Shown here one piece after another: positions 1-64,000 of a DNA stretch of 64,000 bases. The notes under the pieces are model-generated. The model ran no database searches. It was not told the DNA's origin and was given only the letters and a program-made list of their open reading frames with translations. The DNA comes from Rhizobium favelukesii (GTDB lineage Bacteria > Pseudomonadota > Alphaproteobacteria > Rhizobiales > Rhizobiaceae), in NCBI RefSeq assembly GCF_000577275.2, contig NZ_HG916854.1, positions 186,001 to 250,000 on the forward strand. Reading direction: 5' to 3'. The translations under genes and the position numbers were made by a program. The stretch's first letter is position 1. Every line of letters starts with the position of its first letter.

Positions 1-726
1 GATCGCGGTGGCGGCGATGCCTGTGGTTGCCTGCGGCAGGACAACCTTCCAGAAAGCCTGCAGCCGGGTATAGCCGTCGATCATTGCGGCTTCCTCGTAT
101 TCGCGCGGGATCTCGTCGATGAAGCCCTTGAGCAGCCAGACTGCGAGCGAGACGTTGACCGCCGTGTAGAGCAGGATCATGCCGAGCGCCGTATCCGATA
201 GGCCAAGCTCGCGGTACATGAGATAGATCGGGATGGCGACGGCAATGGGCGGCATCATGCGCGTCGACAGGATGAAGAACAGCAAGTCGTCGGCAAGCGG
301 CACCCTGAAGCGGGAGAAGCCGTAGGCGGCGAGCGTTCCCAGAAAGACCGCCAGGAACGTCGAGCCAAAGGCGATCACCAGCGAGTTTGCGAAACGCGGC
401 AGGAAGTTCGAGGGGCCGGCGATCACCATGTTTCGCTTGCGTGTCACCTCGTCGCAGGTGCCGGTCGGCATGGGCAGGGAGGCGATGTATTCCGGCGTCT
501 GGCGCGTCCTCGTCGTCAGAAGGTTGCAATAGCCTTCCAGCGTCGGTGTAAAAACGATCTTGGGAGGGTAGCTGATGGAATCGGGCGGTGACTTGATGCT
601 GGTCAGGAAAATCCAGACAAGCGGGATTAAGGTGATCAGGGCGTAGAGGATCACGATAGCGCCGGCGATGCGTTTGCTGGTCAAGCTCGGCTCTACGACC
701 GAATGGGCTGAGGTGACGGAGCTCAT
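1..726 (-). CDS. Sugar ABC transporter permease, MalG type (partial, C-terminus off window)
   Basis: Inner-membrane subunit of a carbohydrate-type ABC importer. The reading frame runs open from an ATG at 726 to the left edge, giving 242 codons. The N-terminus carries a short cytoplasmic tail and then a hydrophobic segment (residues about 20-40), as in MalG/UgpE-type permeases. The frame continues through further hydrophobic segments to the edge. Its start overlaps the stop of the upstream permease by 4 nt (ATGA), which indicates translational coupling and a shared operon with the genes at 723-3118. The C-terminal part, including where the EAA loop would be completed, lies outside the window. 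The substrate cannot be told from the sequence. Confidence 0.85.
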   Translation of the reverse strand, partial: MSSVTSAHSVVEPSLTSKRIAGAIVILYALITLIPLVWIFLTSIKSPPDSISYPPKIVFTPTLEGYCNLLTTRTRQTPEYIASLPMPTGTCDEVTRKRNMVIAGPSNFLPRFANSLVIAFGSTFLAVFLGTLAAYGFSRFRVPLADDLLFFILSTRMMPPIAVAIPIYLMYRELGLSDTALGMILLYTAVNVSLAVWLLKGFIDEIPREYEEAAMIDGYTRLQAFWKVVLPQATTGIAATAI

Positions 727-1670
727 CGTTGCTTCACCCTGTTGAGTGCCTTGACGTAGATGTTGGCGAGGCCGAACACGGCCACGAAGAGGACAATGGC
801 GAAGGCAGAGGCCCGACCTGTTGCCCAGCTCTCGAAGGCCGTACGCTTCAGCGTGATGGAGGCGACTTCGGTGGTCGAGCCCGGGCCACCGCCGGTCAAG
901 AGCGTGACCATGTCAAACATCTTGAAGTTCTCGATGCCGCGGAAAAGCACAGCGAGCATGATGAAGGGGAGGGCCATTGGCACGGTGATCGACCAGAACT
1001 GGCGCCATGCGGAGGCGCGATCGACCTCGGCGGCCTCGTAAATGTAGTCCGGAATGGAGCGCAGACCTGCAAGGCATATCAGCATCACGTAGGGGGTCCA
1101 CATCCAGGTATCGACGATGATGATCGCCCAGGGTGCCAATGAGACACTGCCGAGCATCTGGATCTCGGCTGTCGGTATGCCGGTGACGAGAGAGACGGCG
1201 TAGGCGAAGAGGCCGATCTGTGGCTCGTAGAGGAAGCGCCAGAAGTTGCCGACGACGGCCGGCGACAGCATCATCGGGATCAGGATCAGCGTCGTCCAGA
1301 ACGCGTGGCCGCGAAACTTGCGGTCGATGAGATAGGCGAGCGTAAAGCCAATCACCGTCTGCAACAGGATCGTCCAGGACACGAAGTGCGCCGTCGTCTG
1401 CATCGCCTGCCAGATGTCGGGGTCGGTCAGGACGCGCTCGTAATTGCTCAATCCGACGTTCAGGACCGGCGCGTTTGGACGGTTGGCGCGATAGTTCGTG
1501 AACGAGAGATAGATGGCCCAGATGAGCGGGAAGATGTTGATGGCGAGAAGAAGGATGATGGTGGGGGCGATGAACACCCAGGCAATCGCTCGATCGGACA
1601 GGCCGCGGACGCGGTGAGCGACCGATGTTGGCGTCGCCCTTGCAGTCGCTTCTGCTGCCTTCTCGACCAT
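723..1670 (-). CDS. Sugar ABC transporter permease, MalF type
   Basis: Inner-membrane permease of the CUT1 carbohydrate ABC family, partner of the permease at 1-726 and the binding protein at 1793-3118. From the ATG at 1670 the product has 315 residues with about six hydrophobic segments, and the EAA-type loop is recognisable as EAAEVDRASAWRQF followed by ITVPMALP. An in-frame GTG at 1793 overlaps the binding-protein stop and would add 41 residues. I prefer 1670 because the extra stretch contains a strong hairpin (1726-1758) of the kind found between binding-protein and permease genes. Neither start has a convincing ribosome site, so the start is uncertain. Confidence 0.85.
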   Translation of the reverse strand: MVEKAAEATARATPTSVAHRVRGLSDRAIAWVFIAPTIILLLAINIFPLIWAIYLSFTNYRANRPNAPVLNVGLSNYERVLTDPDIWQAMQTTAHFVSWTILLQTVIGFTLAYLIDRKFRGHAFWTTLILIPMMLSPAVVGNFWRFLYEPQIGLFAYAVSLVTGIPTAEIQMLGSVSLAPWAIIIVDTWMWTPYVMLICLAGLRSIPDYIYEAAEVDRASAWRQFWSITVPMALPFIMLAVLFRGIENFKMFDMVTLLTGGGPGSTTEVASITLKRTAFESWATGRASAFAIVLFVAVFGLANIYVKALNRVKQR

Positions 1671-1725
1671 GGATGAAGAGGAAATGTTCAAGATGTCACC
1701 TGGTCTTTGCGTATGTGAGACATCA

Positions 1726-1758
1726 GGCGGCCCGGCAGTCTTGGCGATCCGGGCCGCC
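1726..1758 (-). promoter_or_regulatory. Intercistronic hairpin after a binding-protein gene
   Basis: A perfect 10-bp inverted repeat, GGCGGCCCGG at 1726-1735 and CCGGGCCGCC at 1749-1758, with a 13-nt loop. It sits between the binding-protein stop (1793) and the preferred permease start (1670). Such hairpins are known to stabilise the upstream binding-protein message or attenuate read-through, giving more binding protein than permease. There is no T-run, so it is not a typical terminator. Confidence 0.6.
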
Positions 1759-1792
1759 ATTCTGGCAAGAATGTTGCGCGTCCAGGTGGACA

Positions 1793-3118
1793 CTAGATCT
1801 TGCCGTCGTCCTTGAAGACTTCCGTCCAGTCCTTCACCAGGCCATCAAGCGCTTCCTGAGCGGTGCCGTTGCCGGCCACCACATAGTTATGAACGCGCTT
1901 TTGCATATCCTGGAGGAGGGTTGCATAGCTCGGTTCGGCCCAGAAGTCCTTGACGATCGCCATCGAGTCCAAAAACGCTTGGGCGTAGGGTTGGCTGGAG
2001 GCAAAGTCAGGCGCATTGACAACCGATTTCAGGCAGGAATAGCCACCGAGCTGCCACCATTTGGCCTGGACTTCCGGCTGGGCAAACCACTTGATGTACT
2101 GCAGAGCGGCATCCTTCTTGTCGGAATAGGAGACGACTGAGATGCCCTGTCCGCCAAGCTGAGCGAAATGCTTCTTTTCGGCAGGATTGGGGAAGAAACC
2201 TATCCGGTCGCCGCCGACCTTCTCGTCCTTGTAGAGGCCGGGCCACGTGAAGGCGAAGTTCATCTGCATCGCGACCTGGCCGGATTTGAAGGCATCGGCG
2301 GATTCGACCATGTAGACGTTCGAACTGCCAGGTGGGGTGCAGCAATCATAGAGAGCCTTGTAGAATTCCAGGCCCTTGACTGCATCCGGCGAGTTGACGA
2401 AGCCCTCCATTTCATAGGGCTTGTCCGGGTTGCCATACTGGAAGCCCCAGTCGTAGAGCACGTTCGTCACGCCCATGGTGATGCCTTCGGAGCCGCGCTC
2501 GGTATAGATCGAAGCGCCGTAGACGGTCTTGCCGTCGATCTCGCGCTTCTGGAAGAACTCGGCAATCTGCTTCAGCTCGTCGTAGGTCTTCGGGGCCGCG
2601 AGATCCCGGCCGTACTTTTCCTTGAATTCCTTTTTCAGTTCCGGCTTTTCGAACCAGTCCTTGCGGTAGGTCCAGCCGACCACGTCGCCCATGGCAGGCA
2701 GCGCCCAGTAGTTCGGCGTGTTCTTCGGCCATTCCGAATAGCCAACGACCGTCGCCGGCACGAAGTCATCCATCTTGATGCCTTCCTTGTCGAAGAAGTC
2801 GTTGAGCTTGACGTAGTGGCCGTTTTCCGCCGATCCGCCGATCCACTGGCTGTCGCCGATGATCAGGTCGCAGAGTTTTCCGTGGGAGTTCAGTTCATTG
2901 AGGAAGCGATCCGCGTAGCTCGTCCAGGGCACGAACTCGAACTTCATTTCCGTACCGGTCTTGGCGGTGAAATCCTTGGAAAGTTCGACAAGTGCGTTCG
3001 CCGGGTCCCAGGCCGCCCAGCAGAGTGTCAGTTGGTCAGCTTTTGCGAGATTGGGCAGCGCCGACGATATGATGAATGCCGATGCCAGCCCGAGAAGGGC
3101 TTTCGATTTCGTTTGCAT
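1793..3118 (-). CDS. Sugar-type extracellular solute-binding protein
   Basis: Periplasmic substrate-capture subunit of the ABC importer encoded by this gene and the two that follow. The product has 441 residues. Residues 1-27 form a Sec signal peptide (MQTKSK, a hydrophobic core, then cleavage near LAKA-DQ). The rest matches the family 1 (MalE/UgpB-like) binding-protein pattern. A GGGAGGAA ribosome site precedes the ATG at 3118. It is the first gene of the operon, and the upstream region carries repeated TGTTTA half-sites (3208-3249). No ATPase gene is seen on this side, so it may lie left of the window. The substrate is unknown; a sugar or polyol is likely from family membership. Confidence 0.88.
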   Translation of the reverse strand: MQTKSKALLGLASAFIISSALPNLAKADQLTLCWAAWDPANALVELSKDFTAKTGTEMKFEFVPWTSYADRFLNELNSHGKLCDLIIGDSQWIGGSAENGHYVKLNDFFDKEGIKMDDFVPATVVGYSEWPKNTPNYWALPAMGDVVGWTYRKDWFEKPELKKEFKEKYGRDLAAPKTYDELKQIAEFFQKREIDGKTVYGASIYTERGSEGITMGVTNVLYDWGFQYGNPDKPYEMEGFVNSPDAVKGLEFYKALYDCCTPPGSSNVYMVESADAFKSGQVAMQMNFAFTWPGLYKDEKVGGDRIGFFPNPAEKKHFAQLGGQGISVVSYSDKKDAALQYIKWFAQPEVQAKWWQLGGYSCLKSVVNAPDFASSQPYAQAFLDSMAIVKDFWAEPSYATLLQDMQKRVHNYVVAGNGTAQEALDGLVKDWTEVFKDDGKI

Positions 3119-3207
3119 ACGTTCCTCCCAGAACCAAAGGCCGACGCCTGCCGACCGCGCAAGTTCACCCGTTTCAGAGAATGCCTACATGAACTCCTCA
3201 ACCCCTC

Positions 3208-3251
3208 ATGTTTAGCAATATGTTTAGTGATAGACGTTTTTATAAACATTG
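3208..3251. promoter_or_regulatory. Candidate operator: three TGTTTA half-sites upstream of the sugar importer
   Basis: ATGTTTAG occurs twice as a direct repeat (3208-3215 and 3220-3227), and the inverted form TAAACAT occurs at 3243-3249. The outer arms CAATATGTTTA (3216-3226) and TATAAACATTG (3241-3251) form an imperfect dyad. The block lies about 90-130 bp upstream of the binding-protein start. DeoR- and LacI-type sugar regulators bind arrays of this sort. No regulator gene is adjacent, so the assignment is inference. Confidence 0.4.
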
Positions 3252-3408
3252 CAAGTGACAATCGTTGCTGCGCTGCACACGGGGTATATGGCGTGCGCTC
3301 TTCGTCTGCTGGTCACACCGATGCCATGGCTATTCCGCCAGGTAAACATCATGTGCGGCATACGTCTGATTGGCGATTCCAAATGCTAAGGGGGAGACCC
3401 GCAGGAGG

Positions 3409-3672
3409 ATGAGAGCCTTCGCGCTTTCGCTGCGCACAGCAGTGTTTGCGGCCATCCCTGGTTTCTCGGTGGCGCAGTCGGTGTTGACGAAGGTCGAGCT
3501 CACAAGTAAAGGCATGGCGCCTGCCTTGGTCCCTGCGAACGACCAAACACGGCCCTGGACGAGTTGACGACCTGCACGGCCAGGAGGCCGCACATCGTCT
3601 GGATTGTCGTCGATGACCTTGGCTCCGGCGATCCCGGCGCGCTTGGTGTGGCGCTACGCGGCCACACCCTGT
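3409..3672 (+). pseudogene. Decayed 5' end of an arylsulfatase gene
   Basis: The region starts at an ATG at 3409 that directly abuts an AGGAGG. It first reads a signal-peptide-like stretch (MRAFALSLRTAVFAA, then SVAQ) that stops at 3567. In another frame, starting near 3564, it reads RRPHIVWIVVDDLGSGDPG, the conserved N-terminal metal-binding signature of sulfatases (family pattern PNIVxIxxDDLGxGD). The similarity ends before 3673, where the convergent amidohydrolase gene stops. The frameshift and missing 90% of the gene indicate a relic. It is not a copy of the intact sulfatase at 12489-14885, whose signature differs (NVLLIITDDAGYG). Confidence 0.55.
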
Positions 3673-4962
3673 TCAGCTTAAGGGCACGTAATCGCGCCCG
3701 CTATCGATCCGCGCGGGCCGGCCGTCGAGGGAGAGCTCGGCGATGCACGGCATGGAGCGGGCGATGACCTTGCCGCGGCGGATGACGCCAAGCCGCGTCG
3801 GCTTCAGCCGCAGCGCCTCAAGCGGGTCGGCAGCCTGCAGGATGGCAAAGTCGGCATTGCACCCCTTCTCAAGACCGTAGCCTTCGAGGCCCATTGTCTT
3901 AGCCGAATTGACGGTGATGGCGTCGAAGATCTTCTTCTTGTCTTCGAGCCCGGCCATCTGCGCCACATGGATCGCCATGTGGCCGACTTCCAGCATGTCA
4001 CCCGAGCCCATCGAATACCAGGGGTCCATGACGCAGTCGTGGCCGAAAGAGACGTTGAGGCCTGCATCCATCAGCTCGCGCACGCGGGTGAGGCCGCGCC
4101 GCTTGGGATAGCTGTCATGTCGGCCCTGCAGCATGATGTTGATCAGCGGGTTGGGGATGACGTTGATCTTCGCCTCGGCCATCAGCGGGATTAGCTTGGA
4201 GACGTAATAGTTGTCCATTGAATGCATCGAGGTGAGGTGGGAGCCGGCGACGCGGCCCTGCAGGCCAAAACGCACCGTCTGGGCGGCCAGCGTCTCAATG
4301 TGCCGCGACATGGGGTCGTCGGTCTCGTCGCAATGCATGTCGACCGGCAGGCCGCGATCGGCGGCGATCCTGCAGAGCGCTTCCACCGAGGCACGTCCGT
4401 CGTCCATCGTCCGTTCGAAATGCGGGATCCCGCCGACGATGTCGATTCCCATGTCGAGGGCGCGGTTGAGCGACCCAACGCCGTTTTCGGCGCGGTAATA
4501 GCCATCCTGCGGGAAGGCGACGAGCTGCAGATCGATATAGGGCTTCACCTTCTCGCGGACCTCGATCATCGCCTCGACTGTCACCAGGCGCGGATCAGAT
4601 GTGTCGACATGACTGCGGATGAACAGCAGGCCTTGGCTGACGGCAAGGTCGCAATAGCGCAGGGCTCGCTCGACCAACGCCTCCTTCGTCAAAAGCGGCC
4701 GAAGCTCGCCCCAGAGCGAGATGCCCTCCAGGAGCGTACCGGAGACGTTCATTCGCGGCAGGCCGAGCGACAGTGTCGCGTCCATATGGAAATGAGGATC
4801 GACGAAGGGCGGCGTTACCAGCCGGCCGGTCGCATCTATTTCCGCTCTCGCAGGGCTGTCGATCTGGGGTTCGACGGCGGCAATCTTTGCTCCCTTTACG
4901 GCGATGTCGACGCCGGTGCGGCCATCGGGAAGGTTGGCCTTTCGGATGATCAGGTCGAACAT
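3673..4962 (-). CDS. Cytosine-deaminase-like amidohydrolase
   Basis: Cytosolic metal-dependent hydrolase of the amidohydrolase superfamily, 429 residues, closest in pattern to cytosine/isoguanine deaminases (CodA type). Visible metal and catalytic motifs are DPHFHMDATL (residues about 55-65), HCDETDD (about 205), SHLTSMHS (about 242) and SFGHDCVMDPW (about 310). A GAGGAG ribosome site lies just before the ATG at 4962. It is the last gene of the operon that begins with the BMP-family binding protein at 10895, 12 bp after a permease gene. The context suggests it deaminates or opens a nucleobase-like or cyclic nitrogen compound brought in by that importer. The exact substrate is open. Confidence 0.85.
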   Translation of the reverse strand: MFDLIIRKANLPDGRTGVDIAVKGAKIAAVEPQIDSPARAEIDATGRLVTPPFVDPHFHMDATLSLGLPRMNVSGTLLEGISLWGELRPLLTKEALVERALRYCDLAVSQGLLFIRSHVDTSDPRLVTVEAMIEVREKVKPYIDLQLVAFPQDGYYRAENGVGSLNRALDMGIDIVGGIPHFERTMDDGRASVEALCRIAADRGLPVDMHCDETDDPMSRHIETLAAQTVRFGLQGRVAGSHLTSMHSMDNYYVSKLIPLMAEAKINVIPNPLINIMLQGRHDSYPKRRGLTRVRELMDAGLNVSFGHDCVMDPWYSMGSGDMLEVGHMAIHVAQMAGLEDKKKIFDAITVNSAKTMGLEGYGLEKGCNADFAILQAADPLEALRLKPTRLGVIRRGKVIARSMPCIAELSLDGRPARIDSGRDYVPLS

Positions 4963-4974
4963 GGGATCTCCTCG

Positions 4975-5916
4975 TTATCGTTCGCCGCGGCGATAGGATT
5001 GCATCAGCGCCTGTGGCACGCGGGCGCGCCGCGCCATGGCGGCGAGTGCGGCGATCGACAGCACATAGGGGGTCATCAAAAAAATCTGGTACGGTATGCC
5101 CTGCACCACGGTCTGCAAGCGTAGCTGGAAGGCGTCGAAGAAGGCGAAGAGCAAAGCCCCGAACAGGGCACGCCCCGGCCTCCACGATGAAAAGACGACA
5201 AGCGCGATGCAGATCCAGCCGCGGCCCTGTACCATGGTCGGGAAGAAGCTGTTGAAGGCTGAAAGCGTGAGGAAGGCACCGCCCATGCCCATCAGCGCGC
5301 TGCCGACGATCACCGCGCCATAGCGTATCCGCATCGGATCGACGCCCTGCGCTTCTGCCGCATGCGGGTTCTCGCCGGTCATGCGGATCGCAAGGCCAAG
5401 CGGCGTGTGGAAGACGACATAGGCAAGCAGCAGCGCCATGACGATGGCGAGATAGGTTGGCGCCGTCTGCGTGAAGAAGGCAGGGCCAACGAAGGGAAGA
5501 GTGGACAGAACGGGTATGCTGATCGGCTGAAAGGGCACAATCGTCGGCGGCGTGCCCGCGACCGGCACGATCAGGCGGAAGAGATAGTAGCTGAAGCTCG
5601 ATGCAAACAGCGTCACGCCCAGACCCGAGACATGCTGGGAAAGGCCGAGCGTGACCGTCAGGGCGGAATGCAACAAGCCAAATATCATGCCTGCGATGGC
5701 CGCCACCAGAAGACCGGTCCAGAGATCGGCCCCGTGATAGACTGTTAGCCATCCGATCATTGCGCCAAAGGTCATGATGCCCTCGATGCCGAGGTTGAGC
5801 ACCCCGGCGCGTTCGCAAAGCAGCGCGCCCAGGGTGCCGAATACCAAGGGCGTCGCGATGCGTAGGATCGCCGCCCAGAGGCCCGCCGATGTGAGGATGT
5901 CGACGATCTCGTTCAT
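4975..5916 (-). CDS. BMP-type ABC transporter permease 2 (NupC/YufQ-like)
   Basis: Second inner-membrane permease of a nucleoside-type (BMP/Nup) ABC importer, 313 residues. It shows about eight hydrophobic segments and the conserved stretch GALLCERAGVLNLGIEG near residues 33-50, typical of the BPD_transp_2 family that includes NupC and YufQ. Its start ATG overlaps the stop of the preceding permease by 4 nt (ATGA). It is followed 12 bp later by the amidohydrolase gene. Confidence 0.9.
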   Translation of the reverse strand: MNEIVDILTSAGLWAAILRIATPLVFGTLGALLCERAGVLNLGIEGIMTFGAMIGWLTVYHGADLWTGLLVAAIAGMIFGLLHSALTVTLGLSQHVSGLGVTLFASSFSYYLFRLIVPVAGTPPTIVPFQPISIPVLSTLPFVGPAFFTQTAPTYLAIVMALLLAYVVFHTPLGLAIRMTGENPHAAEAQGVDPMRIRYGAVIVGSALMGMGGAFLTLSAFNSFFPTMVQGRGWICIALVVFSSWRPGRALFGALLFAFFDAFQLRLQTVVQGIPYQIFLMTPYVLSIAALAAMARRARVPQALMQSYRRGER

Positions 5917-6956
5917 CGGCGGATCCTGTATTGGGTGAAAAACAGCGCTACCAGCATGGTGAGCAGCGACAGCGCCACCGTTACATCGGCGATATAGGTC
6001 GGGATGCCGAGGCTGCGGCTCATGCCGTCCGCGCCGACGAACATGGTGGCGGTGAAAAGTGCCGCGAGCACGACGCCGAGCGGGTTGAGATTGGCGAGCA
6101 TGGCGACGACGATGCCGGAGTAACCGAACCCGGGGGACAGATCAGTGGTGACGTAGCCTTTGACGCCCATGACCTCGATCGCGCCGGCAAGGCCGGCAAG
6201 CCCGCCCGAAAGGCAGGCCACTTTGACCAGCGTGAGCGCCAGGGGCACGCCTGCGAACACGGCACCTTGGGGATTGAGCCCGGCAGCGCGCGACTGCATG
6301 CCGAAGACTGTCCTGGCCTGCAGGAAATGAACGATGACAGCAAGCGCGATCGCGATCACGAAGCCGATATGCAGTCGCGAGCGGGCGATCAGCTTGGGCA
6401 GCATGGCGTGGTCGACGACGGATTGCGACTGAGGCCAGCCGAAGGCCATCGGGTCCTTCAGCACGCCGTTAATCAGCATCGAGACGAAAAGCAGCGCGAT
6501 GAAGTTCATGAGCAGGCTGGTCACCACTTCATCGACCGAGAAACGGAGCCTGAGCCAGAGCGGGATCAGGATCATTACCATGCCGGCGACCGCGCCAATC
6601 AGGACCGGAATGAGGATGGGGCCGGGAAGGCCCGCCAGCAGTTTCGAGCCGCACGCGGCGACCGCGACCGCGCCGATATAGAACTGGCCCTCCGCGCCGA
6701 TATTCCAGAGTCTTGCCCGGAAGGCGACGGCGGCGGCGAGCCCGGTGAGAACAAGCGGTGTCGCCCGGGTCAAGGTCTCTGTCGCCGACAGACGCGAGCC
6801 GAATGCACCGGTGAGGATGCGCCGATAGGCTTCGAAGACCGGCCCGCCGGCAATGGAGATCAGGATGCCAGAAAGCGCGAGTGCCGCGGTGACGGCGATG
6901 ATCGGCGTGCCGACAAGAAGGTAGAACGGCCGATGCTCGCGACGCTCAAATCGCAT
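5913..6956 (-). CDS. BMP-type ABC transporter permease 1 (NupB/YufP-like)
   Basis: First permease of the BMP-type importer, 347 residues, BPD_transp_2 family. It contains several hydrophobic segments and the conserved pattern ARLWNIGAEGQFYIGA (near residue 86), the counterpart of the NLGIEG motif in its partner. The start overlaps the end of the ATPase gene by 11 nt. Pairing of two such permeases with a two-domain ATPase and a BMP lipoprotein-like binding protein is the standard composition of NupABC-type nucleoside importers. Confidence 0.9.
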   Translation of the reverse strand: MRFERREHRPFYLLVGTPIIAVTAALALSGILISIAGGPVFEAYRRILTGAFGSRLSATETLTRATPLVLTGLAAAVAFRARLWNIGAEGQFYIGAVAVAACGSKLLAGLPGPILIPVLIGAVAGMVMILIPLWLRLRFSVDEVVTSLLMNFIALLFVSMLINGVLKDPMAFGWPQSQSVVDHAMLPKLIARSRLHIGFVIAIALAVIVHFLQARTVFGMQSRAAGLNPQGAVFAGVPLALTLVKVACLSGGLAGLAGAIEVMGVKGYVTTDLSPGFGYSGIVVAMLANLNPLGVVLAALFTATMFVGADGMSRSLGIPTYIADVTVALSLLTMLVALFFTQYRIRR

Positions 6957-8472
6957 CTTCGGCCTCCCCTGTCGTATCGCTCCAGTCGCCCGCCATCATC
7001 AGGCCCAGCCGGCGCGCATCGACATGTTCTGCATCGATTGGCGGAGAAAGCCGACCGCCGACGATGGCCTGGATGCGGTCCGCCAGCGCGATCACCTCGT
7101 CGAGATCCTCGGAGATCAAAAGCACGGCCGTGCCCTGGCGGCGGGCTTCAAGGAGCCGGGTGTGCACCGCGGCGACCGCGCCCTCGTCGAGGCCGCGCGC
7201 CGGCTGCGCTGCGATCAATATGCGCGGGCGCTGGTGAAGATTGCGGCCAAGGATGAGCTTCTGCATGTTGCCGCCGGAAAGAAGCCGGGTGCGGTTTTGC
7301 GGATTGCCGCCGCGCACGTCGAATGCGTAGATAATCTCGCGGGCGAAGGCGATGCCTGCCTTGCGGTCCACCAGTCCACGGCTGGCAAAGGTGGAAAGGC
7401 GTTCGAGCACGGTATTTTCCCAGATCGCCATTTCGCCTATCGCGCCTTCCCTGTTTCGGTCCTCGGGAATGCGGCCGATATGCGCTGCCACGATATCGGC
7501 GACAACGAGATTGCCGACGGGTTGGCCAAACAGGATGAGATCGCCCGCCGTGCGCGAAAGCGTGCCCGACAGCAGCGCGGCCAAAGCCGCCTGGCCATTG
7601 CCCGAGACGCCGATGATGCCGAGCACCTCACCTTCCCGGAGACGGAAGCTTGTATTCTTCAGTCTGTCGACGCCGCCGATCCTAACCGTGATGGAAGCGG
7701 CTTCCAGTACGACGGCGCCTGGCGTCGAAGGCTCGCGCACCGGCCGGCTGACCCGGCGGCCGACCATCAGTTCGGCAAGTTCCGCCTTGCTGGTTTCTGA
7801 CGCCCGGCGCTCGGCCACCATCTTGCCGCCGCGCAGCACGACGATACGGTCGGCTGCCGCCATGACCTCGTCGAGCTTGTGGGAAATGAAGATCAGCGAC
7901 AGACCGTGCCGTGCCATTTCTTTCAGTGTCGAAAACAGCTGCTCCGCCTCGATATTGGTCAGGACCGCGGTCGGCTCGTCGAGGATCAGAATGCGGGCGT
8001 CGTTGAAGAGCGCTTTCAGGATTTCGACGCGCTGCTGCTCGCCGACCGAGAGATCCCCGAGGCGCGCGTCCGGAGAGACCTTGAGGCCGAAGCGGTCGGA
8101 AATTGCGAGCAGCTTCTTGCGCGCGGCGCCTGTTTCGGAGCGCCACGCCCAGAGCTTTTGCGTGCCGGTCATGATGTTTTCGAGCACCGTCAGATTCGGC
8201 GCCAGCGAGAAATGCTGGTGAACCATGCCGACGCCGGCGCGGATCGCGTCCCGGGGCTTGCCGGGGGGCAGTTCGCGGCCATGGATCAAAATGCGCCCGG
8301 CATCCGCGACGTAATGGCCGAAGAGAATGCTCATCAGCGTCGTCTTGCCGGCACCGTTCTCGCCCAGAAGCGCGACGATCTCGCCCTCGTTGAGAAAAAG
8401 CGAAATATCATCATTGGCGAGGTTGTCGCCGAAGCGCTTGGAGACGCCGGAAATTTCCAGCACCCGCGTCAC
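6946..8472 (-). CDS. BMP-type ABC transporter ATPase, two nucleotide-binding domains (NupA/YufO-like)
   Basis: Energising subunit with two fused ABC domains, about 508 residues from a GTG at 8472. Domain 1 has a full Walker A (GENGAGKTT), signature LSVGEQQR and Walker B ILILDEPT. Domain 2 has a degenerate Walker A (GVSGNGQAA), signature LSGGNMQK and a degenerate Walker B (ILIAAQPARGLD). This asymmetry is usual in the RbsA/YufO group. I chose the GTG because it overlaps the amidase stop as GTGA and leaves the domain start VTRVLEISGVSKRF intact. An upstream ATG at 8511 would add 13 residues inside the amidase gene. Confidence 0.9.
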   Translation of the reverse strand: MTRVLEISGVSKRFGDNLANDDISLFLNEGEIVALLGENGAGKTTLMSILFGHYVADAGRILIHGRELPPGKPRDAIRAGVGMVHQHFSLAPNLTVLENIMTGTQKLWAWRSETGAARKKLLAISDRFGLKVSPDARLGDLSVGEQQRVEILKALFNDARILILDEPTAVLTNIEAEQLFSTLKEMARHGLSLIFISHKLDEVMAAADRIVVLRGGKMVAERRASETSKAELAELMVGRRVSRPVREPSTPGAVVLEAASITVRIGGVDRLKNTSFRLREGEVLGIIGVSGNGQAALAALLSGTLSRTAGDLILFGQPVGNLVVADIVAAHIGRIPEDRNREGAIGEMAIWENTVLERLSTFASRGLVDRKAGIAFAREIIYAFDVRGGNPQNRTRLLSGGNMQKLILGRNLHQRPRILIAAQPARGLDEGAVAAVHTRLLEARRQGTAVLLISEDLDEVIALADRIQAIVGGRLSPPIDAEHVDARRLGLMMAGDWSDTTGEAEDAI

Positions 8473-9893
8473 GCTGCAAAACCCGCGATCGGGAAGCGAT
8501 GCTGCCAGCATTCCTCAGCTTCTAGGCGCCTAGCAAGCGAGAGCAACAGCGATTCACGGCCGATCGGCGCCATGAGTTGGATCGGCAAGGGCAGGCCGGC
8601 GGCGTCTGTTCCGAATGGAAGTGTCAAGGCAGGAAACCCCGAGACATTGGCGAGTGACGCGAGCGGCGCGAAGGCCGTCATGCGTTCGAAATGCTGCTTT
8701 ATGTCGCCATGATCGGACGGAAACGAGCCGATCGCAAGCGGCGCCGAGGACAGCATTGGCGATAGGATGCAATCGACCGTTTCGAACAGCATCCACATAT
8801 GATGGCTGACGAGGACTGCCTCGTTCAGCGATGCCCAGAGCGTAGTCGCGGGCATGGCCCGGCCATAGGCGGCCACTGCCTGCGTCATGGGTTCGGCCAT
8901 GCCGATGTCGAGATCAAGGTCTGCGACAAACCTGGCCAGGTTGACGGCGACGATCTCCGCGAAGGCACGCGCGCTCGGCTCCACCACGGTTTCAATATCG
9001 CTCCAGTCGAGCTGAACGATCGAGTGACCTTTTTTCTCAAGGGCGATAGCTGCGGCCTCGACGGTTTCGAGCCGGTCGGCCCCGGTCGGCCAGCGCGGGC
9101 CGGTATCCGCAAGGAGGCCGATCCTGAGTGGGCGGTGTCGGTCCGCATGCATGGCGATGTCGGGAAAGGGGCCGCGGGCATTGCCGCTGAATGCCTCCAG
9201 GGCGCGTGCCGTGTCGCGCACCGAGCGTGTGACGACGAGTTCGCTGGCGATGCCGCCCAGATGATTGCCGAAAGAGGGACCGGCCGGCATGGCACCGCGG
9301 CTGGGTTTTAGCCCGACAAGGCCGCAACAGGCGGCCGGAACCCGGATCGAGCCGCCAGCGTCCGTGGCGTGTGCAATCGCGACGATACCGGCCGCGACGG
9401 CTGCGGCCGCCCCACCCGACGAACCTCCGGCAGTGCGGGTCGGGTCATTCGGATTTCGGCAGACGGGGCCGATTGCCGGTTCGCTTGCCAGCGACAGGCC
9501 AAATTCGGGGCTGGTCGTCAGGCCGAACATGCAAAAGCCGGCCGCGCGGAACCGGGCCGCAAGCTCGGAGTCGGCGGCCCCGCCCCGCCGCTGGAAAAGG
9601 CGCGAGCCGCCTGTCACCGGCAGACCGGCGAAGGGGCCACCAAGATCCTTCGCCAGCGTCGGCACACCGCCAAACGGTCGAGCGGCGAAGCGCCGGGGCG
9701 CAGCCAAACGTTCGTCGTCGGCTGCACGCGCCGCGGCCATCCCCATCTCTTCGTCGAGATGGGCAATCGCGCCCAGGCCGGAATGCCGCACAGCGGCGGC
9801 GAGGGAGGACTGCATCGCTTCCGCTGCAGTCAACTGTCCGGAACGGATCATCTCCGCCACGTCGGTGGCGTCTGCTGGCGGCTTGCGGGGCAT
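8469..9893 (-). CDS. Amidase, amidase-signature family
   Basis: Cytosolic amide hydrolase with a Ser-cisSer-Lys triad, 474 residues. Lys82 lies in GVPTLAKDLGG, the bridging serine is in AGGSSGG (residues 155-161), and the nucleophile is Ser182 in DAGGSIRVP. The gene lies 12 bp after the BMP-family binding protein and overlaps the ATPase gene by 4 nt. An amidase inside a nucleoside-type importer operon, together with a deaminase-like enzyme, suggests a short pathway that opens and then hydrolyses an imported N-heterocycle or amide. The substrate is not predictable from the signature alone. Confidence 0.88.
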   Translation of the reverse strand: MPRKPPADATDVAEMIRSGQLTAAEAMQSSLAAAVRHSGLGAIAHLDEEMGMAAARAADDERLAAPRRFAARPFGGVPTLAKDLGGPFAGLPVTGGSRLFQRRGGAADSELAARFRAAGFCMFGLTTSPEFGLSLASEPAIGPVCRNPNDPTRTAGGSSGGAAAAVAAGIVAIAHATDAGGSIRVPAACCGLVGLKPSRGAMPAGPSFGNHLGGIASELVVTRSVRDTARALEAFSGNARGPFPDIAMHADRHRPLRIGLLADTGPRWPTGADRLETVEAAAIALEKKGHSIVQLDWSDIETVVEPSARAFAEIVAVNLARFVADLDLDIGMAEPMTQAVAAYGRAMPATTLWASLNEAVLVSHHMWMLFETVDCILSPMLSSAPLAIGSFPSDHGDIKQHFERMTAFAPLASLANVSGFPALTLPFGTDAAGLPLPIQLMAPIGRESLLLSLARRLEAEECWQHRFPIAGFAA

Positions 9894-9905
9894 GATCGAG
9901 CCGAA

Positions 9906-10895
9906 TTACTTCGGCTGTTCCATGTTCTGCGGCACCTCGAACTTGCCGGCCTTGATGTCGGCGCGCTTGGCCTCCATCGCCGCTTCCGCCTCTGCCGGCG
10001 CCACTCCCTTCACGAAGACGATGTCGCTGCCACCTTCCTTCATCAGGCCATAGGCTGTGTAGTTGCGGCCGACGGGCTTGCCGGCCACAACGTCGGCGAT
10101 CGCCGCGTTAAGGATCGGCCGGAAGCCCCACAGCGCGTTGGCGAAGACGGTGTCGGGGTAGCGCGGCGTATAGTCGATCAGTGAACCGACGGCCTTGATC
10201 TTGCGCTCCTTGGCGGCGTCGGCAGTGCCGATGCGTTCGCCGAACAGGACGTCGGCGCCGGCGTCGATCTGGGCGAGGCCCGCTTCGCGCGCCTTCGGCG
10301 GGTCGAAGAAGGTGCCAATGAAAGCGACGAGGTGCTTGCAGTCGGGATTGACGGACTTGACGCCGTCCGCGAAGGCGTTGATCAACATGTTGACTTCGGG
10401 GATCGGCATGGCGCCGACGGAGCCCACGACGTTGGACTTGGTCATCTTGCCCGCCAGCATCCCGGCGAGATAGGCACCGTCATAGTTCCAGGTACCGAAC
10501 ACGCCAAAGTTACTGTCTTCCTCCTTGCCGCTGGATCCGAGCACGAAGGCGGTATCGGGGTAATCGGCCGCCACCTGTCGGGCTTCCTTTTCGACGGCAT
10601 AGGCTTCGCCGATGATCAGTTTGTTGCCCTGCTCGGCATATTCGCGCATGGCGCGCGGATAGTCGGTGCCGGAGACGCCTTCTGAGAATACATATTCGAT
10701 TACGCCCTCCTTGGCAGCGTCTTGCAAGGCCTTGTGAAGACAGGAATTCCAGGCATTCTCAACGGGCGATGCATGGATGCCGGCCACTTTCAAGGGTGCG
10801 GCTGCGCGCGCCAGCGGCGCCAGGCCGCTCACGCCAAGGGCAATGCCCGAAGCGATTATCGCGCGGCGCGACATAAGCAGATCTTTGGTCATCAT
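9906..10895 (-). CDS. BMP-family ABC transporter substrate-binding protein
   Basis: Periplasmic binding protein of the BMP (basic membrane protein, PnrA/NupN) family, 329 residues. The N-terminus has SRRAIIASGIALG, which fits a twin-arginine signal, followed by a cleavage region LARAA. The mature part begins PLKVAGIHASPVENAW and contains the family stretches FVLGSSGKEED and GTWNYDGAYLAGMLAG. It is the first gene of the operon, so it probably has the strongest expression. A near-perfect palindrome (10912-10934) lies 17 bp upstream of the start. Family members bind nucleosides or related heterocycles. Confidence 0.9.
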   Translation of the reverse strand: MMTKDLLMSRRAIIASGIALGVSGLAPLARAAAPLKVAGIHASPVENAWNSCLHKALQDAAKEGVIEYVFSEGVSGTDYPRAMREYAEQGNKLIIGEAYAVEKEARQVAADYPDTAFVLGSSGKEEDSNFGVFGTWNYDGAYLAGMLAGKMTKSNVVGSVGAMPIPEVNMLINAFADGVKSVNPDCKHLVAFIGTFFDPPKAREAGLAQIDAGADVLFGERIGTADAAKERKIKAVGSLIDYTPRYPDTVFANALWGFRPILNAAIADVVAGKPVGRNYTAYGLMKEGGSDIVFVKGVAPAEAEAAMEAKRADIKAGKFEVPQNMEQPK

Positions 10896-10911
10896 TGTTC
10901 CCCTTTTTTTA

Positions 10912-10934
10912 CCATTTGGTTCAAAACCATATGG
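10912..10934. promoter_or_regulatory. Palindromic candidate operator before the BMP operon
   Basis: CCATTTGGTT (10912-10921) and AACCATATGG (10925-10934) form a dyad with one mismatched pair and a 3-nt centre. The core TGGT-N5-ACCA resembles GntR-family (FadR subgroup) operators. Its position 17 bp upstream of the BMP start codon would place it over the transcription start or leader. No GntR gene is adjacent, so the regulator is unknown. Confidence 0.5.
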
Positions 10935-11398
<464 letters not shown>

Positions 11399-11989
11399 AT
11401 GATGCAAAAACACGCCCTGTCGCTCGCGATCGGCGTTGGCCTCACGAGTGCCTGTCTTCTTTTCGCTAAACCTTTGGTAGCTGCCGATCAAGAGCCGTGG
11501 CCTGGCACCAAGGCTGGAGCGCCCACCCCGAAAGTCGAGGGGATGCCGCCCGAGCTGGCAAAACGCCTAGCGAACTTTGATGACCTCGATTTCCATGTCT
11601 ACAGCGGCCAGCAGTGGGAGGACCTTCATAAGAGCCACGCCAAGGACATCATTGTGCACTATCCTGACGGTCATACCACTAAGGGCATTCCAGATCACAT
11701 CAAGGAGCTGGAGTTCTTGTGGACCTTTGCTCCAGACAACCGCATTACCGAACATCCAGTAAGGTTTGGCACAGGCGACGCCGAGTGGACTGCTGTGATG
11801 GGATTTCTTGACGGCACCTTTACCAAGCCTATGGCTATGGCGGATGGAACGGTTATTCAACCGACTGGCAAAACCTACCATCTACCCATGGCTACTTTAG
11901 GACATTGGAACAAGGAAGGCACAATGGACGAAGAGTATCTGTTCTGGGATAATGCCGCTTTCATGACGCAAATCGGCGTTGGCAAGTAG
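11399..11989 (+). CDS. Exported SnoaL-like (NTF2-fold) protein
   Basis: Predicted periplasmic protein of the SnoaL-like/ester-cyclase group, 196 residues from an ATG at 11399 that follows CGGAGGAGAG by 5-6 nt. Residues 1-30 form a Sec signal peptide (MMQKHALSLAIGVG, cleaving near VAA-DQ). The mature part shows the NTF2-like pattern around WEDLHKSHAKDIIVHYPDG (about residues 62-82) and a conserved C-terminal EEYLFWDNAAFMTQIG, as in proteins annotated SnoaL-like polyketide cyclase or ester cyclase. A longer frame from 11360 adds 13 residues without a ribosome site. It faces the sulfatase gene convergently. The biochemical role is unknown. Confidence 0.8.
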   Translation: MMQKHALSLAIGVGLTSACLLFAKPLVAADQEPWPGTKAGAPTPKVEGMPPELAKRLANFDDLDFHVYSGQQWEDLHKSHAKDIIVHYPDGHTTKGIPDHIKELEFLWTFAPDNRITEHPVRFGTGDAEWTAVMGFLDGTFTKPMAMADGTVIQPTGKTYHLPMATLGHWNKEGTMDEEYLFWDNAAFMTQIGVGK

Positions 11990-12424
11990 GGGTCTGCTAC
12001 CAGCATAGCGGTACCCTCGTGTTTGCGTACCCGGAGCGTTTACGCGAATTGTAATGCCGATAGAGCTAACGGGATGTCGGGGCCGCCCGTCGTAAAACCG
12101 AAAATGACCCGCTGCGGCCGCCGCCAACCTGGGCCTCACGACCGAGCCAGGCAGCCTGCTGCGACTGGTTTTTTCAAGCCGCGCATCGATCAACAGGATC
12201 TCTCGACGCACCAGGGGCATTTTGCAGGCGAGATCAGGAAACGCGTCGAACCAATGGGTCGGCGACGCTCCGATTGAAGCCGTTCTCGGGCATTGCAACG
12301 TCGACGACTCAAGGAATAGCGGTGGGCTGCGATTCGATTCCCCGAAGAGACGCAATCGCCTTTATCGAACCACAGTCAAACTTCGAAGAAACGCCTTAAA
12401 TTTCAGATACATGTTCGACATTAA
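11990..12424. other. Intergenic region between convergent genes, no supported gene
   Basis: About 435 bp between the SnoaL-like gene and the end of the sulfatase gene. Possible short reading frames show no recognisable family or ribosome sites. The right end is bounded by the hairpins at 12425-12473. Confidence 0.5.
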
Positions 12425-12473
12425 TTCAGTGCCCCCGGCAAGGGGCACTGAACGGGCGTTTCGAAAATGCCCG
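12425..12473 (-). terminator. Tandem hairpins downstream of the sulfatase gene
   Basis: A perfect 11-bp inverted repeat (TTCAGTGCCCC at 12425-12435, GGGGCACTGAA at 12442-12452, loop of 6) is preceded by a second stem, CGGGC at 12453-12457 with GCCCG at 12469-12473. Both lie just beyond the sulfatase stop at 12489. There is no clear T-run on either strand, so factor-independent termination is plausible but unproven. Confidence 0.5.
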
Positions 12474-12488
12474 CACACTCACGGCTAA

Positions 12489-14885
12489 CTAGATCTGCGG
12501 CGGCCCGACCTTCACCGTCAGCTTGTCGAGCGTGCCGGTAAAGCGGAAAGGCACTTGGTAGTCCTTGTCGTCGATCGGCGATCGGGTGTCGACACCCACA
12601 TCGAACGACTCGTCGATTGTCGCAATGAAGGGGATGGTATGCGGGATCGCCTGCTTGGCGACCTCGGCGCCATCGACGCTCAAGACACCAGTACCGCCCT
12701 TGGCGAAGCCGGGCCCTTGATAGGTGAAATCGAAGACTATGGTGTGTTTGCCGGACGTCAACGCATCCTTGCCTTCCCAGCGGAATCGCTCCAACCCCAG
12801 CAGGTTGTAGGTGAAGACCGGCTTGCCCTTCAGCAGATAAAGGCCATAACCGCCAAAGCGACCTCCGAGCGTATTGATCACGCCTTCGCCGCCGCCCTCC
12901 GGGACGTCGACCTCGGCGGTGATCGTGTAGGACCGGGTCAAGGGGCTGGGCGCAGCCGATGGCGGCAGGCCCGAGAGCTCGCCAGTGTAGGTGAACGTAT
13001 CCCGGCCCGCTGTGGCGCTGGGCTGCTGGCCGAAGCGCGTGGCAACCCTGTTGTCCAGCGGGAACACCTGGTATTTTGCGGCTTCCACCAGGAACTGGTC
13101 CTGCAGCTCCTTGAGCTTTGCCGGCTCCTTGGTGGCGAGATCGTCGAACTGTGAGAAGTCCTTGGTAAGATCGTAGAGTTCCCAGTTATAGCCGTCGAGT
13201 ACATTTGGAAGCTTGCCGAGGCCGAGCAGCCACGGCCCGGCGTCCGGCGTGGTAGAGGCGATCCAGCCGTCGTGGTAAATCGCGCGGTTCCCGAACATCT
13301 CGAAATACTGGGTCTGACGTGCAGAGGGTACATCCTTTCCCCCCTTCGACCACGTATAGGCCATGCTAATGCCCTCAATTGGCTTCTGGGCAATACCGTT
13401 TACCGTCTGCGGCGCCTTGATGCCGGTGGCCTCCAGAATCGTTGGCACGATGTCGATCACATGGTGGAACTGGCTGCGGATGCCGCCCTTGTCGGTGATG
13501 TGGCCCGGCCAGGACATCGCTATGCCCTGACGGGTGCCGCCGAAATGCGAGGCAATCTGCTTGGTCCACTTGAAGGGCGTGTCAAAGGCCCAGGACCAAG
13601 CAACCGACATATGCGGCGTAGTCACGTCGGATCCCCAGGCGTCATAGTACTTCAGCTGGTCGGCGACCGGCATGTTGATCCCCTGGATGGCAGCAAGGTC
13701 AAAGGCGGTGCCGATGGTCGAACCCTCGGCGCTAGTACCGTTGTCGCCCTCGATGTAGATGATCAGGGTGTTATTGAGTTTGCCCTGCTTTCGCACTTCA
13801 TCGACCACCCGACCAATCTCGTTGTCGGCATAGGCGACATACGCGGCGTAGACCTCTGCTTGGCGGGCGAACATCTTCTTCTCGTCGGGGTTCAGCGTGT
13901 CCCACTTCGGCAGGTCATCCGGCCACGGCGTCAGTTGGGTGCTCTCCGGTATCACGCCGAGCCTCTTTTGATTGGCAAAGATCTGGTCGCGCATGGCATT
14001 CCAGCCCATGTCAAACTTTCCCTTGAACTTATCGATCCATTCCTTGGTCGGATGGTGCGGAGCGTGGGTCGCTCCCGGCGCGTAGTAAAGGAAAAACGGC
14101 TTCTCAGGCGTCGCTGCATTGGTCTGGCGCAGGTAGTTGATGGCCTCGTCGGCCATGGCGGTGGTCAGGTTGTAACCGGGCTGGTCTTCCCAGGGGAATA
14201 TCTGTGTGTGATCGCGGAAGAGCCACGGGGTCCACTGGTTGGTTTCGCCGCCCATAAAGCCGTAGAAATAGTCGAAGCCCATGCCCGAGGGCCATTGATC
14301 GAATGGACCCGACATCGAATAGTTGTAGGTAGGGGTATTGTGGTCTTTGCCGAACCACGAGGTGGCATAGCCATGGTTCTTGAGGATGTTCCCAATCGTT
14401 GCGTTCTCGGGACCGATAATTGAATCATACCCCGGAAAACCGGTCGCCTGTTCGGCGATCACCCCGAAGCCCGACGAATGGTGGTTGCGCCCGGTGATGA
14501 GTGCGGCGCGCGTGGGTGAACACAGCGCGGTGGAGTGGAACTGCGTGAAGCGCAGCCCATTGGCTGCGATCTGATCAAGCGTCGGTGTCGGGATGACGCC
14601 GCCGAAGGTGCCCGCGACGCCGTAGCCCGCGTCGTCGGTTATGATCAGCAGCACGTTCGGCGCGCCCTTCGGCGGCACCACGGTGGGCGGCCACCAGGGG
14701 GTTGACGCCTTGGCATCCAAGTTGATGGTCCCCCCGAAAGCCGGCGGCGTAGCCGGCAGCGACTGGCCGTCGATCGTCGACGTGGCGCTGGGTGAACCAA
14801 GCGTACCGGTGACTTCTTGGGCGGTGGCAGGAAACACTGAAAAACAACTGGCGGCGAACACTGCTAGATAGACGCGCGTTTTCAT
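12489..14885 (-). CDS. Exported arylsulfatase
   Basis: Sulfate-ester hydrolase of the formylglycine sulfatase family, 798 residues from an ATG at 14885 with ribosome site CAGGGAGCA. Residues 1-22 form a signal peptide (cleavage near ATAQ), so the enzyme is exported. Metal-binding NVLLIITDDAGYG lies near residues 77-89, and the formylglycine site LCSPTR has Cys122. Further conserved parts are GKDHN and the region around TNAATPEKPFF. The C-terminal 200 residues form a second, probably lectin-like beta domain, as in large AtsA-type enzymes. No formylglycine-generating enzyme gene is in the window, so activation must come from elsewhere. It fits sulfur scavenging alongside the desulfurisation genes that follow. 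Confidence 0.92.
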   Translation of the reverse strand: MKTRVYLAVFAASCFSVFPATAQEVTGTLGSPSATSTIDGQSLPATPPAFGGTINLDAKASTPWWPPTVVPPKGAPNVLLIITDDAGYGVAGTFGGVIPTPTLDQIAANGLRFTQFHSTALCSPTRAALITGRNHHSSGFGVIAEQATGFPGYDSIIGPENATIGNILKNHGYATSWFGKDHNTPTYNYSMSGPFDQWPSGMGFDYFYGFMGGETNQWTPWLFRDHTQIFPWEDQPGYNLTTAMADEAINYLRQTNAATPEKPFFLYYAPGATHAPHHPTKEWIDKFKGKFDMGWNAMRDQIFANQKRLGVIPESTQLTPWPDDLPKWDTLNPDEKKMFARQAEVYAAYVAYADNEIGRVVDEVRKQGKLNNTLIIYIEGDNGTSAEGSTIGTAFDLAAIQGINMPVADQLKYYDAWGSDVTTPHMSVAWSWAFDTPFKWTKQIASHFGGTRQGIAMSWPGHITDKGGIRSQFHHVIDIVPTILEATGIKAPQTVNGIAQKPIEGISMAYTWSKGGKDVPSARQTQYFEMFGNRAIYHDGWIASTTPDAGPWLLGLGKLPNVLDGYNWELYDLTKDFSQFDDLATKEPAKLKELQDQFLVEAAKYQVFPLDNRVATRFGQQPSATAGRDTFTYTGELSGLPPSAAPSPLTRSYTITAEVDVPEGGGEGVINTLGGRFGGYGLYLLKGKPVFTYNLLGLERFRWEGKDALTSGKHTIVFDFTYQGPGFAKGGTGVLSVDGAEVAKQAIPHTIPFIATIDESFDVGVDTRSPIDDKDYQVPFRFTGTLDKLTVKVGPPQI

Positions 14886-15073
14886 CGTTGATTGCTCCCT
14901 GTTGAACCGTAGGCAAACGGGAAGAGCGAGCGAATGTCCCGCTCTATAGTGGCGCTCATATGGGCTGCAAAGTTCAGAACCAGCCGGCGTATCGGTCAAC
15001 TAGCCGTAAGATTGCGGAAAGTATCAGAGTGCTACCACCCACGGAAGTATCTTACCGTATGATACGGGGCCTC
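14886..15073. other. Sulfatase upstream region
   Basis: Holds the sulfatase ribosome site and presumably its promoter. The AT-rich block ATCTTACCGTATGATACGG (15050-15068) contains the partial dyad CCGTATGATACGG, which may be an operator or a transposon scar. No gene is seen. The neighbouring resolvase relic starts at 15074. Confidence 0.4.
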
Positions 15074-15298
15074 TTAGGGGTCAACGAAGGCCATTGACGC
15101 CTTGCTCAATCCCGTCGCCTTCATGATCTGAGGGACCGTCATCGTCTCCCTCATGCCTTTGATCTCGGTCACCTTATCTGGTGTCGCCTTAGCGAGGCGT
15201 CCGAACCGTGTTCCGCCCGCCTTGGCCTTGGCGATACCGTCCATTTGCCGCTCCGACCTGGTAGCCGTCTCAAACTCAGGCGATTTCTCAAGGTTGAT
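15074..15298 (-). pseudogene. Relic: C-terminal end of a Tn3-type serine resolvase
   Basis: Reading the minus strand in the frame that stops at 15074-15076 gives EFETATRSERQMDGIAKAKA, then GGTRFGRLAKATPDKVTEIK and MTVPQIMKATGLSKASMAF. This is the recognisable end of the resolvase/invertase family: E-helix ERQxEGIAxAKAxG, linker GRxxxxTxxxVxEI, then the helix-turn-helix VxxIxKxTGxSxAxxY. The catalytic N-terminal 120 residues with the active-site serine are missing upstream, where the LLM gene ends at 15347. It is therefore a fragment left by a past transposon. Confidence 0.65.
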
Positions 15299-15346
15299 GC
15301 CGCAAGACCTTTGCGATCTCGCTCCAAAGACATCACCGATGGTGTC

Positions 15347-16417
15347 TCAGCGGCGCAACAGGGGAAGCAGCTGGTTACCCTGCCGCCTGATTTCCGCCAG
15401 GTAAGGCGTATCCGAGAGGACGAAATGCGTAACGCCCAGATCCTCGTACTTGCGTAGTGAACGCGCGACGTCTGCTGGCGAGCCCACAAGCCATGTGGTG
15501 CCGGCGCCTCCGCCCCCGTATTTGCCCGGGGCAGTATAGAGGTTGTCGTCAAGGACATCGCCGCGCTTATGAAGGTCGAGCAATCGCTGCTGTCCGACGG
15601 CCACCGACCGTCTGTGGTCATTCCAACCTGCACCTGCGTTCTTGGCCATCTCTGCTACCTTCGCTTCGGCGTCGGCCCAGGCCTGTTGCGTGGTGTCACG
15701 CACGAGTGTCGTGATGCGCAACCCGAACTCCAGAGGCGGCAAGTCGCGGTCGAGCTTCCTGCCGAGCCGCTTGAGGCGCTCGATCCGTTCGCTGACACCG
15801 GCAATCGGTTCGCCCCAGAAAAGCTGAACGTCGGCTTCAGTGGCCGACACCCGCTCCGCTGCCTCCGACGCCCCGCCGAAATAGAGTTTGGGGTGGCGGC
15901 GCTTGCCGCGGACCACTATGCGTGGCGCGACGTTGGATTGACTGACTCGAAAGTGCTCCCCCTCATAAGTGACGGTCTCTTCGGTCCAAAGCCTGCGCAC
16001 GAGCCGCATGAACTCCTTCGTCCGGGCGTAGCGGTGGGCCTGATCGCCCTCGCTGTCTCCATAGGCAGAGAGATTGTCCTGACCGGACACGATGTTAACG
16101 CGAATGCGCCCGCCGGTCAGGTGGTCGAGTGTTGCCGCGGCCGACGCAAAGTGTGCTGGTCGCCAATAGCCGGGGCGGATCGCAACCAGCGGCTCGAAGG
16201 TCGTGGTCCGGGCGGCGAGTGACGTCGCGACCGTGAAGGTGTCGGGTCGGCCCCAGCCGGTCCCGATAAGTGCGCCCTTCCAGCCGTGTTCTTCCAGCGC
16301 CTTTGCCTGTTCGGTCAACGTATCCAAGCTGTTGTGATGTTCGACCGCCAAATCGCCGCGATGGCCCGGCTTAACGTCGTTGGGAATGTACCAGAGAAAT
16401 TCGGAGTTGCCGCTCAT
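15347..16417 (-). CDS. SsuD-like FMN-dependent alkanesulfonate-type monooxygenase
   Basis: Two-component flavin monooxygenase of the bacterial luciferase-like (LLM) superfamily, SsuD branch, 356 residues. It would use FMNH2 from a separate reductase to release sulfite from a sulfonate. Diagnostic stretches are FLWYIPND at the N-terminus, RIRVNIVSGQDNLSAYGD (about residues 120-137), KLYFGGASEAAERV and FWGEPI in the barrel, and a C-terminal VTHFVLSDTPYL. The ATG at 16417 was chosen because the family starts there; it has no strong ribosome site. The gene is divergent from the FAD/NAD(P)-binding gene at 16924. The SsuD/SfnG/NTA-type branch is clear, but the substrate is unknown. Confidence 0.85.
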   Translation of the reverse strand: MSGNSEFLWYIPNDVKPGHRGDLAVEHHNSLDTLTEQAKALEEHGWKGALIGTGWGRPDTFTVATSLAARTTTFEPLVAIRPGYWRPAHFASAAATLDHLTGGRIRVNIVSGQDNLSAYGDSEGDQAHRYARTKEFMRLVRRLWTEETVTYEGEHFRVSQSNVAPRIVVRGKRRHPKLYFGGASEAAERVSATEADVQLFWGEPIAGVSERIERLKRLGRKLDRDLPPLEFGLRITTLVRDTTQQAWADAEAKVAEMAKNAGAGWNDHRRSVAVGQQRLLDLHKRGDVLDDNLYTAPGKYGGGGAGTTWLVGSPADVARSLRKYEDLGVTHFVLSDTPYLAEIRRQGNQLLPLLRR

Positions 16418-16923
16418 GATGCGAATTGCCTGTGTGCTGATGGACTGGACGAACAGAGCGAAGGCCCGGGGCCGGTCACTCCAAAACAAAATGACAAGAA
16501 CCGATGTGCTCTCGTGTTCAGTCTTGTCCTCCCCGTTGAAGCGGTTTCGGCACAACCAAGAAATCGTGTCGTGCTACTCAATGAACGTGCTTCCGATGTC
16601 TAGAATGATTTTGGTAGGCGCTCATTGATGGATTGCTTCTCTGCCGGTTCATTTGGTCAGATGGATCCAAGGGGATTTCGAACTTCGATGCCACCGCTTG
16701 CCATCATGTCCATTCTTTCGTCGCGTGAAACCTAATCACTATTAAGTGTATAGAGAAGATAGATTATTCTATTTTTTTATTGAGGATGGCCATTTCTCGT
16801 TCGCGCACGATCTTCAGCCGAAGCGGCTGCCGGAGATCGAACCGGACGACAAGATCTCAATCACGGAACTCCGAGATGGGCCACGGCGTTCTGGTAGCTG
16901 CTCAAGACGGAGAACGGTGTGCG
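16418..16923. promoter_or_regulatory. Divergent intergenic region with an AT-rich dyad
   Basis: About 500 bp between two divergent genes. The AT-rich block around 16741-16780 contains ATAGATTATTCTAT (16759-16772), a dyad with arms ATAGA and TCTAT. A similar dyad lies before the truncated LLM gene (43089-43106). Possible frames in the interval have no family match, and I see no supported gene. Confidence 0.35.
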
Positions 16924-18297
16924 ATGGTCTATGATGTGGTGATCGTGGGCGCTGGATTTTCCGCAATTGCCAGCGTCTGCAATCTCATCGAACTGTTGCC
17001 TGCCTCCTTTTCGGTCGCGGTCGTCGGCGACGATCCGGGATTCGGGCGCGGTACTGCCTACCGCACGGAGCTTTATCTTCACCGCCTCAACGTGCCGGCA
17101 GGGCGCATGAGCCTGTTTGCGGATCGACCAGACGCATTCGTCGATTGGCTTGCTGAGCACAAGCGGCCCGTGGGTGCTGGCGATTTTGCCTCTCGCCAGG
17201 ATTACGGCCTTTACGTCCGCGACAGTCTGGCGGGGCTTCTTCGAAGGAAACCGCGCTGCCGGGTCGATTTCATCAAGGCAAAAGCGACGGGGTGCCTTGG
17301 GCGCTACAACGCGGCCCTCGGCTTTCTGTTCGACAACGGCAACGAGATCGCAGGTCGCAACATTGTGCTTTGCCTCGGCGTTGGGAGCGCCAAACTGCCG
17401 ATTGACTTGTCCGGACTGCCAGCGCTCGGGGCCAGTCATGTCGTCGACAATCCCTGGCGGTTGTCCTGGCTCGGGCGCGTGGCGTCCGAAGACAGCGTCT
17501 GCATCCTCGGTTCGGGGCTGACGATGATCGATCAGGTTCTCGCCCTTCATGCTCACGGCTTCAAGGGTCATATCGATGTCATCTCCAGGCGCGGTCTTGC
17601 GCCACTCAGCCATGCGCGCGCACCGAAGCCGCCGGCGGAACTCGATGTTGCGACGCTGCCGACCAGATTGAGCGAACTCATGGGGACACTGCGCCGGGAA
17701 AGCAGGTGCGCCGATGATTGGCGCAGCATCATGGACAGCCTGCGTCCGCAGACTCAGACGCTGTGGCAGCGTTTGCCGTTGTCCGAACGAAGCCGGTTTT
17801 TGCGCCACGCTCTACCGTGGTGGAACATCCATCGACACCGGGTCGCGCCCGATGTCTTCGAACGATTTGAGGAGATAACAAGAAGCGGACAGATCGCGCT
17901 CCACGCGGGTTACCTGCTCAACGTCGAAGCTGGAGATCGGCTCACGCTTTGCTATCGGGCCAGGGGGCGGCGCGATGTCCTGTCCATTCAGACCGATTGG
18001 ATCGTGAACTGCACCGGCATGGAGCGGGCAGGTATGGCGCATTCGCCGCTATTGCGTGCGATGCAGCACCAGGGTCTGATCGAAGCCGACCCACTTGGGC
18101 TCGGCATCATAGTCGATCCTCGGTCGCGCATCCCGAAAACCTCGGAAAATGGCGTGTCCATCTACGCCGTGGGCGCGCTGACTGCCGGCCAGTTCTGGGA
18201 AATCACCGCCGTGCCTGATCTGCGGGTGCAGGCCCGCAAGGTAGCAGAAGCGATCGCGAAGCGCCGTTGGGCTAAGAGTGGGCAGGACGATGGTTGA
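16924..18297 (+). CDS. FAD/NAD(P)-binding protein (NAD_binding_9/YdhS-like), copy 1
   Basis: Cytosolic flavoprotein of 457 residues. The dinucleotide fold is plain at the N-terminus (DVVIVGAGFSAIASV), followed by the family pattern FGRGTAYRTE and the LNVPAGRM loop. A second nucleotide-binding motif lies near residue 195 (VCILGSGLTMID), and there is a C-terminal IYAVGALTAGQFWE. A CGGAGA ribosome site precedes the ATG at 16924; longer in-frame starts lack one. A paralogue sits at 32099-33514, again next to an LLM monooxygenase gene. The family (uncharacterised, related to YdhS) has no established reaction. Linkage suggests a redox role in organosulfur use, which is inference. Confidence 0.8.
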   Translation: MVYDVVIVGAGFSAIASVCNLIELLPASFSVAVVGDDPGFGRGTAYRTELYLHRLNVPAGRMSLFADRPDAFVDWLAEHKRPVGAGDFASRQDYGLYVRDSLAGLLRRKPRCRVDFIKAKATGCLGRYNAALGFLFDNGNEIAGRNIVLCLGVGSAKLPIDLSGLPALGASHVVDNPWRLSWLGRVASEDSVCILGSGLTMIDQVLALHAHGFKGHIDVISRRGLAPLSHARAPKPPAELDVATLPTRLSELMGTLRRESRCADDWRSIMDSLRPQTQTLWQRLPLSERSRFLRHALPWWNIHRHRVAPDVFERFEEITRSGQIALHAGYLLNVEAGDRLTLCYRARGRRDVLSIQTDWIVNCTGMERAGMAHSPLLRAMQHQGLIEADPLGLGIIVDPRSRIPKTSENGVSIYAVGALTAGQFWEITAVPDLRVQARKVAEAIAKRRWAKSGQDDG

Positions 18298-18314
18298 GCC
18301 GACTGCAGGCAGGG

Positions 18315-19472
18315 TCAAGATTGCGGCGTTGCGCGGCCAAGCGCGTTTCGGGCGGCGATCGTTCTGATCATGTGGTTCTGCGGCGCATGTGAGCGCCCCG
18401 TTATGGCGTCGCGGTGATGGCGCTCAAGCTGAAAATCACGGTTCAGGCCCGGGTTTTCGGAAAGGTCGAGGGCAAGGCTGGTAATGGCAACGGCATTGTC
18501 GATGACAACGTGGCGAACGCTCATGCCCTCCATTCCAACAGGTCTGCCGGCGTCGACGTCTTCGCCAAGCGAACGCAAAAGTCTGGCGTTGGTGGCAAGC
18601 CGAACCTCGATCTCTCCCAGTCCGTCCTGGATACGCGGCACGGTAGCGATCGGTGAGCCGAGGCTTGCAGGCCTATGATGGGCGGCAAAGGCGAGCACGC
18701 GGTCGCGCGCAGAAACTGCCACGCCATGGTAAACCGCGCCGATGAGCGAGAAGAAGAAGGCTGTTGCGTGCTCTTCGCGACGCAGCGGCTCCGATGCGGG
18801 CTGAGCTTCGATGACATCTTGAAGCGGCACGACGACACCGTCGAGTATGATATCGTCGCTGGCCGTCGCATGCATGCCTGCGGCGTTCCATGTCTTTTCT
18901 ATGTGCAGGCCAGGACTGTCCGTGGGGACGAGGAAGGAAGCAAGCCGCGGCTCCTTCTCATCGGTCAGCGCCAGTAGCGATACCCACTTGAGAACCGGTA
19001 TACCGGTGACGTAGGACTTACGACCGGTGATGCGCCAGGTGTCGCCATCAAGATGCGCGATCGTTTCGGGCAATGCCCCGTGAGCGGGAGAGCCGATGCG
19101 GGGCTCGGCCTGGGCGGCGTTGATCAGGGCAGGGCCAAGCCTGTTTGCCGACAACACCCGTTCGGCGAGATGTGTAGGCCATTTTTTATAGCGGCGCAGG
19201 CTATAGTGGCTGTTGTAGTGCATCGCCAGAACAAGCGCGGTCGAAGGTTCGCCGCGCGCGATCTCGCTTACCACTGCCTGTGCCTCGGCAAGCCCGCCGC
19301 CATGGCCCCCGTGTTCGCGTGCGGTCACAAGGCCAAGCAGTCCGGCCTCGAACAGACGCGTGAAGTTTTCGAAGGGAAACTCTCCCGTCGCGTCATGGTG
19401 GGCGGCGCGCTCGGCAAAATCCGCGGCGAGCCGCCGGGCCTTGTCCACCGGGTCGGTCGGTTGCTGAAGCAT
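18315..19472 (-). CDS. Acyl-CoA-dehydrogenase-fold flavin monooxygenase (DszC/SfnB-like)
   Basis: Cytosolic flavoprotein of 385 residues with the acyl-CoA dehydrogenase fold. The N-terminal helical part contains LGLVTAREHGGHGGG (near 49-63), the mid part has GRKSYVTG (about 150), and the C-terminal helices carry the basic RDFQLERHHRDAITGR. The catalytic glutamate of true acyl-CoA dehydrogenases is not evident, and the genomic setting is that of DszC-like oxygenases, which oxidise sulfur using FMNH2. It is the last gene of the operon running from the SBP (23359) through the LLM (21721) and the DszB-like gene (20531), and starts 21 bp after the latter. An AAAGGACG ribosome site precedes the ATG. 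A genuine dehydrogenase role cannot be excluded. Confidence 0.75.
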   Translation of the reverse strand: MLQQPTDPVDKARRLAADFAERAAHHDATGEFPFENFTRLFEAGLLGLVTAREHGGHGGGLAEAQAVVSEIARGEPSTALVLAMHYNSHYSLRRYKKWPTHLAERVLSANRLGPALINAAQAEPRIGSPAHGALPETIAHLDGDTWRITGRKSYVTGIPVLKWVSLLALTDEKEPRLASFLVPTDSPGLHIEKTWNAAGMHATASDDIILDGVVVPLQDVIEAQPASEPLRREEHATAFFFSLIGAVYHGVAVSARDRVLAFAAHHRPASLGSPIATVPRIQDGLGEIEVRLATNARLLRSLGEDVDAGRPVGMEGMSVRHVVIDNAVAITSLALDLSENPGLNRDFQLERHHRDAITGRSHAPQNHMIRTIAARNALGRATPQS

Positions 19473-19493
19473 GGTCTCGATCGTCCTTTTGGT

Positions 19494-20531
19494 TCAGGCC
19501 ACAGCATGCCGGTCGAAGCCGTCGATGTGGCGGCGATCGACCCAGTCGGCGATGCTGAAGTCGGCTTCAAGAAAGCCGAAATCGCGCAGGAAATCCTTGT
19601 AGTGGCTGATCGCGTCGACCAGCTCCGGCTGAAGCCCGAGGCCGAGATGCCTGTGGATGTCGGGGCCATTGGCGGCGAGCACCTGGTCTTCGCTGGCGCC
19701 AGATTCACGTGCAACGAAACGTCTCGTCTCCTCCGGATGGGCTTCAGCCCATGTGCTTGCCTTGAAAATCGCTTCCAGCAGGCGGGCGACGAGATCCGGC
19801 CGCTCGTCGGCCAGGCGTTCGTCCACCGTCAGCACGCGTGGCGAACCGGAATTGATGCGGATCTTCGCATCGGGGTGAAAGCCGAACTCGACGACCTCGA
19901 CGGCACCGATGAGGTTTGCGACGTTGATGCCGGCCGTTCCCTTCACGTAGATGGCGTCCACGTCGCCGCGGATGAGTGCGGCAACGTCCTCGCCATATGC
20001 CTGCCGGCGTTTCAACCCGAAAAGCGACAGGCCCTCCTGTGTCGAAAGCACTGAATCGGCAAGGGTGATGTCGACGATCTCGACATCGCTCAGTGCCAGG
20101 TCTTCGAGCGAAAGCGCCGAAACGAGGCCCTTCAATGCGGTGGCGCGCATGAAATCGACAATGCCTTCCGGGCGGCGGGCAATGCCGAAGCGACGCCCCT
20201 TCAGATCCTTCGTTGTCTTTATGCCGGTTTCAGGCAGGGTGATGATCGCCTGAAATTCGTCGGTCCAGGTGATGCCGACGAGGCGTGTCTTGCGTCCCTC
20301 CGAGCGCGCCCGGATCGGCGGCACGTTGCCGCCATGGCGGAACGACCAGTCGAGCGTATGGTTGAAATGGCTCTGGCGGATGCTGCGGTCGGGCGAATCG
20401 ATGATCGACTTCAGCGTCACGCCCTCCTTGCGGAAATTTTCTTCGAGGTAACCGAGCTGCGCGGCAAGGCCGACAGGCGTCGGCACGGGGCAGCGCGTGT
20501 ACCAGATTTCGGAAATGGCATTGCTTGTCAT
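19494..20531 (-). CDS. DszB-like sulfinate desulfinase (resembles an SsuA/TauA-type binding protein)
   Basis: The 345-residue product has the periplasmic-binding-protein fold of SsuA/NrtA proteins but no signal peptide: it begins MTSNAISEIWYTRCPVPTPV. Rhodococcus DszB, a cytosolic 2-(2'-hydroxyphenyl)benzenesulfinate desulfinase built on the same fold, uses Cys27, His60 and Arg70. Here Cys14 lies in YTRCPVP (DszB: YSNCPVP), His55 in QSHFNHT, and Arg65 in FRHGGNVPPI (DszB: RFGGEIPPL); the His-to-Arg spacing of 10 is the same. The gene sits between an SfnG-like LLM (11 bp upstream) and a DszC-like gene, so the trio mirrors dszABC. Likely role: hydrolysis of an organic sulfinate to sulfite. Automatic annotation would probably call it an ABC transporter binding protein. 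The start at 20531 has GAGGCGC-type upstream purines. Confidence 0.75.
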   Translation of the reverse strand: MTSNAISEIWYTRCPVPTPVGLAAQLGYLEENFRKEGVTLKSIIDSPDRSIRQSHFNHTLDWSFRHGGNVPPIRARSEGRKTRLVGITWTDEFQAIITLPETGIKTTKDLKGRRFGIARRPEGIVDFMRATALKGLVSALSLEDLALSDVEIVDITLADSVLSTQEGLSLFGLKRRQAYGEDVAALIRGDVDAIYVKGTAGINVANLIGAVEVVEFGFHPDAKIRINSGSPRVLTVDERLADERPDLVARLLEAIFKASTWAEAHPEETRRFVARESGASEDQVLAANGPDIHRHLGLGLQPELVDAISHYKDFLRDFGFLEADFSIADWVDRRHIDGFDRHAVA

Positions 20532-20542
20532 CGCGCCTCTCC

Positions 20543-21721
20543 TCAGTGCCGAAGGCCAGCTTGTTTCATCAGGGGAAGGACGTGCGAACCGAAGAATTCG
20601 AGATCGTCGCGGAAGTCGAAGAAGCTGAGCTGCAGGCCGTCGACGCCAGCCTCCTTCAGCTTGACGAACTGGTCGACCACCTGTTCGGGCGAGCCGATGA
20701 CGCGGATGTTGCCGCCGATGGCGCGGTAGGGATCCTGGGGATCGCGCCCCTTCCAGGCTTGCGCGTCCGAATTCAGCGACTGGAAGCCCTGTGGTGAACG
20801 ATGATCGGCATGGGCAACAATTCGCTCGGCCAATTCCCAGGCCTCCTTCTCCGTCGGCCGACAGATCACCATTGGATTGAGAAGCGTGCGGACCGTGCGG
20901 CCGACGTCGATTGCGGCGTCCTTGACCCGCTTCGTATGCGCCGGCAGCGATTGCAGGGCACTGTCGATGTCGGCACCCGTCGGACTGGTGATGAAGACGA
21001 TATCCGAGTAGCGGCCTGCAAAGGCAATCCCTGCATCGGAACCGGTGGCGTTGACGAGGATCGGACGGCCGAAATTCGGCTTTGGTGTCACAAAGCCGCC
21101 GCCGAGTTTCCAACTGCTTTCTCCTTCGAAGGAGAAATTTTCCGTATCGCTCCACAGGCGCTGTACAACTTCCAGGAATTCGGCTGCGAGCTCATACCGC
21201 CTATCGTGTTCGATGCGCGGCCAGCCGAACATTTCATGTTCGACGGCGCGATGACCGGTCACCACGTTGATGCCCCAGCGCCCGCCGGTGATGTGATCGA
21301 GCGTTGCCCCGAACTTTGCCAGATGCAAGGGATGCCACGGGCCATAGAGCACGTGCATGGTCGAAATCAGCATGATCTTCTTGGTGAGGCCCGCCAACGC
21401 CGCTATCGATACAAAGCTGTCCAGTGCCTGGCCGTCGAAGACGCCACCATACCCGCCCTTCGGCAGCCATTGAGACAGCGCAAAGACGAGATCGAATCCG
21501 AGTTCTTCGGCCTTCAGCGTCAGAGCCTTGTTGTAGTCGAAACGCCAGTCCGTCGATCTTTCCAGCGTCGATTGGGTCCAGCCGCCGGCCTGGATCGGCA
21601 GGAAGAGGCCGAGAAGAAGCGGTTGCTTGAGCGCCTGCGACAAGGGGCTTTCGGCAAAGTCGGTCGGGGCCGCAAATTTCGGCAGGCCAACGATCGATCC
21701 GGGACGATGTTGAATGGACAT
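20543..21721 (-). CDS. SfnG/RutA-branch FMN-dependent monooxygenase
   Basis: LLM-superfamily flavin monooxygenase of 392 residues. The stretch GGWTQSTLERSTDWRFDYNK (residues 46-65) and FDLVFALSQW resemble dimethylsulfone monooxygenase SfnG (GGLVxSKIEQRTDWxxDYN). HITGGRWGINVVTGHRAVEH, DRRYELAAEFL and the C-terminal FFDFRDDLEFFG complete the barrel. A CGGGAGC ribosome site lies before the start. It stands first of three enzyme genes (LLM, DszB-like, DszC-like), 33 bp after a peptide-type binding protein gene. The neighbours favour cleavage of a C-S bond in an organosulfur substrate; the pyrimidine-oxygenase (RutA) branch is less likely here. Confidence 0.82.
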   Translation of the reverse strand: MSIQHRPGSIVGLPKFAAPTDFAESPLSQALKQPLLLGLFLPIQAGGWTQSTLERSTDWRFDYNKALTLKAEELGFDLVFALSQWLPKGGYGGVFDGQALDSFVSIAALAGLTKKIMLISTMHVLYGPWHPLHLAKFGATLDHITGGRWGINVVTGHRAVEHEMFGWPRIEHDRRYELAAEFLEVVQRLWSDTENFSFEGESSWKLGGGFVTPKPNFGRPILVNATGSDAGIAFAGRYSDIVFITSPTGADIDSALQSLPAHTKRVKDAAIDVGRTVRTLLNPMVICRPTEKEAWELAERIVAHADHRSPQGFQSLNSDAQAWKGRDPQDPYRAIGGNIRVIGSPEQVVDQFVKLKEAGVDGLQLSFFDFRDDLEFFGSHVLPLMKQAGLRH

Positions 21722-21754
21722 GCATAATGCTCCCGTTTGTTGGTCGTTGCATGA

Positions 21755-23359
21755 TCAGGATGCGGCGACGTAGGCATAGGCAAGGCTGCCGGCCACGCCC
21801 TCGCCACCAACGGTGTGATCGGAGATGCGCCTGTTATAGATCGTCAGTTCCGGCTGGCTGACGATGTCGATCGCCGGCACGTCCTCGACGAGGATCTGCT
21901 GGATGTCGCGCCACTGCGCGATGCGCTTTTCCGGGTCGACTTCGACGGCAGCTGCTTCAAGCAGCTGATCGACCTTCGGATTGCTATAGGCCGCTCCGTT
22001 GGAGAATGGCACGCCGGGCTTGAAGTTCTTGCTCCAATAGAGGCGCTGTACGCCGACCGTCGGATCGAAGAGGTTGCTCATCCCTTCGAAGGCGAAGTCG
22101 AAGTCGCGATCCGTATAGATGCGCTTGGTGTAGGTTGCAAAATCCTGGCTGCGAACCGTCGCGTCGATGCCGACCTTGGCAAGCGCCTGGCGAATATATT
22201 CGGATCCCCGTGGATAGGTCTCGCCGCTCGGCACGTAGTCTAGATTGATGCGGGCGCGTATGCCGTCGGCGCCGCGCGGGTAGCCGGCCTCATCCAGGAG
22301 TTTCTCGGCCGCGGCCAGATCGATCGGATAGGTCTTGAGATCGGGCACATACCATTTTGCCAGATGGGGATTGATCGGGCCCGGGATGGCGGCGCCGTAG
22401 CCATAGTTGATGGTGTTCAGGATGACGTTGCGGTCGATGACATGGGCAAAGGCACGGCGCACCCGTACATCCTTGAAGAAGGGACGCTCGAGATTGAACT
22501 CGATGCGGCTGACGCCATTTGCATATTGGTAGCCGTTGGCCTCGAAGGCGAGCGTTTCGACGCCCTTCAGTCGCTCGAGATCGCTGAGCGGCACGGGCGT
22601 TGACGGCGCAAGGTCGATTTCGCCGGTCTCGATCGCGATCGAACGGGCGGCTGCATCCGGAATGAAGCGGACGATCAGCTGGTCGAGATAGGGGCGTGGC
22701 TGATCCCAATAGTCGGGGTTGCGTTCATAGACGATGTGGCTGCCGCGCACCCATTCCTTGAACTTGAAGGGGCCGGTGCCGATTGGCGCCAGATTGGCCG
22801 GGTTCTCCGCAACCTTGGTACCCTCATAGACGTGGCGCGGCACGATCGGCGTTTCCGATGCGGCAAGAGCAGTGATCAGATAGGGCGCCGGCTTTGACAG
22901 TTTCAGAACGACCGTCAGCGCGTCGGGCGTTTCGATGTCGACAAGATTGAGGAAGGTGTTGCGCCCACGCGGGTGCACCTCTTTCAGGGTCTTGATCGAG
23001 AAGGCGACATCGGCGGAGGTGAAGGGCTGCCCGTCATGCCATTTCACGCCCTCGCGCAGCTTGAATGTGTAGGTCACTCCATCGGGACTGACGGTCCATT
23101 GCTTGGCGAGCAAGGGACGCGGGTTCAGCTCGAAATCGTAGGTGAGAAGGCCTTCCGTCGTCTTCGGCGATACGTAGACCGCATTGAACGCCGTGTGGGC
23201 GATCGTTGTCAGGACAGGTGGCTCGGCCGAGAGCAGGAGCGTTGCTGTGCCTCCGCGCGTTGCTGCAGCAAAGGCTGGAAGCCGGGCTGCTGCCGTGACG
23301 GCAATTGCGACCGAGGCAAGGAGGAAGCTGCGGCGTGTGGGTGCCGGGAATAGTGACAT
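21755..23359 (-). CDS. Peptide/nickel-type ABC substrate-binding protein, Tat-exported (SBP family 5), copy 1
   Basis: Periplasmic binding protein of the DppA/OppA family, 534 residues. TRRSFLLAS near residue 11 is a twin-arginine signal, followed by a hydrophobic stretch and cleavage near PAFAA. Family 5 landmarks include LLTYDFELNPRPLLAKQW, YTFKLREGVKWHDG and RAFAHVIDRN. I chose the ATG at 23359, which lies 9 nt after AGGG; a TTG three codons earlier lies directly on that site. It is the first gene of the minus-strand LLM-DszB-DszC operon and is divergent from dppBCDF (23635 on). Two more binding proteins of the same family lie at 33583 and 47844. Confidence 0.9.
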   Translation of the reverse strand: MSLFPAPTRRSFLLASVAIAVTAAARLPAFAAATRGGTATLLLSAEPPVLTTIAHTAFNAVYVSPKTTEGLLTYDFELNPRPLLAKQWTVSPDGVTYTFKLREGVKWHDGQPFTSADVAFSIKTLKEVHPRGRNTFLNLVDIETPDALTVVLKLSKPAPYLITALAASETPIVPRHVYEGTKVAENPANLAPIGTGPFKFKEWVRGSHIVYERNPDYWDQPRPYLDQLIVRFIPDAAARSIAIETGEIDLAPSTPVPLSDLERLKGVETLAFEANGYQYANGVSRIEFNLERPFFKDVRVRRAFAHVIDRNVILNTINYGYGAAIPGPINPHLAKWYVPDLKTYPIDLAAAEKLLDEAGYPRGADGIRARINLDYVPSGETYPRGSEYIRQALAKVGIDATVRSQDFATYTKRIYTDRDFDFAFEGMSNLFDPTVGVQRLYWSKNFKPGVPFSNGAAYSNPKVDQLLEAAAVEVDPEKRIAQWRDIQQILVEDVPAIDIVSQPELTIYNRRISDHTVGGEGVAGSLAYAYVAAS

Positions 23360-23634
23360 TTCGTTCAACCCTCATGATCTCAAAGGCCGCTTGGGCCTGG
23401 TTCGGTGCCATTGCGCAGATCACTCCCGGCGTAGAGATTTTTGCCAGTCGATCACGATGATGTGGTATAAAATTCCGCAATTGAACAGTTGGCGGTATTG
23501 AATTCCTAAAAGTAGGTTGTAGAACGACTCCTTTGGAATTATCTACCTATATGATTTGACAAAACCCACAGAATTAGTCAACTAATTACACAGCAAAACG
23601 AGGCGAAATCTTTTCAGGTCGCGAGGCGGGACAC
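23360..23634. promoter_or_regulatory. Divergent promoter region of the desulfurisation/dpp cluster
   Basis: Some 275 bp separate the start of the binding-protein gene (minus) from the permease gene (plus). The middle is AT-rich (about 23480-23600) and contains facing GAATTCC and GGAATTAT elements around 23498-23545 that could be a regulator site. Both transcription units must be driven from here. No gene fits in it. Confidence 0.5.
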
Positions 23635-24624
23635 ATGTCGGCTTACAGGCGGATCGGACGAACCATCGGCAGGACGATTATTCAGGCCGTGCCCACAATG
23701 CTCGGGATCGTCATTTTGAATTTCTTCCTGCTCAAGCTGGCACCGGGCGATGCGGCCGATGTCATGGCGGCAGAATCGGGTTCGGCGACGGTGGAGACCA
23801 TGGCCGCGTTGCGGGAGCGCTTCGGATTAGACAATCCTATCCTTGTCCAGCTGGCCAACTACCTGAACAACCTCGCGCACTTCAGCCTGGGCTTCTCCCC
23901 GCGCTACGGAATGCCTGTCGCCGATCTGATTGGTCAGCGGCTGCCCGGCACTCTTGTGCTGATGCTGGCGGCGCTGGCGATCGCAATTGCCGTCGGGCTA
24001 CTGCTCGGTTCGCTGATGGCAACCTTCTCGGGGCGTTTGCCCGACCGCATCATCTCCGTCGTTTCGCTGCTGTTTTATTCGATCCCTGGCTTCTGGATCG
24101 GTCTGATGCTGATCCTTCTGTTTTCCGTCAAGCTCGGCTGGTTGCCGAGCGGCGGCGACAGCACGATCGGCTCGCGGCTGACGGGATTGCCGGAATTGAT
24201 CGACAGGGCGCGCTACATGGTGTTGCCGGCCACCTCGCTGGCACTCTTCTACCTCGCGATCTACGCACGGTTGACACGCGCCTCAATGCTGGAGGTCAAG
24301 TCGCAGGATTTCGTGCGCACGGCACGCGCCAAAGGTGTCTCGCCCTTCGTGCTGACGACGCGCCACGTCCTGCGCAATGCCCTTATCCCCATTACGACGA
24401 TGGCCGGTATGCACTTTGGCGGCATGCTCGGCGGCGCGGTCGTGGTCGAGACTGTCTACAGCTGGCCGGGACTAGGCCGGCTGGCATTCGAAGCCGTCAT
24501 GGCGCGCGACTTCAGCGTGCTGCTCGGAATACTCCTGCTGTCTTCCTTCCTCGTGATCGTCGCCAATGCCGCCGTCGACCTCGTGCAGGCATGGATCGAT
24601 CCCCGAATTGGAGCAAGTCGATGA
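23635..24624 (+). CDS. Peptide-type ABC transporter permease (DppB-like)
   Basis: Inner-membrane permease of 329 residues. It has six hydrophobic segments, an N-terminal TMLGIVILNFFLLKLAPGD typical of DppB (xPxxxGVxxxxFxxxxxxPGD), and the EAA loop VRTARAKGVSPFVLTTRHVLRNAL near residue 225. It opens the plus-strand operon dppB-C-D-F and ends overlapping dppC by 4 nt. The importer probably serves one or more of the three peptide-type binding proteins encoded around it, of which the first is divergent. Confidence 0.92.
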   Translation: MSAYRRIGRTIGRTIIQAVPTMLGIVILNFFLLKLAPGDAADVMAAESGSATVETMAALRERFGLDNPILVQLANYLNNLAHFSLGFSPRYGMPVADLIGQRLPGTLVLMLAALAIAIAVGLLLGSLMATFSGRLPDRIISVVSLLFYSIPGFWIGLMLILLFSVKLGWLPSGGDSTIGSRLTGLPELIDRARYMVLPATSLALFYLAIYARLTRASMLEVKSQDFVRTARAKGVSPFVLTTRHVLRNALIPITTMAGMHFGGMLGGAVVVETVYSWPGLGRLAFEAVMARDFSVLLGILLLSSFLVIVANAAVDLVQAWIDPRIGASR

Positions 24625-25625
24625 ACAGTCCAAAACTTGGAACTCTTGCCGGTCGAGCAATCGACTTTGCGCCGCAGGCAAAGCTTAAAGACAGCCAGCC
24701 GGCGCCGGCCCCGTCCAAGCCGCCGCGCTGGACACATATTCATGCCCCCGACGTGCGTGCGTCGATGTCTGGCACCGCCTGGCGCGGCATGCGGCGGGAG
24801 GTGAAGGTCTTCCTAGCCAATCCCAATGCGCTCTTTGGCACAGGCATCCTCCTCGTCGTTGCTCTTTCAGCTTTGTTTGCTCCACTCCTCTATCCGGGCG
24901 ATCCGCTGGAGATGGTGGCGAGGCCGTTCCTCTGGCCGGGCCAGAATCCAGCGTATCCGCTTGGCACCGACTCCATGGGGCGTGATGTGCTGGCCGGCAT
25001 CGTTCACGGGGCGCGGATCTCCCTGACCGTCGGGCTTGCAGCCACCGCACTTGGGCTGACGGCCGGGATTGCCATCGGTGCTGCCGCGGGATATTTCGGC
25101 GGCCTGGTCGACGATGTGCTCGTCAAGTTCATCGAGATATTCCAGACCATTCCGAGCTTTGTGCTGCTTGTCGTCCTCGTGGCCATTGCCCAGCCGACGA
25201 CAGCAACCGTTACGGTTGCGATCGCAATTGTCAGCTGGCCGACCGTGGCGCGGCTGACGCGCGCCGAATTCAGGGCCATTCGCGAGAAGGACTACGTGCT
25301 TGCCGCCCGCAGCCTCGGGTTCGGCCATGCGCGCATCATCTTCCGCGAGATCCTGCCGAACGCCCTGCCGCCGCTGATCGTCACCTCCTCGGTGATGGTG
25401 GCAAGCGCCATTTTGATGGAATCAGCGCTGTCCTTCATGGGGCTCGGCGATCCCAACCGTGTCTCCTGGGGTTCGATGATCGGTGCGGGACGCGATGTCA
25501 TCCGCACCGCCTGGTATCTGACGGCGCTGCCTGGTCTGGCGATTGTCTTTGCGGTGCTTGCTCTCAACCTGATCGGCGACGGTCTCAACGACGCGCTCAA
25601 CCCGCGTTTTTCGGAGGAACGCTGA
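24621..25625 (+). CDS. Peptide-type ABC transporter permease (DppC-like)
   Basis: Partner permease of 334 residues. After about 55 hydrophilic residues there are six hydrophobic segments, with DSMGRDVLAGIVHGARISL (DppC hallmark) and the EAA loop ALRSLGFGHARIIFREIL-type stretch near residue 230. The ATG at 24621 overlaps the dppB stop (ATGA), which is preferred over an earlier ATG at 24591. Its stop overlaps the next gene start (TGATG), so B, C and D are translationally coupled. Confidence 0.92.
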   Translation: MNSPKLGTLAGRAIDFAPQAKLKDSQPAPAPSKPPRWTHIHAPDVRASMSGTAWRGMRREVKVFLANPNALFGTGILLVVALSALFAPLLYPGDPLEMVARPFLWPGQNPAYPLGTDSMGRDVLAGIVHGARISLTVGLAATALGLTAGIAIGAAAGYFGGLVDDVLVKFIEIFQTIPSFVLLVVLVAIAQPTTATVTVAIAIVSWPTVARLTRAEFRAIREKDYVLAARSLGFGHARIIFREILPNALPPLIVTSSVMVASAILMESALSFMGLGDPNRVSWGSMIGAGRDVIRTAWYLTALPGLAIVFAVLALNLIGDGLNDALNPRFSEER

Positions 25626-26617
25626 TGACAAAGCTCCTGGAGGTTTCCAACTTCTCGGTGCGCTTCCCGTCGGCCGAGCCTGTCAAGAGCGTCAGCTTTT
25701 TTGCAAATCCGGGCGAGATGCTGGCGATCGTCGGCGAATCCGGCTCGGGCAAGTCGCTGACGGCGCTCGGACTGATGGGGTTGCTGCCGCGCCAGGCACG
25801 CGCCGGCGGACAGATCCTCTTCGGCGGGCGCGATCTTATAGGTCTTTCCGAACGCCAGTTGCGTCGCATTCGCGGCCGCGATATCGCGATGATTTTTCAG
25901 GAGCCGATGACATCGCTCAATCCGGTGCTGACGATCGGTGATCAGATCATCGAGGTGCTGCGCATTCACGAGAATCTGACCCGGCGCCAGGCTCGCGAGC
26001 GCGCCATCGCGCTACTGGATCTCGTCAGTATTCCGCAAGCCGCCCGTCGTATCGACGAATATCCTCACCAGCTTTCTGGCGGAATGCGCCAGCGCGTCAT
26101 GATCGCGATTGCCGTTGCCTGCAATCCGAAACTGCTGATCGCGGATGAAGCCACGACCGCGCTGGACGTGACGATACAGGCGCAAGTGCTGCAACTGCTC
26201 GACAATCTTCGCGTCCAGCTGCAGATGGCCGTCATCCTCATCACCCACGATCTTGGCATCGTCGCACAATGGGCAGACCGCGTCGTCGTCATGTATGCCG
26301 GGCGCAAAATCGAGGAGGGGTTGCCCGATCAGGTGTTCGAGACGCCCTACCATCCCTATACGCAGGGTCTGCTGTCGGCCTCGCCGCGCTTGAAGGCCGA
26401 CTATCACTACCGTGACGGCCCGCTCCTAGAAATCCCGGGCTCGATCGTGTCGGCGGCCGGCGAGAAGGGCTGTTCCTTCCGCCCGCGCTGTCACGCCGCA
26501 CGGCCTGCCTGCGGGTCCAGTGTCCCTCAGCTCACCGCTCTTCCGGCCGGTCGGCAGGTTGCATGCCCCTATGTTCCAGCAATTGCGGAGGTCGCCCATG
26601 TCGCTCCTGTCGGTTGA
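25625..26617 (+). CDS. Peptide-type ABC transporter ATPase 1 (DppD-like)
   Basis: Cytosolic ATPase of 330 residues. Walker A is GESGSGKS (about residue 38), the signature is LSGGMRQR, Walker B is LLIADEATTALD, and the switch histidine is in ILITHDLG. A C-terminal oligopeptide-transporter domain contains GCSFRPRCHAARPAC, a cysteine cluster typical of DppD/OppD. It starts at the dppC stop and overlaps the next ATPase gene by 20 nt. Confidence 0.94.
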   Translation: MTKLLEVSNFSVRFPSAEPVKSVSFFANPGEMLAIVGESGSGKSLTALGLMGLLPRQARAGGQILFGGRDLIGLSERQLRRIRGRDIAMIFQEPMTSLNPVLTIGDQIIEVLRIHENLTRRQARERAIALLDLVSIPQAARRIDEYPHQLSGGMRQRVMIAIAVACNPKLLIADEATTALDVTIQAQVLQLLDNLRVQLQMAVILITHDLGIVAQWADRVVVMYAGRKIEEGLPDQVFETPYHPYTQGLLSASPRLKADYHYRDGPLLEIPGSIVSAAGEKGCSFRPRCHAARPACGSSVPQLTALPAGRQVACPYVPAIAEVAHVAPVG

Positions 26618-27533
26618 TCGGCTTTCGACCCATTATCCTGGAACGACCGGCATCGTGCGCGCTGTCGACGGCGTCTCGCTGGAGATCGCCGAAGGCGAGA
26701 CGGTGGCGCTGGTCGGAGAGTCGGGCTGCGGCAAGTCCACGCTCGGCAAATCGCTGGTACGGCTCGTCGACCCATCCTCGGGCCGTGTGACCTTCAAGGG
26801 CAGGGACGTGACCGCCATGTCGGGCAGCGAGCTGCAATCGGTCCGCCGCAGCATCCAGATGATCTTCCAGGATCCATTCGCGTCTCTCAATCCAAGGCAG
26901 ACGATCCGCGCCATCCTGACCGCGCCGCTTGCCGTTCATGGCGTTGGCGAGCGCAAGCGCCGCGAGGCGATTGCGGCTCAGATGGTTGCCCATGTAGGGC
27001 TTCCCGCCGACGCGCTCGATCGCTATCCGCACGAATTCTCCGGCGGTCAGCGCCAGCGTATCGGGATCGCCCGTGCCCTCATCCTGCAGCCGGAGCTGGT
27101 CATCTGCGACGAGCCGGTTTCAGCGCTCGATCTTTCCATCCAGGCACAGATCCTCAATCTGCTGGTCGAAATGAAGACCGAGCTGTCGCTTTCCTACCTC
27201 TTCATTTCGCATGATCTTTCCGTTGTGCGCTATTTCGCCGATCGCGTGCTCGTGATGTATCTGGGGCGCATTGTCGAAAGTGCCTCGACAAGCGAGCTCT
27301 GGACCAATGCGAAGCATCCCTACACGCAAGCGCTGCTCGCGGCTGTTCCCGATCCGTCGCGCCGCAAGCAGGCCGCCCCCATCACTGGCGATCTGCCGAG
27401 CCCGCACGATCCGCCTGCCGGTTGTCGTTTCCATACGCGCTGTCCGCTCGCAACCGATATCTGCCGGGCCGAAGACCCGACGTTTCGCCAGTTCGGCACC
27501 GGCCACGCCGCTGCCTGTCACCACGCTCAGTAA
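26598..27533 (+). CDS. Peptide-type ABC transporter ATPase 2 (DppF-like)
   Basis: Second ATPase of the importer, 311 residues. Walker A is GESGCGKST, signature FSGGQRQRIGIARAL, Walker B LVICDEPVSALD and the switch region FISHDLSV. The C-terminus contains GCRFHTRCPLATDIC, as in DppF/OppF. I chose the ATG at 26598, right where the domain begins (MSLLSVDRLSTHY), over the upstream ATG at 26520 that would lie deep inside dppD. The aldo/keto reductase gene follows 13 bp later. Confidence 0.94.
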   Translation: MSLLSVDRLSTHYPGTTGIVRAVDGVSLEIAEGETVALVGESGCGKSTLGKSLVRLVDPSSGRVTFKGRDVTAMSGSELQSVRRSIQMIFQDPFASLNPRQTIRAILTAPLAVHGVGERKRREAIAAQMVAHVGLPADALDRYPHEFSGGQRQRIGIARALILQPELVICDEPVSALDLSIQAQILNLLVEMKTELSLSYLFISHDLSVVRYFADRVLVMYLGRIVESASTSELWTNAKHPYTQALLAAVPDPSRRKQAAPITGDLPSPHDPPAGCRFHTRCPLATDICRAEDPTFRQFGTGHAAACHHAQ

Positions 27534-27546
27534 CAAGGAGAAGAAA

Positions 27547-28605
27547 ATGGTCGATTATCGCTATCTGGGGCGCAGCGCGCTGAAGGTATCACCGCTCAGC
27601 CTGGGAACCATGATGTTTGGTGGGCCGACGCCTGACGACGTCGCCTTCCGCATCATCGACAAGGCACGTGAGCAGGGGATTAACTTCATCGATACCGCCG
27701 ATGTCTATCACGACGGCAAGTCGGAAGAGGTCGTCGGCAAAGGCATCAAGGCGCACCGAGATCACTGGGTGCTGGCAACCAAGTTCGTCAACTCCCACAA
27801 GAAGGGTCCGAACCTCGGCGGCCATTCGCGCAAGTGGGTGATCGAGACGGTCGAGAATTCGCTGCGCCGCCTCAACACCGACTATATCGACATCCTCTAC
27901 TTCCACAGAGCTGTCTTTGACGCGCCTCTGGAAGAGCCGGTGCGCGCCATTGCAGACCTCATCCGCGCTGGCAAGCTGCGCTATTTCGGCGTCTCGAACT
28001 TCCGTGGCTGGCGGATCGCCGAGATTGCCCATCTTGCCGACGAGCTCGGCATCGATCGTCCGGTGGCAAGCCAGCCGCTCTACAACATCGTCAACCGCAC
28101 CGCCGAAGCAGAGCAGCTGCCTGCAGCCCATCACTACGGCCTCGGCGTCGTTTCCTACTCGCCCCTTGCCCGCGGCGTCCTGACGGGCAAGTACGAACCC
28201 GGCAAGGAGCCAGCTGCCGACACCCGCGCCGGTCGCGGCGACAAACGCATCCTGGAAACGGAATGGCGTCCTGAATCGATTGCAATTGCCACCGAGATCG
28301 CCGCTCATGCTGCCCGCAAGGGGATTTCACCGACGGAATTCGCGCTTGCCTGGGTGCTCAACAACAAGCTGATCTCGGCGGCCATCACCGGACCACGCAC
28401 GCAAGAGCACTGGGACAGCTACATCCGCGCGCTCGACGTCAAGCTCGATGCTGAGGATGAGGCACTGGTCGATCGGCTGGTCACGACAGGGCACCCCTCG
28501 ACGCCCGGTTTCAACGATCCGAGCCATCCGGTCGAAGGCCGCGTGCCGCGCAGTACTGCTTCGGGCATCTACAATGGGGTGCCGCTGACGCGCGCCGTAG
28601 CCTGA
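27547..28605 (+). CDS. Aldo/keto reductase
   Basis: NADPH-dependent oxidoreductase of the AKR superfamily (TIM barrel), 352 residues. The tetrad is visible: Asp49 in INFIDTAD, Tyr54 in DVYHDG, Lys79 in LATKF and His120 in DILYFHRA. The cofactor region shows VLTGKY and ITGPRTQEHW near the C-terminus. An AAGGAG ribosome site lies just before the ATG at 27547. The gene is in the dpp operon and is closed by a strong hairpin (28615-28641). It may reduce an aldehyde or ketone released by the oxygenases, which is inference. Confidence 0.9.
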   Translation: MVDYRYLGRSALKVSPLSLGTMMFGGPTPDDVAFRIIDKAREQGINFIDTADVYHDGKSEEVVGKGIKAHRDHWVLATKFVNSHKKGPNLGGHSRKWVIETVENSLRRLNTDYIDILYFHRAVFDAPLEEPVRAIADLIRAGKLRYFGVSNFRGWRIAEIAHLADELGIDRPVASQPLYNIVNRTAEAEQLPAAHHYGLGVVSYSPLARGVLTGKYEPGKEPAADTRAGRGDKRILETEWRPESIAIATEIAAHAARKGISPTEFALAWVLNNKLISAAITGPRTQEHWDSYIRALDVKLDAEDEALVDRLVTTGHPSTPGFNDPSHPVEGRVPRSTASGIYNGVPLTRAVA

Positions 28606-28614
28606 ACATGCCTC

Positions 28615-28652
28615 GAGGATCCGCCCGCTGGGCGGATCCTCCGTCCTTTTCT
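28615..28652 (+). terminator. Intrinsic terminator or attenuator inside the dpp-enzyme operon
   Basis: GAGGATCCGCCC (28615-28626) and GGGCGGATCCTC (28630-28641) form a perfect 12-bp stem with a 3-nt loop, followed by a T-rich CCTTTTCTT. It lies only 10 bp past the aldo/keto reductase stop and 23 bp before the next gene on the same strand. It should cut most transcripts, so the downstream enzyme genes probably get reduced read-through or an extra promoter. Confidence 0.75.
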
Positions 28653-28674
28653 TCAGCGCCGAGAAGGTTCCTGA

Positions 28675-29928
28675 ATGCCGAATATCGCTCCTTCAGCACT
28701 GTCTGCCACTGCCGCGCCCGGCCTTTCTGCGCAGGGGAACAATCTTTCCGAGCTTCTTGCGAAGATCCTAACGCTATCGGCCGAAATATCGAAAGAGGCG
28801 GCAAGGCGCGACCTGGAGAGGGAGCTTCCTTTCGAAGCTTTCCGCCTTTTCAAAGAGGCTGGGCTCGGCGCGTTACGCATTCCGGTGGCACTCGGTGGTC
28901 CGGGTGGATCGGTCGCGGACTACATCGACATGATCATGGCGATCGGTGCCGCAGATTCAAACGTTGCCCATGCGCTGCGCAGCCATTTCAATTTCACCGA
29001 AAGCCTCATTCTCAGCCCCAATACGGCCATCGACCGAACGCAGCTCGGCCGCGTTCTCTCTGGCAAGCTTTTCGGGGGTGCTCATACCGAGCAGGGGACC
29101 AAGCGCCCGGGCGAAGTGACGACACGGTTGACGAGAACCGGCGAGACCTACCGCCTCAACGGCCGGAAATGGTATGCGACGGGGACAGCCTTTTCCGATT
29201 TTGCCTCTTTCAGCGCCCGGAACGACGAGGACGAGTTCGTCAGCGTCCTGCTACCGGTGGATCGCAAAGGCATCACCATTCTCGATGACTGGGACGGCAT
29301 GGGCCAGCGGCTGACAGCCAGTGGCGGCGTGATGCTCGAAGACGTCGAGGTATTACCGCACGAGATCTCCAAACGGGGTCTGAACACGCTGGTCGGGCGC
29401 CATACCTCGACGTTGCGTCAGCTCCACCTGGCCGCCTCAATGGCAGGTGCAGTGCGCGGCGCACTCGCAGAGGGGACCGATTATGTGCGCAGGCAGGCGC
29501 GGTCGGCTGCCCACAGTGCGGCCGAGACGGCCAATGCCGATCCCTTCGTGCAGAAGATATTGGGTGAGATTGCTGCAGGCTCCTTTGCTGTCGACACGTT
29601 GATCCGCGAGAGTGCGCGTGCGCTGGATCGCTCGGTGGTGGCCTTTGCAGGGGGTGACGCCGAGGCGATCGAAACAGCCTTGATCGAAAGCGCGCTGACG
29701 ACGGCCCGCACGCAGATCATCGCCTCGCAGCTCGCGCTTGCGGCCGCCACCAACGTCTTTGAGCTTGGCGGCGGGTCGGCGACCTCCCGCCATCTCAATC
29801 TCGATCGACACTGGCGCAACATCCGCACGGTGCTGAACCATAACCCGCTGCTGCACAAGGCGAGGGTGGTCGGCGACTATTACATCAACGGAACCACGAC
29901 GCATCTGGAAGAAGGCAAGGTCTTCTAA
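28675..29928 (+). CDS. DszC/SfnB-like FMN-dependent monooxygenase
   Basis: Acyl-CoA-dehydrogenase-fold flavoprotein of the DszC/SfnB group, 417 residues. Landmarks are LGALRIPVALGGPGGS (residues 63-78), GRKWYATGTAFSDF (about 163), WDGMGQRLTASGGV (about 205) and the C-terminal RHLNLDRHWRNIRT, the signature end of DszC-type enzymes (LDRHWRNxRT). They use FMNH2 from a separate reductase to oxidise a sulfur or nitrogen atom. The gene is 28 bp upstream of an SsuD-like LLM, so the two may act in sequence. A GAGAAGG ribosome site precedes the ATG. Confidence 0.85.
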   Translation: MPNIAPSALSATAAPGLSAQGNNLSELLAKILTLSAEISKEAARRDLERELPFEAFRLFKEAGLGALRIPVALGGPGGSVADYIDMIMAIGAADSNVAHALRSHFNFTESLILSPNTAIDRTQLGRVLSGKLFGGAHTEQGTKRPGEVTTRLTRTGETYRLNGRKWYATGTAFSDFASFSARNDEDEFVSVLLPVDRKGITILDDWDGMGQRLTASGGVMLEDVEVLPHEISKRGLNTLVGRHTSTLRQLHLAASMAGAVRGALAEGTDYVRRQARSAAHSAAETANADPFVQKILGEIAAGSFAVDTLIRESARALDRSVVAFAGGDAEAIETALIESALTTARTQIIASQLALAAATNVFELGGGSATSRHLNLDRHWRNIRTVLNHNPLLHKARVVGDYYINGTTTHLEEGKVF

Positions 29929-29956
29929 GATCGGCCGCCTAAAGAAGGAGTGTCTC

Positions 29957-31048
29957 ATGAGCTCGGAATTCATCGGTCACGTATCGAACCGCGAGGGGTC
30001 GGATATCGTGCCACCCAAGGGACCGGTGGTGGACAAGGACTATATCCTCAACCATGCAACGGCCGCTGAAGAGGCGGGTATCGATCGGCTGCTGATCGGC
30101 GCTTTTTCGACCTGGCCGGACAACAACCAGATTGCCGCCTACCTGTTTGCCAAGACGAACCGGATCGGCGCATTGCTCGCCCATCGCACCGGTTTCATGT
30201 CGCCGACGCTTGCCGCGCGCCAGCTCGCGACACTCGATCAGTTTTCAGACGGGCGACTGTGGGTCCACATCATCACCGGCGGCTCTGACGCCGACCAGCA
30301 GCGCGACGGCGATTTCCTCGATCACGACAGACGCTACGACCGCACCGACGAATATCTGACGGTTCTCAAGAAGGTCTGGGAAAGCGAAGAGCCTTTCGAC
30401 CATGAAGGCGAATTCTACAAGGTCAAGACTGCGGTTTCGCAGGTCCGACCGTCACGGCAATCACGGATTCCGATCTCTTTCGGCGGTTCGTCTGAGGCTG
30501 CCTTCAAGGTTGCCGGCAAGCACGCGGACATCTACGCGCTGTGGGGCGAGCCGCTCGATGGCGTGCGCGAAACGATCGGCAAGGTGCGAACGGCCGCTGA
30601 AGCTTTCGGGCGCGCCGATGACATCCGCTTTACCATCGCCTTCCGGATCGTTGTTGCGGAGACCGAAGACAAGGCATGGGAAAAAGCCAGTTCCATCCTG
30701 CAGAAGGTCAAGGCGATAGCCCGGCCCGGCGGTAACGGGGAGAGGTTGCCGTCGAACGCAGGATCAGTGCGTCTGAGGGAAGCGGCTGCGCGCGGCAAGG
30801 TCCTCGACAAGCGCCTGTGGACTGAGGTCGCAGCGCTCACCGGTGCCGGCGGCAACTCGACGGCACTCCTCGGTACGCCGGACCAGGTCGCCGAAGCGAT
30901 CCTCGATTACTATGACGCCGGCGTCTCCAACTTCCTGATGCGAGGTTTTTATCCGACGGAAGACACGGTGACCTATGGGCGCGATGTCGTACCGCTCGTC
31001 AAGGCCGGCATTGCCGCACGCAAGTCACGCTCCATCGCTGCTGAGTGA
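29957..31048 (+). CDS. SsuD-like FMN-dependent monooxygenase
   Basis: LLM-superfamily monooxygenase of 363 residues, SsuD branch. Conserved parts are DGRLWVHIITGGSDADQQ, DRRYDRTDEYLTVLKKVW, the substrate-side IPISFGGSSEAAFKV and LWGEPLDG. It begins after GAAGGAG with ATG at 29957. It lies in the dpp-DszC unit and is followed at once (overlap at the stop) by an amidohydrolase gene. The family releases sulfite from sulfonates or oxidises related substrates. The partner reductase is not encoded in this unit. Confidence 0.86.
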   Translation: MSSEFIGHVSNREGSDIVPPKGPVVDKDYILNHATAAEEAGIDRLLIGAFSTWPDNNQIAAYLFAKTNRIGALLAHRTGFMSPTLAARQLATLDQFSDGRLWVHIITGGSDADQQRDGDFLDHDRRYDRTDEYLTVLKKVWESEEPFDHEGEFYKVKTAVSQVRPSRQSRIPISFGGSSEAAFKVAGKHADIYALWGEPLDGVRETIGKVRTAAEAFGRADDIRFTIAFRIVVAETEDKAWEKASSILQKVKAIARPGGNGERLPSNAGSVRLREAAARGKVLDKRLWTEVAALTGAGGNSTALLGTPDQVAEAILDYYDAGVSNFLMRGFYPTEDTVTYGRDVVPLVKAGIAARKSRSIAAE

Positions 31049-31050
31049 CC

Positions 31051-32013
31051 ATGGGCAAGCTCAACATCGTCGATTTTCATACGCATTTGCTGCCGCAAGG
31101 CTGGGAGATCTACCGCGCGCCCGGCTGTCCGCTCGATCCCCTGTGGGCTCGCATCGGAACGAAAATCTCGGATATCGATGCACTGATTGCCGATAGCGAC
31201 GCAGCAGGGATTGCGCGGCGCGTGATTGGTGTGGCGCTGTCCATGGTCGCCGCACCTGACGCCGATCTCGGGGACGTCAGCCGCAGGCTGAACGACGATC
31301 TCGCAACCACGGTTTTGCACCATCCCGACCGTCTGTTCGCATTGGCGACGGTGGACGCATTCGGTGGCGAGGCAGCGGCTGTCGAAGCGCGACGTGCCAT
31401 CCTTGATCTTAATCTGTCCGGGTTATTTCTCGACAGCGCAAAGGGGGCCAAGCTGATTGACGCGCCGGAGGCCAGGCCTGTCCTGACAGTTGCTGCCGAA
31501 CTCGGCATCCCCGTCTTCCTGCATCCAATCAACCCCGAGCCACTTTCGAGCCAGCTGGCCGGACTTGGCCGGCTTGGTACCCGCCTGAGCCGCGGCACCA
31601 TCAACGCGGCCGCCGCGATTGCGCTTGTGACATCGGGCGTTTTCGAGGAGTTGCCCGAGCTTCGGGTCGTCATCACAGCGCTTGGCGTCGCGGCTTTGGC
31701 GCTGACTGGTCCGTTCGGCGAACTGCCGTCGATTTTCGCCAGTGCACCTGCCGGCAGGCGGCGTCATCTCTACATCGACATCATGCCGTGGGAAGCGCGT
31801 TTCATCCGCTTCCTCACCAGTCTCGTCGGTGCCGATCATGTTCTGGTCGGGAGCGACTGGCCGATCCTTGAACACGGTGCGGCGCGGGAAGAGCTTGCAA
31901 GGGCATTCGAGGCGGCCGGTCTGAGCGACCATGAAGCCGAGTTGGTTGCTGGGAGAAATGCCCTTGATCTGCTCGAAGGCCACCGCCGCAGCGGTGGCCG
32001 CTTGATCGCGTAG
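31051..32013 (+). CDS. Amidohydrolase family 2 (ACMSD-like) metal hydrolase
   Basis: Cytosolic TIM-barrel hydrolase or decarboxylase of the amidohydrolase-2 family, 320 residues from an ATG at 31051. Metal motif VDFHTHLLPQGW is at residues 7-18, with further conserved PVFLHPINPEPL (about 153), VVITALG-type beta strand and VLVGSDWPI near the C-terminus, which holds the catalytic aspartate. A GTG at 31045 overlapping the LLM stop (GTGA) is an equally possible start. Linkage to flavin oxygenases suggests it processes a product of C-S or C-N bond oxidation. Confidence 0.82.
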   Translation: MGKLNIVDFHTHLLPQGWEIYRAPGCPLDPLWARIGTKISDIDALIADSDAAGIARRVIGVALSMVAAPDADLGDVSRRLNDDLATTVLHHPDRLFALATVDAFGGEAAAVEARRAILDLNLSGLFLDSAKGAKLIDAPEARPVLTVAAELGIPVFLHPINPEPLSSQLAGLGRLGTRLSRGTINAAAAIALVTSGVFEELPELRVVITALGVAALALTGPFGELPSIFASAPAGRRRHLYIDIMPWEARFIRFLTSLVGADHVLVGSDWPILEHGAAREELARAFEAAGLSDHEAELVAGRNALDLLEGHRRSGGRLIA

Positions 32014-32098
32014 CAACGTTTCGCAGAGCTTGCGTTCGCATGCCGATTTTACACCCCGATCTACCAGGCCTGTCATTGCTGACGGGAGAGGAGGTTCA

Positions 32099-33514
32099 TT
32101 GCGTATCGATCGTATTGCGCATCATTCGGTGACCATTGTTGGCGGCGGCTTTGCCGGGGCGGTGACAGCGTTGAAGCTTCTGGAGCGGACCGAAGTGCCG
32201 CTTGCGATCACTGTGATCGAGCGGCGTGCCGAGCTTGGCCGTGGGGTCGCCTACAGCACGCCCGACCCCGTCCACCTCGTGAATGGGCCGGCTGAAATCT
32301 TTTCGCTGTACCCCGAAGACCCCGGCCATCTGTCACGCTGGCTTGTCGAGAATGGCGCCGGCAACGGCTGGGTGCCGCCCGTCGATGTGGGCTCAAGTAG
32401 TCCGCCGCGCTATCTTTATGGAACCTATGTTCGCGATGAGCTTGCCCGTGCCGTTTCAAGTGCGCGGTTCGGGTCGACGTTGCGGCATGTCGGGTCGTCG
32501 GCATCCGCGCTGGTGTCCACACCGCACCGGATCCGCATAACGATAGCGGACGGGACGGTCGTGGAGGCCGACGAGGCTGTGTTGGCGCTTGGCGTGTTCC
32601 AGCCGCGACTGTCCGAAGCTGAGGCCACTCTTGCAAGTCACGCGCGCTTTGCAGCCAATCCCTGGGACGCGGATGCGCTTGACCGCGTGAGCGGCTGTGA
32701 GGAGATCCTCCTGATCGGTTCCAGCCTGTCGATGGTCGATGCGATTGCCAGCATGGAAGCGAGAGGCAATCGCGGTCGCTACCGGGTGATATCGCGCCGT
32801 GGTCAGTTCGTGGAAGGTCGCAGAACCGTCGCCGCCGCCCGCGATTTTCTCTCTGATGGGCCGTTGCCGGTGACGGCGCGCGATCTGCTGTCGCGCGTGA
32901 AGGCGGAGCGGCGTGCGATCTCGGCAGCCGGTACGGACTGGCAGGGCCTGCCTCTCGCGATCCGGCCCCATATCCTTACCTTGTGGCAGGGCGCGAGTGA
33001 TCGTGAGCGGTTGCGTTTCATCAGGCATCTGCGACCCTATTGGGATGTCACGGCACATCGATCGGCGCCGGAGAGCCACAAGACCATCGAGACCGTGATC
33101 TCCGAAGGCCGGCTGGCTCACCGTCGCGCGCGTGTGCTTGGCTTTGGACTCGAAGGAGACCAGATCGTCGCCCGACTAGGGACCGGAACGGGTATCGAGA
33201 CCGCACGGTTCGACGGTGTCATCGACTGCCGCGGTCATCAGTTGCACGATTGGCGACAGATTGCCGATCCTTTCGTCAAGAGCCTGCTTGCAAGTGGCGA
33301 AGTCCGGCCGCATAGCACCGGCTATGGCATCGACGCGACGCCCGAGGGAGATCTCATCAATGAAGAGGGTCGCGTTCATCGCAACCTCAGCGCCATAGGG
33401 CACCCGCTGCGCGGTGTCGCATGGGAGTCGAGTTCGATTACCGAGCAGCGCACACAGGCGGTCGCGCTCGCCGATCGCATCCTTGCCAAACTGACGCCGG
33501 CGCGCGTCGCCTGA
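32099..33514 (+). CDS. FAD/NAD(P)-binding protein (NAD_binding_9/YdhS-like), copy 2
   Basis: Cytosolic flavoprotein of 471 residues, paralogue of the one at 16924-18297. SVTIVGGGFAGAV at the N-terminus is the FAD fold, followed by LGRGVAYSTPDPVHLVNGPA, the family-specific loop, and a second dinucleotide motif ILLIGSSLSMVD near 210. The start is a TTG at 32099 behind the strong ribosome site GAGAGGAGG; a longer frame begins in the amidohydrolase gene at 32030. It is the last gene of the plus-strand unit, closed by a bidirectional terminator at 33529-33557. Its reaction is unknown. Confidence 0.8.
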   Translation: MRIDRIAHHSVTIVGGGFAGAVTALKLLERTEVPLAITVIERRAELGRGVAYSTPDPVHLVNGPAEIFSLYPEDPGHLSRWLVENGAGNGWVPPVDVGSSSPPRYLYGTYVRDELARAVSSARFGSTLRHVGSSASALVSTPHRIRITIADGTVVEADEAVLALGVFQPRLSEAEATLASHARFAANPWDADALDRVSGCEEILLIGSSLSMVDAIASMEARGNRGRYRVISRRGQFVEGRRTVAAARDFLSDGPLPVTARDLLSRVKAERRAISAAGTDWQGLPLAIRPHILTLWQGASDRERLRFIRHLRPYWDVTAHRSAPESHKTIETVISEGRLAHRRARVLGFGLEGDQIVARLGTGTGIETARFDGVIDCRGHQLHDWRQIADPFVKSLLASGEVRPHSTGYGIDATPEGDLINEEGRVHRNLSAIGHPLRGVAWESSSITEQRTQAVALADRILAKLTPARVA

Positions 33515-33528
33515 TATGCGAGCGAAAA

Positions 33529-33557
33529 AAAGGGGCGCATCGCCGATGCGCCCCTTT
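33529..33557. terminator. Bidirectional intrinsic terminator
   Basis: AAAGGGGCGCATCG (33529-33542) and CGATGCGCCCCTTT (33544-33557) form a near-continuous inverted repeat with a run of A on the left and T on the right. It sits between two convergent genes, the FAD/NAD(P)-binding gene (stop 33514) and the binding-protein gene (stop 33583), and can terminate both. Confidence 0.85.
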
Positions 33558-33582
33558 CGTGCAGGCCCGCACATCGCCCCGA

Positions 33583-35199
33583 TCAGCCTTCGCCGTCTTT
33601 GATGTATACTTCCGCGAAATTGGATTGCACGCCCTCGGCCCCGATCGTGTGATTTTTCACGCGCTTGTTGAAAACGGTGACATTCTCAAGCGCGATCAGG
33701 TTTACCACCGGCACCTCGTCGGCAATGATTTTCTGGAAAGCATAGAACTGCTGCTTGCGCGTCTCCTCGTTGGTCTCGACGGAGGCCGCTTCGAGCAGCC
33801 TGTCCACTTCTGGATTCGCGTAGTGGCTGGCGTTCGAAAATGGCAGGCCGAGCTTGAAGTTCTTCGACCAGTAGATGCGCTGCACGCCGAGGGTCGGATC
33901 GAACTGGTTGCCGAGATATTCGGCCGTCACGTCGAACGCGCGGTCGGTATAGACCTTCTTGATATAGGTCGAAAAATCATAGGACTCGATCGTCGCCGCA
34001 ATGCCGATGCGGGTCAGGTTCTGCTTCAGATACTCGGCGACCCGCTTGAAGCCCTCATTGTAGGAATTGTGCGTGAGCCGAAGGCTGAAACGGATGCCAT
34101 CGGCGCCGCGCTTGTAGCCTGTTTCGTCAAGCAGCTGTTCGGCCGCCTTCAGATCATAGGCGTAAGGCTTGATCGAGGCATCGAGGTAGCGCGGCAGGAA
34201 GGTGCTGATTGGGCTCGGCGAGACGTGACCGTAGCCGTACCACACGGTGTTGAGGACGACATTGAGGTCGATCGCATGGGCAATCGCTCGGCGGACGTGG
34301 ACATTTTTGAGGTATTCGTTGTCGAGATTGAAGATCAGCTGGGTCTGGTCACCCTTGGTCTCATAGCCGCGTGAATCGACGCCAATATTAGGCAATGCCT
34401 TGACGCGCTCGAGATCGCTCAGTGGGATCGGATTGTCACCACCGATATCGAATTCACCGGTCTCGAAGCCCGCCGCACGTGCTGCGCCATCCGGTACGAA
34501 GCGCACGACAATCCTGTCGAGATAGGGCTTTCCGGCATCCCAATAGTCCGGATTGCGCTCCAGGATAATGTGGGAGCCACGCACCCATTCCTTGAAGACG
34601 AAGGGTCCGGTGCCGATCGGCGCGCCGCCATTCTGGTTGGTTGGTACGTCGGCAATCTTGACGCCGCCATAGACGTGCTTGGGTACGATCGGCGACTCCG
34701 CGGCATAGAGGGCGCTCAAAAGGTACGGCGCGGGTTTGGAAAGCCGGATTACCGCGGTCAACGGATCGGGCGTGTCGACCTTTGTTACGTTGGCGAAGGT
34801 GCCACGACCGCGTGGGTGTACTTGTTTCAGCAGCTCGATCGAATAGGCGACATCCTCGGATGTGAATGGTTTGCCATCGTGCCATTTCACGTTTGGGCGC
34901 AGCTTGAATGTGTAGCTCAATCCGTCTTCGCTGATGGACCACTCGGTTGCAAGCTGCGGCTTCGGCGCGAGACCGAAATCATAGGTCAGCAATCCCTCGG
35001 TGATCTTCGGACTGACCTTCTGCGTGCCGCCAGCAGTGTGAGCGAGCGCCAGGATCGTGGGGGGCTCCGGCTCGACAATGAAATTCAAAGTGCCGCCCGT
35101 TGTTGCCCCTGACGTCTCTGCGAAACTACTGAGCGGCACGAGTGCGGTCAGGCCCGTCAAGGCAAGAAGCTTGTTGAGTTGGCGTCTACGAATGTCCAT
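33583..35199 (-). CDS. Peptide-type ABC substrate-binding protein, Tat-exported, copy 2
   Basis: SBP family 5 binding protein, 538 residues from ATG 35199 with ribosome site AGGGGGT. DIRRRQLNKLLALTG is a twin-arginine signal, and the mature form begins around SFAETSG. Landmarks are LLTYDFGLAPKPQLATEW, YTFKLRPNVKWHDG, AHAIDLNVVLNTV and NASHYANPEVDRLLEA. It is similar to the binding proteins at 21755 and 47844, so these probably arose by duplication and feed one dppBCDF core. Longer upstream frames start in non-coding sequence. The gene is divergent from the LysR regulator at 35495. Confidence 0.9.
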   Translation of the reverse strand: MDIRRRQLNKLLALTGLTALVPLSSFAETSGATTGGTLNFIVEPEPPTILALAHTAGGTQKVSPKITEGLLTYDFGLAPKPQLATEWSISEDGLSYTFKLRPNVKWHDGKPFTSEDVAYSIELLKQVHPRGRGTFANVTKVDTPDPLTAVIRLSKPAPYLLSALYAAESPIVPKHVYGGVKIADVPTNQNGGAPIGTGPFVFKEWVRGSHIILERNPDYWDAGKPYLDRIVVRFVPDGAARAAGFETGEFDIGGDNPIPLSDLERVKALPNIGVDSRGYETKGDQTQLIFNLDNEYLKNVHVRRAIAHAIDLNVVLNTVWYGYGHVSPSPISTFLPRYLDASIKPYAYDLKAAEQLLDETGYKRGADGIRFSLRLTHNSYNEGFKRVAEYLKQNLTRIGIAATIESYDFSTYIKKVYTDRAFDVTAEYLGNQFDPTLGVQRIYWSKNFKLGLPFSNASHYANPEVDRLLEAASVETNEETRKQQFYAFQKIIADEVPVVNLIALENVTVFNKRVKNHTIGAEGVQSNFAEVYIKDGEG

Positions 35200-35344
35200 C
35201 AATACCCCCTGAGTCTGTGACGCCTCGGTCGAAACGTCCGTCAGAGGCATCATCGGGCCGGCTGAGGGAAAATCGGAAGAATGTTTTTCTCCGTGATTAG
35301 AAAAGGAACGCTTCGCGCCTGTCCAAATTGGCGGAGAGCGGTTG

Positions 35345-35368
35345 CTATAATCTACTAAAAAGATAGAC
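35345..35368. promoter_or_regulatory. Candidate regulator site in the SBP-LysR divergent region
   Basis: CTAT (35345-35348) pairs with ATAG (35363-35366), and TCTA (35351-35354) with TAGA (35364-35367), in an AT-rich block of the divergent interval 35200-35494. LysR-type regulators bind such dyads next to their own genes. The interval also holds the promoters of both genes. Support is modest. Confidence 0.35.
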
Positions 35369-35494
35369 AATTTATGAAAATGAGTTTTTGCATCTCCAAT
35401 TGATGTCCACGACGCAAGAAAATGTTCTGCCGGCAGAGCTGGAGGAAATGCCGGTGCTCGCCTCGAGCGGCCCGATTGTGGTGCAATCGGTGTC

Positions 35495-36505
35495 ATGAGC
35501 ACGCTTCCCAACTCCCGCCGGAAAGCAATCCAGCCCACACTTGCGCGGCTTCCGCCGTTGACGTCGCTACGCACCTTCGTGGCAACGGCAAGGCACTTGA
35601 ATTTCGTTCGCGCTGCCGAAGAACTGCATGTCACGTCCGCCGCCGTCGGGCAGCAGATTCGCCTGTTGGAGGACTATCTCGGACAATCCCTGTTCAACCG
35701 TGTCCGCGGCCAGCTGCAACTGACGCCGGCCGGGCTGGCATTGGTGCCAGGATTGACGGATGCCTTTGATGCGGTGCTCGCCGCAATGGCCCAGTTCGCT
35801 ACGAGCGATCACGAACAGCCGATCCGCGTCTCAGTGGCACCATCCTTTGCCAGCAAGTGGCTCATCCCGCGCCTCGATGCACTGCGGCGAGCGGCTCCCG
35901 GGCTGCAGGTCCTTGTCGACGCGTCGACTCAGCTGACTAATCTCGACGCGGGCGACGCTGATTGTGTTATTCGCTACGGAAGCGGTGCCTATGCTGGGCT
36001 CGTCGTCGACCATCTCTTTTCCGAGGCCGTCCTGCCAGTCTGCAGCCCGGAATTTGCCGATGCCCATTCGCTATGGGACGGGCCGCATGCAATTGACGGT
36101 GTGCCGCTGTTGCACGAGGAGGGGCCAGAGCATGATCAATCCTGCCCGGACTGGAGCGGATGGCTGCGTGCGGCCGGGCTCTCCTGCCATGCCTCGCAAG
36201 GTGGTTTCCGGCTGAGCCAATCCTCTCTGGTACTCGATGCGGCGCTGGCCGGGCAGGGACTGGGGCTCGGGAAGATCAGGCTTGCGGAAGCCGAGATCCG
36301 GTCCGGACGGCTGGTCAGCCCTTTCGGCGTGCCCCAGCCTGTCAGTTCCTCCTACTTCTTTGCGACCACTGCGCATACGGCGCGGCTGATGCGCGTCGAT
36401 CTGTTTCGCGAGTGGCTGCTGGCCGAGGCGCGCACCTTGCAGACAATGGACAAGATCGTCGCACGCCGTATTCGCCCGGCAACGGACATGATTGCCGCCG
36501 AGTAA
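35495..36505 (+). CDS. LysR-family transcriptional regulator (GcvA/AmpR subgroup)
   Basis: DNA-binding regulator of 336 residues. The winged helix-turn-helix (residues about 20-80) reads LTSLRTFVATARHLNFVRAA then ELHVTSAAVGQQIRLLE, typical of the GcvA/AmpR subgroup. The effector domain follows, with KWLIPRLDALR. It sits between the second peptide-type binding-protein gene (divergent) and a nitroreductase gene (convergent), and is the only regulator within the organosulfur cluster. It is the best candidate for controlling it. The ligand is unknown; in sulfur metabolism LysR members sense sulfur compounds. Confidence 0.88.
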   Translation: MSTLPNSRRKAIQPTLARLPPLTSLRTFVATARHLNFVRAAEELHVTSAAVGQQIRLLEDYLGQSLFNRVRGQLQLTPAGLALVPGLTDAFDAVLAAMAQFATSDHEQPIRVSVAPSFASKWLIPRLDALRRAAPGLQVLVDASTQLTNLDAGDADCVIRYGSGAYAGLVVDHLFSEAVLPVCSPEFADAHSLWDGPHAIDGVPLLHEEGPEHDQSCPDWSGWLRAAGLSCHASQGGFRLSQSSLVLDAALAGQGLGLGKIRLAEAEIRSGRLVSPFGVPQPVSSSYFFATTAHTARLMRVDLFREWLLAEARTLQTMDKIVARRIRPATDMIAAE

Positions 36506-36528
36506 GCTGGCGCGGTGTCTTCATCGTT

Positions 36529-37377
36529 CTATTTCAGCTGGAAACCCAGTCTGCGCGCTGCAGCAGCAAGTACGTGCCGGCCCTTCAACGCTTCGAGCGT
36601 ACCGATGCGGTGGCTGACCTGATCTGTCCAGTCGACTGATGGCATGGCTTGTTCGGCCTGGAAGCTTCTGAGCACCTTGTTATAGGCGGCAAGATCCTGG
36701 GTGCGTCTTTCCTTGGTATATTGCTCGCGGTACAGGACAGTCGATTGCGGTAGCCGCGGCTTGACTGCGGCGGGCTGGGCCGGATCGTGAAAGCCTACCG
36801 TCAAGCCGAAGACTGGGAAGACCCCGTGGGGTAATGCAAGCTCGCGCGCGACGCCTTCCGGGTCGTTGCGGATGGCACCGATGTAGCAGGTTCCAAGGCC
36901 CAATGATTCAAGCGCAACGACGGCGTTCTGGGCGGCAAGTGCGGCGTCGATCACGCCAAGCAGAAAGCTCTCGATGTAGTCGAGCCCATCGGCGGTCGAT
37001 CCGCCGTCTTCAGCGATCTCGCGAGGCCGGGCAAGGTCGGCCAGCCAGACGAGGAGAAGCGGTGCCTGCGCAATCTGGCGCTGATTTCCGGCAATAGCGT
37101 TAAGCCGGCTTCGGCGTTCGGTATCTTCTACGGCCACCACGCTCCACGCCTGCAGATTGGACGAACTCGGCGCCGACTGGGCCGCGGCAACGGCAAGCTC
37201 CACTGCCATGTGCGGAACCGGTTTTGGCAGATAGCTGCGTACGCTGCAATGGGAGAGAATGGTCTCCAGGGTCTCGTTCCAATCGCCCCCAAGCTGCTGC
37301 GCGTTTCGGTAGCGCTCGGCGGCAAGTGCCGCCAGCCGATCAGCGTCGTCAGCCTTTGTCGCAAGGGTTGGCGTCAT
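36529..37377 (-). CDS. Nitroreductase-family flavin enzyme
   Basis: FMN-binding reductase of the NfsA/FRP-like nitroreductase family, 282 residues from an ATG at 37377 with AAGGACA. HCSVRSYLPKPVP (residues about 35-47) and QSAPSSSNLQAWSVVAVED carry the FMN-binding pattern, and GTCYIGAIRNDPEGV is near 175. It is the last gene of the minus-strand operon of LLM and DszC-like genes that starts at 42853. The oxygenases need FMNH2, and no SsuE/DszD-type reductase is seen, so this enzyme may supply reduced flavin. That is inference; nitro- or quinone reduction is the family default. Confidence 0.8.
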   Translation of the reverse strand: MTPTLATKADDADRLAALAAERYRNAQQLGGDWNETLETILSHCSVRSYLPKPVPHMAVELAVAAAQSAPSSSNLQAWSVVAVEDTERRSRLNAIAGNQRQIAQAPLLLVWLADLARPREIAEDGGSTADGLDYIESFLLGVIDAALAAQNAVVALESLGLGTCYIGAIRNDPEGVARELALPHGVFPVFGLTVGFHDPAQPAAVKPRLPQSTVLYREQYTKERRTQDLAAYNKVLRSFQAEQAMPSVDWTDQVSHRIGTLEALKGRHVLAAAARRLGFQLK

Positions 37378-37399
37378 GGCAATGTCCTTTTGTCGTCTG

Positions 37400-38725
37400 T
37401 CATTCTGCTGCCGCAGCATAGGGATTGTCCGGACGGGCAAGACCGAGATGATCGCGCAGTGTCCGACCGCTATATTGGTGCCTGAAGAGCCCGCGTCGAC
37501 GCAGGATCGGAACCACCTCGTCGACAAAGACATCAAGCCCATGGGGCAACACGTCCGGCATCAGATTGAAGCCGTCCGCCGCACCAGCGGTAAACCAGGT
37601 TTCGATGTCATCGGCGATATCCTTCGGCGTGCCGACAATCGTACGGTGCCCGGTGCCACCGTTGAGCGCACGGATCAAACCTTGAACCGTCAATCCCTCT
37701 CGCCGTGCGAGCGCCACGGTTGCGCGGAAGAATGTGTGACCGCCTTCGGCCGGCAGCGGTATGTCACCTGGCAACGGAGCGTCGAGTTCGAGCCTCCGGC
37801 GATCGACCTGCAGCACACCTGCCAGCCGCGCAAGACTGTATTCAAGAGGGATCAGGTCGCGCAACTCGTCCTGGCGGCGCTTGGCTTCTGCCTCAGTGCT
37901 TCCGATGATCGTGGCCAGGCCCGCCAGCACCAGGATACTGTTGTCTGGACGGCCATAGAGGGTAGCGCGCCGGCGAAGATCTCGCACATAATCCAGCGAC
38001 TCCTCGAAGGATTGCGAAGCGGAGAAGACGGCTTCGGCATGCTCGGCGGCAAGCTCCCGCCCATCATCTGAGCCGCCTGCCTGGACGATAACCGGGTGAC
38101 CTTGAGGCGGGCGGGGAATGTTGTGCGGTCCATGAACTGAGAAGTGCTTTCCGCTGTGGGCGATCGGATGGACCCGACCGGCATCGACGAAGCGGCCTGT
38201 CGTGGCGTCGCCGATGAAGGCCTCTTCCTCCCAACTGTCCCAGAGCGCCTTGACCACGGCTGCGAATTCACTGGCGCGCTCATAGCGGCTTGCGTGGGCC
38301 ACAGGCTTTTCAAGGCCGAAGTTTCGGCTTTGCGCCAGGTCTGCGCTGGTGACCATGTTCCAGCCGGCGCGCCCGTTGCTGGCGTGATCGAGCGTCGCGA
38401 AACGCCGGGCGATGTTGTACGGCTCGTTATAGGTCGTCGAGGCGGTGGCGATCAGACCTATCCGCTCCGTGTTGGCCGCGACCATGGCCAGAACGATGGT
38501 CGGTTCAAGTGACGTCAACGGTCTGAAATCAACCCGGTCGGAGATCGCCGCCTGGTCGGCAAGGAAAACCGCGTCGAAGGTACCGCGTTCGGCAATCTGG
38601 GCGACCCTGACGTAGTGGTTGACGTCGAAGGACGCTCGCGGATCGCTGCCTTCCATTCGCCACGCCGCGGGCGAGAAGCCGGAATGGAGGATATTGATAT
38701 TGAGATGGAGCTGTCGTCCGCTCAT
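37400..38725 (-). CDS. NtaA/SnaA/DszA-family FMN-dependent monooxygenase
   Basis: Two-component flavin monooxygenase of 441 residues, the standard length for the NtaA/SnaA/DszA group. Clear family parts are FDAVFLADQAA, IGLIATASTTYNEPYNIAR, DHASNGRAGWNMVTS, GHPVIVQAGGSDDGRELAA and the C-terminal VVPILRRRGLFRHQYSG. Its ATG overlaps the stop of the preceding DszC-like gene (ATGA), so the two are translationally coupled. Known members oxidise dibenzothiophene sulfone, nitrilotriacetate or pristinamycin precursors; the substrate here is unknown. Confidence 0.88.
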   Translation of the reverse strand: MSGRQLHLNINILHSGFSPAAWRMEGSDPRASFDVNHYVRVAQIAERGTFDAVFLADQAAISDRVDFRPLTSLEPTIVLAMVAANTERIGLIATASTTYNEPYNIARRFATLDHASNGRAGWNMVTSADLAQSRNFGLEKPVAHASRYERASEFAAVVKALWDSWEEEAFIGDATTGRFVDAGRVHPIAHSGKHFSVHGPHNIPRPPQGHPVIVQAGGSDDGRELAAEHAEAVFSASQSFEESLDYVRDLRRRATLYGRPDNSILVLAGLATIIGSTEAEAKRRQDELRDLIPLEYSLARLAGVLQVDRRRLELDAPLPGDIPLPAEGGHTFFRATVALARREGLTVQGLIRALNGGTGHRTIVGTPKDIADDIETWFTAGAADGFNLMPDVLPHGLDVFVDEVVPILRRRGLFRHQYSGRTLRDHLGLARPDNPYAAAAE

Positions 38726-39939
38726 TGGAAGATACCAGGCTCTGGATAGTCGCCGGTCAAAAACCAGGCGCCGACATTGCGGGTCTTGTATTCAGCAGGA
38801 TTGTGGAGAGTGTGGATACGCACGTTGCGCCAAAAACGGTCGAACCCAAGGGGTCGTACAGCCGACCGGGCACCCATCACCTCGAAGATCTCGCTGGTGA
38901 CTTCGAGCGCTACCTTGCCCGCCAGCACGTTGGCACAAGCAACCGCGATCGCCGTTGCGCCGCGCTCTTGCGCTGTCAATGCGGCGCCCTTGGCGTAGGC
39001 GGAATCCATGGCCGATGCCGCCCTATCCGCCAATGCGGTTGCAGCCTGCACCTTTGTCCATAATTCGCCGTATTGCCGCTTGATCCAGGGATCGTCTGAA
39101 TGGCGTTCGACACCGGAATAGATCCATGGGCGCGACGTCGTGACCGTGTATTCGCGCGCTGCGATCAGGGCACCCTGCGCGCTGCCGACGAAGACGTTGA
39201 GAAGAACGCTCTGCTGTTGCTGGGGTATGAGAAGCGCGCTCGGATCCTTCGGGCGTTCTAAGAGGATCTCGTCATCCCTGACTGTTACGTCCTTGTAGAA
39301 GACGCGGCCGCTACCCGTCTGACGCTGGCCGATGCCGTCCCAGTCGTCGGCAATGGTAATGCCGGCCCGGTTGGCAGGAATATAGGCGACGTTTCGCGCG
39401 TTCGTCTTCTCGTCTTCCCAGGCGACCATCAGATAGTCGGCGACATGGGAGCCGGAGGCGAATGGCCGATCGCCATTAAGCAGGACGCCACCTTCGACCT
39501 TTCTGCCAAAGAGGCTTTTGGAAAAGCTATTCGTGGTGTTGCCCCAGAACCAGCGACCCTCAGCCGACCGTCGCAGGATCGCGGCGGATCGTTCGTCGCT
39601 CCCGCTCGTCACGGCGTTCTGGATCGGACTGAAATGATATCCGAACAGATGAGCGAGCGAACCGTCGACCTTGGCGAATTCGCGCACGATGCGCAGCGCC
39701 GTCGAATAGGGTTGCCCCTCACCGCCAAACTCTGTGGGAATGAGCAGATTGACGAGATCGCTTTCCTTGAGACGCCGGATCTCATCGCTCGGGCGCCCGC
39801 CCTGTTGATCCCGCTCGGCGGCGTCGAGCGCAAAGATCTCTCTCAGTTCGATTGCCTTGGCAAGGTAGGGATTGGTCTGGTCCTGTTCGAAAAGAGCGGG
39901 TGGCAGAGCTGGTTCGAAGCTCGTGGGCTTTACGGTCAT
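38722..39939 (-). CDS. DszC/SfnB-like FMN-dependent monooxygenase
   Basis: Acyl-CoA-dehydrogenase-fold flavoprotein, 405 residues, SfnB/DszC group. LKESDLVNLLIPTEFGGEGQ (about 55-74), WDGIGQRQTGSGRVFYKDV (about 200), and the signature C-terminal FDRFWRNVRIHTLHNPAEYK are plain. A GGAGGAAAG ribosome site precedes the ATG at 39939. It lies 13 bp after the CPYC-type gene and overlaps the LLM gene downstream. It is closely similar to the one at 41675-42853, which indicates a tandem duplication of the DszC-LLM pair. Confidence 0.88.
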   Translation of the reverse strand: MTVKPTSFEPALPPALFEQDQTNPYLAKAIELREIFALDAAERDQQGGRPSDEIRRLKESDLVNLLIPTEFGGEGQPYSTALRIVREFAKVDGSLAHLFGYHFSPIQNAVTSGSDERSAAILRRSAEGRWFWGNTTNSFSKSLFGRKVEGGVLLNGDRPFASGSHVADYLMVAWEDEKTNARNVAYIPANRAGITIADDWDGIGQRQTGSGRVFYKDVTVRDDEILLERPKDPSALLIPQQQQSVLLNVFVGSAQGALIAAREYTVTTSRPWIYSGVERHSDDPWIKRQYGELWTKVQAATALADRAASAMDSAYAKGAALTAQERGATAIAVACANVLAGKVALEVTSEIFEVMGARSAVRPLGFDRFWRNVRIHTLHNPAEYKTRNVGAWFLTGDYPEPGIFQ

Positions 39940-39952
39940 CGTCTTTCCTCCG

Positions 39953-40294
39953 TCAGTCGTGAAGTCGTGGAAAACCGTGCCGCTCGGCAAGCAGCTCGAG
40001 AATGCGACCGGTCTTGGTGACGAAACGCTTGCCTTTCCAATCGGCAGCATCGGGCGGCGCGTTGGCGGAGAGAACCAGCACCGGCAAAGACTGGTTCTCT
40101 TCGCCCAGCGCCTCGATCACGCGCGTTCGCGGACGAGGGAAGGGGACTCTCTCCACGTCGATCCGGGATGCAAGCTCGGGGAAGCTTGCAAGCAACCCTT
40201 CGATCGCATTGCAGTAAGGGCAGACGAACGTCTGGCCAGGTCGCTTCGGGGCCGAGAAGCCGGGTGCGATGAGAAACAGTTTGTCGCGGCTCAT
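39953..40294 (-). CDS. Small thioredoxin-fold protein with CPYC motif (DUF3088 type)
   Basis: Cytosolic protein of 113 residues that I recognise as the DUF3088 type. The N-terminal MSRDKLFLIAPGF leads to QTFVCPYCNAIEGLL, a CPYC redox motif (Cys25 and Cys28) as in glutaredoxins. The rest is a compact alpha/beta fold with RVPFPRPRTRVIEALGE. The AGGAGAACA ribosome site and the 13-bp gap to the next gene tie it firmly to the operon. A thiol-disulfide partner or a carrier of a sulfur intermediate is conceivable, but no function is established for the family. Confidence 0.78.
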   Translation of the reverse strand: MSRDKLFLIAPGFSAPKRPGQTFVCPYCNAIEGLLASFPELASRIDVERVPFPRPRTRVIEALGEENQSLPVLVLSANAPPDAADWKGKRFVTKTGRILELLAERHGFPRLHD

Positions 40295-40304
40295 TGTTGT
40301 TCTC

Positions 40305-41663
40305 CTATTCAGCCGCGACTGCGCCGCCGTTGGCAGCAAGGCGGTTCTCGGGACGTTTGAGGCCCAGGTTTTCCCGCAGCGTGGCCCCCTCGTATTCGTG
40401 GCGGAAGAGACCGCGACGCCGTAGCTCCGGCACGACGAGTTCGATGAAATCGGCAAGTCCCCCCGGCATGATCGGCGCCATAATGTTAAACCCGTCGGCG
40501 CCGTAGTTCTCGAAGCGCTCTTCCAAGGCATCGGCGATCTCGTTTGGCGTGCCGACGACCTGCCAGTGACCACGCGCGCCGGCGATGCGCAGATAGAGCT
40601 GACGGATCGAAAGGTTCTCGCGGCGGGCGAGGTCCAGAACGAGCGCCTGCCGGCTCTTGCCGGCATTTGTCGAAGGCGGATTTTCCGGCACCGGCCCGTC
40701 TAGCGGGAAGTCGCGAAGATCGACGCCGGAAAGCTGAGAAATCAGGTTGAGCCCGACCTCGGGCTGAATGAGCTCCTGAAGCGATTCGAACTTTTCCTGC
40801 GCTTCCGATTGCGTGCGACCAACGGTCGGGAAAATACCCGGCAGGATCTTCAGATCCTCGTGCGATCGACCGTATTTCGCGAGCCTTGCCTTCACGTCGG
40901 CGTAAAAGCCGGTGGCTTCCTCCAAGGTGATCTGGGCAGCAAAGATGGCTTCTGCTGTTCGGGCTGCAAGCTCCTTGCCGGGTTCGGAGGCACCCGCCTG
41001 GACGACGACAGGTCGCCCCTGCGGCGAGCGGGGAATGTTGAGCGGGCCACGGATCTTGAAGTGCCGGCCGCTGTGATTGAGGCGATGCAGCTTGGCTGGA
41101 TCGAAATAGCGGCCGCTTTGGCGGTCGCGCAGGAAGGCGTCGTCTTCCCAGCTGTCCCAAAGGCCGAGCACGACATCTGCAAATTCCTCGGCCCGCTCAT
41201 AGCGATCGGAGTGAAGGATCTGCGTCTCGTGGCCGAAATTGTAGGCCGCATCCGGATCCGAGGATGTCACGAGGTTCCAGCCGGCCCGGCCGCCGCTTAG
41301 TCGGTCGAGTGAGGAAAATTGCCGAGCAAGATTATAGGGGTCGGAGTAGCTGGTGGAGGCGGTGGCGATCAGGCCGATGTTGCGGGTAACCGACGACAGC
41401 GCCGAGAGCAGAGTGACCGGCTCGAAGGGATAGACACCGTTATGGGCATTGCGGCTTGCCGCTTCGACGTCCTTGATGCGTGCGGCAACACCATCTGCGA
41501 AGAAGATCGTGTCGAACTTCGCAGCCTCGGCAAGCCTTGCCAGTTCCAGATAGTGTTCAAACTCGGTGCCGACCGATGCCTTCGGGTGGCGCCATGCGGC
41601 GACATGGTGGCCGGTAAAGAGCAGGAAAGCGCCGAGCTTGATCTTATCCTTGCGTCTCGCCAC
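40305..41663 (-). CDS. NtaA/SnaA/DszA-family FMN-dependent monooxygenase
   Basis: Flavin monooxygenase of 452 residues from a GTG at 41663 behind AAAGGAACA. Conserved parts are KLGAFLLFTGHHVAAWRHP, FDTIFFADGVAAR, IGLIATASTSYSDPYNLAR, LSGGRAGWNLVTSSDPDAA and the terminal ELRRRGLFRHEYEGATLREN. It belongs to the same group as 37400-38725 and is nearly identical in layout to the truncated gene at 43159. It lies between a DszC-like gene (12 bp upstream) and the CPYC-type gene (11 bp downstream). Confidence 0.88.
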   Translation of the reverse strand: MARRKDKIKLGAFLLFTGHHVAAWRHPKASVGTEFEHYLELARLAEAAKFDTIFFADGVAARIKDVEAASRNAHNGVYPFEPVTLLSALSSVTRNIGLIATASTSYSDPYNLARQFSSLDRLSGGRAGWNLVTSSDPDAAYNFGHETQILHSDRYERAEEFADVVLGLWDSWEDDAFLRDRQSGRYFDPAKLHRLNHSGRHFKIRGPLNIPRSPQGRPVVVQAGASEPGKELAARTAEAIFAAQITLEEATGFYADVKARLAKYGRSHEDLKILPGIFPTVGRTQSEAQEKFESLQELIQPEVGLNLISQLSGVDLRDFPLDGPVPENPPSTNAGKSRQALVLDLARRENLSIRQLYLRIAGARGHWQVVGTPNEIADALEERFENYGADGFNIMAPIMPGGLADFIELVVPELRRRGLFRHEYEGATLRENLGLKRPENRLAANGGAVAAE

Positions 41664-41674
41664 TGCTGTTCCTT

Positions 41675-42853
41675 TCAGCGATAGATCGCCGGCACGGGAA
41701 ATTCGCCCGTCAGCAGCCAGGTGCCGACGGTGCGTTTCTTGTACTCGGCGGGATTGTGGAGCGTATGGGTCCTGACATTGCGCCAAAACCGATCGAAGCC
41801 GTTGGCATTGGTGGCCGAGCGCGCGCCCATCAGCTCGAAAACCTCGCTCGAGACGGCAAGGCCGACTTCGCCGGCATAGACGTTGGCGGTTGCAATATCG
41901 ATTGCAGCTGCGCCACGGTCGGCGAGGCTCAGCGAGGGACCCTGGGCGTAAGCCACGTCGAGACTGCGAGCCGCCTTGTCCGCGAGTTCCGTTGCCGCCA
42001 AGGTGCGGATATAGAGATCGCCGTACTGCCGCTTGATCCATGGATCGTCGACATGGCGTTCTACGCCTGAATGGATCCAAGGCCGCGAACTCCTCGTCGT
42101 ATAGGCGCGACCCTCCTCCAGCATGCCCTGGGCGCTGCCGATGAAGACATTGAGCAGAACACTCTGCTGGAGGAGTGACGTGAGCGAGGAATAGGGCGTC
42201 AGCGGTACATCAGGCGAGCTGATCAGCTCGTCGTCATGAACCTGAAGATTGACGAAACGCACCGTACCGCTTCCGGTCTGCCTCTGGCCAATGCCATCCC
42301 AATCGTTTTCGATGACAATGCCTTCGCGATCGGCAGGCACGGCAGCGGTCAGCCGAGCGCCCTCGGCATTCTCCCAGGAGATCTGAATGTAGTCGGCGAC
42401 ATGCGAGCCCGAGGAGAATGGCCGGCTGCCATTGATGACCCAGCCCATTGCCGTCTTTTCACCCGATGATGTCCTCGACATGGCGTTTCCGGAATTGCTC
42501 CAGACCCAATTGCCCGCCGCGGAACCCATCAGCCATTTTTCCTTCTGGGCGGCCGAACCGCGAAACAGGATGAGGTTGAGCGGCAGATGGTGATAGCCGA
42601 AAAGATGGGCGAGCGAGCCGTCCGTCTTGGCGAACTCCCTGACGATCCGCAGGATCGTCAACCACGATGCACCCTGGCCGCCATATTCCCTAGCGATCTG
42701 CGCGGAGGGAAGAGAGCTTTCCTTCAAGAGCCTGATCTGCTCGACAGGTCTACCGCCCTGCTTGTCTCTCTCGACGGCATCGAGATGAAATGCTTTGCGA
42801 AGCTCAGTAGCCTTCGCCAAGAGTGGGTCATCAACGTCTGTTTCGAACGGCAT
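41675..42853 (-). CDS. DszC/SfnB-like FMN-dependent monooxygenase
   Basis: First gene of the minus-strand LLM operon, 392 residues, ATG at 42853 with CGGGAGGCA. It is an acyl-CoA-dehydrogenase-fold enzyme with SLPSAQIAREYGGQG, WVINGSRPFSSGSHVADY (near 150), WDGIGQRQTGSGT and the C-terminal GFDRFWRNVRTHTLHNPAEY. It is a close paralogue of 38722-39939. With the LLM that follows it forms a reduced-flavin-dependent oxygenase pair. The promoter must lie in 42854-43158, shared with the divergent truncated LLM gene. Confidence 0.88.
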   Translation of the reverse strand: MPFETDVDDPLLAKATELRKAFHLDAVERDKQGGRPVEQIRLLKESSLPSAQIAREYGGQGASWLTILRIVREFAKTDGSLAHLFGYHHLPLNLILFRGSAAQKEKWLMGSAAGNWVWSNSGNAMSRTSSGEKTAMGWVINGSRPFSSGSHVADYIQISWENAEGARLTAAVPADREGIVIENDWDGIGQRQTGSGTVRFVNLQVHDDELISSPDVPLTPYSSLTSLLQQSVLLNVFIGSAQGMLEEGRAYTTRSSRPWIHSGVERHVDDPWIKRQYGDLYIRTLAATELADKAARSLDVAYAQGPSLSLADRGAAAIDIATANVYAGEVGLAVSSEVFELMGARSATNANGFDRFWRNVRTHTLHNPAEYKKRTVGTWLLTGEFPVPAIYR

Positions 42854-43158
42854 ACTGCCTCCCGGATGTCGGAGCAGGGATGTGCCCCTACCTTCGGCAC
42901 CAACGGTTGGCCGGCTGACTGCTCAAGTCCAGAAATATCTGATTGATTTTACGGAAAGAAATTCTTTTCGGAGTTTGCAAAACGCCATTCTCGCCATGGA
43001 CAAGATCGCCGTGGTTTGCGCGACAGCAGAACGTCGTCATTCGAAACGCGGCGTTGCCGATTGCAAAAATCCTGCTTCGTCGAGCTAAATAGAATACTAT
43101 TTCTATAGATAATACTTTGTGCTGTTAGCCTATCGTCTTCCTGACGACGGAGGCTGAT
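42854..43158. promoter_or_regulatory. Divergent promoter region with palindrome
   Basis: About 305 bp between divergent oxygenase genes. The AT-rich part contains ATAGAA (43089-43094) and TTCTAT (43101-43106), a perfect 6-bp dyad with a 6-nt centre, about 53 bp before the ATG at 43159. A similar dyad is at 16759-16772. It is a candidate operator for the cluster. No gene is present. Confidence 0.5.
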
Positions 43159-43800
43159 ATGAGTACCGCGCAACGACAGCTCAAACTTGGCGCCTTCCTG
43201 TATCCGACAGGCCATCATGTGGCTGCCTGGCGGCATCCGGAGGCACAAGCGGATGCCGGTTCCAACATCGCTCACTATATCGAGCTTGCGCAACTCGCCG
43301 AAGCGGCAAAATTCGATCTCATCTTCATGGCGGACGGCGTCGGCACTCGCGGTACCGACATCGACGCTCTGAGCAGGACCGCGGTACGCTACGTGGCGCA
43401 GTTCGAGCCGATTACGCTACTCTCGGCTCTCGCCACGGTGACAAAAGACATAGGCTTCGTCGCCACAGCGTCCACCTCCTACAACGAGCCCTACCATATC
43501 GCCCGGAAATTTGCCTCGCTCGACCACATCAGCGGCGGACGCGCGGGCTGGAATCTGGTTACCTCCTCCAGCGAGCACGAGGCGCATAACTTCGGCCGTG
43601 ATGAACACTATGCGCATGCGGAGCGATACGAGCGCGCGCCACACCTGCCGGTCGGACTGCGAGACTTTGTTGAACTGGTGCTGCCCGAACTGCGGCGGCG
43701 TGGTCTGTTTCGCACTGAATACCAGGGCAGGACCCTGCGAGAGAATCTCGGGCTCAGCGTACCTCAACATCCGGCGCGCCTTCAGGCCGCGGCAGAGTAG
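43159..43800 (+). pseudogene. NtaA/DszA-family monooxygenase with a large in-frame internal deletion
   Basis: The 213-residue frame joins the N-terminal 160 residues of an NtaA/DszA-type enzyme (FDLIFMADGVGTR, IGFVATASTSYNEPYHIAR, ISGGRAGWNLVTSSS, HAERYERA) directly to its last 50 residues (LPVGLRDFVELVLPELRRRG and RTEYQGRTLRENLG). Compared with the full paralogue at 40305-41663, about 240 residues (720 bp) are missing at the junction near 43638, and the frame is kept. Half of the TIM barrel is absent, so catalysis is very unlikely. It is the first gene of the ssuBAC-like operon, with the next start 10 bp after its stop, so the deletion spares downstream translation. Confidence 0.8.
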
Positions 43801-43809
43801 GGGCACAAA

Positions 43810-44646
43810 ATGAACCGGCCCCATCTTACAGTCGAGCATATCACCCGGCAGTTCCAAATCGACGGCGAGCCGCTTGTCGCACTTGACGATATCAACCTCG
43901 ATATTGCCGAAGGCGAGTTCGTGACGATCGTCGGCGCCAGCGGTTGCGGAAAGTCGACGTTGCTGCGTCTTTTCGCCGGTCTGGATGTCGCGACATCGGG
44001 CACCATTCGCCATGCGGGCGAGGCAGTCAACGAGCCTAGCCTCGATCGCGGCATCGTCTTTCAGGAACCGCGCCTCTTTCCCTGGCTCACGGTCGAGAAG
44101 AATGTCTCCCTTGGCCTTTTGAACAGCAGACTGCCAAAGGCGCAAAAGTCGGAACTCGTGCGCGACCATCTGGAGCTGGTCGGGCTTTCCCGCTTTGCCA
44201 ATGTCTACCCGTACCAGCTGTCGGGCGGCATGGCGCAGCGCGCCGGTATCGCCCGTGGCCTCGTCAGTCGGCCAAACGTCCTGTTGCTCGACGAGCCCTT
44301 CGGCGCGCTCGACGCCATCACCAAGGCGCATCTGCAGGACGAGCTGGAGGAGATCTGGGCCAAGGAAAACATCACCATGGTGATGGTCACGCATGACGTC
44401 GAAGAGGCGGTCTATCTCGGGGACCGCGTCGTCGTGATGTCACCGCGCCCAGGCCGCATCCGTGAAATCATACCGGTCAGGCTGGCGCGTCCGCGCCGCC
44501 GCACATCCAGCGAGATTGCCAGTGCGCGCGATCGCGTCCTGAAAAGCCTTCATGCGACGGGCGAGAACACGCAGTCCCAGGCCAAGGGGTCGAAGCCATC
44601 CGATGACGGCGGTCGCACCGAACGCACGGTTGCTCTGGCGAGGTAA
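43810..44646 (+). CDS. Sulfonate/nitrate/taurine-type ABC transporter ATPase (SsuB-like)
   Basis: Cytosolic ATPase of 278 residues from the SsuB/TauB/NrtD group. Walker A is GASGCGKST, the signature LSGGMAQRAGIARGL, Walker B LLLDEPFGALD and the switch VMVTHDVEEAVYL. The C-terminal tail (residues 225 onward) is rich in Arg, Ser and Thr and looks like a linker. It follows the truncated monooxygenase by 10 bp and precedes a binding-protein gene by 24 bp. Confidence 0.9.
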   Translation: MNRPHLTVEHITRQFQIDGEPLVALDDINLDIAEGEFVTIVGASGCGKSTLLRLFAGLDVATSGTIRHAGEAVNEPSLDRGIVFQEPRLFPWLTVEKNVSLGLLNSRLPKAQKSELVRDHLELVGLSRFANVYPYQLSGGMAQRAGIARGLVSRPNVLLLDEPFGALDAITKAHLQDELEEIWAKENITMVMVTHDVEEAVYLGDRVVVMSPRPGRIREIIPVRLARPRRRTSSEIASARDRVLKSLHATGENTQSQAKGSKPSDDGGRTERTVALAR

Positions 44647-44669
44647 GCTTCACAAAACGGAGAGAAATC

Positions 44670-45746
44670 ATGAAACGCGCATTTCTGTCACGACTGGCCG
44701 TCAGCCTCGCCCTGATGCTTGCCGCCGCGCCGGTCACGGGCCAGGCGGAGGAGCCGCTGGTTATTCATGTCGGCTATGCCGCCATCGGCGTCGACAATCG
44801 GCCTTATGCGGAAGGCACCTCTGCCGCGACCGCACGGGCCGGTGAATTTCTGGAAAAGGAATTCGCCAATGATCGGAACGTTAAGATCGAGTGGACCTTC
44901 TTCAAGGGCGCTGGCCCTGCCGTCAATGAAGGCTTTGCCAATGACCAGCTCGACTTCGCCTATCAGGGCGATCTTCCTTCGCTGATCGGCCGCGCCAACG
45001 GTCTGAAGACGAAGTATCTCCTTGCGAGCGGCGCGCGAAAGCCGCTCTATCTCGCCGTGGCGAAAGCCTCCGGCATCAAGTCGATCGAGGATCTGAAGGG
45101 TCGCAAGATTGCCCTCCAACGCGGCACGAACGGTCATCTCGCCGCCATCAAGGTTCTCGAGGCGCACGGCTTGAAGGAGCGCGACGTTCAGGTCGTCAAC
45201 CTCGACAGTGCCGGCACGGTTGCTGCATTAACCAGCAAAGACATCGATGCGGCCTTCGGCGACACGCAGTTGATCAACCTTGCCGCCAAGGGTGCCGCCG
45301 ACGTCATCTACACGACGAAGGGTGACGATCCGCGCTTTGGTCGCAATGCGGGTATCATCGGCCGGGAGGCATTTATCGATGCCCATCCGGAGATTACCCA
45401 GCGGGTCGTCGATGCGTTCGTCAAGGCGGCGCAATGGTCGTCCGATGAGCCCAATCGCGCAGCCCTTCTCGAACTGTGGCACAAGTCCGGAACGCCGGTT
45501 CCGATCCTCGAGGAATACTTCAAGGGCGATGCGCTTGCCTATCGCAATTCGCCGTTGATCGATGAGCTCCTCGTCTCGCAGTACAAGGAGCAGGGCGAAA
45601 AGAGCAAGGAATTCGGGCTCATCCGCCGCGATGTCGACCTCGAAGGCTGGTTCGAGCCACGTTACCTGAACAGCGCGATCGAGCGCTTCGGCCTGCTGCA
45701 CTTCTGGCAGGCTTACGGCGCCGACGGCAAGCCGGTCGCCTCGTAA
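44670..45746 (+). CDS. Sulfonate-type ABC substrate-binding protein (SsuA-like)
   Basis: Periplasmic binding protein of the SsuA/TauA/NrtA group, 358 residues. The signal peptide is MKRAFLSRLAVSLALMLAAA, with cleavage near GQA-EE. Conserved parts include GYAAIGVDNRPYAEGT, FAYQGDLPSLIGRANGLKTK (the D-x-x-Q-GDxP region) and RKIALQRGTNGHLAAIKVLE. A GAGAGAAATC ribosome site precedes the ATG. Unlike the DszB-like protein at 19494, it has a signal peptide and lacks the CPVP cysteine, as expected for a true transport protein. The ligand is likely an organosulfur compound. Confidence 0.9.
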   Translation: MKRAFLSRLAVSLALMLAAAPVTGQAEEPLVIHVGYAAIGVDNRPYAEGTSAATARAGEFLEKEFANDRNVKIEWTFFKGAGPAVNEGFANDQLDFAYQGDLPSLIGRANGLKTKYLLASGARKPLYLAVAKASGIKSIEDLKGRKIALQRGTNGHLAAIKVLEAHGLKERDVQVVNLDSAGTVAALTSKDIDAAFGDTQLINLAAKGAADVIYTTKGDDPRFGRNAGIIGREAFIDAHPEITQRVVDAFVKAAQWSSDEPNRAALLELWHKSGTPVPILEEYFKGDALAYRNSPLIDELLVSQYKEQGEKSKEFGLIRRDVDLEGWFEPRYLNSAIERFGLLHFWQAYGADGKPVAS

Positions 45747-45769
45747 ACCAGGACCGGAGTAGCAGGCTA

Positions 45770-46588
45770 ATGGCAACCTATCTTGAACGTTCTGGCCATG
45801 ACGGCATCAAGGACTGGCCGAGATATCTCAGGGGACTGCTCTTTTCGCTCTTAGCCTTGCTTCTTCCCGTACTGCTGATCTCAGTCTGGTGGCTTGCCTG
45901 CGCAAGGGGGTGGCTGCCAGAGCAGATCCTTCCGGCACCCGCCTATGTGCTGCAGACGGGCCGCGATATGATTGCGAGCGGTGAACTGCTCTATCACGCC
46001 GCAGTCAGCTTGCGGCGCGTGATCTTCGGTTTTGCGATCGGTGCGGTGTTCGGTCTGGCGCTTGGCATCGCCATGGGGCTGTCGCAACGCGCCGAAGACT
46101 ATATCAAACCGCTCTTCCTCGCCTTTGCGCAGATCCCGACGCTTGGGTGGATTCCGCTCCTCATGCTGCTGGTCGGTATCGAGGAGACGCTGAAGATCAT
46201 CATCATCGCCAAGGGGGCGCTCGTCCCGATTGCGCTCAACACCTTCTCGGGTATCCGCAACGTTCCCGGCAAGTATATTGAAGTCGGAAAGGCGCTGCGT
46301 TTCAGCCGCTGGCAGACGCTTCGGCTGATCGTTCTGCCCGCTGCCGTTCCGTCGATCTTCACCGGAATCCGCTACGGCCTCACGCACGCATGGACATCGC
46401 TCGTCGGCGTCGAGTTGCTGGCATCGTCCGAAGGGCTTGGATACCTGCTCGTCTGGGGCCGGCAGATGTTCTGGCTGGATACCGTGATCGTCGCGATGAT
46501 TGTGATCGGGCTCATCGGCTTTGCGATGGACAAAGGACTGAGTGGCGCCGAGGTCTTCATTCAGCGCTGGAAGAAAGAGGGGCTTTAA
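45770..46588 (+). CDS. Sulfonate-type ABC transporter permease 1 (SsuC-like)
   Basis: Inner-membrane permease of 272 residues with about six hydrophobic segments and the SsuC-type EAA loop VGKALRFSRWQTLRLIVLPA near residue 170. LFLAFAQIPTLGWIPLLMLL is the conserved stretch preceding it. The next gene encodes a second permease of the same family, so the transporter probably has a heterodimeric membrane domain, which differs from the homodimeric Ssu of E. coli. Confidence 0.9.
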   Translation: MATYLERSGHDGIKDWPRYLRGLLFSLLALLLPVLLISVWWLACARGWLPEQILPAPAYVLQTGRDMIASGELLYHAAVSLRRVIFGFAIGAVFGLALGIAMGLSQRAEDYIKPLFLAFAQIPTLGWIPLLMLLVGIEETLKIIIIAKGALVPIALNTFSGIRNVPGKYIEVGKALRFSRWQTLRLIVLPAAVPSIFTGIRYGLTHAWTSLVGVELLASSEGLGYLLVWGRQMFWLDTVIVAMIVIGLIGFAMDKGLSGAEVFIQRWKKEGL

Positions 46589-46591
46589 ACG

Positions 46592-47359
46592 ATGGCCGCC
46601 ACATCAACGGATACCGTCCGCCTCCGGCGGGACCTCACGCTTCCATTTCTTCTTCTCGTCGCATGGGAAGCTTCCAGCCGCTTGGGGCTCGTGGATCCAC
46701 GCTTTTTGCCATCCATCGAGGATGTCATTTCGACGGCCAAGCGCGAGATCATCGACAATGGTCTGACGGGACAGCTCGGATCGAGCCTGTTGCGCAATCT
46801 TGCCGGCTTCCTGATCGGCTGCGTTTTCGGCGTCAGCTTCGCTACGCTGGTCGCCGTTACCCGAACGGGGGATCGGCTGATCATGCCGACCTTCAACGGC
46901 CTCAAACAAATTTCCCTGCTGGCGTGGATTCCGCTGATCTCGGTATGGTTCGGTTTTGGTGAGCAGGCGAAGGTCGTGTTTGTTGCGCTCGCTGCCTTCA
47001 TCCCCATCGCTCTCAACACCTATGACGGCATCAAGGGCGCGCCAGCCGATCTGGTCGAGGTCGGCCGTTCGCTGCGGTTCAGCCCGTGGCAGCGCATCAC
47101 CAGAATCTACCTGCCCTCGGCCCTGCCGGCGATCGCAACCGGCATTCACCTCGGCCTGATATACTCGTGGTTGGCAACGGTTGGCGCGGAATACTTCCTC
47201 GCGGTGGGCCCAGGCATCGGCGGCCTTGTGATTGCCGGGCGCGAGCGTTTCGATATGGCATTGGTGATGGTTGGCGTGATCATTCTCGGCCTCGTCGGGT
47301 TTGCACTCAACAGGCTGGCTGGCGCGGCCGAAGCAAGGCTCCTGCGCTGGCGCAGTTGA
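46592..47359 (+). CDS. Sulfonate-type ABC transporter permease 2 (SsuC-like)
   Basis: Second permease of the importer, 255 residues, starting 3 bp after its partner stop. EAA loop VGRSLRFSPWQRITRIYLPSAL lies near residue 157, with NGLKQISLLAWIPLISVWFG before it. About six hydrophobic segments are present. It is paralogous to 45770-46588 (the regions LISVWFGFGEQAKVV and LMLLVGIEETLKII match in position). The operon ends here; the next gene on the strand starts 484 bp on. Confidence 0.9.
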   Translation: MAATSTDTVRLRRDLTLPFLLLVAWEASSRLGLVDPRFLPSIEDVISTAKREIIDNGLTGQLGSSLLRNLAGFLIGCVFGVSFATLVAVTRTGDRLIMPTFNGLKQISLLAWIPLISVWFGFGEQAKVVFVALAAFIPIALNTYDGIKGAPADLVEVGRSLRFSPWQRITRIYLPSALPAIATGIHLGLIYSWLATVGAEYFLAVGPGIGGLVIAGRERFDMALVMVGVIILGLVGFALNRLAGAAEARLLRWRS

Positions 47360-47843
47360 GAGCAGCGAATTTCAAGCTTCCCAACCGAACGTCGTTTCTC
47401 TTGTCCACGAATGTGGCGCTTCGGGTTTCGAGCCGACGGGCAATGGCGAGGGCTGTTCGGGCAGGGACGAGGGTACAAGGCTGCGCGAGCCTCGGCGGCC
47501 TGCCACGGCCGGACAACAGGTTTCTCGCTGGTTTTTGATCCGTACCGCGCGAACCGGCCCACCGACCATCGCGCCCTACGATACGGTTTTTGCCAATCCT
47601 TTTGCGGGGTTTGCCGCTGCATACGATATTTCTTCGTTTCCCTTTTTGCTTCGCCGGCGCAATCGTCCTGCTCGGTGCGAAGCTGCCGGAGCATGCGCAT
47701 TCTCGCAATCTCGTCAGCGGGACGAAAAATCTTCTGCGCGCAGTTATTCTTTCCCATGCGAGAAGAAACTTTGACTTCGTGTTTCGGCACGCGAGACGGA
47801 TGCTTCTGTCGAGGACCATTTCGGAACCAAGAGGAGCCTTCGC
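47360..47843. other. Intergenic region, no supported gene
   Basis: About 480 bp between the ssu-type operon and the third peptide-type binding-protein gene. Its frames have no family match and no ribosome sites. The final bases carry GAGGAG (about 47831), the ribosome site for the next gene. It presumably contains the promoter of that gene. Confidence 0.5.
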
Positions 47844-49442
47844 GTGTCCATCAACCGTCGTAGTTTCAATCAGTTAATTCTGCTTGCCGGCGCGGGTGCA
47901 TTTCTTCCGTCGATCTCCTTCGGGCAGGGCGCCGCGCCAGCTTCCGGCGGCACCTTGAATTGGATCTACCGCGTGGATCCGGGCAACGCATTGCTTGCGA
48001 TCAACACGTCGTCGGGAACCGGCCAGGCCATCGGTCCGAAGATCGTCGAGGGGCTCCTGACCTTTGACTTCGACGTCAAGCCGCAGCCACTCTTGGCAAC
48101 CGACTGGGCCGTCTCTGAAGACAATCTGCGCTACACGTTCAAGCTCCGTAAGGGTGTCAAATGGCATGACGGAGCCGACTTCACCTCCGCCGACGTTGCC
48201 TTTTCGATCCTGCGGCTGAAGGAGGCTCATCCGCGCGGTCGCATCACCTACCAGAATGTCGTCGAAGTCCAGACACCTGATCCGCTTACCGCCATCATCG
48301 TACTATCCAAGCCCGCACCCTTCCTGCTAGCGGCACAATCGAGTTCGGAATCGCCGATCGTTCCGAAGCATATCTTCGAGAGGCTCGCACCGGGCGATGG
48401 CCAAACCCTGCAGACCACGATCGGCACCGGGCCCTTCAAGCTGACGGAATGGGTGCCCGGCAGCCATCTGATCTTCGAGCGAAACACGGACTACTGGGAT
48501 GCCGGAAAGCCCTATCTCGATCGCATCATCCTGCGCGTGGTGACGGATCCGGCAGCGCGGTCTGCCGCCTTGGAGACGGGCGAGGCCGACATAGGCGACA
48601 ATCCCGTGCCGCTCGCTGACCTCGACCGGTTGAAACAGGATCCCCATCTTGTCGTTGACACCACCACCTACGCCTATTCAGGTCCGCAGCAGCAGTTGTT
48701 CTTCAACTACGACAATCCGCTGTTCGCCAAGCGCGAGGTGCGGCTTGCCATCGCCAAGGCAATCAATCTGCAAGAGATCGTCGATGTTGCGCTTTACGGC
48801 TATGCGCAGGTTTCGCCGAGCCCCGTCAGTACGGCATTGCCGAAGTGGTACGATCCAAGCGTTGTGGCGCATCGGTTTGATCCCGTCGCTGCCGAAAAGC
48901 TCCTCGACGAGGCAGGCTATCCGCGCAAGTCGGACGGAAAGCGCTTCGATCTCCGGCTGACATACAATTCCTATCTGCCGCAAGGCTATGCCGATGTCCT
49001 GAAAAGCCAGTTGGAAAAGATCGGCATCGGCATCGAGATCAAAAAGTACGACCTCCCCACATTCTTGAAGACTGTCTACGCCGACAGGGCCTTCGACTTG
49101 GTGGTGGAGTCTCTCTCGAACACCTTCGATCCTTCCCTCGGCGTCCAGCGCGCCTATTGGAGCAAGAATTTTAAGATCGGCCTGCCGTTTTCGAATGCGA
49201 GCCACTACGCCAATGCTCAGGCAGACGCGCTGCTCGAGGCGGCTGCGATAGAGCCGGATGAGAATAAGCGATGGGAGACCTGGAGCAAATTCCAACATCT
49301 CATCCACGACGAAGTTGCTTCCGTCGACCTCGTTGCTGCTGGTGCGCAGATCGTTGCCAACAAGCGGGTGAAGAACTTCGTTACGGGATCGCAGGGGCTG
49401 AACTGGAGCTTCGGCGACCTGTGGATCGATCCGAACGCTTGA
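47844..49442 (+). CDS. Peptide-type ABC substrate-binding protein, Tat-exported, copy 3
   Basis: SBP family 5 protein, 532 residues from a GTG at 47844 behind GAGGAG. SINRRSFNQLILLAGAGA is a twin-arginine signal with cleavage near SFGQG. Landmarks are KIVEGLLTFDFDVKPQPLLA, YTFKLRKGVKWHDG, TEWVPGSHLIFERNTDYWDA and NASHYANAQADALLEA. It is a paralogue of the proteins at 21755 and 33583. No permease or ATPase gene of its family lies next to it, so it probably shares the dppBCDF core at 23635-27533. Confidence 0.9.
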   Translation: MSINRRSFNQLILLAGAGAFLPSISFGQGAAPASGGTLNWIYRVDPGNALLAINTSSGTGQAIGPKIVEGLLTFDFDVKPQPLLATDWAVSEDNLRYTFKLRKGVKWHDGADFTSADVAFSILRLKEAHPRGRITYQNVVEVQTPDPLTAIIVLSKPAPFLLAAQSSSESPIVPKHIFERLAPGDGQTLQTTIGTGPFKLTEWVPGSHLIFERNTDYWDAGKPYLDRIILRVVTDPAARSAALETGEADIGDNPVPLADLDRLKQDPHLVVDTTTYAYSGPQQQLFFNYDNPLFAKREVRLAIAKAINLQEIVDVALYGYAQVSPSPVSTALPKWYDPSVVAHRFDPVAAEKLLDEAGYPRKSDGKRFDLRLTYNSYLPQGYADVLKSQLEKIGIGIEIKKYDLPTFLKTVYADRAFDLVVESLSNTFDPSLGVQRAYWSKNFKIGLPFSNASHYANAQADALLEAAAIEPDENKRWETWSKFQHLIHDEVASVDLVAAGAQIVANKRVKNFVTGSQGLNWSFGDLWIDPNA

Positions 49443-50279
49443 GATCAAGGATGGATAGAAAAGCGCCACATTGATCGATTGGCTGGGCGATGGGATTAAA
49501 CTGGCGGCACTCGACATCGGGCCGGTTGAGGGGATCGGCTGTGCGTTACCGCTGTGTTTGCGACGCGCAACGGCGACGTTCGATTTCTTCAGGGATTCCA
49601 GACCGCGTATCGCTCGATCAAGCAGCGCGTGCCACTGCGACAAGCGCGGCCTCCACATCGGGGTTCCGCTCGCCCGTCGTCCGCTTCACTGTCGCGTATA
49701 TGTTCTCCAGCTCCACATGGGGGATGCCATGAGTCTCGGCGAACTCAACGCTCGTGCCAGCTCCTCTGCGGAGATAACCCGCTTGTAAGGGGCATTGACC
49801 GTCCCGAGCACAAGTGCATGGACAGCCAAGGGGCTGTGATGAATTGAGCAGTGAAGATTGCTCAGGTCATTGCCGTGCGGCGAATATGGTTCAATCCCAC
49901 ATGGTTGTCATGGCGTGGTCCGGTTGACGCTGGGATGTCCGCCGCGGTGATGTGCTTAGCGCTTCCTCATCATATCACGAGTGCGGCCATCGCAGCGGTG
50001 GTGCCTTCTTCCGTCACGATTCCCCGCGCGTTGGATCGCCCACAGAGCAAATTCGCTACAACTGCTCGCCTGGCGTCTCGTTGCCCGCAGCGAGAAACCG
50101 GAAAACCGCTGTGATCACCATCCCAGCCGCGTCCGGTTCACACGGCCGGCGCTCGGAGAGGAGGGATGACGATGCAGCCCGAAAGTTCCACGAAGAAACC
50201 CAGCGCTGCCCGAAGAACAACCGATGACCAAGGGCCTTCGACGACGTCCCCTTCCTGAAGAGCAGTGCGTCCCGAACGC
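49443..50279. other. Gene-poor stretch with relics
   Basis: About 840 bp with no intact gene. The minus strand between 49618 and about 49855 carries a frame-shifted ORF relic (see next entry). The rest (49856-50279) shows short frames without family matches. This looks like degraded sequence of mobile or deleted origin. Confidence 0.5.
49618..49855 (-). pseudogene. Frame-shifted relic of an unidentified protein
   Basis: On the minus strand one frame reads LAVHALVLGTVNAPYKRV then ISAEELARAL. The adjoining frame continues EFAETHGIPHVELENIYATV, KRTTGERNPDVEAALVAVAR and stops at 49618-49620. Both parts look protein-like and they join over a few bases near 49735, which suggests a single-base loss in one former gene. 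No family was recognised. Confidence 0.35.
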
Positions 50280-51047
50280 TCAAAACAGCCTGACGCCTGT
50301 CAGATGTGCCAGCCTAGCCATCAGCCTGTCCTGATAATCCGGGTCTGTAACTTCCGCAGCGGGTCGACGCTGCTGGCGGTGATGCCAATAGGCACCGTTG
50401 ATCTTTGCGTCTTCGTCGTCGCTCGTCGCCAGCCAGGTCTGGGTCTGATGACCCATTTGAAGATCATCGGGCGCTCCGGCACCGCCCATCTTGGTTGGCA
50501 CCCAGCCGGGATCCACCGCATTGCTGAGGACATCGGGCCAGTGCCGAGCAACGGCCGCTGCGATGGTGGCCACGTGAAGCTTGCTTTCGGAATAGGCCTG
50601 GCTTGTATTCCAAGCGCGCGTTTTCCAGTCGATATCATCGGTGGAGCTACCGCCACTCTGGTGCATGCCGCTGGTAAGGTAGACCAGACGGTCAGGTCGG
50701 TCGATCAATGCCGTGAGCAGGTATGGTGCCAACGTGTTGACAGCCAGGATCTTCGCATGACCTTCGGGTGTGTTCCCACGGCTCCTCTCGGAGTAGATGC
50801 CGGCATTGTGGATGACGGCGTCCATCTGTCCGACCTCATTGACCTGTTCAGCAATGGAACGCGTCTCCGCATCGCTGCTGAGATCGCCGATGACCACCGC
50901 CAAGGCTCTGGTTCTAAGATTTGCGACGGCCGAGGCCCTGTCGTTGGAGCGCGCATGCAACACGACCTCATGGCCTTCGTCTATCAAGGTGCAGGCCGCA
51001 GCCAGCCCCAGTCCGTCGGTTGATCCAGTAATGAAAACGCGGCTCAC
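50280..51047 (-). CDS. Short-chain dehydrogenase/reductase
   Basis: NAD(P)-dependent oxidoreductase of the SDR family with a Rossmann fold, 255 residues from a GTG at 51047 that follows AAAGG. Cofactor motif FITGSTDGLG is at residues 5-14, NAG at 81-83, catalytic Ser126 in YLTSGMHQ, and Tyr152 with Lys156 in AYSESK. An earlier start at 51134 lacks a ribosome site. It stands alone between degraded stretches; its substrate is unknown. Confidence 0.85.
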   Translation of the reverse strand: MSRVFITGSTDGLGLAAACTLIDEGHEVVLHARSNDRASAVANLRTRALAVVIGDLSSDAETRSIAEQVNEVGQMDAVIHNAGIYSERSRGNTPEGHAKILAVNTLAPYLLTALIDRPDRLVYLTSGMHQSGGSSTDDIDWKTRAWNTSQAYSESKLHVATIAAAVARHWPDVLSNAVDPGWVPTKMGGAGAPDDLQMGHQTQTWLATSDDEDAKINGAYWHHRQQRRPAAEVTDPDYQDRLMARLAHLTGVRLF

Positions 51048-51293
51048 GTCGATACCTTTCAAAATTCCATCTCCAGCGGAGATAGGTAAAGGTGCGAGCC
51101 CGACCACCCCTTCATGTGTGACTACGGCCCGCACCGCCTGAAGTCGAATTGTCTGTATTCGTGCGGATCCTTTTCAAGCCCGGCGCCGGGACCATGATCC
51201 GGACAGCGAGATCGAAGCCAATCTTGCCGTGTGCGTCGGCGTTGTCTTAAATTAATTCATTGCCGCTCAGGCAATTTAGGCACATCGTCTTAT

Positions 51294-52805
51294 CTCGACT
51301 TTGTACAAAATCGGTGGTGATTTCGGGGGCATCTGAGCAGCCCTGGGTGAATCAATTCGCCGCAGGGTCCCGGCCTTGCGCCATTCGTTTGATCGGATTC
51401 GAACGAATGGATGAGCGAACAACATGATTGTAGCCGTGAGCCGGGAGACGCGGTCCCCCACATCCTTCGCAAATGGCTGTCGCCGTTTCGTTTCTGGTTT
51501 ACCGCGCCAAGCTGGGAGCATCTGCTGGTCCTGGTGATGGGTGCGCTCCTTTCGCCTGGCAAGCGAACGGTGACGGCCTGCCTGCGCATCACCGGACGCG
51601 CGGAGGTAAGTAATTTTGCCGCCTATCATCAACTCCTCAACCGAGCCCGCTGGAACCCTCGCACGTTGGCGGCCCGTCTGCTGTCCATCATTGTTGCCCG
51701 GCTCGTGCCCGAGGGCCCTGTCGTGATTGGCATGGATGATACAATCGAACGGCGTTGGGGCCAACGCATCGCCGCGCGTGGAATTTATCGTGACCCGGTG
51801 CGCTCCAGCCATGGCCACTTTGTCAAGGCCAGCGGCTTGAGATGGTTGAGCTTCATGGTTCTTTCACCTGTCCCATGGGCAAAATGTATTAAAGCCCTGC
51901 CGGTGCTGACGATCCTGTGTCCCTCTGAGCGCCATGATCAGAAGAAGGGCCGAAAGCACAAGCTGCTGACTGATTGGGCAAGGCAAGGCGTCTTGCAGCT
52001 TTGCCGCTGGCTGCCGGGCCGCGAAATCATCTTTGTCGGCGATAGCAGCTTTGCCGTTCATACACTGGCTGCGGCTCTTCCCGACACGGCCACTCTCATC
52101 ACGCGGTTGCGTCTGGATGCCAGTCTCTTTGCTCCACCAGATCAACGGCACGAACATACGCTCGGGCGACCGGCGCAAAAAGGCAGGCCATTGCCGAAAC
52201 TGAAAACGCTCCTCAAAGACGCAAAGACCGAGTGGCAGCATCGTCGCATCGTCCTGGTACGGCAAGCAAACCGACAAAACCCTTGATGTCACATCAGGAA
52301 CCGGCCTCTGGTATCGGCGTGGAACGCCCCCAAGACCAATTCGCTGGGTTCTCGTTCGCGATCCATCAGGCCGTCGTGAACCCCAGGCGTTCATGAGCAC
52401 CAACGTCAACCTTGAGCCCGCTCAGATCATTGCCTATTTCGTTCGGCGCTGGCAGATCGAGGTCACCTTCGCCGAAACGCGAGCGCATCTTGGCGTGGAA
52501 ACCCAACGGCAGTGGAACGACAAAGCCATCATGCGCACGACCCCGTCGCTGCTGGCGCTCTACAGCCTCGTCACACTCTGGGCATGCGATCTGCTCGGTC
52601 ATGGCGTCCTTCCCTATGCCGCCGCCTGGTACAAGAAAACAGAGTTCACCTTCTCCGATGCCATCGGTGCGGTTCGCATGATCCTGTGGGATCAGGATAT
52701 TTATCGACAGCACCCGCCAGACCCGGACATTCCTGAAACTCAACCAAGCCGCCTCAAGCGGATGACACAAGCACTTTGCTTCGCTGCATAATGTACAAAG
52801 TCGAG
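51294..52805 (+). mobile_element. Complete IS copy with 14-bp terminal inverted repeats and CTTAT target duplication
   Basis: CTCGACTTTGTACA at 51294-51307 and its exact reverse complement TGTACAAAGTCGAG at 52792-52805 bound 1512 bp. The 5 bp CTTAT flank both ends (51289-51293 and 52806-52810), as a target-site duplication. The interior encodes one DDE transposase in two frames. The transposase pattern (IMGMDDT-like start, GDSSFAVHTLAA, RRWQIEVTFAETRAHLGVE) belongs to the IS4-related superfamily, close to IS701/ISH3-type elements; the exact family was not determined. It sits 216 bp upstream of the truncated groES. Confidence 0.85.
51411..52791 (+). pseudogene. DDE transposase, frameshifted
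   Basis: The first frame (51411-52286) carries the first two acidic residues (VVIGMDDTIERRWG and IIFVGDSSFAVHTLAA) and ends at a premature stop shortly after RRIVLVR. The second frame resumes at about 52255 with WYGKQTDKTLDVTSGTGLWY and carries the glutamate in RRWQIEVTFAETRAHLGVE. A single extra C near 52254 explains the break. It may be a sequencing error, an inactivating mutation or a programmed shift. If inactivating, the element would not move unaided. Confidence 0.75.
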
Positions 52806-53025
52806 CTTATCTTCAGCGGTCATTTTCAGGGCGCTGTTGATTGGGGCCATCAAACCCTACTTCAAACAGAGGGCGTCATGCCTCAGGGCACACAAGCGAT
52901 TGCCCGAAATCTAAGGCCAGGAGCCAGGTGATGCACGCCAGGGAAAAACGACTTTATCGAAAACGCTTCATCGGCCAATGCCGCGTCAGTCGTTTGACCG
53001 GCGGATGATCAAAGGGATTAGACAA

Positions 53026-53169
53026 ATGGCAAGCACCAATTTCCGCCCCCTTCACGATCGCGTCGTCGTCCGACGCGTTGAGTCCGAAGGAAAGACCAAG
53101 GGCGGCATCATCATTCCCGACACCGCCAAGGAAAAGCCGCAGGAATGCGAAATCGTCGCCGTCGGCTGA
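53026..53169 (+). pseudogene. groES: Truncated groES (co-chaperonin), first 47 residues
   Basis: The frame from ATG 53026 reads [40 protein letters not shown] and CEIVAVG, then stops at TGA 53167-53169. This is the first half of GroES (about 98 residues in rhizobia); the C-terminal half with the roof hairpin is missing. The break falls at the same point where GroEL sequence begins (53165). The usual groES-groEL CIRCE operator was not found upstream. Confidence 0.85.
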
Positions 53170-54730
53170 CGCAGTGAAGGTAACACTCGGCCCGAAGGGT
53201 CGTAACGTCATCCTCGACAAGTCCTTCGGCGCTCCGCGCATCACCAAGGATGGCGTCACCGTCGCCAAGGAAATCGAACTGGAAGACAAGTTCGAGAACA
53301 TGGGCGCCCAAATGGTCCGCGAAGTAGCTTCGAAGACCCACGACATCGCCGGCGACGGCACCACGACTGCAACGGTTCTCGCCCAGGCGATCGTTCGCGA
53401 AGGCGGCAAGGCGGTCGCAGCTGGCATGAACCCGATGGACCTGAAGCGCGGCATCGATCTCGCCGTTGCTGAAGTCGTCAAGGATCTCCAGGCCAAGGCC
53501 AAGAAGATCAACACGTCTGGAGAGATTGCCCAGGTCGGCACGATCTCGGCAAACGGCGAAAAGGAAATTGGCGCTTATATCGCCGACGCCATGCAGAAGG
53601 TCGGCAACGAAGGCGTCATCACCGTTGAAGAAGCCAAGACCGCCGAAACCGAACTCGAAGTCGTCGAAGGCATGCAGTTCGACCGCGGCTACCTCAGCCC
53701 CTACTTCGTGACAAATGCCGAGAAGATGGTGGCCGAGCTGGAAGATGCTTACGTGCTGCTGCACGAAAAGAAGGTCTCGAACCTGCAGCCAATGCTTCCG
53801 GTTCTCGAAGCTGTCGTTCAGAGCGGCAATCCACTCCTCATCATCGCTGAAGACGTCGAAGGCGAAGCGCTTGCGACCCTCGTCGTCAACAAGCTGCGCG
53901 GCGGCCTGAAGATTGCTGCCGTCAAGGCTCCGGGCTTCGGCGACCGCCGCAAGGCCATGCTCGAAGACATCGCGATCCTGACCGGTGGTACGGTCATCTC
54001 CGAAGACCTCGGCATCAAGCTCGAATCCGTAACGCTCGACATGCTCGGCCGTTCGAAGAAGGTTTCGATCACCAAGGAAAATACGACGATCGTCGACGGC
54101 GCTGGCGCCAAGTCCGACATCGAAGGCCGCGTTGCACAGATCAAGGCTCAGATCGAAGAAACCACTTCGGACTATGACCGCGAAAAGCTGCAGGAACGCC
54201 TTGCCAAGCTGGCTGGCGGCGTTGCCGTCATTCGCGTCGGCGGTTCGACGGAAGTCGAAGTGAAGGAAAGGAAGGACCGCATCGACGACGCGCTCAATGC
54301 GACGCGCGCTGCCGTTGAGGAAGGCATCGTACCGGGCGGCGGCGTCGCTCTGCTACGTTCGTCCACGAAGATCACCTCCAAGGGTGAAAATCAGGATCAG
54401 GAAGCCGGCGTGAACATCGTCCGCAGGGCGCTGCAGTCGCTGGTGCGCCAGATCGCTGAAAACGCAGGCGACGAAGCCTCGATCGTTGTCGGCAAGATCC
54501 TCGAAAAGAACGAAGACAACTATGGCTACAACGCCCAGACGTCCGAGTATGGCGACATGATCGCCATGGGCATCGTCGACCCGGTCAAGGTTGTGCGCAC
54601 GGCTCTGCAGAACGCAGCTTCGGTTGCTTCGCTGCTGATCACCACCGAAGCCATGATCGCTGAACTGCCCAAGAAGGAATCCGCTGGCGGCGGCATGCCT
54701 GACATGGGTGGTATGGGTGGCATGATGTGA
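53165..54730 (+). pseudogene. groEL: 5'-truncated groEL (chaperonin), N-terminal 23-24 residues lost
   Basis: From 53165 the frame reads [20 protein letters not shown] and continues uninterrupted to the typical C-terminus [13 protein letters not shown] (about 521 residues). The first two dozen residues of GroEL (MAAKEVKFGRSAREKMLRGV and so on) are absent, and the codon before ADAVKV is in groES sequence in another frame. So a single deletion removed the 3' half of groES, the spacer and the 5' end of groEL, about 0.3 kb by family lengths. An upstream TTG in groES sequence (53078) keeps the frame open but gives nonsense N-terminal residues. ATP-binding [12 protein letters not shown] is intact. 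Confidence 0.85.
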
Positions 54731-54733
54731 AGC

Positions 54734-54754
54734 AATTTCATCTCGGATGAAATT
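54734..54754 (+). terminator. Hairpin after groEL
   Basis: AATTTCATC (54734-54742) and GATGAAATT (54746-54754) form a perfect 9-bp AT-rich stem with a 3-nt loop, 4 bp after the groEL stop. It lies where a groEL terminator is expected, although no T-run follows. Confidence 0.45.
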
Positions 54755-54841
54755 TGAGTGATTGGATTTTTGCTCCGTTCGAGCGACTGGGACGGGTCGT
54801 TCGTGGTCGCGCCTTGCACGTATCGAGTGACGCCTTCGTTG

Positions 54842-55112
54842 ACACCTTGCTGTGGGAGCAGAACGCAAGACTGGCTGGCTGATTGCCGAGCGGCTGGGCT
54901 GGAGCGCCCTTATCGGATGCAGTCGCTATCGGGGGTCCGGGCCTATGCGGTAGGGACGCTCGGTGACGCGGACGGCGTTTTCGTGGTGGGCGAGACCAGT
55001 TCCTGAAGAAGGGCGCGCGCTCGGTCGGGTGGCCCGGCAACATTCCGGGACGGCTTTGCGGCTTGAAAACTGCCAGGTGGGTGTCTTCCCGATGACGTCC
55101 TTGAAAAGCGTT
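54842..55112 (+). pseudogene. Relic of an IS701-type transposase
   Basis: In changing frames the plus strand gives AERKTGWLIAERLGWSA, YRMQSLSG, GDADGVFVVGET, SFLKKG-like text and GRVARQHSGTALRLENCQVGVF. This order is that of the IS701-type transposase N-terminus (family pattern DETGFLKKG ... VARQYSGTAGRxENCQxGVF). Several frameshifts and the lack of downstream sequence show it is a decayed fragment next to groEL. It differs from the IS copy at 51294-52805. Confidence 0.65.
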
Positions 55113-56118
55113 AGAGTCGCTTGGTTGATTCTCCGCGGACGAATCTCGGTGTTAGAATGAGGTCTTGCGGGCGCGCGGCGGCGCCTTCAGGACTTTGGAT
55201 TCTTGCCAGCAGGCGCTGTGCTGTCAGTTCGCCGAGCTTTTGGGCGTCCTGTACCACCATCGTGATGCGGGGCGTGATCACGCTGCTCCAAGGAACGTCG
55301 TCGACCATTGCCAGCGACACGTCGTCCGGGCAGCGGAAGCCCATCTCCTGCATCACCTGCAGGGCCGCAAGGCCCATCATGTTGTTGGCGCCGATGATGG
55401 CGGTCGGTCGATCACGGCGAGCCAGCAGGCGCATCGCTTGGGTATGGCCGCCGGCCCGCGTGTAGCCGCCTTCGACCACCAGCGAAAGGTCGACTTCCAC
55501 GCCAGCACCGGCCATCGCTTCCATATAGCCCGTCAAGCGCTCGTCGGCGGTGTACAGTCCGGCCGGGCCCGAGATGAAGGCGATGCGTCTATGACCGAGC
55601 TGCAGCAGGTGTTCCGTCAGAATCGTGGTGGTTAGCGGGTTGTCGGAGCCGACGAAGTCGCGCTCGGCGCCTTCCACCCTTTGGTCAAACATGACGATCG
55701 GGGTCTTGAAGTCGCGAAGGAATGCGGCGTAATCCTCGCCGCGCCCGTTTGTCGCCAGCACGATGCCGGCCACCTTCTGCGCTTCCAGCCGCTCCAGCAA
55801 CGCCCGTTCAAGGTCCGCCTTGCCGGAGGAGTCGGCGATCAGAACGAAATAGCCGTTGTCCAGCGCCTGGTGTTCTATCTCGCGGCGGATGTCACCAAAG
55901 AACATATTTCCCAGATTGGCTGAGACAAAGCCGATCAGCGAGCTGCGTCCGCGTGCCAAGGTCTGTGCTACCGGGTCGACGCGGTAACCGGTTGACTTTA
56001 CCGCCTGCTGAATGCGGTCGAGCGTCTCGGCGCCGACCCGCTTCGGGCTGTTGAGCGCGAGCGAGACGGTCGAGATCGAAACTCCCGCAAGGCGCGCTAC
56101 ATCTCGGATGGTGGCCAT
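55111..56118 (-). CDS. LacI-family transcriptional regulator of the fucosidase operon
   Basis: Repressor-type DNA-binding protein, 335 residues from ATG 56118. The helix-turn-helix and hinge read IRDVARLAGVSISTVSLALN (residues 3-22) and the effector domain follows with GFVSANLGNMFFGDIRREIE. Longer frames from 56178 lack support. It is divergent from the alpha-L-fucosidase gene. The same palindromic core GAACCGGTTC lies 8 bp before its start and near the downstream promoter, so it probably represses itself and the operon, with a fucose-related sugar as inducer. Confidence 0.9.
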   Translation of the reverse strand: MATIRDVARLAGVSISTVSLALNSPKRVGAETLDRIQQAVKSTGYRVDPVAQTLARGRSSLIGFVSANLGNMFFGDIRREIEHQALDNGYFVLIADSSGKADLERALLERLEAQKVAGIVLATNGRGEDYAAFLRDFKTPIVMFDQRVEGAERDFVGSDNPLTTTILTEHLLQLGHRRIAFISGPAGLYTADERLTGYMEAMAGAGVEVDLSLVVEGGYTRAGGHTQAMRLLARRDRPTAIIGANNMMGLAALQVMQEMGFRCPDDVSLAMVDDVPWSSVITPRITMVVQDAQKLGELTAQRLLARIQSPEGAAARPQDLILTPRFVRGESTKRL

Positions 56119-56125
56119 TATGATC

Positions 56126-56135
56126 GAACCGGTTC
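56126..56135. promoter_or_regulatory. LacI-type operator O1 (GAACCGGTTC)
   Basis: Perfect 10-bp palindrome GAACCGGTTC, 8 bp upstream of the regulator start. The same core is repeated at 56278-56289. LacI-family operators are usually such even palindromes with a central CG pair. The site would serve autorepression. Confidence 0.7.
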
Positions 56136-56240
56136 TAAGCCCTTCTTGTGACAGATTCTTCTTGCCTGCGCAACACACCGCTGCTCAATTTGCCTGCGTT
56201 TCAAGGCGTTCGTTCAAATTGCGTGAACCTTGATTCCTGC

Positions 56241-56289
56241 TTGACAGCCAGGATATCAAGGAAGATGATCAAGATGCCGAACCGGTTCG
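56241..56289 (+). promoter_or_regulatory. Promoter and operator O2 of the fucosidase operon
   Basis: TTGACA at 56241-56246, a 17-nt spacer and GATGAT at 56264-56269 (four of six matches to TATAAT) make a good -35/-10 pair. The palindrome CGAACCGGTTCG (56278-56289) starts 9 bp after the -10 and would cover the transcription start, so binding of the LacI protein would block initiation. The fucosidase start is 38 bp downstream. Confidence 0.7.
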
Positions 56290-56327
56290 ATACGAGGGCT
56301 TGAACCGGAAACGAGGAGGAGAGGCCT

Positions 56328-57656
56328 GTGGCGATTGCAATGCATCAGTCGGGGAATCCGGCATCCGGGGAGGTGGACAAGCATGCATGGTTCAGTCGCG
56401 ACCGTCTGGGCCTGTTCATCCATTGGGGCCTCTACGCACTGGGAGCCAGGCACGAGTGGTTGAAAAACCGCGAGGAACTAGACGATGAGCGATACCAGCG
56501 CTACTTCGATAATTTCGACCCCGATCTCTACGAGCCCAAGGAATGGGCTCGCCGGGCCCGCCTCGCCGGCATGAAATATGTCGTGGTGACGACCAAGCAC
56601 CACGAAGGATTCTGCCTGTGGGACAGCAAGGTGACGGATTACAAGGCGACGAACACGCCTTGTGGCAAGGATCTGCTGACCCCACTGGTCGAGGCGTTCC
56701 GCGCCGAGGGGCTCAAAATCGGCTTCTATTATTCGCTGATCGACTGGCATCACCCGGACTTCCCGATCGACGTCCATCATCCGCTGCGCAACCATCCTGA
56801 TGCGAAGGCGCTGAATGCCGGCCGCAACATGGCCAACTATGCCGCCTATATGCGCGAACAGGTGCGCGAGCTTTTGACCGACTTCGGCCGCATCGACATC
56901 ATGTGGTTTGATTTCAGCTATCCGCGACGGGAATATCGCGGCCTGTCCGGCAAGGGACGCGCCGATTGGGAGAGCGAGCGCCTGGTTGAGTTGGTGCGCG
57001 AGTTGCAGCCAGGCATCATCGTCAACAACCGCCTCGATTTGCCGCTCGACGCCAACACCCTGCCCGACATGGTGACGCCGGAGCAGTATACGCCGCGGGT
57101 GGCGCCCACCATCGCGGGTCAGCCCGTGCGCTGGGAAGCTTGCCATACCTTCAGCGGTTCCTGGGGCTATCATCGCGACGAGGACACCTGGAAGAGCCCG
57201 GAACAGATCATCAAGCTGCTCATCGATTCCGTCGCCATGGGAGGCAACCTCCTGATGAATGTCGGTCCGACCGGCCGAGGTACGCTCGATGCGCGCGCCA
57301 TCGGCGCGCTTGAGGTTTACCAGAACTGGATGGCCCTTAACGGGCGCTCCATCTATGAAGCCGGGCCGTCCGACTATCCGGTGCCGTCAGGCTGCCGCTA
57401 CACCCAACGCGGCAACCGCCTCTACCTGCACGTCTGCGATTGGCCATACCGCCACATCCACATCGAGGGTATCTCCGACAAGATCGCCTATGCGCAGCTC
57501 CTGCACGACGCCAGTGAAGTGCGCTGGCTAAGCCACATCAAGGAGGTGGATTCCAATGTCGGCGTGACTGTGCCGGAAGGCATGATCACGCTCGAACTGC
57601 CGGTACGGCGGCCGAATGTCACCGTGCCGGTGATCGAGATCATCCTGAAACCTTAG
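56328..57656 (+). CDS. Alpha-L-fucosidase, glycoside hydrolase family 29
   Basis: Hydrolase that releases L-fucose from alpha-fucosides, 442 residues, no signal peptide, so it acts in the cytosol on imported substrates. GH29 landmarks are FSRDRLGLFIHWGLYALGA (near 25-43), TTKHHEGFCLWDS (about 88) and the nucleophile aspartate (Asp195) in IDIMWFDFSYP. The tail (about 330 on) forms a beta domain. The GTG at 56328 follows GAGGAGAGG; an ATG 12 nt later is possible. It is the first gene of the LacI-controlled operon, followed by a sugar importer. Confidence 0.92.
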   Translation: MAIAMHQSGNPASGEVDKHAWFSRDRLGLFIHWGLYALGARHEWLKNREELDDERYQRYFDNFDPDLYEPKEWARRARLAGMKYVVVTTKHHEGFCLWDSKVTDYKATNTPCGKDLLTPLVEAFRAEGLKIGFYYSLIDWHHPDFPIDVHHPLRNHPDAKALNAGRNMANYAAYMREQVRELLTDFGRIDIMWFDFSYPRREYRGLSGKGRADWESERLVELVRELQPGIIVNNRLDLPLDANTLPDMVTPEQYTPRVAPTIAGQPVRWEACHTFSGSWGYHRDEDTWKSPEQIIKLLIDSVAMGGNLLMNVGPTGRGTLDARAIGALEVYQNWMALNGRSIYEAGPSDYPVPSGCRYTQRGNRLYLHVCDWPYRHIHIEGISDKIAYAQLLHDASEVRWLSHIKEVDSNVGVTVPEGMITLELPVRRPNVTVPVIEIILKP

Positions 57657-57706
57657 CGTTCGACCCCACTGCGTATCCATTGCATTCATGGAGGGAGGAG
57701 AATCCC

Positions 57707-58927
57707 ATGAAGGTTCTGAAGAAAGCGCTGTTGCTCGCCGCAGTCGGCGGCAGCCTCTTTGCTACGGCCGCGTCGGCTGATCAGGTCAACCTGACCGGGC
57801 AGATGTGGACCGGCTCAGAAGCCGATACCAAAACCTGGCAGCACCTGGCCGACATGGTGAGCGTCAAGCACCCGGACATCAAAGTGACGCTGCAGACGAC
57901 GGGCTGGGTCGACTACTGGACCCGGCTGCCGGTGTTAGCCGCGTCGGGCCAGCTGGCCGACATCGTCTCCATGCAGTCGTTGCGCATGCCGAACTTCTAT
58001 TCGCTGCTCGAGCCCCTCAATGAGAGGATAAAGGCGGACAAGCTCGACATTGGCGCCTTCACTCCCTCGATCATCGGTGGGATGTCGGTCGACAAGGAGC
58101 TTTACGGCCTGCCTTACGACGTTGGTCCATGGGTTATCTATTATAACCAGGACGCGTTCGAGGCCGCCGGCGTTCCATTGCCGAAGCCGGGCTGGTCGCT
58201 TGCGGAGTTCACCGACGCTGCCAAGAAACTGACAAAGGACGGCAATTACGGCTTCGGCGTCGCCCCGGTCAACTATTCGGTCATGGCTTCGGCCTGGGGC
58301 GACAAATACATCGATGACGCCGGGCAGCTCGACCTCGTCAATCCGGCTGCCATTGCCGCAGCCGACAGGGTGATCGGCTTCGCTGCCAAGGATAAGATTG
58401 CGCCGCTGGTGCCGTCAGGCAACGATGCTGGCACGGTCATCCAGGGTCGGTTCAATTCAGGCAATATCGCCATGTATGTCGATGGTCCCTGGTCCATCAT
58501 TGGCATGAAGGACCAGGTCAAGTTCAAGGTCGGTCTCACCACCCTGCCACGCGACGCCGGCGAACTGGCGGCCGTAACCGCGGGCTCCGGTTTCGGCATT
58601 TCCACCACCAGCCAGAACAAGGATGCGGCCTGGAAAGCGATTCAGGTGCTCACCAGTCCAGAAGCGCTGTCGTACCTCGCTGAGAAAGGGCGTGCGTTGC
58701 CGGCGCGCACCGCTGCGCAATCGTCCTGGTACCAGGTGGCGGCCAAAGACATCACCAATGGTGGCGAGGCCCTCGACTACTCGTTGGCGCATTCCATACC
58801 CTATGCGATCACCAGCAATTGGGCGGCGGTGGAAAACCTCTTCAACCAGTATTTTCCTCCGGCCTTCGCCGGCAGTGCCGACGCCAAGCAGACGATGGAG
58901 ACCATCCAGAGCCTCGCACAACAATAG
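57707..58927 (+). CDS. Sugar-type ABC substrate-binding protein (fucosyl-oligosaccharide importer)
   Basis: Periplasmic binding protein (family 1) of 406 residues. The signal peptide is MKVLKKALLLAAVGGSLFAT with cleavage near ASA-DQ. GGAGGGAGGAG precedes the ATG at 57707; a start at 57680 is less likely. It sits 50 bp after the fucosidase gene and before two permease genes. The substrate is probably a fucosylated sugar, from operon context alone. Confidence 0.9.
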   Translation: MKVLKKALLLAAVGGSLFATAASADQVNLTGQMWTGSEADTKTWQHLADMVSVKHPDIKVTLQTTGWVDYWTRLPVLAASGQLADIVSMQSLRMPNFYSLLEPLNERIKADKLDIGAFTPSIIGGMSVDKELYGLPYDVGPWVIYYNQDAFEAAGVPLPKPGWSLAEFTDAAKKLTKDGNYGFGVAPVNYSVMASAWGDKYIDDAGQLDLVNPAAIAAADRVIGFAAKDKIAPLVPSGNDAGTVIQGRFNSGNIAMYVDGPWSIIGMKDQVKFKVGLTTLPRDAGELAAVTAGSGFGISTTSQNKDAAWKAIQVLTSPEALSYLAEKGRALPARTAAQSSWYQVAAKDITNGGEALDYSLAHSIPYAITSNWAAVENLFNQYFPPAFAGSADAKQTMETIQSLAQQ

Positions 58928-58934
58928 CTCTCGC

Positions 58935-58953
58935 CGCGGCAGGAATTGCCGCG
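58935..58953 (+). promoter_or_regulatory. Intercistronic hairpin after the binding-protein gene
   Basis: CGCGGCA (58935-58941) and TGCCGCG (58947-58953) form a 7-bp stem with a 5-nt loop, 7 bp past the binding-protein stop and 14 bp before the permease start. It parallels the hairpin at 1726-1758 and may tune the ratio of binding protein to permease. Confidence 0.5.
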
Positions 58954-58966
58954 CACGGAGGAAAAC

Positions 58967-59893
58967 ATGTCAGAAAGCGCCGTCGCCGAAATTCCCATGC
59001 AGCCCAGTCAGTCGCGGCGCCTTCTGAGGCCAGATACGCAGACGGCAATACTGTTCCTGCTGCCGAGCTTCCTCGGCTTCATCGCCTTCATGGCGCTGCC
59101 GATCTTGGCGTCGCTGGCGCTCAGCTTCACCAACTGGCAGTTGATCTCGACGCCCTCCTTTGCCGGCTTTCAGAACTATGTCCGCCTCTTCACCGTTGAT
59201 CCGGCCTTTTACACCGTATTGCGCAACACACTCTTCTTCGCCGTCGAGTATCTGACGCTGAACATCATCGTCTCGTTGACGCTTGCTGTCTGGATATCGA
59301 GCCTGAAGCACGGCAAGGCGCTCTTCCGGGTGATCTTCTTCCTGCCGACCTTTACCCCCACGATCGCAGCGTCGGTGGTATGGCTGCTCATCTTCACCCC
59401 TGATGGACTGGCCGACAGCCTCATCCGTTCGCTTGGCCTCGGCCTGCCGAATTTCCTGCTCAGCACGACCTGGGCCATGCAGGCGATCGTGCTTGTCACT
59501 CTGTGGGCCAATGTCGGTTACAATGTCGTGATGTTTAACGCCGCGCTCGACCTCGTGCCAAAGCACTATCTAGAGGCCGCGACGATTGACGGCGCCAACG
59601 CCTGGCAGCGCTTCTGGCGCATCCGCCTGCCACTGATCTCGCCGACGATCTTCTTTGCCACCGTGATGACGGCCATCACCTCGCTGCAGGTGTTCGATGA
59701 GATCTATGCGATGACCCGCGGCGGCCCGGGCTCGGCGACAGCCACGCTCGGCTTTGCCATCTACCAGAAGGGCTTCGCCAACTTCCAGATGGGCTACGCC
59801 TCGGCACTGGCCTGGGTGATGTTCGTCATGATCATGGCCTTGACGATCCTGCAATTCCAGATGCAGCGCAAATGGGTGCACTATGACGACTAG
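58967..59893 (+). CDS. Sugar ABC transporter permease, MalF type
   Basis: Inner-membrane permease of 308 residues. About six hydrophobic segments follow an N-terminal tail of 30 residues, and the EAA loop is EAATIDGANAWQRFWRIRLP near residue 204. The ATG at 58967 is preferred because it follows GGAGGAAAAC closely; an upstream ATG at 58946 lies before that site. It overlaps the next permease by 11 nt. Confidence 0.92.
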   Translation: MSESAVAEIPMQPSQSRRLLRPDTQTAILFLLPSFLGFIAFMALPILASLALSFTNWQLISTPSFAGFQNYVRLFTVDPAFYTVLRNTLFFAVEYLTLNIIVSLTLAVWISSLKHGKALFRVIFFLPTFTPTIAASVVWLLIFTPDGLADSLIRSLGLGLPNFLLSTTWAMQAIVLVTLWANVGYNVVMFNAALDLVPKHYLEAATIDGANAWQRFWRIRLPLISPTIFFATVMTAITSLQVFDEIYAMTRGGPGSATATLGFAIYQKGFANFQMGYASALAWVMFVMIMALTILQFQMQRKWVHYDD

Positions 59894-60761
59894 CGAGGGC
59901 GCCTTGCACCCGGATTCTGTGTCGCGGAACAAAACCCTGCGGCGCATTGGCACGTTCGTCAGTTACGCCGCGCTTTCGCTGATCGCGTTACTGTTCCTCT
60001 TCCCCTTCTTCTGGATGGTGTCGAACGCGGTACGCTCCAACGCGGAAGTCCTGGCCGTACCGGTCCGCATCCTGCCACAGGAGTATCAATGGGGAAACTT
60101 CGTCGAAGCATTGGTTTCCCTGCCGTTTGGAACCTTCTTGTTCAACTCCTTCGTGGTCGCTAGCGGCGTCACGGCGATCGTGATTGCGGTGTCGTGCCTT
60201 TCCGCCTACTCTTTCGCCCGGCTGAAGTTTCCCGGCCGGGAGGGTCTGCTGCTCGCTTATCTCGGCACGCTGATGATTCCGCAGGTGATGTTGGTCATCC
60301 CGCTTTTCCTGGTGGTCAGTAAGCTCGGCTGGGTCAACACCTATCATGGCATGATCCTGCCGATGGCGTTCGGCTCCTTCGGCGCATTTTTGCTGCGGCA
60401 GTTCTTTCTCGGCATTCCCAAGGATCTCGACGAGGCGGCGATGATCGACGGGGCTTCGCGCCTGCGCATCCTGGTCACGATCATCGTTCCGCTTGCAATG
60501 CCGGCCATCGGCCTGCTGGCGCTGTTCACCTTCATGGGGCAGTGGAAAAGCTTCCTGTGGCCGCTGATTATCACCAACGGCATGGACAAAGCTACGCTGC
60601 CGCTCGGGCTCACCTTGTTCCAGACACAGCAGGGCACGTCGTGGAACTACATCATGGCCGGCGCGGCCATCTCCATGCTGCCGGGCATCTTCCTGGCCGT
60701 CGTGCTGCAGAAGGTGATCTACCGGGGCATCGCCATTAGCTCCGGATTCGGCGGGCGTTAA
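59883..60761 (+). CDS. Sugar ABC transporter permease, MalG type
   Basis: Second permease of the fucoside importer, 292 residues, with about six hydrophobic segments and EAA loop DEAAMIDGASRLRILVTIIV near residue 182. No ATPase gene lies in the operon, which is common for sugar importers of this class that share an MsmK/UgpC-type ATPase from elsewhere. Confidence 0.92.
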   Translation: MTTSEGALHPDSVSRNKTLRRIGTFVSYAALSLIALLFLFPFFWMVSNAVRSNAEVLAVPVRILPQEYQWGNFVEALVSLPFGTFLFNSFVVASGVTAIVIAVSCLSAYSFARLKFPGREGLLLAYLGTLMIPQVMLVIPLFLVVSKLGWVNTYHGMILPMAFGSFGAFLLRQFFLGIPKDLDEAAMIDGASRLRILVTIIVPLAMPAIGLLALFTFMGQWKSFLWPLIITNGMDKATLPLGLTLFQTQQGTSWNYIMAGAAISMLPGIFLAVVLQKVIYRGIAISSGFGGR

Positions 60762-61359
60762 TTCCAGCCGAAAACACGCGAAACTGGCAGGCCGCCGAGG
60801 GAAACTAGCACGCGGCATTAACTGTCGAAATGGCGTTTTCGGCCTTGAGCACTGCTTGCGCCTCATCGGCGAGCGTGCCCTGGCGGTAACGAAGCCGTGG
60901 AGGACCGACTCTGTCCATGCTGCAAGCAATGAGACCAAATTCGTTATTGTCGAGGGTGCCTTCGAGAGGAAGCTCCCGCTGACGTCCAGGCAACAACTTC
61001 CCTCTCGCTTGACGCGCCTGTCGCTTGGACAGGGTTTGTACGACACGCGAAAGGCAAGGTCTGCTGAAGGAGGCAATCCCAATCCAATGCCCCGCACAAA
61101 GCGGTGAGACAGCTCTTTCGAGAAGCCAATTCGCTTTCGGCTGCGCGCGTGTGGTGTGCGATATCGACTTGACCTGCGCTTCCGGCAGTTGGCGTGCCCG
61201 ACGCCTAGTCCGAGCTGGAGGAGGCAATCAGACGAGCACAGGAAGGTTCGACCAGTGTCCAAATGGCTTCGGTCACGTCGCCGAGCGTCACTTCCGTCAG
61301 TTGAATCGATCGAGCGTAAGCCCGCCATTGACCCTGCAGCCGATATTGAATCGCCGCCT
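60762..61359. other. Intergenic region, no supported gene
   Basis: About 600 bp after the fucoside operon. Open frames exist on both strands, including one on the minus strand at 60805-61227, but none has a ribosome site, start codon or family pattern I can support. It separates convergent genes. Confidence 0.5.
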
Positions 61360-62070
61360 TCACCAGACGCCGGGGACCAATCTCCACCGCACCCGATTGG
61401 AATAATCGTTATATCCAGGAAGCTCGGCCCGCAACAGCCGGTCTTCCCAACATGTGCGCAAGACGAGTAGCACTGCCGCCAGCGCAGCGGGACCGAGCGC
61501 CCAGAATGAGCCCAGCGCAAGCGCCATGCCGAAGAAGAGCAACAGCGCGGCGATATACCCGGGGTGACGCACAAAGCGGTAGGGACCGATGGAGATCACA
61601 CGCTGATGTCGCTCGGACTGGATTCGGACGCCAGGCTCGAAGAACGGATTCACCGCCTGCGCCCATCCGGTCACGGCGATGCCCACGACCACACCGATAT
61701 AGCCCAATAGCACCGCCCAGGCGGGAACAGTCGACCAATGGAACCGCCCGGCATCTAGCGCGGCGACCGGTAGGACCGCCGCCATCGCCGGCAGGATGAC
61801 CGCAAGCAGCGCCTTGTCCCAGCTTTTCGTGCCCGCCTGAAACCGGCTGCGCGCGCGGTAAATAATGGGATTGACCCGGGCGAGCACGAGGGCCGAAGTG
61901 CCAAAACCCAAAAACAGAACTGCAAGGAATATCCATCCGGGCCGCCAAGCGATCGTGCCGGCCGGCAGGAAGATCAATTCAAGCAGCGAAAGCGGCAGAC
62001 CGATCGCATAGGCAATTGCCGTGCTGCGCGACATTGCACTCGGCTCCCGGGGCTTTTCTGCCTGTTCCAT
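61360..62070 (-). CDS. Isoprenylcysteine carboxyl methyltransferase-like membrane protein
   Basis: Integral membrane protein of 236 residues with about six hydrophobic segments. FVRHPGYIAALLLFFGMALA near residue 165 is the ICMT/PEMT-family pattern (RHPxY). Bacterial members are putative methyltransferases or fold homologues of unknown substrate. A GGAAGGAG ribosome site precedes the ATG at 62070. It starts 77 bp after the GbsR-like regulator stop, on the same strand, so it may be co-transcribed. Confidence 0.8.
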   Translation of the reverse strand: MEQAEKPREPSAMSRSTAIAYAIGLPLSLLELIFLPAGTIAWRPGWIFLAVLFLGFGTSALVLARVNPIIYRARSRFQAGTKSWDKALLAVILPAMAAVLPVAALDAGRFHWSTVPAWAVLLGYIGVVVGIAVTGWAQAVNPFFEPGVRIQSERHQRVISIGPYRFVRHPGYIAALLLFFGMALALGSFWALGPAALAAVLLVLRTCWEDRLLRAELPGYNDYSNRVRWRLVPGVW

Positions 62071-62146
62071 GTTGCTCACTCCTTCCACGAGATATTGCCA
62101 GACCGGCTTTGGCCCTAAGCGGGGGAACGCCGATCGAGCGCGTCGA

Positions 62147-62596
62147 TCAGGATCGCGGCTTCTTTGTGCGCCACTGCCCGAGCGCTGTCTCCATTGCCTG
62201 GCGTATCGCGAGGTAGAACTCCGCCATTTCGTCGAGGCGGTCCCGCGTTGCTCCCGATGCGACGGTACCTGCTCCGTTCTTCAGGAGATCGGCGAGCGCA
62301 TCGAGCAGGCGGTTCTGCTCGGTCAGCATGCCTTCGTAATTGTCGGAAACCGCGTATAAGGCCCGTTTACTTCCGCGCTCGCTGTGACGCCGGGCGAGTG
62401 TATATGCTTCCAGCAACCGCGCGGCGACGCTGGCGCTGCTCTTGCTGATCTCGAGGTCGGCCGTGATGCGGTCGAGGCTGACTGGCTCGGCGCAGATCAG
62501 TAGATAGCCGTAAAGGCGCGCCGCTGTCTGGGGCACGCCCCAGGGCATCAGCAACCGCGCCGCCTCCTCGATGAAGCTTTGCTCAGTGGACGTCAT
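62147..62596 (-). CDS. GbsR/MarR-like transcriptional regulator
   Basis: Small DNA-binding regulator of the GbsR type, 149 residues from ATG 62596 (an ATG at 62611 adds five). The winged helix-turn-helix reads MPWGVPQTAARLYGYLL, LDRITADLEISKSSASVAAR and YTLARRHSERGSKRALYAV, the pattern of GbsR proteins (GxPxxxARxxGxLL). A perfect palindrome at 62610-62631 overlaps its start region and faces the divergent membrane-protein gene. It probably autoregulates and controls the neighbour. Confidence 0.82.
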   Translation of the reverse strand: MTSTEQSFIEEAARLLMPWGVPQTAARLYGYLLICAEPVSLDRITADLEISKSSASVAARLLEAYTLARRHSERGSKRALYAVSDNYEGMLTEQNRLLDALADLLKNGAGTVASGATRDRLDEMAEFYLAIRQAMETALGQWRTKKPRS

Positions 62597-62609
62597 GTGC
62601 TTGTTTGAC

Positions 62610-62631
62610 ATATTCGGTATGTCCCGAATAT
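62610..62631. promoter_or_regulatory. Operator-like palindrome between the GbsR-like gene and the membrane-protein gene
   Basis: ATATTCGG (62610-62617) and CCGAATAT (62624-62631) form a perfect 8-bp inverted repeat around a 6-nt centre. It lies just upstream of the regulator start and about 50 bp before the divergent gene at 62683, the classic place for a MarR/GbsR-type operator. Confidence 0.65.
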
Positions 62632-62682
62632 AAAGTATATGAAAACGCATGTCCACCGAGCGAAGGTGGTTGAAGGAAGTCC

Positions 62683-63021
62683 ATGCCCGCCACACCGGAA
62701 TCCAAAGCGCGGACGCGGGTGTCCAGCTTCTTCGAGACTCCGCTCATCGTGTGGTTTGCCGGCGCGCTGCTGCTGTTCGGTGGTCTGCTGATCATCGCGT
62801 TCCATCAATATTGGTCGAGCGCCGCGGCGATCGTAATTTCCCTGTTTGGTTGGTTCCTAGCGCTGCGCGGCGCAGTGCTCCTGGCCACGCCGCAACTGAT
62901 CCAGCGTGGCGCGGCTGTGTCGATGAGGACGCAGTCGCTTGTGCAGATGGGCTTCGGCGTCGCCGTACTGATCGGCCTCTGGCTCACCTATGTCGGCTGG
63001 GCCGCCAAGCCCAGCCCGTAA
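62683..63021 (+). CDS. Small membrane protein of unknown function
   Basis: 112-residue protein with three hydrophobic segments (about residues 23-43, 45-68 and 87-105) and the conserved-looking PQLIQRGAAVSMRTQSLVQM loop. A GAAGGAAG ribosome site precedes the ATG at 62683. Family unrecognised. It is divergent from the GbsR-like regulator and shares its palindromic control region. Confidence 0.75.
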   Translation: MPATPESKARTRVSSFFETPLIVWFAGALLLFGGLLIIAFHQYWSSAAAIVISLFGWFLALRGAVLLATPQLIQRGAAVSMRTQSLVQMGFGVAVLIGLWLTYVGWAAKPSP

Positions 63022-63273
63022 GCAATCGCGCGGGATCAAACGATCCATCGTCACGGTGCATTGAGGATACGAATCCGACCTTGTCATAGTGCGCGGAACG
63101 AAGCCAAGCCGAGAGCGTAGCATAGGTCGCCGCGAGCTACCGCGGTGTTTCAGGGATCATCCGCTTTCGGCGAAAGCATTGCGGACATCCATCGGCCAGT
63201 CCGCGAATGAGCGCAATGGACCAGAAGTAGCCCCGGAGGGATGTCTCGTTCGCGCCAATCCGGATCTTTTAAG
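63022..63273. other. Intergenic region, nothing recognised
   Basis: About 250 bp between convergent small membrane-protein genes. No clear inverted repeat or gene was found. Confidence 0.4.
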
Positions 63274-63666
63274 TCAAGCATGCCGCGTGTAACCCTTGAA
63301 GCTCAGGAAAGCACCTAGCGTACCGGCTATCAGCGCCACCACGATGGTAGAGGCGGCGCCGCTGTAGATCATCGAACCTACCGCGATTGCGACCTGCGGT
63401 AAGACGATGCGGATAACGCCACCGACTGTCATCAGCCAGCCCAGCACTGTGATGATCACGCGCCATTCCATCTTCCATCTATTGTGCAGATTGACGATTG
63501 CGAGGCCGGCGAGCAGCGACAGTAAGCCGGAAAGATAGAGAAGGATGCCAGCGCGCAGCCCCTCTACGATCATGCTCTCATACATGCCGAGATTGATCAG
63601 CATGCCGAGCGCGACCGCGACGAATGTCGGTCCTACGAGTCTGGCGAGAAACAGCGATCGATCCAA
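63274..63666 (-). CDS. Small membrane protein of unknown function
   Basis: 130-residue protein with about four hydrophobic segments, for example VGPTFVAVALGMLINLGM and AGILLYLSGLLSLLAGLAIV. The TTG at 63666 follows GGAGG by 6 nt and is preferred over a GTG at 63687 without such a site. Family unrecognised. It may belong with the other small membrane genes here. Confidence 0.7.
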   Translation of the reverse strand: MDRSLFLARLVGPTFVAVALGMLINLGMYESMIVEGLRAGILLYLSGLLSLLAGLAIVNLHNRWKMEWRVIITVLGWLMTVGGVIRIVLPQVAIAVGSMIYSGAASTIVVALIAGTLGAFLSFKGYTRHA

Positions 63667-63908
63667 GAGGCACCTCCGCGCCCGCACTCACCAATTGATA
63701 TGTAGCTCCAGCAGATAACGCGTCAATATGGTGAGCATCGAACCTAGGGTCCAACAAACGTGAGCGAAACCCGCCAATGCGGCCGATCCATATTGAAAGC
63801 GCCGGCAATAAGACCACGCGATGAGTGCCATCATGTGACCTGTTGTCCTCACACCATCCGTTCCCTATTGTGGGCGCTTGCTTCACCTTGAGGGACGTCG
63901 GAAGCGCG

Positions 63909-64000
63909 ATGGCATCACAACTTGACATGTTTGCACAGACCTCGGCGGAACACGACGGGACTGTTATAAGACTGCGGTCGGAGATGAAGCGGAGCGATGG
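63909..64000 (+). CDS. Unidentified protein, 5' end only
   Basis: A frame from ATG 63909 (MASQLDMFAQTSAEHDGTVI) runs open to the window edge. GGAAG lies 4-8 nt before it. Only 30 residues are visible, too few to assign a family. It may be a real gene start because an ATG with upstream purines follows a gene-free stretch. Confidence 0.4.
   Translation, partial: MASQLDMFAQTSAEHDGTVIRLRSEMKRSD

Follow-up and report, generated by a model that had tools for sequence, protein, structure and literature searches.

The gene at 19494–20531 of the window, the stretch of 64,000 nucleotides from a soil Rhizobium analysed here, probably encodes a cytoplasmic, cofactor-free sulfinate desulfinase with a PBP fold that forms a subfamily of its own beside DszB. 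The basis computed here consists of homology, a predicted fold, conserved residues, the absence of an apparent signal peptide and a conserved gene neighbourhood; from these we infer catalysis, the order of its steps and the substrate. The preliminary description had named the protein a probable sulfinate desulfinase, and this is still the best-supported, though predicted, reading, because no signal peptide is apparent and Cys14 is not freely replaced among the relatives. The open reading frame is real, and its strand (−), which had not been given before, is included in Table 1 with the other features.

Table 1. Positions in the window of the desulfinase-like gene, its presumed catalytic codons and the genes around it.
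Feature	Position	Strand	Remarks
DszB-like PBP-fold protein, 345 aa; predicted sulfinate desulfinase	19494..20531	-	No signal peptide apparent
Cys14 codon	20490..20492	-	Only cysteine; aligns with C27, the proton donor in the mechanism published for DszB
His55 codon	20367..20369	-	Aligns with H60 of DszB
Arg65 codon, first residue of the R-X-G-G motif	20337..20339	-	Aligns with R70 of DszB
LLM flavin monooxygenase, presumed sulfinate producer	20543..21721	-	SfnG 8t0u E 1e-43; RutA 3.4e-40; 206 bits, SfnG cut-off 383
Acyl-CoA-dehydrogenase-fold protein (SfnB/ACAD-like, weakly DszC-like)	18315..19472	-	Starts 21 bases past the desulfinase-like stop
Family-5 (Opp/Nik type) solute-binding protein	21755..23368	-	N-terminal hydrophobic leader
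Opp-type ABC permease, OppB-like	23635..24624	+	By gene order and sequence, not family-library search
Opp-type ABC permease, OppC-like	24591..25625	+	ORF; not from family-library search
ABC ATPase, OppD-like	25625..26617	+	ORF; not from family-library search
ABC ATPase, OppF-like	26520..27533	+	Not from family-library search; true start probably within the ORF
Aldo/keto reductase	27547..28605	+	Near the gene in 77/80 related loci (at least 70% identity)
SfnB-like ACAD-fold monooxygenase candidate	28675..29928	+	285 bits, SfnB cut-off 431
SsuD-like LLM monooxygenase	29957..31048	+	219-221 bits, below cut-offs

Relationship to DszB and predicted localisation

The ATG of the gene lies 11 bases past the stop of the LLM gene upstream and is preceded by GAGGAGAGG; the 345-residue product starts MTSNAISEIWYTRCPVP. 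The upstream in-frame codons fall within the LLM gene, and no hydrophobic leader is encoded there. Within residues 1–35 the highest 11-residue Kyte-Doolittle mean is 1.13, and the same maximum has a median of 1.13 and a highest value of 1.77 in the best 120 of 876 relatives, compared with 2.52 for the SsuA-like protein at 44670, 2.47 for the family-5 protein at 21755–23368 and 2.30 for a third one, all of them leader-bearing binding proteins encoded in the window. Judged by hydropathy and the position of the start codon, the protein is apparently cytoplasmic and has no apparent signal peptide, in agreement with the preliminary description.

A phmmer search against the PDB placed DszB first (2de2, E 6.9e-15; 2de3 and 2de4, 2.2e-13), about 13 orders of magnitude in E-value ahead of the next sequence (0.099), and DszB was the sole desulfinase among the solved relatives found. 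Identity to DszB is about 26–29%. The best match of the predicted structure was substrate-bound DszB, and H55 is part of a helix, which agrees with what is reported for that form of the enzyme; none of the 50 VIA rows listed was recognised as lying outside the PBP-like fold. The Pfam match of the protein is NMT1, and it scores 86.7 bits with the NCBIfam SsuA family model TIGR01728, the cut-off of which is 163.5. DszB, the DszB of plasmid pMyong1 and the family form a clade (100/99) in a 79-row maximum-likelihood tree, apart from 18 SsuA-type rows; the branch by which DszB joins is long (2.41), and joins of this kind may be false according to a warning of the tree program. In both fold and sequence the nearest relative of the window protein is DszB, not SsuA/TauA. 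The SsuA-like protein at 44670, which had been put forward as the true binding protein of the window, does have the hydropathy of a leader peptide and carries Arg in the C14 column; with 154.6 bits, it falls itself just below the TIGR01728 cut-off.

Among the matches listed, the family is mostly annotated as a transporter part. Some of these records are named 'desulfurase', 'Dibenzothiophene desulfurization enzyme B' (a Devosia homologue among the best 120 of 770 matches) or '2'-hydroxybiphenyl-2-sulfinate desulfinase', and since close homologues bear such names the desulfinase idea is not wholly unrecorded. No functional study of the rhizobial DszB-like family was recognised in the literature on desulfinases and DszB homologues, as covered by titles and abstract openings, mostly outside subscription journals.

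Catalytic residues and paralogues

Alignment with DszB bears out the presence of Cys14, His55 and Arg65 claimed previously, together with a His-to-Arg spacing of 10 that equals H60–R70 of DszB. The R-X-G-G motif of the window protein is R65-H66-G67-G68, in which G67 and G68 align with the GG of the DszB motif, and S25 of DszB, the hydroxyl partner of the histidine, aligns with Thr12, a conservative change. Among the best 120 of 876 relatives (own protein included; 73–100% BLAST identity), C14 and T12 are present in 119, one row being gapped, and H55, R65, G67 and G68 in all 120; C14 is the only cysteine in 118. The conservation extends to a Streptomyces relative with 37% identity to the window protein: T12, C14, H55, H58, R65, G67 and G68 are found in 120/120 of the best 120 of 2194 Streptomyces-type relatives.

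A more divergent alignment was built only from matches aligned over at least 180 residues, with 10 of the first 57 loci used. Thirteen redundant loci were omitted (L059-L061, L064, L066, L068, L069, L073, L077 and L108-L111), as were L081-L083 and L097 (window's own genome); L085, in which the N-terminal part is missing, and L058_2_940, at a locus end with Ser for Cys and the His lost, stand outside the 34-row count and the tree. In the 34 rows, two DszBs included, R65, G67 and G68 are invariant (34/34), H55 is kept in 32, the C14 column holds 29 Cys and 5 Ser and nothing else, and the T12 column 31 T, 2 S and 1 A. Four of the five Ser-for-Cys rows form one clade (100/99), in tandem with Cys-bearing paralogues, and the fifth, a Burkholderia paralogue, has lost the His as well. 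In a Sphingobium paralogue the Cys is retained and the His is lost; a partial row from Devosia, outside the 34-row count, has Ser for Cys and likewise lacks the His. Cys14 is not freely replaced, then, with Cys or Ser alone occurring in the divergent rows. As far as the alignments indicate, the triad is fixed in the subfamily of the window protein among the matches listed, but not throughout the wider family, part of which is not a DszB-type enzyme because Ser replaces Cys in 5/34 rows, His55 is missing from 2/34 and the partial row lacks both. The SsuA-type rows have the Cys, His and Arg at those columns in 0/18 cases, and 13 of them have a gap where the Cys would be.

At the positions of Y63 and Q65, which are pocket residues of DszB, 120/120 of the best 120 of 876 relatives have H58 and L60. 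On this account the window protein is not DszB in the strict sense, and its substrate is probably not 2'-hydroxybiphenyl-2-sulfinate.

Two kinds of paralogue were observed. Tandem copies with Ser for Cys (YTHSPVP), in which the His and RXGG are kept, occur at L099:371-2062, L101:365-1426, L102:1815-3704 and L103:350-1411, each beside a Cys-bearing copy; in the two genomes viewed more widely (L120, L121), ssuBC-like and LLM genes were found nearby. By their sequences these copies are natural C27S-like proteins, perhaps acting as a partner subunit or a binding variant. In 16 of 80 loci (L058:10150-11307 and 15 more among L059-L077, also L116) the ACAD gene is followed by a second DszB-like gene, 52–58% identical and with Gln in place of H66 in its RXGG motif, and a distant copy elsewhere in L080 brings the loci with a second DszB-like gene to 17/80. 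The members of such a pair perhaps have different substrates.

Gene neighbourhood and distribution

The preliminary description placed the gene between an SfnG-like LLM and a DszC-like gene. The upstream half of that statement stands: SfnG is both the top model and the top PDB relative of the LLM, yet its score is below the SfnG cut-off, so that the protein is SfnG-like, not proven SfnG. The downstream half needs qualifying, and the ACAD was rejected as a DszC-like gene, being weakly so only: it has 23% identity to the DszC of pMyong1, and scores 118 bits with the SfnB model and 39 with the DszC model, both below cut-off, and 101 bits with a 3-sulfinopropanoyl-CoA desulfinase model (cut-off 600). 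Among solved structures it comes closest to an 'acyl-CoA dehydrogenase type 2 domain protein', and DszC is absent among its listed PDB relatives.

Better DszC/MsuC-like genes lie at 38722–40050 and 41675–42853. The region 37400–42853, 17–22 kb from the DszB-like gene, contains two pairs of an NtaA/YtnJ/DszA-like LLM and an MsuC/DszC-like ACAD; the LLMs are 40–41% identical to DszA of pMyong1 and the ACADs 41% and 36% to its DszC, and with these pairs the window holds all three dsz-like gene kinds. A short NtaA/DmoA-type LLM ORF (43159–43800), directly before an ssuBAC-like set, covers model positions 1–149 of 422 only and appears to be the remnant of a gene or a gene with a frameshift. Directly after the SsuD-like LLM gene is an amidohydrolase-2 gene (PF04909, 31045–32013), the product of which possibly processes the carbon skeleton after sulfur removal, and on either side of the cluster one NAD_binding_9 (FAD-NAD(P)-binding domain) protein is encoded (16780–18297 and 32030–33514). 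Seven places in the genome score above the cut-off of the flavin-reductase domain PF01613 and could supply reduced flavin.

Neighbourhood counts refer to 80 loci of 106 confirmed. OppB and OppC are near the DszB-like gene in 78 of the 80, an ACAD-like gene is directly downstream in 72, the SfnG-like LLM is directly upstream in 42 and missing there in 38, and the full trio occurs in 37. The order LLM, DszB-like, ACAD is the same as that of dszABC on the Mycobacterium plasmid pMyong1. The gene is present in 36/120 genomes of the genus, counting that of the window (E 1e-60), and in a sample of the phylum 9/398 genomes match the family profile (E 1e-20), L104 and L105 only via SsuA-type proteins; by these counts it is accessory.

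On pSymA of Sinorhizobium meliloti 1021, five genes for the importer and the aldo/keto reductase diverge from those for the DszB-like protein, the ACAD and a second DszB-like protein, beyond which come an unassigned stretch and then three ORFs. In strain ml28 these three are annotated as an FAD-dependent monooxygenase, an NAD(P)-dependent oxidoreductase and an NtaA-type monooxygenase. The ACAD-like gene, one CDS in ml28, is divided between two overlapping ORFs in strain 1021 (L124:11183-12648). If the unassigned stretch is a gene, with a match of SMa numbers that we infer, the importer and the desulfinase-like gene of S. meliloti may be co-regulated; the words sulfur and sulfonate are absent from the main text of the paper bearing on the pSymA SMa genes. 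Elsewhere, a relative named soxB stands behind an LLM gene in Sphingobium sp. TomTYG65, with ssuABC and an arylsulfatase gene no more than about 10 kb away, and Chelatococcus asaccharovorans has two family members (L072).

Proposed function, alternatives and known systems

We propose that an organosulfur compound would enter through the Opp-type ABC importer, which has a family-5 binding protein of its own, that the sulfur of this compound would be oxidised by a DszC/SfnB-type monooxygenase, and that the SfnG-like LLM would then split the sulfone to a sulfinate. The sulfinate would be held in the cleft of the DszB-like protein by Arg65 and the RXGG loop, Thr12 and His55 would stabilise the Cys14 thiolate, and Cys14-SH would protonate the sulfur-bearing carbon; SO2 (sulfite) would be released and pass into cysteine synthesis. 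It would be coherent for an LLM that converts a sulfone to a sulfinate to be encoded immediately ahead of an enzyme that releases sulfite. Against a desulfinase stand the low identity to DszB and its long branch, as well as the RutA match close behind SfnG in the upstream LLM, a gene below the SfnG cut-off and absent directly upstream in 38/80 loci. A desulfinase is also not strictly needed, because pseudomonads with SfnG, MsuC and MsuD oxidise the sulfinate and MsuC/DszC-like genes are in the window too, and the desulfinating step could instead sit in the downstream ACAD, in view of its 101 bits with the 3-sulfinopropanoyl-CoA desulfinase model.

A sensor or chaperone that holds a sulfinate or sulfonate in a DszB-like cleft, as an intracellular binding protein without catalysis, would share the fold and the NMT1 and SsuA_fam models, which are those of binding proteins; members with Ser for Cys or without the His imply that the cleft can persist without the full catalytic set, and 26–29% identity allows for loss of activity. 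We nevertheless consider this unlikely, since binding alone needs neither a C14 kept in 119/120 of the best rows (one gapped) nor its being the sole cysteine in 118, and the gene, with no signal peptide apparent and no SsuBC-type gene directly beside it, is flanked by two oxidoreductase genes. A role as the binding protein of the adjacent Opp importer was rejected, the importer having its own leader-bearing family-5 protein. It is less probable still that a PBP-fold enzyme of other chemistry is encoded, such as a 4,5-dihydroxyphthalate decarboxylase or a Thi5-like protein in which Cys14 would act as the acid on a carboxylate or other group. Thi5 (HMP-P synthase) has a multi-cysteine iron motif, which the window protein, with one cysteine, does not have.

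The dszABC-like gene order, the DszA-like and DszC-like genes 17–22 kb away and the name of the Devosia homologue would fit a true DszB, one that desulfinates 2'-hydroxybiphenyl-2-sulfinate in a rhizobial 4S pathway acting on dibenzothiophene. This is very improbable, and a true dibenzothiophene dsz operon was rejected: the direct neighbours are not orthologues of DszA and DszC (27% and 23%), the pocket residues differ in 120/120 rows, DszB is set apart in the tree by its long branch, and an Opp-type importer would be unexpected for a membrane-permeant polyaromatic.

A sulfinate desulfinase distinct from DszB itself is accordingly the reading we prefer. DszB is known from fossil-fuel desulfurization, and here a relative of it is found in an accessory locus of plant-associated bacteria, also on pSymA of S. 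meliloti. Tentatively, and with considerable doubt, we suggest a third fate for the sulfinates made by SfnG-type monooxygenases. A subfamily of desulfinases, the members of which mostly go under the name 'ABC transporter substrate-binding protein' in Streptomyces, Rhizobiales and other Proteobacteria, would take sulfite directly from a vinyl or alkyl sulfinate with no need for flavin or oxygen, and in rhizobia it would be the missing genetic basis of benzothiophene-type desulfurization, as in Sinorhizobium sp. KT55, which is cited as a specific benzothiophene desulfurizer (PMC3868597). If the protein is active, many 'binding proteins' would be reassigned to C-S bond cleavage, rhizobial benzothiophene desulfurization would have a candidate gene, and natural variants, Ser-for-Cys ones included, would be at hand for the study of a DszB-type enzyme; slow turnover of DszB is said to limit biodesulfurization (PMC12168087).

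Calculations on DszB (EC 3.13.1.3) have C27 donating a proton to the sulfinate-bearing carbon and H60 with S25 stabilising the transition state; R70 belongs to the RXGG motif that DszB homologues conserve, the C27S variant has no activity, H60Q is about 17-fold less active, and mutation of Y63 and Q65 alters activity (PMC6100217). The window protein resembles DszB in predicted fold, length, lack of an apparent signal peptide, the Cys-His-RXGG set, the His-Arg spacing, a hydroxyl residue at the S25 position and a middle place between LLM and ACAD-type genes. It differs in having eight more residues between Cys and His, in the His/Leu pair of the pocket, in its other LLM and ACAD neighbours, in the level of identity and in the linkage of its gene to an Opp-type importer and an aldo/keto reductase. 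In Chelatococcus, DszB was reported from mass-spectrometry peptides (PMC4839641); as the quoted peptide is that of a Rhodococcus-type DszB, that report is silent on the rhizobial subfamily.

SsuA/TauA proteins (TIGR01728), as one of which the window protein was rejected, are unlike it in several ways: it stays below the 163.5-bit cut-off and has no apparent signal peptide, no SsuBC-type gene was found immediately next to its own in the window, and the catalytic Cys, His and Arg are absent from 18/18 SsuA-type rows. Another known desulfinase is BdsA. When the bdsABC genes of Gordonia terrae C-6, of low homology to dsz, were expressed in E. coli, benzothiophene was converted to o-hydroxystyrene; there too a desulfinase belongs to a low-dsz-homology operon with DszC-type and SsuD-type genes and adjoining ABC transporter genes, although those are annotated as sulfonate/nitrate/taurine-type transporters (PMC3868597). 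SfnG converts dimethylsulfone to methanesulfinate, and pseudomonads with SfnG, MsuC and MsuD remove the sulfinate by oxidation (PMC8234197). The window shares with that route an SfnG-like LLM that may yield a sulfinate, and MsuC-like ACAD genes elsewhere; it differs in the desulfinase-like gene behind the SfnG-like gene, the product of which would free sulfite in one step, without flavin or oxygen.
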